The position numbers and the translations under genes were made by a program. From a virus: a stretch of 22,308 nt of DNA. The DNA is taken from positions 1-22,308 of IMG/VR virus record IMGVR_UViG_3300023196_001769, one strand, 5' to 3'. Of the stretch, positions 1 to 22,308 are shown in pieces. The notes under the pieces were generated by a model. The model saw only the letters and a list, made by a program, of their open reading frames with translations. It ran no database searches and had not been told where the DNA came from. How positions within the stretch are numbered: position 1 is the stretch's first letter; every line of letters begins with the position of its first letter.

Positions 1-177
1 ATGAATGACTTCCCTATCTACAAAAAACAACTCCCACAAGTATGGTTGGAGGATGGTAAGTTTATCATCGAATCAGACTCGTTTCGTTATGTGATTGCAG
101 ATGATTTAAAACTCTTGTTTAAACTATGCAGACGATTCAAGGCTGATGCAATCGCACAAACTTACGCCACTATCTAA
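1..177 (+). CDS. Small hypothetical protein (58 aa), start uncertain at window edge
   Basis: An open frame begins with ATG at the first base of the window and stops with TAA at 175-177. The 58-residue product starts MNDFPIYKKQLPQVWLEDGK and ends CRRFKADAIAQTYATI. It is a soluble-looking protein with aromatic residues near the N-terminus and a basic patch (KLCRRFK) towards the C-terminus. I do not recognise the family. No upstream sequence is visible, so the true start could lie before the window and this could be only the 3' part of a longer gene. The next small gene starts six bases after the stop, which suggests co-transcription. Confidence 0.6.
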   Translation: MNDFPIYKKQLPQVWLEDGKFIIESDSFRYVIADDLKLLFKLCRRFKADAIAQTYATI

Positions 178-182
178 CACAA

Positions 183-371
183 ATGTCTGACAACATTATC
201 GATCGAGATGAACTTCAAGAGCAATTAATTCAATGGGACTTAAGTCAAATGTCATTAAATGATCTGAAAGAATATTTTATCAATATGCAAAGTGCAGAAC
301 TAGATTCTTTGTCAGATGATGAATTAGTAGAAGAGGTAAAACAATATAACCCAAGTTTGCTGCAAAAGTAA
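183..371 (+). CDS. Small acidic hypothetical protein (62 aa)
   Basis: ATG at 183 opens a 62-residue frame with a strongly acidic composition (DNIIDRDELQEQ near the start, ELDSLSDDELVEEV near the end). The sequence looks largely helical and has no membrane segment or cysteines. No clear Shine-Dalgarno sequence precedes it, as for most genes in this window. It follows the preceding small gene after five bases and probably shares its transcript. I cannot name a function. Small acidic phage proteins of this size are often host-takeover factors or DNA mimics, but nothing in the sequence shows that. Confidence 0.7.
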   Translation: MSDNIIDRDELQEQLIQWDLSQMSLNDLKEYFINMQSAELDSLSDDELVEEVKQYNPSLLQK

Positions 372-385
372 AGAGAAAAAATCAG

Positions 386-446
386 TTATAGAACTGGCAC
401 AAGGTGACGGCACAAACCCCCAAAATCGTGTATCTTATAGAAGTGG
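386..446 (+). repeat. Short direct repeat TTATAGAA[C/G]TGG, two copies
   Basis: TTATAGAACTGG (386-397) and TTATAGAAGTGG (435-446) differ at one base and start 49 bases apart, in the 120-base gap before the 115-aa gene. A poor -35-like GTGACG lies at 404-409, but its spacing to TATCTT (431-436) is 21 bases, so I do not call a promoter. The role of the repeat is unknown. Confidence 0.35.
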
Positions 447-491
447 AGGGGACAGCACCCACCACACACCACAAACCTTCTCAAACCTCAA

Positions 492-839
492 ATGCGTAAG
501 ATCGAAACTCAGATGAATGCCGCCATCCACTCTAACAAGGATTGGAAGTCTGGCAACACATCAGTTCACTTCGATGCAGAGTCAGGCGTCAGCGTCGTCC
601 GCCTTCATGGTAACAAAATCGCTGAAGTCTCTGACAACGATATGACGATCTTCGATGGTGGTTGGCAGTCTGTTACAACAAAGTCTAGACTGAATGCACT
701 TTGTTCTGAATTCTGTGTCACTGGTGAAGGTGTATTCCAAAAGGATTTCGCCTGGTATGTAAGAAAGTTTGTTGGAATGGCAGGACAAAGTAAAGTCTAC
801 AATGTCGATGATTTCAGCAATGGTTATATCTTCGCCTAG
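492..839 (+). CDS. Conserved phage hypothetical protein (115 aa)
   Basis: This 115-residue protein starts MRKIETQMNAAIHSNKDWKS. Its middle reads VRLHGNKIAEVSDNDMTIFD followed by GGWQSVTTKSRLNALCSEFC. I recall proteins with this layout (an HGN.IA.. segment, then a DGGW.S.TTKSRLNA segment) from other marine phages and some bacteria, always without an assigned function. The mixed beta/alpha pattern and lack of a signal or membrane segment suggest a cytoplasmic protein. A second ATG in frame at 513 is a possible alternative start, but the N-terminal MRKIE..MN pattern fits the first. No Shine-Dalgarno sequence is visible; the leader is C/A-rich. Function unknown. Confidence 0.8.
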   Translation: MRKIETQMNAAIHSNKDWKSGNTSVHFDAESGVSVVRLHGNKIAEVSDNDMTIFDGGWQSVTTKSRLNALCSEFCVTGEGVFQKDFAWYVRKFVGMAGQSKVYNVDDFSNGYIFA

Positions 840-887
840 TCACTAACTAACACTTTTCTCACTTCAATCCTTCTAATTTTTCTTATC

Positions 888-1160
888 ATGCAACTTACTA
901 ATTCCGCTGTTATTGTTGATTACTTTCCTGAGGCATTCATCGCTGAGTCTGATGATATCAAAGGAATGAAAGTTACTATCCGACGTTTTACCAAGCGTGT
1001 TACTTTCCGCGATAGTAATCAGAACTCATACAGCACTATTGGTATGATTGATTTCAAACATGAGGTTGCATCACGTATTGCAAAAGGTGCCGAAGTTACT
1101 GATTTTAATATTGACAAGATGCCTCGTGATGAGTATACTCCCATGGCATGTGTAGGTTGA
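888..1160 (+). CDS. Hypothetical protein (90 aa)
   Basis: ATG at 888 opens a 90-residue frame beginning MQLTNSAVIVDYFPEAFIAE and containing a basic strand-rich centre (KVTIRRFTKRVTFRD). It looks like a small soluble beta-rich protein. There is no Shine-Dalgarno sequence; the 48-base leader is T/C-rich. It ends with TGA at 1158-1160, three bases before the ATG of the next small gene, so the two are probably co-translated. I do not recognise the family. Confidence 0.7.
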   Translation: MQLTNSAVIVDYFPEAFIAESDDIKGMKVTIRRFTKRVTFRDSNQNSYSTIGMIDFKHEVASRIAKGAEVTDFNIDKMPRDEYTPMACVG

Positions 1161-1163
1161 TTG

Positions 1164-1349
1164 ATGTTTAACTTTATCAAGACTTTCTTTCCCATGATGA
1201 ATCAAACTACCATCACACTATCTGAAACACAGTGGGAGATAATCCTAGATGCAGTTGAAGATTATGGTGTACTGGTAGATGAGGATAAATCAGAAGAAGT
1301 AGGAGAGATTCTTGATATAATTGAAGCAGAGATGATTAACCAAAGGTAA
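1164..1349 (+). CDS. Small acidic hypothetical protein (61 aa)
   Basis: The frame can start at TTG 1161, ATG 1164, or the ATG pair at 1194/1197. I favour ATG 1164 because it lies three bases after the upstream stop, but the conserved-looking core begins later, at TTITLSETQWEIILDAVEDY, so a start at 1194 or 1197 giving about 50 aa is quite possible. The core is a short strand followed by acidic helices ending GEILDIIEAEMINQR. I recall small cyanophage proteins of the form ITLSE.QW..I.DAVED... with no assigned role. If the longer start is right, the extra N-terminus (MFNFIKTFFPM) is hydrophobic. Confidence 0.6.
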   Translation: MFNFIKTFFPMMNQTTITLSETQWEIILDAVEDYGVLVDEDKSEEVGEILDIIEAEMINQR

Positions 1350-1372
1350 CAAGTAGTAGAATAAAGAATAAT

Positions 1373-1408
1373 GGGTAAGATGTAAGTAATTATACTTATG
1401 TTTTACCC
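1373..1408 (+). terminator. Long RNA hairpin, possible terminator or processing site
   Basis: GGGTAAGATGTAAGT (1373-1387) pairs with ACTTATGTTTTACCC (1394-1408) around the loop AATTAT. All 15 positions pair, with three G-U wobbles. It starts 24 bases after the stop of the 61-aa gene, where a terminator would be expected. It lacks a real T-tract, only TT follows, so intrinsic termination is not certain. It could instead protect or process the transcript. Confidence 0.5.
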
Positions 1409-1441
1409 TTAAATGTATTAAAAAACGTTTTTAAATGGTAT

Positions 1442-1449
1442 TATAAATA
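1442..1449 (+). promoter_or_regulatory. T4-type late promoter TATAAATA
   Basis: An exact TATAAATA lies in the intergenic region, preceded by A/T-rich DNA (including AAAAACGTTTTT at 1424-1435). T4 late promoters are read by polymerase carrying the phage late sigma gp55 and need only this -10-like element. It lies 62 bases upstream of the 45-aa membrane-peptide frame at 1512. Confidence 0.6.
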
Positions 1450-1450
1450 T

Positions 1451-1616
1451 ACTTCGCTGTTTTATCTTATTGAGAAGGTTCTCAGGATACTACCCATTAA
1501 TACCCTATTAAATGTTCATTCTTGTAGTGATCTTGGCGTTCATTCTATCACCACTCCGCAAAAATGTCAACCACCCCGCTGATAAGGATTCGGAGACACA
1601 ACTTCGCAGTTTTATC
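1451..1616 (+). repeat. 16-bp direct repeat ACTTCGC[T/A]GTTTTATC, two copies 150 bp apart
   Basis: ACTTCGCTGTTTTATC (1451-1466) and ACTTCGCAGTTTTATC (1601-1616) differ at one base. The first copy directly follows the first late promoter. The second lies nine bases before the second. The ten bases TTATAAATAT are also shared by both sites (1441-1450 and 1625-1634). This looks like a duplicated regulatory segment or a pair of protein-binding sites. Confidence 0.5.
1471..1484. promoter_or_regulatory. Inverted repeat TGAGAA-GG-TTCTCA, possible operator
   Basis: A perfect 6-bp inverted repeat with a 2-bp centre lies 21 bases downstream of the late promoter at 1442 and 27 bases before the ATG at 1512. 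The 2-base centre is too tight for a good RNA hairpin, so a dimeric protein-binding site is the better guess. No regulator is identified. Confidence 0.3.
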
Positions 1617-1649
1617 AGTAATTCTTATAAATATGCGTGCGTAGATTGA
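1512..1649 (+). CDS. Candidate small membrane peptide (45 aa)
   Basis: ATG at 1512 opens a 45-residue frame ending at TGA 1647-1649. The first 15 residues, MFILVVILAFILSPL, form a convincing single transmembrane or signal-anchor segment. A hydrophilic tail follows, with positive residues (RKNVNH) right after the membrane segment and then mixed charged residues. A late promoter lies 62 bases upstream. The stop codon overlaps the -35 box of the next promoter. There is no good Shine-Dalgarno sequence. Against it: the frame is short, and it contains the direct-repeat copy and the second late promoter, so it could be chance. The hydrophobic run right at the start codon is the main argument for it. 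A small inner-membrane protein, for example one acting at lysis or superinfection exclusion, is possible but unproven. Confidence 0.4.
   Translation: MFILVVILAFILSPLRKNVNHPADKDSETQLRSFISNSYKYACVD
1626..1633 (+). promoter_or_regulatory. T4-type late promoter TATAAATA
   Basis: A second exact TATAAATA lies 70 bases upstream of the 58-aa gene at 1704 and 12 bases before an early sigma-70 promoter, so that gene could be read both early and late. The surrounding ten bases, TTATAAATAT, are identical to the first site at 1441-1450. Confidence 0.55.
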
Positions 1650-1674
1650 CAATATCGCTTAAGCGTTCTATACT
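1646..1674 (+). promoter_or_regulatory. Sigma-70 promoter with palindrome in spacer
   Basis: TTGACA (1646-1651), a 17-base spacer, then TATACT (1669-1674): near-consensus for host RNA polymerase. The spacer holds a perfect 10-bp palindrome, CGCTTAAGCG (1656-1665), placed where a repressor would block polymerase. The predicted transcript begins near 1681 and leads into the 58-aa gene at 1704 with a leader of about 23 bases. Confidence 0.8.
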
Positions 1675-1703
1675 TATTAAGTCACACCACCAGGACACCA
1701 CTT

Positions 1704-1880
1704 ATGTCAGTCGCTATCAGTCAGGCACAAAAGCAACGTTATCGCATCACGTTGGATTTAGAAGTGATGGAAGATTTTGATCCGCATCAGATTAACTGGG
1801 AGAATATCTTTGAACTTGAAGGATCTGAGAAGGTGATTGACAGTTATGTAGAGGACTTAAGTAATCCTGCCAGCTGGTGA
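1704..1880 (+). CDS. Conserved cyanophage-type small protein (58 aa)
   Basis: ATG at 1704 to TGA at 1878-1880 encodes 58 residues starting MSVAISQAQKQRYRITLDLE, with the characteristic segment DPHQINWENIFELEG and the end YVEDLSNPASW. I recall close relatives in many T4-like cyanophages, where it is a conserved protein of unknown function. The predicted fold is a short strand-helix-strand. It has no membrane segment or cysteines. It is the first gene after a strong sigma-70 promoter, so early expression is likely, with a late promoter just upstream as a second input. The position suggests a host-takeover or regulatory role, which is inference only. Confidence 0.8.
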   Translation: MSVAISQAQKQRYRITLDLEVMEDFDPHQINWENIFELEGSEKVIDSYVEDLSNPASW

Positions 1881-1899
1881 TATTGCAGGGGGGCGGGTG

Positions 1900-1928
1900 T
1901 TGACAGTCCCGCAAAAGTATGCTATAGT
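1900..1928 (+). promoter_or_regulatory. Sigma-70 promoter
   Basis: TTGACA (1900-1905), a 17-base spacer, then TATAGT (1923-1928). It starts 20 bases after the stop of the 58-aa gene, just downstream of a G-rich run (1888-1897). Transcription from about 1935 would give a leader of about 140 bases before the ATG at 2073. Confidence 0.8.
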
Positions 1929-1934
1929 TCTTAT

Positions 1935-2072
1935 GCGTGTCACAGCAGTTATGGGCGGTTCGTTGATGCCGTTGCCCGTCGCGATGCCGTTTATAAAAAC
2001 AGCTAACTACCCTAACCTACAGAGGTGACAAAACGCGAGAGTGATTCCACTTTCATAAAAAAAAATTTTGCC
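1935..2072 (+). other. GC-rich leader with repeated GATGCCGTT
   Basis: The stretch after the promoter is much richer in G and C than its surroundings (about 1948-1990) and carries GATGCCGTT twice (1965-1973 and 1983-1991). GGGC (1953-1956) could pair with GCCC (1974-1977). It may be a structured 5' leader of the small membrane-protein gene or a fragment of transferred DNA. One frame reads FVDAVARRDAVYKNS before a stop but has no start codon. Confidence 0.3.
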
Positions 2073-2213
2073 ATGAAAAAAGAACCCTATTGGAATTTTT
2101 GGAAGGTTGTATTTGCAGGATGGATAATAAGATATCCACATATTGTATTTCGCCCCTTGATGTTTCTGGTAGGGATTTTTCTTGTCTTGATATATAATGC
2201 AATAGTTAATTAA
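2073..2213 (+). CDS. Small membrane protein (46 aa; 62 aa if GTG 2025 is used)
   Basis: The frame is open from GTG at 2025, but I prefer ATG at 2073, giving MKKEPYWNFWKVVFAGWIIR as the start. The extra residues upstream (TKRESDSTFIKKNFA) look like untranslated leader, and an A9T4 tract precedes the ATG. The protein has an aromatic amphipathic N-terminus (YWNFWK), then hydrophobic segments VVFAGWII and IVFRPLMFLVGIFLVLIYNA. The latter is a clear transmembrane helix of about 19 residues, and a short hairpin of two helices is possible. I have a loose memory of similar small membrane proteins in cyanophages, with no known function. It is probably expressed early from the sigma-70 promoter at 1900. 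Confidence 0.65.
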   Translation: MKKEPYWNFWKVVFAGWIIRYPHIVFRPLMFLVGIFLVLIYNAIVN

Positions 2214-2223
2214 ATTCGTTAAA

Positions 2224-2247
2224 AAAATTTCGGAGGAAAAAAATTTT
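2224..2247 (+). promoter_or_regulatory. Strong ribosome binding site GGAGG within an A/T inverted repeat
   Basis: GGAGG at 2232-2236 lies nine bases before the TTG start at 2246 and is the best Shine-Dalgarno sequence in the window. It is flanked by AAAATTT (2224-2230) and AAATTTT (2241-2247), which can pair to leave the GGAGG in the loop and the start codon in the right arm. All seven pairs are A-U, so the structure would be weak. Confidence 0.5.
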
Positions 2248-2452
2248 GGCCAGTAAGATTTACCACATCTATGCTAAGGGAGAGTGTTTATATAATAATC
2301 TTAATGAACAACAATTCAGAGAAACGTGGAGTACCTTGCAGGGTATGGTAGGATTAATGAAGACTGAGTATGCGGCAGAGGATTTATCCTACGAGACTGT
2401 GCAACTATTAAATGAAGGATACGGAGAACCGTCCGGATCTCCATCATATTGA
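2246..2452 (+). CDS. Conserved cyanophage-type protein (68 aa), TTG start
   Basis: The product begins MASKIYHIYAKGECLYNNLN and continues with a helical segment (FRETWSTLQGMVGLMK) and DLSYETVQLLNEGYGEPSGSPSY. Proteins with the pattern K.YHIYAK..CLY..L.E..F..TW..L..MV......DLSYE.V are, as I recall, common in T4-like cyanophages with no assigned function. TTG at 2246 is chosen because it sits nine bases after a strong GGAGG and because the frame has no earlier start and no ATG at the conserved N-terminus. The stop TGA at 2450-2452 overlaps the -35 box of the next promoter. Confidence 0.8.
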   Translation: MASKIYHIYAKGECLYNNLNEQQFRETWSTLQGMVGLMKTEYAAEDLSYETVQLLNEGYGEPSGSPSY

Positions 2453-2477
2453 CAACTACATAACACTGAACTATAAT
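2449..2477 (+). promoter_or_regulatory. Perfect consensus sigma-70 promoter
   Basis: TTGACA (2449-2454), exactly 17 bases, then TATAAT (2472-2477): the textbook consensus, so probably very strong with host polymerase. The -35 box contains the stop codon of the 68-aa gene. The transcript would start near 2484, about 17 bases before the glycosyltransferase ATG at 2501. Confidence 0.85.
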
Positions 2478-2500
2478 TGAACTGAAGTTTATTCCATCTC

Positions 2501-3277
2501 ATGGCTAAAGGATTTACTGTTAAGACTGTTCCACCAAAGAAGGCACAAGGCCCTGAGTGGGACATCGATGCTATTAAAGCACGAATGAAAGGAAAGAAAA
2601 TTGTCTTCTGTCTTCCAGGACGGGGATGTTCATATACTTTTCTGAAAAACTTTGTACAACTTTGTTTTGATCTTGTACAAAATGGAATGAGTATTCAGAT
2701 CAGTCAAGATTACTCATCAATGGTTAACTTTGCACGTTGCAAATGTCTTGGAGCAAACGTGTTGCGCGGCCCTGATCAGATTCCATGGGACGGTAAGTTG
2801 GAGTATGATTATCAATTATGGATTGATAGTGATATTGTCTTTACCACTGAAAAGTTCTGGCAGTTGTGTGACTTGTCATTAAATGCTGAGGGCGAAGAGA
2901 AACAGATTACTTCTGGTTGGTATTCTACAGAGGACGGACAAACTACTTCCGTTGCTCACTGGCTTGAAGAAGATGACTTCCGTAAGAACGGAGGTGTGAT
3001 GAATCATGAAACTGTCGATTCGATTTCAAAGCGTAAGAAGCCTTTCACAGTTGACTATGCAGGGTTTGGTTGGATCATGATTCAGAACGGAGTGTTTGAG
3101 AACACTGCGATTAAGTATCCATGGTTTGCTCCTAAGATGCAAGTCTTTGAAAGTGGTGCAGTTCAGGACATGTGTGGTGAAGATGTGTCATTCTGTTTAG
3201 ATGCTATCGAAGCAGGTTATGAGATCTGGTGCGATCCTCGGATTCGTGTTGGCCACGAAAAAACTCGGGTTATTTGA
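2501..3277 (+). CDS. Glycosyltransferase-like protein, GT-A fold (258 aa)
   Basis: This 258-residue protein shows the layout of a GT-A glycosyltransferase: a first strand KKIVFCLPGRG (residues 32-42), a helix, then YDYQLWIDSDIVF (103-113) with the metal and nucleotide-sugar-binding DxD as D109-S110-D111. The acceptor-side acidic motif GEDVSF (226-231) follows, and the final strand ends in a histidine (RVGHEKT, H252), as in many retaining GT-A enzymes. It should be cytoplasmic and transfer a sugar from a nucleotide donor; the acceptor is unknown and could be a virion protein, phage DNA or host envelope glycan. The perfect sigma-70 promoter immediately upstream argues for strong early expression, which fits modification of the host or of phage components better than a purely structural role. 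Conserved homologues in cyanophages are recalled, not checked. Confidence 0.75.
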   Translation: MAKGFTVKTVPPKKAQGPEWDIDAIKARMKGKKIVFCLPGRGCSYTFLKNFVQLCFDLVQNGMSIQISQDYSSMVNFARCKCLGANVLRGPDQIPWDGKLEYDYQLWIDSDIVFTTEKFWQLCDLSLNAEGEEKQITSGWYSTEDGQTTSVAHWLEEDDFRKNGGVMNHETVDSISKRKKPFTVDYAGFGWIMIQNGVFENTAIKYPWFAPKMQVFESGAVQDMCGEDVSFCLDAIEAGYEIWCDPRIRVGHEKTRVI

Positions 3278-3285
3278 GGTAAATT

Positions 3286-3441
3286 ATGGCAGTACGTGCA
3301 AAGGTTGGTATTCTCGGTAAAGAAGGGTGGATGCCCGGAAATCCGAAAAAAACTCGTCAGGGGAGTGGTAAGCATACGAAGTATGCCGCGACTTCTCGTA
3401 ACGGGAAAAAGAAGTTATACCGTGGACAAGGTAAAGGTTAA
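3286..3441 (+). CDS. Small basic conserved phage protein (51 aa)
   Basis: ATG at 3286 follows the glycosyltransferase stop by eight bases and has a good Shine-Dalgarno sequence, GAGGT (3276-3280), that overlaps that stop. The 51 residues start MAVRAKVGILGKEGWMPGNP and continue as a run of Lys, Arg, Gly and polar residues (PKKTRQGSGKHTKY, RNGKKKLYRGQGKG). The net charge is strongly positive, so it may bind nucleic acid or lie against a phosphate-rich surface. The GWMPGNP.KTRQG pattern is one I recall from many T4-like cyanophages, where the protein has no known function. It is probably translated with the glycosyltransferase from the 2449 promoter. Confidence 0.75.
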   Translation: MAVRAKVGILGKEGWMPGNPKKTRQGSGKHTKYAATSRNGKKKLYRGQGKG

Positions 3442-3446
3442 ATAGA

Positions 3447-3469
3447 CATAACAATGACACTATGTTATG
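3447..3469 (+). promoter_or_regulatory. Hairpin enclosing a start codon
   Basis: CATAACA (3447-3453) pairs perfectly with TGTTATG (3463-3469) across a nine-base loop. The right arm contains the ATG (3467-3469) of the 217-aa gene. In mRNA this would hold the start codon in a stem and could lower or time its translation. The stem is A/T-rich, so the effect may be modest. Confidence 0.35.
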
Positions 3470-4120
3470 GCAGCATTAATTTGCAACCTCCCCTCGGTTG
3501 AAGTATGGGTAAGGAAAGAATACTTAACTGATCATCAATCTGGTTGGGGCGAATATGTAAAGGGCGTTTGGGTATCGGCTAAGTCGATTCCTGGACGCGC
3601 TTTTTATTTTGAGACATACTTACCAGAGTATGCAGCAATGTATGATAAGTTACCTATTAGTGCTTTTCTTTCGGAACCAGTAAAACCTGATCCAGATATG
3701 AGTTTACAGAACCTTCAGTTTTGGAACTGTATGGATTATGGAATAGTAGCTATACAGAAACAATTCATTGGTAGTATGGATTATGAAGTCTATACACGCG
3801 ATCATGGCACAATGAAAGGTACATATGTTTGCACTATTGATAATTACCACCAAGATCCTGATGTAATTGATTATGCAACAAGTGAAAACCCTTCAGAACA
3901 TAAGTCACATAATCTTATTGAATTAGTTAATGGACAATATTGTTTGTATCCTAATAATAGAACAAGAATATTTGATAATAGTTTGACACCAGAGAATCCA
4001 AAGATACCTGATTTTAAAGTATCAACTGAGTATTATCAAGTAGAAAATGGTTATGATCGCATGGGATTGGGTGATCAAGAGAGTTACTTCTGGAAAACCG
4101 CTCAGGAACGAGATAAATAA
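3467..4120 (+). CDS. Conserved cyanophage hypothetical protein (217 aa) upstream of gp25
   Basis: The 217-residue protein begins MAALICNLPSVEVWVRKEYL and carries segments WVSAKSIPGRAFYFETYLPE and YDKLPISAFLSEP, then a central part with YEVYTRDHGTMKGTYVCTID, then IPDFKVSTEYYQVENG near the end. I recall this protein as widely conserved next to gp25 in T4-like cyanophages, always labelled hypothetical. It looks like a soluble alpha/beta protein without membrane segments. Its constant neighbour, the baseplate operon, suggests a virion or assembly role, but the sequence does not prove that. Its last codons (GATAAATAA) double as the late promoter for gp25. No Shine-Dalgarno sequence is visible; the start lies in a small hairpin. 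Confidence 0.8.
   Translation: MAALICNLPSVEVWVRKEYLTDHQSGWGEYVKGVWVSAKSIPGRAFYFETYLPEYAAMYDKLPISAFLSEPVKPDPDMSLQNLQFWNCMDYGIVAIQKQFIGSMDYEVYTRDHGTMKGTYVCTIDNYHQDPDVIDYATSENPSEHKSHNLIELVNGQYCLYPNNRTRIFDNSLTPENPKIPDFKVSTEYYQVENGYDRMGLGDQESYFWKTAQERDK
4112..4119 (+). promoter_or_regulatory. Late promoter GATAAATA for the gp25 operon
   Basis: GATAAATA matches the NATAAATA form of late promoters described for T4-like cyanophages. It overlaps the stop codon (4118-4120) of the upstream gene and lies 22 bases before the GTG start of gp25. The site ahead of gp8 has the same sequence and nearly the same spacing. Confidence 0.7.
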
Positions 4121-4141
4121 AGTATATTCGCTTATACTAGG

Positions 4142-4543
4142 GTGCCAGTAGAAAGGGCAAGTAAATCATTTAAGGACGTTTCTATGTCCTTTAAGGTAAA
4201 TCCACTTACCTTTGATTTGATTGCAAATAAAAATGAAACTGCAATTGCACGTTCTATTCGTAATTTAATTCTAACTGTCCCTGGTGAACGTCCATTCAAT
4301 CCAGATTTAGGATCACAGGTAAGTCGTTTATTATTTGAACCACTTGATAACATCACTACCGAATCTTTAAAGGAACAAATTGAAAATACAATTAATAATT
4401 TTGAACCAAGAGTAAAACTCTTGCAAGTAATTGTACAACCAAATTATGATAGAGGTGAATATGATATTAGTATTCGTTATTCTATTGTTGGAATAGAGGC
4501 AACTCCCCAACAATTATCATTCGCATTACAACAGACACGCTAA
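4142..4543 (+). CDS. 25: gp25-like baseplate wedge subunit (133 aa)
   Basis: This is the gp25 family (T4 gp25, P2 gpW, TssE of type VI secretion), a small protein that joins the wedge to the tail sheath and initiates sheath assembly. The family signatures are visible: ETAIARSIRNLILTVPGERP (residues 32-51) with the PGER turn, FNPDLGS, and the EPR motif at E88-P89-R90 in NNFEPRVKLL. Length (133 aa) matches T4 gp25 (132 aa). The GTG at 4142 is the chosen start because it gives the N-terminus PVERASKSFKDVSMSF that I recall from cyanophage relatives; an internal ATG at 4184 would lose it. A late promoter lies 22 bases upstream. The stop TAA shares its last A with the ATG of gp6 (TAATG), so the two are translationally coupled. 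Confidence 0.95.
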   Translation: MPVERASKSFKDVSMSFKVNPLTFDLIANKNETAIARSIRNLILTVPGERPFNPDLGSQVSRLLFEPLDNITTESLKEQIENTINNFEPRVKLLQVIVQPNYDRGEYDISIRYSIVGIEATPQQLSFALQQTR

Positions 4544-6582
4544 TGGCACTAGTCAACTTTGCCAACCTAGACTTCGATCAGATTAAGAAGTCGATCACGG
4601 ATTATCTGAGATCGAATTCTAATTTTACTGATTATGATTTTGAGGGATCAAATCTCTCAACAATTATTGATGCGTTAGCATATAACACTTATATAACCTC
4701 ATATAATGCCAACATGGTATCTAATGAGGTATTCATTGATTCTGCCACTCTCAGAGAGAATGTGGTGTCTCTCGCGAGGAATATAGGTTATACTCCTCGA
4801 TCAAGTAAATCATCAAGAGCAAATATATCTTTTCAAATTGACACAATTAATTATAGTGTTAAACCTCAAACAATAACTCTGAATAAGGGTACTGTTGCAA
4901 CATCAAGTAATTTTGGTAATGAATCTTATGCGTTCTCTATTTTAGAGGATATTACAGTTACTGTAAACGATAATTTTGCAACATTTAATAATGTTGACGT
5001 TTATCAAGGGACATATCTTACATCTGAATTTAGTTATAATACGTATGATCCTAATCAGAGATATATTTTAGATAATGCAAATATTGATATTTCTACCATT
5101 AATGTTACATGGAAACCATCACAATTTTCATCTGTAACAAGAAAATATCGCAGAGCAGATACTTTATTTGAAGTTAATGGAGATTCTCCTGTATTCTGGG
5201 TACAAGAGATTGAAGACGAAAGATATGAATTAATCTTTGGTGATGGCGTATTTGGTAAGGCGCTTGAAGAACCAAACTTCTTAGAGGTAACTTACCTTGT
5301 TAATAATGGAAGTGACTCTAATGGAATAACAGATTTAACTTTTAATGGTAAGTTAACAACATCAAGAGACGATATTGCAATCAACAATGGCATTTCTAAT
5401 GTAACTGTTAACACTCCTTCTTTTGCAGGATCTAGTATTGAAAGTATTGAGTCCATTAAAAAGTATGCTACTCAAACATATGCCTCTCAAAACAGAGCGG
5501 TAACCGCAACTGATTATGAGTACATCATTCCAAAGATTTATCCTGAAACTGAATCCATTTCTGTGTTTGGTGGTGAAGAATTAAACCCACCACAATTTGG
5601 TAGAGTTTTTGCAAGTATCAAACCAGTTAATGGTTCATACCTTTCTAATTTAGTAAAAGATAATATTAAAAGAGAAATTAAAAAATACTCTGTTGGTGGT
5701 ATTGATTTAGAGATAACTGATCTTAAATATCTTTACATTGAAGCACTTGTTAATGTTTATTATAATTCAAATGATGCAAACAGTGGCGATCAAATAAAAA
5801 CAATTGTTTCTAATAACATTGAAAGATATTCTTCTTCAACAGAAATTAATAAATTTGGTGCTAGATTTAAGTATAGTAAGTTTTTAAGTGTAATTGATAA
5901 CAGTAATAGTGCTGTTACATCTAACATCACTACAGTTCAGATGAGAAGAGATCTGAGAGCAGCTCTCAATACGTTCGCTGAATATGAAATTTGTTTTGGA
6001 AATAGATTTCATATCATAAATCATGGACATGGAACCCATGGTGGTAAAATTGGATACAATATTAAATCATCTGGATTCCAAGTAAGTGGTGTTCCTGGAA
6101 TAGTTTACCTTCAAGATGATACAAATCAGGGATTAGAAACAGGAGTTATAAATTTAATTCGTTTAGTTTCTCCTACAGAAGCAAAAATTGTAAGAAGAAA
6201 TGTTGGAACTATTGATTATTTAAAGGGGGAGATTAAATTAAGTCCTATTAATATTATTTCAACTTCTATTAATAAACAATTCCCACTTATTGAAATTTCT
6301 GCTATTCCATATTCAAATGATATTATCGGATTACAGGATCTTTATATTCAACTAGATACTAATAACGTAACTATTAATTCTGTCAATGACAGAATATCTT
6401 CTGGTTATGATATATCAGGTTCTGATTATATTGTTTCTTCAAGTTTTGCAAATGGAAGTTTAGTCCGTGGAACAGTTAATCCTACGACAGTAACAAGACA
6501 AATAGCAAATACGGGTACTTCTGTTACTACCCAAACAAATACACAGTCTACAAATACATCTACACCAACTTATTCATACTAA
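4543..6582 (+). CDS. 6: gp6-like baseplate wedge protein, baseplate-J family (679 aa)
   Basis: Two gp6 copies per wedge form the ring that holds the baseplate together in T4. This 679-aa protein is close to T4 gp6 in length (660 aa). The N-terminal region (LDFDQIKKSITDYLRSNS, FEGSNLSTIIDALAYNTYI, then ATLRENVVSLARNIGYTPRS, residues 9-89) is typical. The baseplate-J core follows, with WVQEIEDERYELIFGDGVFG (about 219-238) and YASQNRAVTATDYEYIIPKI (about 312-331), the R.AVT..DYE motif of J-like proteins. The C-terminal part contains a histidine cluster (H490, H494, H496, H499) and SSGFQVSG, and the tail is Thr/Ser-rich (from about 640). It overlaps gp25 by one base, a W-J-like gene order also seen in P2-type contractile systems. 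It is expressed late from the gp25 promoter. Confidence 0.92.
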   Translation: MALVNFANLDFDQIKKSITDYLRSNSNFTDYDFEGSNLSTIIDALAYNTYITSYNANMVSNEVFIDSATLRENVVSLARNIGYTPRSSKSSRANISFQIDTINYSVKPQTITLNKGTVATSSNFGNESYAFSILEDITVTVNDNFATFNNVDVYQGTYLTSEFSYNTYDPNQRYILDNANIDISTINVTWKPSQFSSVTRKYRRADTLFEVNGDSPVFWVQEIEDERYELIFGDGVFGKALEEPNFLEVTYLVNNGSDSNGITDLTFNGKLTTSRDDIAINNGISNVTVNTPSFAGSSIESIESIKKYATQTYASQNRAVTATDYEYIIPKIYPETESISVFGGEELNPPQFGRVFASIKPVNGSYLSNLVKDNIKREIKKYSVGGIDLEITDLKYLYIEALVNVYYNSNDANSGDQIKTIVSNNIERYSSSTEINKFGARFKYSKFLSVIDNSNSAVTSNITTVQMRRDLRAALNTFAEYEICFGNRFHIINHGHGTHGGKIGYNIKSSGFQVSGVPGIVYLQDDTNQGLETGVINLIRLVSPTEAKIVRRNVGTIDYLKGEIKLSPINIISTSINKQFPLIEISAIPYSNDIIGLQDLYIQLDTNNVTINSVNDRISSGYDISGSDYIVSSSFANGSLVRGTVNPTTVTRQIANTGTSVTTQTNTQSTNTSTPTYSY

Positions 6583-6591
6583 AGACGTAAG

Positions 6592-9500
6592 ATGATATCA
6601 ACCGATTTACAGCGAGTACAAATTCAGGATATTATTGAGTACCAGTTACCTGCATTTGTAAGGGAAGACTTTCCTCTTGTTGGTGAATTTTTAAAACAAT
6701 ATTATATTTCGCAGGAATATCCTACTGCACCATCTGATGTCTTACAAAATATTGATGAATATGTAAAATTAGAAACTCTTCTTAATTCGCAAGAAGAGAC
6801 AAATCTTGATTCTGATGTATCTTTTAGTGATACTAAGATTACTGTAGGTATCAATCTTGATACAAAACAGTATGGAACGTATCAATTTCCTGAAAGATAT
6901 GGACTAATTAAAATTGATGATGAAATTATTTTATATACATCTAGGGATAGAAGTTCTTTTAATGGTTGTGTTCGTGGATTTAGTGGTGTAACCGCATATG
7001 GAAATGATGAAGAGAGACTTACATTCTCATCATCTGTTGCAACATCTCATATTCAAGGTGCAAATGTTGTTAATCTTAGTAATCTTTTATTAAAAGAATT
7101 TTTAATAAAACTAAAACAGCAAATTGCTCCTGGATTTGAAAGAAGAGAAATTAATAATGAAGTAAACGAAAGACTTTTCCTATCAAGATCAAAAGATTTT
7201 TATCAGACAAAAGGAACTGATGAATCTTTTAGACTTTTGTTTGCTGCACTTTATGGAGAAAAAGCAGAGGTTATTAAACCTAAAGAGTTTCTTTTTAGGC
7301 CTTCTGATGCTCAGTATAGAAAAACAAAGGATATTGTTGTAGAAGCACTCGTAGGTGATCCCTCTGGATTAAAAAATCAAACTTTATACCAAGATGCATA
7401 TCCTGAATATGATATAAGTCAATCATATGCAACTATTGTTGATGTAGAAAAAATTCTTAGAGGTGATAAAACATACTATCAACTTAGTGTTGACTTTGAT
7501 TATAGCAAAGATATTGATTTGACAGGTGGCACCGTTCTTGGAGATTTTACATCTCACCCAAAAACACAGAATACTGTTGTAGTTGCATCTGGATCTTCAG
7601 TAATTGATGTTGACTCTACAATTGGATTTCCAGATAGTGGACAGATTCAAATTAATGGTAATAGTGGTATTATTACTTACCGTTCAAAAACAATAAATCA
7701 GTTTACTGAAGTTGGTTTAGCGAATACAACTAACTTTGGAATTAACTATGATATCGCCTCAGGAACGGAATTAAATTTAAACGTTAGTGCATATGGTTTT
7801 CAGGGAATTAACCCTGTCTCAGTCGCTTCTAGCGATGCCTCAGTGGTAGGTATAGCTACCACCTCTAGGATAGAAATCAGAATTGGTAAAGTACTTGGTA
7901 GAAATTTAATACCAGACAATACATCTAACTTTAGTAAAAATGATAATATTAATATTAAATCACTTGGTAATACTGCGACATCAGTTTTAGATAATATCTG
8001 GTTTACAAACGTTAGCCCTAAGTATGATGTTAAGAGTGTAAGTTTAATCGACTCTTCTAATTTTACATATTCTATTGTAACATTTGCAAAAAATAATTTT
8101 AAAATTGGTGATAAAGCATCAGTTATTCAATCTGATGGTGTTTCTAAAAGTGGTATCATAATTGATATCTCATCTGCATATGCATTTACTTTTTCAAGAG
8201 CAGGAGAGCTTGTAGGATCTACATTCTCTGTCAGAAGAGATATATTAAAACCCGATGTTAGTAATATTAACTCAGATCAATATTCTTATATTGAAAAATC
8301 TTTTGCTAATGTTCAAAACACATATTCCAAGTTTAACGGCGATGTATTAGTTGCATCTTCATCTATACCCCACTATCATGATACGCCTCTCGACTTCTAT
8401 GATAGAAAAGTTTCTTTAGATGGTGAGTATAATGGTGAAATATTCACTTTAGATCGCAACCATGGATTCTTTACTGGTGACAGAGTTTATTATGAATCTT
8501 ACATTTATGAAACTCTTTATGCACAAAATGTAGAAAGTAAATTTCCTGAAATTGAACCGGGTGTTTACTATGTCAAAAGAATAAATGAATCTCAATTTAA
8601 GATTGCATCTAGCGTAACAAATCTCTCTAACAATAATTTTGTTTCCGTATCTGGTATCGTTACTAATAATTACCTGTGCGCTAATGACTTCTTTAATAAA
8701 AATCTTGAGCATCAAAAACTTTACAGAGAATTTAAAAATCCTGTAAATGATGGGGGAACATATGAAACACTTCCAGGTAGAACTGGAATGTTGGTTAACG
8801 GTGTAGAAATATTAAACTACAGATCTGGAGATACTGTTTACTATGGAACGATTAATTCGGTAAATGTTTCTTCTCCAGGAAAAGAATATGATATAGTTAA
8901 TCCTCCTATTCTTTCTATTCAAGATTCTACTGGTGTTGGTGCAACGGGTATTGTAAATGTAAAAGGTAATTTGGAGAGAATTGAAATCCTTGATTCGGGA
9001 TTTGATTATGTAACGGAACCAATTATCACCATAACAGGAGGCAATGGTACAGGTGCTGATGCATTTGCGAATACAAAACTTGTAACTCACTCAGTATCTT
9101 TCTATGCAACATCTGATAATGCACAAGTTGGATTATCCTCCGATACTATTGGATTTACAACTTTCCATAAGTTTAGAGAATCTGAAAGAGTAATTTACAA
9201 AACTGATGGACAAACGGCTATTGGAGGTGTTACAGACAATTCTGAATACTATGTTAAATTAGTTGATGAAAAAACTGTTAAGTTATTCAAGACAGAAGGA
9301 GATTCTATTAATGGATCCAATGCTGTTGATTTAACTTCTAATGGTGTAGGTGTACATAGATTTGAATCCTTTAATAAAAAACGTGTTGTATTTGATGTAA
9401 CTATCGCATCTACAGGATCTAATTATGAAAATAAAGAAAGAAGTATTGGTAGTGTTGGTATAAACACATCTTTAAGTCACGTTAATATTATTAATCATGG

Positions 9501-12500
9501 ATTTAATTCTGGCGAAACTATTACATATCTGGGAAATGCAGATGGTTTAAGTAATGATCAAAATTATATTGTTACTGAAGTAGATAATAATAACTTTAAA
9601 CTTTCATCCGTTGGTGTTGGTACAACTGCAAAATTATTCTATTATAATACAAATCAATTTGTAAATATTGAATCGATTGGATCAGGATCTCATACATTCA
9701 AATATCCTACTATTTCTGTCAACATCACTGGTGAAATTGGTGTTACAACTTTTAGTGGACAAGACTTTAATGCTAAACTTCAACCCGTATTCAGAGGATC
9801 TATTGAATCTGTTTATTTGACTGATAATGGTACTGGTTATGGTTCCAGTGATATCATCAATTATAATAAACAACCAGTATTTGATCTTTTAAGTGGAAGA
9901 GATGCGGAATTACTTCCTATTGTAAACAATGGTAGAATTGAAGAAGTACTTGTAACAAGTAGTGGTTATGAATATAATTCTATTCCTAATCTTATTGTCA
10001 ATGGTGAAGGTAGATTTGCCAAACTTACCCCCGTAATTAGTGGTGGACAAATTGTTAGAGTTATTGTAGATAATCATGGCATTGATTATACAAACACAAC
10101 TACTGTAAGCGTTGTTGCTAGTGGTAGTAATGCAGTTTTCAGTGCAGATATTAATAGATGGACAGTTAACCTATTTGAAAAATATCAGGACATCATTAGT
10201 GAAGATGATGGTATTTTAGATGCATCATCTATAGATGAATATGGAATTGAGTACACTCATTTATATGCTCCTAGAAAATTAAGACAATCTTTATTTGGTA
10301 AAACAATTTCTTCTACCGATGGAATAAAATATGGAGTTGGCGATTTAAGACTTGATACATCAAATGTAGAAACAGAAGCACAGTTTCACTCCCCAATCAT
10401 TGGTTGGGCATATGATGGAAATCCAATCTATGGCCCCTATGGTTTTGATACTCCAACTGGTGGAACAATCAAAGCACTTAGAAGTGGTTATAGTATAACA
10501 CAATCGGTAAATCGCCCTGCATTATCAACATGGAAAAAAGGATTTTTCTGTGAGGACTATAAATTTACAGGAGACGGAGATCTTGATGAACATAATGGTA
10601 GATATTGTTTAACACCTGACTTCCCTAACGGTGTCTATGCTTACTTTGCGACGATCAGCGACGGATCAGTTGAAAGTTCTGGGCCTTTTGAAAACTTTAA
10701 GTTACCTCAGTATCCATATTTTATTGGTAACAAATTTAAGTCCAAACCTAATACCTTTAATTATCAAAATGATTCCTATCAAGGAAAGTATGATATTGTA
10801 TCCAACGAATGGTTTAGAAACACCACGCCATATGGATTGACTTTGAATAATGTATCATATGATTTTGTAACTGAACCATACAAAATTTATGATGAAGTAA
10901 TTGACATAACATCAACGTCTGTTGGAACAATTGATAGTGTTGGTATAGTAACTGGTGGTGATGGATATCAGGTAGGAGACAGAATAGTATTTGAGTCGCT
11001 TCCTGGTGCAACTGCAGCAAAAGCAAAAGTTTCTCAGGTTCTTGGTAAAGTTGTAAACAACATAAGTGTTGCATCTTCAAGTATTTCTGAACTAGAGATA
11101 GTACCAATTGATTCATCAGGAAGATTTGTTGCTTTCTCTACATCTCCTCATAGATTTACAAATTCTAATTTAGTTACTTTATCTGGATTTAATACATCTA
11201 TTACTTTAACTAATAAATCATTTAATATTGGAGTATCTACAAACTTCTATAACTTATCAACTGGAGTTGGAACAGCGGGTGCTACTGGCATCGTAACGTA
11301 TTTTTCAATTGGTGGTATTATTGATCGTGGAGATCTTTCAATTAGAGAAAATGATATTTTTGAATTGGGATCTGAACAAGTTCGCGTATTGAACGTTGAC
11401 AAACTTAGTTCAAGAATAAGAGTTGAAAGATCCGTCAACGCAACAGTATCCTCTGCACACACTGCAACAACATCTATTGTAGAACAAAGTCGCAAATTTA
11501 CCTTTAATTCTAATAGACAAAATAAAGTAAACTTTGAATTAAATAAACAGATTTATTTTGATCCTAAAGAAACCGTTGGTGTGGGAACACTTACAGGTGC
11601 AGGAGTAGGATCAACTATTTTCTTCTCAAATCCTGGATCAGGTATTAGTCAAGTTTTTGTTGAAAATAGAAGTTTATTCCTACCTAACCATAATTTGTTA
11701 ACTGGTGATATTGTTAAGTATCATAATGGAGGAGGAGATTCTGTTGTAGTTACGGTTGATCCCACTGGTTCGACAACTTATAGTATTGCGAATGAAACAC
11801 CTCTGTATGTTGCTAAAATATCTGATAATATTATCGGAGTCCAGACTTACAGAGTTGGAGTTGGTTCTACAGGTACTTTCGTAGGTATCGCTGATACAAC
11901 AATGAATACTGGACTTCTATTCTTTACAGGAATAGGTACTGGTACAAATCATAGCATTCAAACAATCAAGTCGAATGTTGTAAATGCTGAGGTAACAAAG
12001 AATACTGTAACTGTATCAACTGCATCAACGCATGGTTTGACAATAGGTGACAAAGTTCAAATGAACGTCACTCCAGGAATTACGACAACTGTTACTGTTA
12101 AGTATAATGATCAGAATAGAAGAATTGTATTTAATCCACTTGGATTTACAACTACTGGTGTAAGCACTAGTCAAAATACAATTACTATCGATGATCATGG
12201 ATTTAAATCGGGAGACAAAGTAATTCTCGATGCAAATCCAGCAGCGACAGGATTAGAAGATCAGAAAATTTATTACATTTCTAGGTTCTCAAAAGATAAA
12301 GTAAGACTTTGCAATTCAAAATTTGAAGCAGAAAAATTTAACCCGAAATTTGTTTCGATTGATATTGCAAGAAAAGGAACGTTACTTCCGATTAATCCTA
12401 CTTTAAATGTATTTGCAGGGAATACTGTTATTTTCAATCTGGGAGATTCTACTTTATCTTCTCTAAATGCTTCTACTCTATACTCTGCATTTGATTTAAA

Positions 12501-15500
12501 TCTCTATAGAGATTCTAATTATACAGATAAGTTTGATGGATCTCTTACAAGTGATAACTTTGAAGTAACTAAAACAGGTAAAATTGGAATTGATGCTGCC
12601 GCTAAATTAACTCTTGTAGTCAATGATGAAGTGCCTGAGAATTTATTCTATAAGTTTTCAGTTGTTAACTCTGACTTTATTGAAACGATCAAACAAGAGA
12701 TTGTTATTGACAAAGAAGTAAATGGATTTAATAAAATCAATGTCATTAACAGTGTATATCAAGGAGAATTTGCAATCACTGGCATTGGTACAACAAACAC
12801 ATTTAGATATGATGTCAATCAACTTCCTGAAAGATCATCATATTCATCTTTAAATGGTGGATTGTCATATAACACAAATGCTATTGGTGCATATGGTGGT
12901 ATTTCTGATATTAATGTAACGTTCAAAGGTTCAAATTATGAAGAAATAGTTGGGGTATCTACAATTGTAGGTATTGTAACAGGAACAGGAGCTCTTCTTG
13001 AACCAGCAAGCACTACGATTGGTAAAATTCTTTCAACTAAAATTGAGAACATTGGATTTAATTATCCAACTGACTATACTATTCGTCCTACTACAAATCT
13101 TCCTGAGGTTCTATCTCTTGAATCTCTTACTTCCTTTGAAGAAATTGGAATTGCATCTGCAGGTAAAAACTACAGTATTGCACCAAATTTAATTGTTATT
13201 GATGGACTGACTGGTAAGCATATTAATGATGTAGATCTTTTCTTTAGATTAGGAGATTCAAAAGTAACAGTCAGAAAGAACACAAGTGGGCTTTCTAACA
13301 TTACTCCTACAATTATACCTATAGGTAACTCAAATGGAGTTGCTATTAATGACATTTCTTTTGATATGTCTTCTAAGAATGTAACAGTTGGGTTTGACAC
13401 TGGATTTAGTGATCAATCTCCTTTCGCTGTTGGTGATAAAGTTCTTATTGAAAATGTAAGCGTAGGTGTTGGATCCACAGCATCTGGATATAACTCAATT
13501 GATTATAATTACTCACTCTTTACTTTGACTGATGTAAACATTCCTCTTGGTGGAAATGTTGGTGTAGTTACATTTAGTCTTTCTGGAATAATTAATGATA
13601 ATCTGTATGCAGGTAATTTTGATTCTTTAAATTCTGCAGGAAGAATTATTAATCAATCTTCTTTCCCACAATTTAATATCAAATTAAGAAAGAATAATTT
13701 CTTGATTGGAGAGCAGATCGTATCTAATAGTGGTATAGGAAAGGTTGATAGTTGGAATAATAGAATTGAACTACTAAAAGTTTCAACCTCTAAAGATTTT
13801 AATATCGGAGATCTTGTAATTGGACAAACTTCTAGAACTCAAGGTAAAGTCAAGTCCAAAGTTGATTACAACTCAGAAATTGAAACAGAAGCAAGTTCAA
13901 TTGTAGAAAAGGGATGGAATCAAACAACTGGATTCTTTAATGATAATCAACAGAGAATTCCTGATAATTTTTATTATCAAAACTTCTCTTATGCTATTAA
14001 ATCTAAAATTCCATTACAAGATTGGGATGATGCCGTAAGTTCTCTTAATCACACGGCTGGTTTCCTTAAGTTTAGTGATCTTGTAATTGAATCTAAAACT
14101 GAAAGTCCTAATACTGGAGTGTTTACTGACGAAGCTTCCAATATCTCTCTAACTGTTGATATCCTTCCTGTTCCTGCGTATGGCGGATTAGGGAACGGAC
14201 TTAGTGCTAGTACTGGAGGTGGAATCAGTCTTAACTGCTACCCTGCTTTTGATCTAGTAACCGAAAATTCTAAAGTTGCATCTGGCACTGTTTTCTCTGA
14301 TAGAATCTTCTTAGAGAACAGAGTACTTACTGATTTCTTTGAATCTTTTGGAAACAGAGTTCTGACAATTGATGATATTAGTCAACAATTTAATAGTCAA
14401 GAACGTCCCACAAGATTCAGTATTGTCAAGAAGTTCTCTGTTGATCAAAGATCTAAGAAAATTTTCTCTTTCGTAAGAGATAAACTTTTTACAGGAGAAA
14501 GACAAGCATCGTTTGTTTCCCTTGTTCATGATACAAATTCTGCCACAGTTCAAAACTACGGTAGAGTTGAAAGCGTAACTGATTTGGGATCTTTTGACTT
14601 TAATATTTCTGGTTCTGAGGGACAACTTCTTTTCTATCCAACAAAATTCCGCGCAAATGATTACAATATCTCTTTGATGAGTTTTGATATTGATAATAGT
14701 GTCTCTGGTGTTGGTACATTTGCACTTGGAGAGATTTGTGATATTGCCTCTACACAAGTTGATGTACCTGCTGCATCTACTACTACAATCGTAGGTATTG
14801 CATCTACGTATAGATCCTCCAAGATTTTAGTTGAATATACAACAAATGATGGAAGATTTGGAACTAATGAGTTAAATGTTATTCATGATGGAACAACAGT
14901 TGATGTTCTTGAGTATGGTGAAATAGTCACGGGACAACCAACATTGGATATGGGAACATATTCTGCCAGCATGTCATCTGGCACCGTTAATGTCAACTTT
15001 ACGCCTGCTGCTGGATTAGCACTAACCGCTAACACAATTAGGGTATCGATGTCCAGCACTGAATCAGTTGGTGTCGGTACAACAATTATTGGACAAGCAA
15101 CAGAGAATATGGGTTCACTGGAATCCTTCCATACTTCCCTTTCTGCAAGCGGATCACCTGGCATTCATACAATCGCTACCTACACAAACGCAGGTATAAA
15201 TGACTATCAGGCAGCATATTACATCGTAAGTATTGAAGATACAACTAATGATCAATATCAATTCTCCGAAGTTATTGTTCTTAATGACAATTCTGAGTCT
15301 TTCATTACAGAGTATGGAACTCTAACAACTGGTAGTGGTATTGGTACAATCGGTGCTTTAATGACATCGACTAAAACACATCTTCAGTATACTCCTCCTG
15401 CAAGTGTAGACACTCAGGTTCGCGTCTATCAACATGCAGTTCAATTGGTTGAAGTAGATAACACTCTTGATAATGAAATTGATCTAAACAATGCTTCAAT

Positions 15501-18500
15501 CACTGCAGGATTTGGTTTTTACGATGGAACTGCTAAGGATGTTAAGAGAGCATTTGGATTAACTCATAAAGGACAACCTATTTTCCTTAGAAACTTTGAT
15601 GGTAGTGATACCGCCATTGTTAATACATCGACTGGAACGATTAGAGTACCAGATCACTTCTTTGTATCCGGCGAACCAGTCAACTATTCTGTTGGTATAT
15701 CAACTAATGTAAGAATTGGAATTGAGACAACTTCATTTGCTGGAATAGGAAGTACTACAATCCTTCCCGATAATACAAACTTGTTTGTAATTAAGGATAA
15801 TGATGCAACAATCAGATTGGCATCTTCTGCAGAAAATGCTTTAGCATCTACGCCAGTAGCAATCGGAATTACTGGAGTTGGTTTAGGTACATTCCATACT
15901 TTTAAATCTGGTAAGCAAAATACAAAATGCTTGATTGCACTTGATAATTACATTCAAAATCCAATAGTTTCTACTGCAGTAACAACGACTTTAGATACTC
16001 AAATTGAACTTGCTGATACAATTATTGAAACAATTGGCGTTACATCATTCTTTGCCTCTGATTTGATTCAGATTGAAGCAGAGATTATGAAGATCAGCAC
16101 TGTTGGATTAGGAACAACCAACGCTATTCTGGTTGATCGTGGGTGGATGGGAACTGGAATCGCCACTCACCCCGTTGGCGTTGCAGTAACAAAAGTTGAT
16201 GGTGCATATAATATTGTCGATAATGTCATTAATTTCTATACTGCACCACAAGGCCCAGTTCCTATTGGATCCACCACTAACCCTCCCGATGAGAGAGATT
16301 GGACTGGTATTACAACTCACTCTAAGTTCCAAGGCAGAACGTTCCTTAGATCGCAAAATGTTGGAAGCACTAATGGTGCATATGATACCAACTATATTTT
16401 TGACAGTGTTGCTGATCAATTCGATGCTCAAACAAAGAGATTTACATTAAAATCTGAAAACAACGATGTTATTGGATTCTCAACAAATAATGCAGCAGTA
16501 CTTATCAATGGAGTGTTCCAAGGGCCTACAGGACAACTCAGTATAGAGCAAGATTATAGTATGAGTGAAGGTAGTGGTATTAGTAGCATAACCTTTACAG
16601 GAACTGCTACTTCAATTGGAAGTGATCCAAATACTGCATCTATTCCTGTTGGAGGATATATTGTCTCTGTCGGATCTACTGCGGGGCTAGGTTATCAACC
16701 TCTTGTATCTGCTGGTGGTACAGCAGTTGTTTCCACTGCAGGAACAATCACATCTATTGCCATTGGTAGAACTGGTTCTGGATATAGACAGGGATCGCAA
16801 ACTGTAAATGTTGGAGTTTATACATCATCTACAGGCAGAACTGGAATTGAATTTATTGGTACTGCTGCAGTAAGCAACGGACATATTGTAAGTGTTGCAG
16901 TCACAAATCCGGGATCTGGATATCAAGTTGGTTCTGAACCAATTGTGGTATTTGATACTCCTCTTTCATACTCTAATATTCCTTTGGTTTACTCTGGTGA
17001 ATCTCCCGTAGCAGGAGCAGGAACTGAAGCAACCATTGATATTATTGTCGGACAAGGTTCTAGTGTTATTGATTTTGAAATTAAAAACTTTGGATATGCT
17101 TACGGACAGAAACAAGTTCTTACCGTTGCTTCAGGTGGTGCTACTGGAATTCCTACTGATACTAACTTCACATTTGATGAGTTCCAAATTACTGTTAACA
17201 AAGTTGACTCTGATAAATTCTCTGCATGGCACTTTGGTGAACTTGAGCGTCTTGATAATATCAACAATGAATTTAATGGTGTTAAGAGAGGATTTACGCT
17301 CAAGAGAAATGGTTCTCCTGTCACGGTAAGATCGAGAGCGGGTTCAAACGTTGATGTGCAATCTACCCTTTTGATATTCATCAATGACATCCTGCAAGTT
17401 CCTGGTGAGGCATATGAATTCAATGGTGGTAGCGTTCTCAACTTCTCTGAGGCACCTAGAGGGCCGTCTTTTGATGGAGCATTCAGTGGTGATACATGTA
17501 AGATTCTCTTCTATAAAGGATCGGGTGATATTGACGTAACATTCCGCGATGTTCTTCCAACGGTGAAAGCGGGCGATGATTTCTCTATCAGAGGTGATGA
17601 AAGTCTTGTCCCCGGATCCCTTGATCAAGGCGCAAGACTTATTACCGAAATTTTATCTACAGATACTATTGAAACAAATCCTTATTATGGAAGAGGTATT
17701 GATTCTAATCCCGATCATGCCCGCACTGTTACGTGGTGCAAACAAACTGTTGATAAAATTATCAATGGTAAGATCGTCAGTAAGGCAAGAGAACTAAATG
17801 CAGCACTTATCAATCCTAGTACTAATCTGATTCAATCAGTTGGTGTTGGATCTACACAACTCTTTGTTGAAAGTGTTATTCCATTCTTCAATCCTGATGA
17901 TGAAAATCAAACTACTAAGAACAAACAGACAGTTCGAATCATCTCACAAAATAATATTGTAGCAGCAGCGGCAACAGCAGTTGTCTCTATCGCTAATACC
18001 GTTGAGTCTATCACAATTGGTTATGGTGGAACAGGTTATACATCTGCTCCTTCGGTAACCATTGAAACACCTGTAGGACTTGGAGCGACTGCAAGAGCGA
18101 CTGCTACAGCAACACTGACAGGTGATACTATATCAGCAATTACTGTTTCTACACCTGGAATTGGATATACTAGAACTTCCGTTCCTCAGGTTCTGATTGA
18201 AGCACCAACAGCAACAAAGGAAACTAATAAAACAGATCTCTACGAGGGTGACTTTGGTGATATAGTTGGATTGACATCAACGTCTGTAGGAGTTGCATCT
18301 ACAGGACTTGTCATGGAATTCTTCATTCCCGTCGATTCTTTCTTAAGAAACACAAAAGTTGTTGGTGCTGCTGTCACTTTAAGTGATATTTCGGTTGGTG
18401 ATTACTTCACCGTAAGAAATAGCAACATTGGAAGTGGTGTTACATCCCTATATCAAACTGGCGGAACATTGGGAATTACAACACAATTCCTTGATTCTGT

Positions 18501-18783
18501 TTATGAAGTTGCAGCAGTTTCTGTTGCGACAACAGCAGTTGCAGGTGTTGGTATCACCTACGTCAAGAAAGTCACAGTCAGTGTTGAGGATCTTGGTGAT
18601 ATTTCTGGAATTGGATTAACAGAATTTTACGGCGAGTTCTCTTGGGGTAAAATTACCCTTGGAGATAGAACAAATGCCACTGCATTTGATGCATATCTAT
18701 TGAACGGTACATCTGGTATTACAACTGGTAGTGTTGTCAATAGAGTGGAACCTCTTAAACTCGTAGGATACTCTACAACATAA
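6592..18783 (+). CDS. Giant modular virion structural protein in the gp7 position (4063 aa)
   Basis: This 12.2-kb gene lies where T4 has gp7 (1,032 aa), between gp6 and gp8, and is about four times longer. I see no convincing gp7 sequence match, so the gp7 role is inferred from position. The N-terminus (MISTDLQRVQIQDIIEYQLP) and SKDFYQTKGTDESFRLLFAA (about 200-219) resemble a region shared by large phage structural proteins. Then come mostly beta-rich modules: G-x-G-Y repeats, eight H-x-[FL]-x-x-G-[DE]-like units (H624 to H3022), a YHYH domain (about 1269-1380), a GWNQTTGFFND...FYYQNFSYAIKS segment (from 2441), a duplicated domain (2740 and 2872) and another (3268 and 3554). It ends in a GEFSWGKITLGDR domain. 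There is no signal peptide or catalytic motif. It probably forms extended baseplate or fibre-like structures. It begins nine bases after gp6 without a clear Shine-Dalgarno sequence; the frame is unbroken. Confidence 0.88.
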   Translation: MISTDLQRVQIQDIIEYQLPAFVREDFPLVGEFLKQYYISQEYPTAPSDVLQNIDEYVKLETLLNSQEETNLDSDVSFSDTKITVGINLDTKQYGTYQFPERYGLIKIDDEIILYTSRDRSSFNGCVRGFSGVTAYGNDEERLTFSSSVATSHIQGANVVNLSNLLLKEFLIKLKQQIAPGFERREINNEVNERLFLSRSKDFYQTKGTDESFRLLFAALYGEKAEVIKPKEFLFRPSDAQYRKTKDIVVEALVGDPSGLKNQTLYQDAYPEYDISQSYATIVDVEKILRGDKTYYQLSVDFDYSKDIDLTGGTVLGDFTSHPKTQNTVVVASGSSVIDVDSTIGFPDSGQIQINGNSGIITYRSKTINQFTEVGLANTTNFGINYDIASGTELNLNVSAYGFQGINPVSVASSDASVVGIATTSRIEIRIGKVLGRNLIPDNTSNFSKNDNINIKSLGNTATSVLDNIWFTNVSPKYDVKSVSLIDSSNFTYSIVTFAKNNFKIGDKASVIQSDGVSKSGIIIDISSAYAFTFSRAGELVGSTFSVRRDILKPDVSNINSDQYSYIEKSFANVQNTYSKFNGDVLVASSSIPHYHDTPLDFYDRKVSLDGEYNGEIFTLDRNHGFFTGDRVYYESYIYETLYAQNVESKFPEIEPGVYYVKRINESQFKIASSVTNLSNNNFVSVSGIVTNNYLCANDFFNKNLEHQKLYREFKNPVNDGGTYETLPGRTGMLVNGVEILNYRSGDTVYYGTINSVNVSSPGKEYDIVNPPILSIQDSTGVGATGIVNVKGNLERIEILDSGFDYVTEPIITITGGNGTGADAFANTKLVTHSVSFYATSDNAQVGLSSDTIGFTTFHKFRESERVIYKTDGQTAIGGVTDNSEYYVKLVDEKTVKLFKTEGDSINGSNAVDLTSNGVGVHRFESFNKKRVVFDVTIASTGSNYENKERSIGSVGINTSLSHVNIINHGFNSGETITYLGNADGLSNDQNYIVTEVDNNNFKLSSVGVGTTAKLFYYNTNQFVNIESIGSGSHTFKYPTISVNITGEIGVTTFSGQDFNAKLQPVFRGSIESVYLTDNGTGYGSSDIINYNKQPVFDLLSGRDAELLPIVNNGRIEEVLVTSSGYEYNSIPNLIVNGEGRFAKLTPVISGGQIVRVIVDNHGIDYTNTTTVSVVASGSNAVFSADINRWTVNLFEKYQDIISEDDGILDASSIDEYGIEYTHLYAPRKLRQSLFGKTISSTDGIKYGVGDLRLDTSNVETEAQFHSPIIGWAYDGNPIYGPYGFDTPTGGTIKALRSGYSITQSVNRPALSTWKKGFFCEDYKFTGDGDLDEHNGRYCLTPDFPNGVYAYFATISDGSVESSGPFENFKLPQYPYFIGNKFKSKPNTFNYQNDSYQGKYDIVSNEWFRNTTPYGLTLNNVSYDFVTEPYKIYDEVIDITSTSVGTIDSVGIVTGGDGYQVGDRIVFESLPGATAAKAKVSQVLGKVVNNISVASSSISELEIVPIDSSGRFVAFSTSPHRFTNSNLVTLSGFNTSITLTNKSFNIGVSTNFYNLSTGVGTAGATGIVTYFSIGGIIDRGDLSIRENDIFELGSEQVRVLNVDKLSSRIRVERSVNATVSSAHTATTSIVEQSRKFTFNSNRQNKVNFELNKQIYFDPKETVGVGTLTGAGVGSTIFFSNPGSGISQVFVENRSLFLPNHNLLTGDIVKYHNGGGDSVVVTVDPTGSTTYSIANETPLYVAKISDNIIGVQTYRVGVGSTGTFVGIADTTMNTGLLFFTGIGTGTNHSIQTIKSNVVNAEVTKNTVTVSTASTHGLTIGDKVQMNVTPGITTTVTVKYNDQNRRIVFNPLGFTTTGVSTSQNTITIDDHGFKSGDKVILDANPAATGLEDQKIYYISRFSKDKVRLCNSKFEAEKFNPKFVSIDIARKGTLLPINPTLNVFAGNTVIFNLGDSTLSSLNASTLYSAFDLNLYRDSNYTDKFDGSLTSDNFEVTKTGKIGIDAAAKLTLVVNDEVPENLFYKFSVVNSDFIETIKQEIVIDKEVNGFNKINVINSVYQGEFAITGIGTTNTFRYDVNQLPERSSYSSLNGGLSYNTNAIGAYGGISDINVTFKGSNYEEIVGVSTIVGIVTGTGALLEPASTTIGKILSTKIENIGFNYPTDYTIRPTTNLPEVLSLESLTSFEEIGIASAGKNYSIAPNLIVIDGLTGKHINDVDLFFRLGDSKVTVRKNTSGLSNITPTIIPIGNSNGVAINDISFDMSSKNVTVGFDTGFSDQSPFAVGDKVLIENVSVGVGSTASGYNSIDYNYSLFTLTDVNIPLGGNVGVVTFSLSGIINDNLYAGNFDSLNSAGRIINQSSFPQFNIKLRKNNFLIGEQIVSNSGIGKVDSWNNRIELLKVSTSKDFNIGDLVIGQTSRTQGKVKSKVDYNSEIETEASSIVEKGWNQTTGFFNDNQQRIPDNFYYQNFSYAIKSKIPLQDWDDAVSSLNHTAGFLKFSDLVIESKTESPNTGVFTDEASNISLTVDILPVPAYGGLGNGLSASTGGGISLNCYPAFDLVTENSKVASGTVFSDRIFLENRVLTDFFESFGNRVLTIDDISQQFNSQERPTRFSIVKKFSVDQRSKKIFSFVRDKLFTGERQASFVSLVHDTNSATVQNYGRVESVTDLGSFDFNISGSEGQLLFYPTKFRANDYNISLMSFDIDNSVSGVGTFALGEICDIASTQVDVPAASTTTIVGIASTYRSSKILVEYTTNDGRFGTNELNVIHDGTTVDVLEYGEIVTGQPTLDMGTYSASMSSGTVNVNFTPAAGLALTANTIRVSMSSTESVGVGTTIIGQATENMGSLESFHTSLSASGSPGIHTIATYTNAGINDYQAAYYIVSIEDTTNDQYQFSEVIVLNDNSESFITEYGTLTTGSGIGTIGALMTSTKTHLQYTPPASVDTQVRVYQHAVQLVEVDNTLDNEIDLNNASITAGFGFYDGTAKDVKRAFGLTHKGQPIFLRNFDGSDTAIVNTSTGTIRVPDHFFVSGEPVNYSVGISTNVRIGIETTSFAGIGSTTILPDNTNLFVIKDNDATIRLASSAENALASTPVAIGITGVGLGTFHTFKSGKQNTKCLIALDNYIQNPIVSTAVTTTLDTQIELADTIIETIGVTSFFASDLIQIEAEIMKISTVGLGTTNAILVDRGWMGTGIATHPVGVAVTKVDGAYNIVDNVINFYTAPQGPVPIGSTTNPPDERDWTGITTHSKFQGRTFLRSQNVGSTNGAYDTNYIFDSVADQFDAQTKRFTLKSENNDVIGFSTNNAAVLINGVFQGPTGQLSIEQDYSMSEGSGISSITFTGTATSIGSDPNTASIPVGGYIVSVGSTAGLGYQPLVSAGGTAVVSTAGTITSIAIGRTGSGYRQGSQTVNVGVYTSSTGRTGIEFIGTAAVSNGHIVSVAVTNPGSGYQVGSEPIVVFDTPLSYSNIPLVYSGESPVAGAGTEATIDIIVGQGSSVIDFEIKNFGYAYGQKQVLTVASGGATGIPTDTNFTFDEFQITVNKVDSDKFSAWHFGELERLDNINNEFNGVKRGFTLKRNGSPVTVRSRAGSNVDVQSTLLIFINDILQVPGEAYEFNGGSVLNFSEAPRGPSFDGAFSGDTCKILFYKGSGDIDVTFRDVLPTVKAGDDFSIRGDESLVPGSLDQGARLITEILSTDTIETNPYYGRGIDSNPDHARTVTWCKQTVDKIINGKIVSKARELNAALINPSTNLIQSVGVGSTQLFVESVIPFFNPDDENQTTKNKQTVRIISQNNIVAAAATAVVSIANTVESITIGYGGTGYTSAPSVTIETPVGLGATARATATATLTGDTISAITVSTPGIGYTRTSVPQVLIEAPTATKETNKTDLYEGDFGDIVGLTSTSVGVASTGLVMEFFIPVDSFLRNTKVVGAAVTLSDISVGDYFTVRNSNIGSGVTSLYQTGGTLGITTQFLDSVYEVAAVSVATTAVAGVGITYVKKVTVSVEDLGDISGIGLTEFYGEFSWGKITLGDRTNATAFDAYLLNGTSGITTGSVVNRVEPLKLVGYSTT
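10396..10731 (+). other. YHYH-type domain inside the giant protein
   Basis: Residues about 1269-1380 read IIGWAYDGNPIYGPYGF, then LDEHNGRYCLTPDFPNGVYA, then YPYFIGNKF. This is the signature of the YHYH family (aromatic Y-H-Y-H pattern with GWAYDGNPIYGPYGY), found in bacterial secreted proteins and in marine phage structural proteins. Its function is not established; some members are thought to bind ligands or surfaces. Here it is embedded in a beta-rich virion protein. Confidence 0.75.
14809..15405 (+). repeat. Tandemly duplicated domain with xEYGxLxTG motif
   Basis: Copy A (14809-15015, residues 2740-2808) contains YRSSKILVEYTTND, NELNVIHDGTTVDVLEYGEI and LDMGTYSASMSS. Copy B (15205-15405, residues 2872-2938) contains YQAAYYIVSIEDTTND, FSEVIVLNDNSESFITEYGT and IGTIGALMTS. 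The order of strands and the EYG turn are the same, so this looks like an old tandem duplication of a roughly 70-residue domain. Confidence 0.6.
16393..17463 (+). repeat. Duplicated module with xFTLK...[FL]INxxxQxP pattern
   Basis: Copy A (16393-16602, from residue 3268) contains QFDAQTKRFTLKSENNDVIG and AAVLINGVFQGPTGQLSIEQ. Copy B (17251-17463, from residue 3554) contains EFNGVKRGFTLKRNGSPVTV and LLIFINDILQVPGEAYEFNG followed by LNFSEAPRG. The same module is common in phage tail-fibre proteins. G-x-G-Y repeats separate the copies. Confidence 0.6.
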
Positions 18784-18785
18784 CT

Positions 18786-18793
18786 GATAAATA
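18786..18793 (+). promoter_or_regulatory. Late promoter GATAAATA ahead of gp8
   Basis: GATAAATA lies in the 29-base gap between the giant gene and gp8, 19 bases before the gp8 ATG. Sequence and spacing closely match the site ahead of gp25, which supports both calls. It would re-start late transcription after a 12-kb gene. Confidence 0.7.
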
Positions 18794-18812
18794 AGTAAAA
18801 AACTACGCAAAA

Positions 18813-20372
18813 ATGGCTGCGATAATAACTGATCAACTTCGTATTCTGAACGCAAAAGATTTTGTTGCTAGTGTGGCTTCCACTAGCAACTCTTTTTACT
18901 CATTTGTTGGATTGCCCAATCCTACTGATGTTGATGCAAGTTGGGATAGCAGTCCACCTGATCCAAGAGATAACTTCAATGAGGAGAATAATTATTGGGA
19001 CACAATGATTGCTCTCAAAAAAATAGATGCAGATGATGTAAAACAAGTAATTAAAAAAATAACTTGGCAGTCAGGTACAACATATGATATGTACCGCAAT
19101 GACATTAAGGCAGAGAGTCCATCTAAACCATCTAACGCAATTAGTTTGTATGAGGCAAATTATTTTGCAATGAACTCTGACTATAGAGTTTATATCTGCT
19201 TACAGAATGGATCAACTCCAGAAAACCCAAGTGGTAGATCCTCCCTCGATGAACCAACTTTTACTGATTTAGAACCCAGAGAAGCTGGAACTAGTGGTGA
19301 TGGATATATTTGGAAATATCTTTTTACTATTAAACCTGGCGATATTATTAAGTTTGACTCTACAAACTTCATGCCAGTTCCTAAAGATTGGATAACAACC
19401 ACTGATGCTAATATTTCTGCTGTAAGAAATAATGCTAATACTAGTGGACAATTAAAAATTGTAAAAATTACTAATAGAGGCGTTGGGTTAGGAACTGCAA
19501 ATAGAACATACACTCGTGTTCCAATTAAAGGTGATGGAAATGGTGCAGAATGCACTGTTGTTGTAAACAACAACTCAAATGTAGAATCTATTACTATTTC
19601 AAACGGAGGATCAGATTATACATTTGGAACTGTTGATTTAGTTGCTGGTAATGTTCCCACTGGTACAACATCTCCTATATTTGATGTTATTATCCCTCCT
19701 CAAGGTGGACATGGATCGGATATTTATAGAGAACTTGGAGCAAGGAATGCTCTGATTTATTCTAGAATTGAGAACGATACTGAAAATCCTGACTTTATTA
19801 CAGGAAATGAAATTGCAAGAGTTGGATTGGTTCAAAATCCAAAAGCATATAATACTTCATCTAATCTTGAACTTGATAAAGCAGCAGCAACATATGCACT
19901 TAAATTAACTGGTGCTGGATATAGTTCTGCCACCTTTACTGCTGATGCTTTTATTACTCAAACAGTTGGACTAGGATCTACTGCTGTTGGTAGAGTTGTG
20001 TCATATGATCAAGTAACTGGAGTACTTAAATATTGGCAGGATAGATCTACTGCTGGATTTAACACTGATGGATCTGCAAACACAAACTCAGAATATGGGT
20101 TCAAGATGAATAGATTTACTCCCGGCATCGCTGATGGTGGATCATTTAACATTATTGGTGGATCAGCAACTTTAGCAATCCAATCCTCATTTACGGGTAT
20201 TTCTACTGAAATAAATAGTCGTACCTATTACCTGGGGCAATCCTTTAATGAGGGTGTTGCTCAACCAGAGGTTGAAAAATATACCGGTAATATTATTTAC
20301 GTTGATAATAGGCCTTCTATAACAAGATCGTCTAATCAAAAAGAAGATATCAAAATTATCTTGCAGTTCTAA
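18813..20372 (+). CDS. 8: gp8-like baseplate wedge protein (519 aa)
   Basis: T4 gp8 (334 aa) is a wedge protein that binds gp7 and gp10. Matches to the T4 sequence as I remember it are visible at both ends: SGDGYIWKYLFTIKPGD (about 165-181) against T4 GDGYVWEYLFEI, and the C-terminus GNIIYVDNRPSITRSSNQKE followed by DIKIILQF against T4 GEMIYMENRPPII...EEINILFTF. The start MAAIITDQLRILNAKDFVAS and KKITWQSGTTYDMYRNDI are typical of cyanophage forms. The protein is about 185 residues longer than T4 gp8. Much of the excess lies at about 212-300, where G-x-G-Y-type repeats like those of the giant neighbour occur (QLKIVKITNRGVGLGT, VESITISNGGSDYTFGTVDL). Late promoter upstream; no Shine-Dalgarno sequence visible. 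Confidence 0.9.
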   Translation: MAAIITDQLRILNAKDFVASVASTSNSFYSFVGLPNPTDVDASWDSSPPDPRDNFNEENNYWDTMIALKKIDADDVKQVIKKITWQSGTTYDMYRNDIKAESPSKPSNAISLYEANYFAMNSDYRVYICLQNGSTPENPSGRSSLDEPTFTDLEPREAGTSGDGYIWKYLFTIKPGDIIKFDSTNFMPVPKDWITTTDANISAVRNNANTSGQLKIVKITNRGVGLGTANRTYTRVPIKGDGNGAECTVVVNNNSNVESITISNGGSDYTFGTVDLVAGNVPTGTTSPIFDVIIPPQGGHGSDIYRELGARNALIYSRIENDTENPDFITGNEIARVGLVQNPKAYNTSSNLELDKAAATYALKLTGAGYSSATFTADAFITQTVGLGSTAVGRVVSYDQVTGVLKYWQDRSTAGFNTDGSANTNSEYGFKMNRFTPGIADGGSFNIIGGSATLAIQSSFTGISTEINSRTYYLGQSFNEGVAQPEVEKYTGNIIYVDNRPSITRSSNQKEDIKIILQF

Positions 20373-20378
20373 CGAATT

Positions 20379-22308
20379 ATGTCACAGGAAACCAATCTCA
20401 ATGTCGCCCCATATTTTGACGACTTTAGTCCTGAAAAGGATTATTACAAGGTTTTATTTAAACCAGGTTATCCGGTACAAGCAAGAGAATTAACCACTCT
20501 TCAATCCATCCTGCAAAATCAGGTTGAAAAGTTTGGCCAGCACTTTTTTAAAGAAGGTGCTAAGGTAATTCCTGGAAATACAACATTTTCAACTAACTAT
20601 AACTGTGTTGTTTTAGAAAACACATACTTAGGAATTCCACTTCTTGATTATATTGATCAAATAGTGGGATCTCAAATCACCGGACAAGATTCTGGTGTTA
20701 CAGCAGTTGTTGATAGCTACATTCTTGCTTCCGACTCTACAAGAGATCAAGTTACATTATATTTTAATTATTCTGGATCTGGAACAAGTAACCAAGAAGG
20801 TATTTTTAGAGATGGTGAACTTTTAAGTGCAAATACCACTATTTCAACTGCAAATACTCTGATTGCTGAAGGAGTTCCTTTCGGTTCTACTGTAGGGCAA
20901 GACGCAACTGCAATTGCATCAGCTTACTTTATAAGTAATGGTGTCTATTTTGGTAAAGGTACTTTTCTTAATGTAAGTGAGCAGACATTAATTCTTGATC
21001 AATATTCAAATACTCCAAATTATAGAATTGGATTGTTACTTGAAGAACAAATTGTCAATGCTGATTTAGATCCCACACTAACTGATAATTCAGCAGGATT
21101 TAATAATTTTGGATCTCCTGGTGCTGATAGACTTAAAATTTCTACCAGACTTTTTAAAAAAGATTTAAGTGATTTTGATGATAGTAACTTTGTAGAACTT
21201 GGAACTATCATTGATGGTGTTTTACGTGAAAGAAATACTAGTGATTATTCTTTTATCACTGATGAGTTAGCAAGAAGAACCTATGCTGAATCTGGTGATT
21301 ACTATGTTAAATCATTTGGACTTAATATCAAAGAGTCTTTAAATGATAGAGAAGGAAATAGAGGATTATTCAACGCTGATCAAACAACATACGGCGGATC
21401 TACACCATCCGATGATTTAGCAATCTATCAAATCTCTCCTGGTAGAGCATTTGTAAAAGGATATGATGTTAAAACAACTGCACCAACGTTTCTTGATGTT
21501 CAGAAACCCAGAACAACAAAAACTCTTAAGCAGCAACAAATCAATTATAAAACAGGTGAAACTCTTAAATTAAATAGAGTTCATGGATCACCTACGATTG
21601 GTATCGGTAATACATATATTCTTAGTTTACGTGATTCTAGAGTTAGTGATAGTGCAACTGGAATCGCCGGTAAAGAAATTGGATTAGCAAGAGTTTATGA
21701 CTTTAGTCTTGATTCTGGAACTTATAATGGATCAAATTCAAATATAAACGAGTGGGGAATATCACTGTTTGATGTTCAAACAACCACTGAGATTACATTA
21801 AACGAGAACATTACGCTTTCAGTTCCTACATTCATCAAAGGAAAACAGAGTGGTGCAACCGCGTTTTTGAAAGACGCTGTTACAAATACTACATCTCTCG
21901 TAGTATATGAAACTTCTGGCAAATTTATCAACAATGAAAATTTCATTATTGATGGATTAGAGAATTCAAGAGTAGCAGTTGCTGTAACTGCCAATGGAAT
22001 TAGTGATGTTTTATCAGTATTTGGTAGTGAAAACGGTGCTGAGGTTGGAGCAGCGAAAACTTTCTCTGCCGATGTAGTTCTTTCTCCCAATTTTAACATT
22101 GGAGTTGCTACTATTACTGCATCTGCTAATAATTTTACATCAGTAATTAGATCAACTAATACATTGTTCCCAGGACAAATTAAAACTGGAAATATTTTAT
22201 CATTTACAGGATCTTTGTCTCAAGATCCAATTTTTGCATCGGTTGTTAGTGTAGCATCATCATCTATTACTGTAACTGGTGTTTCTACTGTTAATGGAGT
22301 CGCTAGTG
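20379..22308 (+). CDS. DUF4815-type virion structural protein, 3' end outside window
   Basis: ATG at 20379, six bases after the gp8 stop, opens a frame that stays open to the end of the window (643 codons visible). The N-terminus reads MSQETNLNVAPYFDDFSPEK, then VLFKPGYPVQARELTTLQSI and KFGQHFFKEGAKVIPG (about 27-70). Further on are ELARRTYAESGDYYVKSF (296-313) and ISPGRAFVKGYDV (352-364). These are the hallmarks I associate with DUF4815, a domain of phage structural proteins. Later residues are Ser/Thr/Val-rich and beta-like (IKGKQSGATAFLKD). In T4 the genes after gp8 are gp9 and gp10, which carry the long and short fibre attachments. By position this may play such a connector or fibre role, but I see no sequence match to gp9 or gp10. 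Confidence 0.85.
   Translation, partial: MSQETNLNVAPYFDDFSPEKDYYKVLFKPGYPVQARELTTLQSILQNQVEKFGQHFFKEGAKVIPGNTTFSTNYNCVVLENTYLGIPLLDYIDQIVGSQITGQDSGVTAVVDSYILASDSTRDQVTLYFNYSGSGTSNQEGIFRDGELLSANTTISTANTLIAEGVPFGSTVGQDATAIASAYFISNGVYFGKGTFLNVSEQTLILDQYSNTPNYRIGLLLEEQIVNADLDPTLTDNSAGFNNFGSPGADRLKISTRLFKKDLSDFDDSNFVELGTIIDGVLRERNTSDYSFITDELARRTYAESGDYYVKSFGLNIKESLNDREGNRGLFNADQTTYGGSTPSDDLAIYQISPGRAFVKGYDVKTTAPTFLDVQKPRTTKTLKQQQINYKTGETLKLNRVHGSPTIGIGNTYILSLRDSRVSDSATGIAGKEIGLARVYDFSLDSGTYNGSNSNINEWGISLFDVQTTTEITLNENITLSVPTFIKGKQSGATAFLKDAVTNTTSLVVYETSGKFINNENFIIDGLENSRVAVAVTANGISDVLSVFGSENGAEVGAAKTFSADVVLSPNFNIGVATITASANNFTSVIRSTNTLFPGQIKTGNILSFTGSLSQDPIFASVVSVASSSITVTGVSTVNGVAS

Follow-up and report, generated by a model that had tools for sequence, protein, structure and literature searches.

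The DNA analysed here is a stretch of 22,308 bases (the window) assigned to a T4-like cyanophage of the Kyanoviridae (PF23790, E = 1.6e-51; gp25, PF04965). In a nucleotide search the nearest annotated phages are Bellamy, S-SM2, S-SCSM1 and SynMITS9220M01, at ∼74–76% identity. The region of interest runs from ∼1400 to 2500, and 3′ of it, on the same (+) strand, lie gp25 (4142), gp6 (4543) and a gp7-like gene (6592, encoding 4063 aa). The genes of the region itself are also on the + strand. The first is gene 1704 (1704–1880), which encodes 58 aa belonging to phrog_12516 (phrogs E = 2.6e-30), a family without assigned function; orthologues are found in 315 IMG/VR stretches. Following this, ORF 2073 (2073–2213) encodes a 46 aa product resembling a small membrane protein (MKKEPYWNFWKVVF…), with no family match and with tblastn matches in 112 places of the compared loci at 36–100% identity. 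Gene 2246 (2246–2452) has a TTG start and belongs to phrog_2626 (phrogs E = 1.9e-15), also without assigned function, and there are 301 tblastn matches to it in the compared loci. The strand then continues into gene 2501 (2501–3277), encoding 258 aa of phrog_1574 (phrogs E = 6.6e-119), again without assigned function. Its product contains an invariant DSD-containing stretch and has weak similarity to the glycosyltransferase phrog_34859 (E = 2.1e-6), which weakly suggests a glycosyltransferase-like protein. Its structure gives no guide to function, as the AlphaFold model is of low confidence (pLDDT 51.5) and there is no sequence relative in the PDB. The initial annotation proposed genes of this cassette as candidates for host takeover, and such a role is a guess. 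Further downstream, the names given to the 217-aa protein encoded at 3467–4120 clash; it has no Pfam match, its PHROG name is ferredoxin, and it is called purM in several phage records but ferredoxin in the RefSeq versions of those records.

Three rightward sigma-70 promoter sequences are located on the + strand of the region, each with an exact −35 box and a 17-base spacer. The first (1646–1674; TTGACA-17-TATACT) precedes gene 1704. The second (1900–1928; TTGACA-17-TATAGT, with an extended −10 TG) reads into a conserved non-coding sequence, termed here the CTAC element. The third (2449–2477; TTGACA-17-TATAAT) precedes gene 2501. All three had been reported in the initial annotation, and their sequences, spacing and coordinates are exact on re-examination, as is the description of the 2449 site as a perfect consensus (12/12 matches). 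Each had also been placed before a different gene, which is correct for the 1646 and 2449 sites; at 1900, by contrast, ∼145 bases of conserved non-coding sequence come before ORFs 2073 and 2246. Sites with an exact −35 box, a 17-base spacer and a −10 box matching in at least 5 of 6 positions occur four times on the + strand, compared with 0.13 expected per strand under a first-order Markov model of the window. A general scan that includes weaker promoter-like sites finds 98 against 83 in shuffles, slightly over chance, and the signal is thus confined to the top-scoring sites. The fourth equally good site, at 1111 on the + strand, lies inside ORF 888–1160 and is lost in the aligned relatives. 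It acts as an internal negative control, and since it is not conserved it is probably due to chance or to coding.

The relatives compared were drawn from IMG/VR and from phage records; they were picked by similarity, are phylogenetically non-independent and span down to ∼38% identity in gene 1704, and in nearly all of ∼105 of them a site with 10–12 of 12 matches lies 53–60 nt 5′ of the ATG orthologous to that of gene 1704. The corresponding site of gene 2501 lies ∼50–58 nt 5′ of the orthologous ATG in ∼150 loci. Most sites of both types match at 11–12 of 12 positions while their spacers vary, and the distinct promoter sequences number 91 upstream of gene 2501 and 57 upstream of gene 1704. Because position and hexamers are kept while the spacers diverge, the 1646 and 2449 promoters are evidently under selection. 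For the 1900 type, a site with at least 10/12 matches ends 58–100 nt 5′ of the core of the CTAC element in 72 of 134 nonredundant copies, compared with 0.35 after shuffling. The same promoter triplet is present in the cultured phage S-SM2 at 58240, 58738 and 59175, the sole 1-kb stretch with three exact −35 sites in that 190-kb genome, although clustering in a single genome is weak evidence because a comparable cluster arises in 7.6% of random placements. A palindrome (CGCTTAAGCG) in the 1646 spacer was considered as an operator and rejected, as it is kept in near-identical contigs only. Further upstream, at about −120 to −80 of the gene 1704 orthologues (∼1580–1620 of the window), an inverted repeat CTGATA…TATCAG surrounds a second TTGACA, which in many relatives precedes TATAAATA at a near-constant distance; the repeat and this TTGACA might form an operator or an alternative promoter.

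Two of the rightward promoters are accompanied by late-type motifs. The T4-type late promoter motif TATAAATA occurs exactly in the window at 1442 and 1626, and the second of these (1626–1633, + strand) is 12 nt 5′ of the −35 box of the 1646 promoter, where it would act as a putative late promoter. Its ATAAATA is present at the same place in 74 of 79 relatives. The motif also precedes structural genes of S-SM2, which commonly follow NATAAATA or CTAAATA, both near the late consensus of T4; S-PM2 is reported to have a comparable one (PMC2988020). In the 2449 promoter a TACATA of the TANATA type (2457–2462, + strand), with a predicted late function, is nested within the 17-base spacer. TANATA is found in 30 of 33 nonredundant spacers of this type (shuffled mean 1.8, maximum 7), whereas all 20 spacers from 1646-type promoters lack it. 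In S-SM2 only one of 29 strong sites carries a nested TANATA, and this is its 2449-type promoter. These sequences suggest that the 2449-type promoter is an early promoter with a late one nested inside it, the late status of the motif being uncertain since it is mostly TACATA, and just 7 of the 33 spacers have the exact TAAATA seen before structural genes. Such dual early and late wiring has a precedent, as a motif combining the sigma-70 −10 and gp55 sites has been proposed 5′ of the cyanophage psbA gene (PMC5931967).

A further conserved sigma-70 promoter, missed in the initial annotation, faces leftward on the − strand (1570 to 1542; TTGACA-17-TAGAAT, with an extended −10 TG). It has at least 10/12 matches in 59 of 73 relatives (shuffled expectation 1.3), located in almost every case between −127 and −134 relative to the ATG of gene 1704, and the sequence GTGATCTTAGCG (+ strand) at its predicted start is also recurrent in relatives. 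The promoter is overlapped by a + strand ORF (1512–1649), and this is present in two loci only, so coding constraint is rejected as the cause of the conservation. Leftward of the promoter comes a non-coding stretch, beyond which the genes are on the opposite strand. An AT-rich element TTAAAAAACGTTTTTAAATGGTATTATAAATAT, to which no strand is assigned, occupies 1418–1450 and includes the TATAAATA at 1442–1449; it is a candidate unwinding element. It has 0–4 mismatches in 16 of 68 relatives, the remainder being more diverged, and it is identical in the window and in two relatives (L101 and L164) that carry DnaA boxes. An inverted repeat, GGGTAAGATGTAAGTA-ATTA-TACTTATGTTTTACCC, at 1370–1411 is directly 3′ of ORF 1161–1349, for which it probably serves as terminator; read on the minus strand, it could stop the leftward transcript as well.

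Many of the relatives have DnaA boxes in this part of the locus. The sequence TTWTCCACA occurs 51 times between −420 and −130 of gene 1704 across 49 nonredundant loci, where 0.48 are expected, and 20 loci have at least two boxes, which was seen in none of 200 simulations. The form TTTTCCACA, the DnaA box usual in cyanobacteria (PMC4674748), occurs 45 times, compared with a mean of 0.2 and a maximum of 7 for permuted 9-mers. Over the 600 bases upstream there are 1.6 boxes per kb, compared with 0.009 per kb in the rest of these loci. The boxes are clustered in 22 of the 49 nonredundant relatives; there are none in the other 27, nor in the window. They come after the AT-rich element in 29 of 68 loci, the window not being one of these. 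In many relatives the leftward promoter is thus directed towards both an AT-rich stretch and clustered boxes. Boxes are also found 5′ of the CTAC core in the records of S-RIM2, S-ShM2, P-SSM7 and P-TIM68. S-PM2d has a sole cluster of TTTTCCACA boxes in its genome, with three boxes in 34 bp (9689–9722) in a non-coding gap ∼4 kb downstream of the ORFanage deletion junction, and on resequencing of S-PM2 the read density was raised 2–3-fold downstream of that junction (PMC4503421).

These observations bring into consideration a locus that serves primarily as a replication origin and secondarily as a gene cassette, a plausible reading that stops somewhat short of probable. The leftward transcript from 1570–1542 would cross the AT-rich element, where host DnaA at TTTTCCACA or an RNA–DNA hybrid would open the duplex and prime synthesis of the leading strand, and the same origin would include the CTAC core along with the rightward promoters. 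The excess of boxes and their identity with the usual cyanobacterial box argue for this, as do their placement 5′ of the core in the four phages named above, the single S-PM2d cluster near the junction with raised read density, and a leftward promoter with nothing ahead of it but non-coding sequence, followed by opposite-strand genes. Set against it are the absence of boxes from the window and from over half of the nonredundant relatives, and a GC skew across S-SM2 that has no turning point at this locus; for these reasons the window is not classed as a DnaA origin. In addition, T4 starts replication by R-loops that are independent of DnaA, and the boxes may instead serve transcriptional control or DnaA titration. 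The authors of the S-PM2 study take the step in coverage as terminal redundancy (PMC4503421). An additional function of the region as a replication origin is plausible for the family and less so for the window. More tentatively, a host-DnaA-type origin with its boxes, AT-rich element and leftward promoter may be family-wide at this place, coupled to the early promoters and to the new, ultraconserved CTAC element, with the lineage of the window having kept the promoters and the AT-rich element and lost or replaced the boxes.

The CTAC element (1935–2045, + strand) is located 3′ of the 1900 promoter, with its core CTACCCTAACCTACAGAGGTGACA at 2007–2030. Of 99 regions picked by their flanking genes alone, 92 contain the core CCTAACCTACAGAGGTGACA at two mismatches or fewer, and it is retained even where gene 1704 is just 39–50% identical. 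In other lineages CTACCCTAACCTACA is constant and what comes after it is swapped for one of several discrete alternatives, namely AAGTGTTACGAAAGCGA (as in P-SSM2), AAGGTTCCCAAACGA, CTGTATGTCTTTTTCGA and ACGAACCCAAAACGCGA. Within contigs L303–L422, each alternative 3′ half following CTACCCTAACCTACA is common to one contig group. One copy of the core is present in S-SM2 and none in the whole S-PM2d genome, so this part of the region is not universal. In the P-SSM2 locus compared (L298) ∼960 bases without annotated genes (1182–2139 of that locus) lie 5′ of the element, and by eye these contain several unannotated small ORFs and terminators. A search with the Rfam 15 covariance models gives no match to the element, the sole sub-threshold match (RT-3) being elsewhere, and it is thus rejected as a known RNA. 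RNAalifold gives only a 4-bp hairpin (ACCU/AGGU). A structured RNA is rejected too, since the alignment has no convincing covariation or compensatory base changes and the element is only weakly more stable than shuffles. Both a transcribed single-stranded motif and a DNA site fit the element.

It is possible, if on balance doubtful, that the CTAC element works as an RNA, transcribed early from the 1900 promoter as a small RNA or as a 5′ leader. Its single-stranded CUACCCUAACCUACA, together with the lineage-specific 3′ half, would pair with an RNA of the host or of the phage, or bind a protein. The orientation of the core is always that of the promoter, at the 58–100 nt distance given above for 72 of the 134 copies, and the core stays the same next to changing downstream genes. 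That the constant part is followed by one of a discrete set of 3′ halves suggests a partner that is not the same in every lineage, and in the main type GAGGUGA appears complementary to the anti-Shine–Dalgarno region of 16S rRNA. On the other side are the Rfam and folding results, and a site acting at the level of DNA would suit the same data. Much less likely is a short leader peptide ending NYPNLQR-stop, in which translation or ribosome stalling would account for the conservation. Of the 134 copies, 80 keep the frame open over at least 20 codons, compared with 42 after shuffling, but many copies have in-frame stops or no start codon. The core is moreover free of synonymous variation, invariant sequence runs beyond the stop codon, and the last codons are replaced in several lineages. 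With the reading frame not maintained across copies, the peptide is rejected.

That the AT-rich genome produced the three rightward consensus matches by chance, as the near-random frequency of weak promoter-like sites might suggest, can hardly be credited and is ruled out by the comparison with relatives, since top-scoring sites greatly exceed chance, 1646 and 2449 are kept in place and sequence in more than 100 relatives, and 1900 is kept as a promoter 5′ of the CTAC core. The motifs are present, hold their positions and are conserved. The region from ∼1400 to 2500 is very probably a conserved transcription-control hub of T4-like cyanophages, directly 5′ of the baseplate operon. It is probably a hub for early transcription that would be re-used late. 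Early and late activities and transcript boundaries can be predicted as follows. On phage entry, host sigma-70 RNA polymerase would fire rightward from 1646, 1900 and 2449 and leftward from 1570 to 1542. The 1646 promoter would give a short early transcript for gene 1704, that at 1900 a short early transcript comprising the conserved non-coding leader and then ORFs 2073 and 2246, and that at 2449 a short early transcript for the glycosyltransferase-like gene 2501. Two of the promoters would be wired for late re-use, by the gp55-type TATAAATA beside 1646 and the TANATA nested in the 2449 spacer. The initial annotation described an early-expressed cassette next to the late structural operon. That description is partly borne out. 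The promoters are indeed selected and the hub is just 5′ of gp25-gp6-gp7; the hub is probably not purely early, however, given the TATAAATA conserved by the 1646 site and the TANATA inside the 2449-type spacer, and that description had included neither the leftward promoter nor a non-coding first product from the 1900 promoter.

The hub can be compared with several known systems. Early promoters of cyanophages have been predicted as sigma-70 sites (PMC3037559), and those of T4-like cyanophages (S-PM2, Syn9 and the genomes of Sullivan et al. 2010) are likewise of the TTGACA-17-TATAAT type before small uncharacterised genes. Unlike these, the hub packs three rightward and one leftward conserved sites into ∼1 kb, and two of its sites carry adjacent or nested late-type motifs. 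The upstream region of psbA in cyanomyoviruses is similar in that sigma-70 −35 and −10 boxes and a gp55-type site are proposed in one region, to serve early and late expression (PMC5931967). The late-type motif of the hub differs in being inside the 17-base spacer, 5′ of a glycosyltransferase-like gene. The hub would thereby be a compact case of one gene wired both early and late, through a late-type motif nested in a sigma-70 spacer. The PeSL elements of T4-type phages (Arbiol et al. 2010; Comeau et al. 2014), as cited in PMC4503421, combine an early promoter with a stem-loop terminator behind it and occur as multiple copies within a shuffling region. They resemble the hub in having an early promoter and a short conserved intergenic sequence by variable small genes; compared with that account, the CTAC core is single-copy in S-SM2, has only a 4-bp hairpin and keeps a fixed place 5′ of the baseplate operon. 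The hub exposes a non-coding motif, present in most of the relatives examined, where annotations are blank or hold spurious small ORFs.

For the origin of replication, T4 is the textbook case of initiation without DnaA, and no replication start site of marine T4-like cyanophages was found in the literature searched. The cyanobacterial oriC consists of TTTTCCACA boxes and an AT-rich stretch (PMC4674748), and the same box is clustered in the 22 relatives described above, in many of them by an AT-rich stretch. The locus differs from that oriC in belonging to a T4-like phage, in adjoining sigma-70 promoters without dnaA or dnaN, and in the box-free state of the window. Among its relatives, a locus in which DnaA boxes of the host type are accompanied by an AT-rich element and a leftward promoter is a specific candidate for the place where replication starts.

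Follow-up and report, generated by a model that had tools for sequence, protein, structure and literature searches.

The window analysed here, i.e., the whole stretch of 22,308 bases, makes up an entire partial virus record, in which gp25 and gp6 are followed by a giant open reading frame (ORF), by gp8 and by an ORF of the VrlC/DUF4815 type, which is incomplete because the window ends inside it (Table 1). The giant ORF opens with an ATG and runs through 4063 codons with no internal stop, and its product has a mass of 438 kDa, as against the 119 kDa of T4 gp7. An earlier note on this DNA had claimed an unbroken 12.2-kb frame placed between gp6 and gp8, and both claims hold, the second through profile matches to the two neighbours. 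The remark that the ORF fills over half of the window is correct as measured (12,192 of the 22,308 bases, or 55%), and it says little, given that the record, which the window covers in full, is a partial one. A tRNA search and an Rfam search at gathering score, both covering the whole window, returned nothing.

Table 1. Genes of the window and features of the giant gp7, with residues of the 4063-aa product, positions in the window (strand) and the basis of each assignment.
Feature	Residues	Position (strand)	Basis
gp25, neighbour, wedge		4142..4543 (+)	PF04965, E 4e-17
gp6, neighbour, wedge		4543..6582 (+)	PF21379, E 1.4e-16; phrog_219, E 1.2e-194
Giant gp7	1-4063	6592..18783 (+)	phrog_2885 (baseplate wedge subunit), E 0; gp7 homology
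gp7 core, first helical stretch	8-62	6613..6777 (+)	Collinearity of phiM7/Bhz51 with T4
C module 1, set into core	66-130	6787..6981 (+)	Self-match to 323-374, prob 88-89
gp7 core with DFYxxKGT motif	156-240	7057..7311 (+)	hhalign, column shuffles, PDB-wide hmmsearch
T4 gp7 domain V-like region	240-321	7309..7554 (+)	Part of the hhalign match; VIA match to 5iv5_BJ
C module 2	321-399	7552..7788 (+)	Self-match; 9n71_A, Z 10.7, rmsd 1.9, 71 aligned
A module 1	600-705	8389..8706 (+)	Profile self-match
B module 1	752-830	8845..9081 (+)	Profile self-match
A module 2	843-930	9118..9381 (+)	Self-match; small beta-barrel, best Z 8.8 (ubiquitin E1)
A module 3	955-1040	9454..9711 (+)	Self-match; Z 7.8 to phi92 endosialidase 255-338
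B module 2 region	1069-1189	9796..10158 (+)	Profile self-match
YHYH-related domain	1255-1380	10354..10731 (+)	PF14240, E 5.4e-22, motif changed
A module 4	1682-1795	11635..11976 (+)	Profile self-match
A module 5	1852-1940	12145..12411 (+)	Profile self-match
B module 3	2101-2165	12892..13086 (+)	Profile self-match
Second gp7 core element	2440-2510	13909..14121 (+)	Best 2467-2493 to T4 863-889, prob 18.2-58.8
D module 1	2593-2709	14368..14718 (+)	Profile self-match
D module 2	2715-2815	14734..15036 (+)	Profile self-match
D module 3	2822-2945	15055..15426 (+)	Profile self-match
A module 6	3004-3110	15601..15921 (+)	Profile self-match
E module 1	3265-3330	16384..16581 (+)	Profile self-match
B module 4 region	3371-3504	16702..17103 (+)	Profile self-match
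E module 2	3549-3616	17236..17439 (+)	Profile self-match
B module 5	3795-3872	17974..18207 (+)	Profile self-match
gp8, neighbour, wedge, with B-like module		18813..20372 (+)	PF09215, E 1.4e-11; B2 profile at gp8 212-276

The product can be aligned with 53 distinct full-length relatives (3800-4300 aa) at identities of 31-95%, and dN/dS lies between 0.05 and 0.24 in all 44 alignment windows (11 for each of four relatives), values which are approximate, with dS up to 1.88 and synonymous sites near saturation. Taken together, these results indicate that the frame is not a product of chance. The length alone might raise the suspicion of an assembly fusion or of gene decay, and at least five related contigs do have broken frames (L007, L016, L025, L074 and L077), but ORFs of similar length in an unchanged gene order recur in named complete genomes and in many contigs, which, together with the low dN/dS throughout, refutes this explanation and leaves it next to no probability.

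The giant ORF product is a further member of the already known giant-gp7 family of marine T4-like cyanophages. Its match to phrog_2885 reaches 3490 bits, the best of two stretches placing residues 7-3413 on positions 8-3356 of the 4179 in the profile, and 466 records of the phage collection match the first 903 residues, every one of them at less than 60% identity, the names among these records including 372 Synechococcus phages, 61 cyanophages and 24 Prochlorococcus phages. Several records already annotate such proteins as gp7, or as baseplate wedge initiator or subunit (S-SM2, 4156 aa; P-SSM2, 5195 aa; S-CAM9, 3884 aa), so that a giant gp7 as such is not new and the surprise is moderate. The S-SM2 protein lies in the same slot, has the same core and is 45% identical to the giant ORF product in a full-length alignment, while that of P-SSM2, also with the same slot and core, is longer by more than 1,100 residues; matches to the module profiles of the giant are spread along the length of the P-SSM2 and S-CAM9 proteins. 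Homologues as short as 503 aa and as long as 6483 aa exist, which means that size is no proof of role and that no fixed mass is needed. In all, 274 family proteins were found in loci, 119 of them complete. The 119-protein set used for the counts of motifs and of the YHYH-related domain was assembled by dropping the five broken frames and adding the window protein, Syn19_088, T4, V09 and 44RR; duplicates were kept, and some contigs are the same as named phages. The structure alignment A2 comprised 129 of 133 dereplicated rows.

The relationship to T4 gp7 itself emerges from profile comparisons. In a single hhalign comparison, 22 N-terminal sequences matched a 7-sequence profile of T4-type gp7 with a probability of 97.3 (E 2.7e-11), with residues 194-323 of the giant falling on T4 gp7 730-824, i.e., up to a point within domain V, and the score of 97.4 exceeded all 200 column shuffles, the best of which reached 31.9. 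A 12-sequence profile in which T4 was not a row gave a single match in the whole T4 genome, which lies within gene 7 (E 1.1e-9), and a 129-sequence family profile, run against all PDB chain sequences, ranked the gp7 proteins of phages KP1 (1.2e-5) and T4 (2.2e-5) first, the next match being at 0.053. This family profile succeeded where phmmer against the PDB, using either the N-terminal 903 residues or the whole protein, returned nothing useful, and the Pfam models of the gp7 domains (PF21427, PF21428 and PF21456) gave no match to the giant ORF at E up to 0.1.

Given that phiM7 and Bhz51, in which the first insert is missing, are from residue 9 onwards collinear with T4 643-834 (probability 95.8), the gp7 homology begins at the N-terminus; the first ~60 residues of the giant itself gave a non-significant second match in the same register (probability 0.1). 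What the giant has in common with T4 gp7 (1032 aa; PDB 5hx2, 5iv5) is thus a core of about T4 643-835 and the same neighbours. No counterpart of the first ~640 residues of T4 gp7 was found in the giant by profile comparison over 39 windows, its core beginning at the N-terminus, and, as the short relatives are likewise without these residues, they are taken as a feature of the T4 group which does not define gp7.

T4 gp7 and two gp6 chains form a heterotrimer. The AlphaFold model of residues 1-720 of the giant has a mean pLDDT of 73.5, with values below 50 at residues 1-66 and of about 65 at 191-240, for which the missing gp6 partners are perhaps the cause. The top Foldseek hit of this model is a chain of the T4 baseplate, 5iv5_BJ (E 1.8e-4, probability 0.89), followed by an unrelated chain (E 7e-4, probability 0.09), and the whole-chain TM-scores to 5iv5_BJ are 0.06-0.08. 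PDB 5iv5 contains T4 gp7, and chain BJ was assigned as gp7 from its length and numbering. In VIA, residues 241-436 of the model were superposed on 5iv5_BJ 763-844 (Z 8.8, rmsd 2.0, 81 aligned), T4 gp7 ranking 24 of 50 in the list, behind barrels which, at equal or higher Z, match other parts of the same model.

The giant ORF product is, then, almost certainly gp7 itself, a wedge protein of the T4 type. The protein had been described as replacing T4 gp7, which is right with regard to the slot, but by profile homology nothing has been replaced. An ordinary gp7 elsewhere in the genome, the alternative raised in the earlier note, was not encountered in any of eight complete relatives, in which no match lay outside the giant or slot protein. 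This search, in which the T4-type gp7 profile was applied to nine complete phage records with T4 as the positive control, yielded one match each (E ≤0.01) in five of the eight relatives, always in the giant or slot protein, and none anywhere in the genomes of the other three (HTVC008M, S-CAM9 and S-PM2). In Syn19, the match lies in the 6483-aa ORF that follows gp6, which points to this protein as the true gp7, in place of the one annotated as baseplate wedge subunit. In each of the eight relatives, the giant-family profile found the giant or slot protein; seven of the nine records had also supplied rows to this profile, so that the independent finds are T4 and Syn19 only.

On the other hand, according to a passage of PMC7029224, cyanophages and pelagiphages are without T4 gp7 and have VrlC as its substitute, in which case the giant ORF would encode some other structural protein, and an ORF named VrlC does follow gp8 in S-SM2, HTVC008M, phiM7 and Syn19. 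Against the T4 gp7 profile, however, VrlC reaches a probability of 0.1 (E 0.52, three of the seven VrlC rows being partial) versus 97.3 for the giant family, and in phiM7, which has both proteins, the same profile finds the slot protein (E 1.7e-8) and not VrlC. The VrlC/DUF4815 model (PF16075) had no match in the giant ORF at E 0.1 and matches the ORF after gp8. Substitution by VrlC is therefore highly improbable, and the identification of gp7 answers the statement in that source that it is missing; no answer to the statement was found in print in the literature searched.

The earlier note had pictured a short N-terminal part followed by modules, a description that does not stand, as the gp7 core apparently consists of two pieces, one near the N-terminus and the other around residue 2480. 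The second match (27 residues) follows the first in the same order as in T4. It was obtained with a probability of 18.2 (E 1.3e-3, score 34.2) from the giant rows alone, of 27.2 (E 6.6e-4) from the giant and four shorter relatives, and of 58.8 (E 9.4e-5) from three short relatives alone, the scores of the latter two comparisons standing above all 200 shuffles. When 39 overlapping windows along the giant were compared (54 rows), scores above 30 were found only over the core and at 2301-2600, the remainder reaching 18.7 at most. Both motif patterns are present in the T4 order in 115 of the 119 proteins (duplicates kept), the exceptions being 44RR, L154, L221 and Syn19_088; the second domain of L221 and Syn19_088 is recognised by profile but lacks the H-x-x-G pattern. 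With the profile of the second element, T4-type gp7s are reached only when the limit is relaxed to E 10, and at 1e-3 three of the 23 proteins of 900-1200 aa are missed.

The distance between the two motifs varies from 150 residues in T4 to 334 in Bhz51, 598 in HTVC008M, 877 in phiM7, 1662 in S-PM2 and 2284 in the giant, which, in contrast to T4, is also without a detected counterpart of T4 1-642. After the second motif, the giant continues for 1,576 residues, as compared with 31-217 in short forms of the phiM7, HTVC008M and Bhz51 type, and the longer spacing together with this extension implies that the gene has grown in both places. The S-CREM2 ORF122 protein (1937 aa), which resembles the giant in having both core elements (at 183-215 and 1827-1925), a YHYH-related domain and B modules, differs from it in having grown only between the core pieces, with no C-terminal extension. 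In phiM7, HTVC008M and Stenotrophomonas phage Bhz51, the slot is filled by short proteins (1006, 1016 and 503 aa, respectively) in which the two core elements follow one another as in the giant and some B modules occur; unlike the giant, they are without the YHYH-related domain. The model of T4 domain VI (PF21456, T4 920-1012) gave neither a match at E 0.1 nor a window match, a search which a diverged copy could escape. Judged from these sequence comparisons, the gp7 core is very likely split in two, between the N-terminal part and the region around residue 2480. No printed description of this two-piece mapping was found in the literature searched, many subscription papers lying outside it, and a prior description may exist.

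Between the two core pieces lies the YHYH-related domain, whose match to PF14240 (79.1 bits against a cut-off of 25) covers positions 90-182 of the 193 in the profile, the first 89 being missing. This domain is present in all 95 giant forms and in none of the 24 short ones, which include three T4-type gp7s, the profile used in this count having been built from the giants; with PF14240 itself, whole-genome searches gave matches in S-SM2 and P-SSM2 and none in HTVC008M or phiM7. As a zinc site and a hydrolase function have been predicted for YHYH domains (in passages of PMC7824862), each wedge might carry a metal-dependent hydrolase that degrades the cell envelope, an idea in line with the restriction of the domain to the giants and with the near invariance of His 1266 and of Asp 1275, 1322 and 1332. 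However, the YHYH motif is found in none of the 210 gp7 copies, nor does any of them have an H-x-H ahead of the DGxP(I/V/L)Y motif (0/210), whereas the two bacterial YHYH proteins compared both keep YHYH; the later tyrosine motif is mostly YAYF in the gp7 copies, and the Pfam match is truncated, as noted. A zinc-dependent hydrolase activity of the gp7 copies is unlikely on these sequence grounds, and an envelope-degrading enzyme on each wedge appears distinctly improbable. That the gp7 copies have lost the YHYH motif was not found described in print in the literature searched.

Much of the remaining length is repetitive: when the family profiles were compared with themselves, 50 of the 81 windows showed off-diagonal matches of at least 60% (with no shuffle control). 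These self-matches are read as 18 module regions of five repeated families, namely A (six), B (five, some of them double), C (two), D (three) and E (two), and the modules, the YHYH-related domain and the gp7 core together cover 2094 of the 4063 residues. The dozens of beta modules proposed earlier are thus reduced to 18 putative regions plus the YHYH-related domain, and beta structure was seen only where models were made (residues 1-720 and 740-1420). C module 1 has no counterpart in the alignment of phiM7 and Bhz51, and the B-module profiles also match gp8 and the VrlC-like protein of S-PM2. The model of residues 740-1420 has a pLDDT of 87.0, and no convincing match to it was found in the PDB, the first Foldseek hit having a probability of 0.30. 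The A-module barrels match those of ubiquitin-E1, endosialidase and EF-Tu at Z 5.5-8.8, a range from which, with no convincing PDB match, no function was drawn for these modules.

The added modules might serve mainly in receptor binding, as a set of covalent adhesins anchored by gp7 which determine the host range. The modest resemblance in fold between A-module barrels and a domain of a phage endosialidase (Z 7.8) would fit this explanation, in a range where chance matches are common, and so would the faster change of gp7 relative to gp6 and gp25 (28-44% identity versus 44-58% for P-SSM2 and S-SM2) and the position of the least conserved stretch among 23 distant relatives, at about residues 2501-3000, D modules included (0.13-0.23 per 100-residue block). 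In 16 close relatives, however, the mean identity is 0.67-0.88 in every 100-residue block and high at the C-terminus, with no hypervariable tip, and the four parts of gp7 have identities similar to one another in most of 27 loci, which were picked by hand (the last part was scored in 19 of them and gp8 in six). Given the lack of a hypervariable block and the similar rates along the chain, a main role as specificity determinant becomes less plausible, and the variable-adhesin explanation, weakened by these even rates and by the low dN/dS along the whole chain, is rather unlikely. Contact with the host at sheath contraction is plausible; a fibre-like role, also raised in the earlier note, may exist as well.

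The earlier note had treated the protein as a virion component, and a homologue, the S-CREM2 ORF122 protein, has been detected in virions by mass spectrometry (91 unique peptides, 27.2% coverage; Table 3 of PMC10665884), whereas the phage of the giant ORF is known only as a contig. A passage of PMC3037559 also reports the T4-GC969 protein of S-SM1 in virions, and in Syn19 the T4-GC969 protein corresponds to the 6483-aa ORF, which contains the gp7 core. In T4, gp7 is a monomer, of which each tail has six copies, located in the baseplate pins; gp9 binds one of its domains and gp10 another, and each wedge has one gp7 beside two gp6 chains (Table 1 and passages of PMC3004832, including the copy numbers). 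By analogy with T4, six copies of the giant gp7 would be expected per baseplate, and we infer that the missing T4 N-terminal part is the one which binds gp9 and gp10.

The gp11 and gp9/10 families of the T4 baseplate were sought in nine records, T4 among them. The GP11 family was found in T4 only (one of the nine records and none of the eight relatives), and the gp9/10 N-terminal family was above the cut-off in T4 and Syn19 (two of nine records, or one of eight relatives), with a sub-threshold match in S-CREM2. A passage of PMC2984593 likewise reports g10, g11 and g12 as absent from the cyanomyoviruses.

The best overall reading is, in our judgement, that of a wedge protein gp7 whose extra mass may take the place of the outer parts of the T4 baseplate. 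The core at residues ~8-321, with the two C modules set into it, would sit in the wedge, which the chain would leave after the domain V-like part to form a large body of A, B and YHYH-related modules; near residue 2480, it would re-enter the wedge core, and a second body of D, A, E and B modules would follow. These bodies would constitute the baseplate periphery, which is built in T4 by other gp7 domains together with gp10, gp11 and gp12, i.e., a platform that braces neighbouring wedges, carries the fibres and meets the cell envelope at sheath contraction. Such a peripheral role, suggested by the gp10 and gp11 families, found above the cut-off in at most one of the eight relatives, and by the biology of T4, has a little less than an even chance of being correct. 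More tentatively, a single looped chain per wedge, tied to the core twice, may do the work of the whole outer baseplate of T4, with gp10 and gp11 gone and the T4 N-terminal part lost.

If this were true, the trigger of sheath contraction would run through one covalent body in place of a chain of separate proteins. The proposed placement of the apparently split core shows structural biologists where the chain should exit and re-enter the wedge. At the T4 copy number of six, the giant gp7 would amount to about 2.6 MDa per baseplate, as against 0.7 MDa for T4 gp7.

In Syn19, the gp7 core, together with the domain-V-like part, the YHYH-related domain and the second element, is carried by the larger protein, Syn19_088, and the search for the gp7 core returned no match in Syn19_090, despite the label given to the latter. 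Judged by this same core, the slot protein of HTVC008M is gp7. Given that phrog_460 also matches both gp7 and gp8 of the window, the label of this protein may have its origin in the shared B modules.

Coordinates of the features discussed (L091, L093 and L300 are the HTVC008M, S-PM2 and Syn19 loci)
Feature	Location	Size	Annotation or remark
S-PM2 slot	L093:1829-11503	3048-aa ORF + 175-aa ORF	before gp8
Syn19_088	L300:4655-24106	6483 aa	'virion structural protein'; T4-GC 969
Syn19_090	L300:25381-29580	1399 aa	baseplate wedge subunit; adjoins gp8
HTVC008M slot protein	L091:8436-11486	1016 aa	'head closure Hc2'
Ferredoxin-labelled ORF	window 3467-4120	217 residues	PHROGs
phrog_1574 member	window 2501-3277	258 aa	

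The two ORFs of the S-PM2 slot are perhaps a split gp7, and the shorter one contains a C module. The gp7 frame is broken in the related contigs L007, L016, L025, L074 and L077, probably through assembly or sequencing errors.

Within the window, the ferredoxin label looks doubtful from the residues themselves, since the ORF has only four cysteines and inspection by eye did not reveal C-x4-C-x2-C, the pattern expected of a ferredoxin. The phrog_1574 member has, in addition, a weaker match to a PHROG described as glycosyltransferase.
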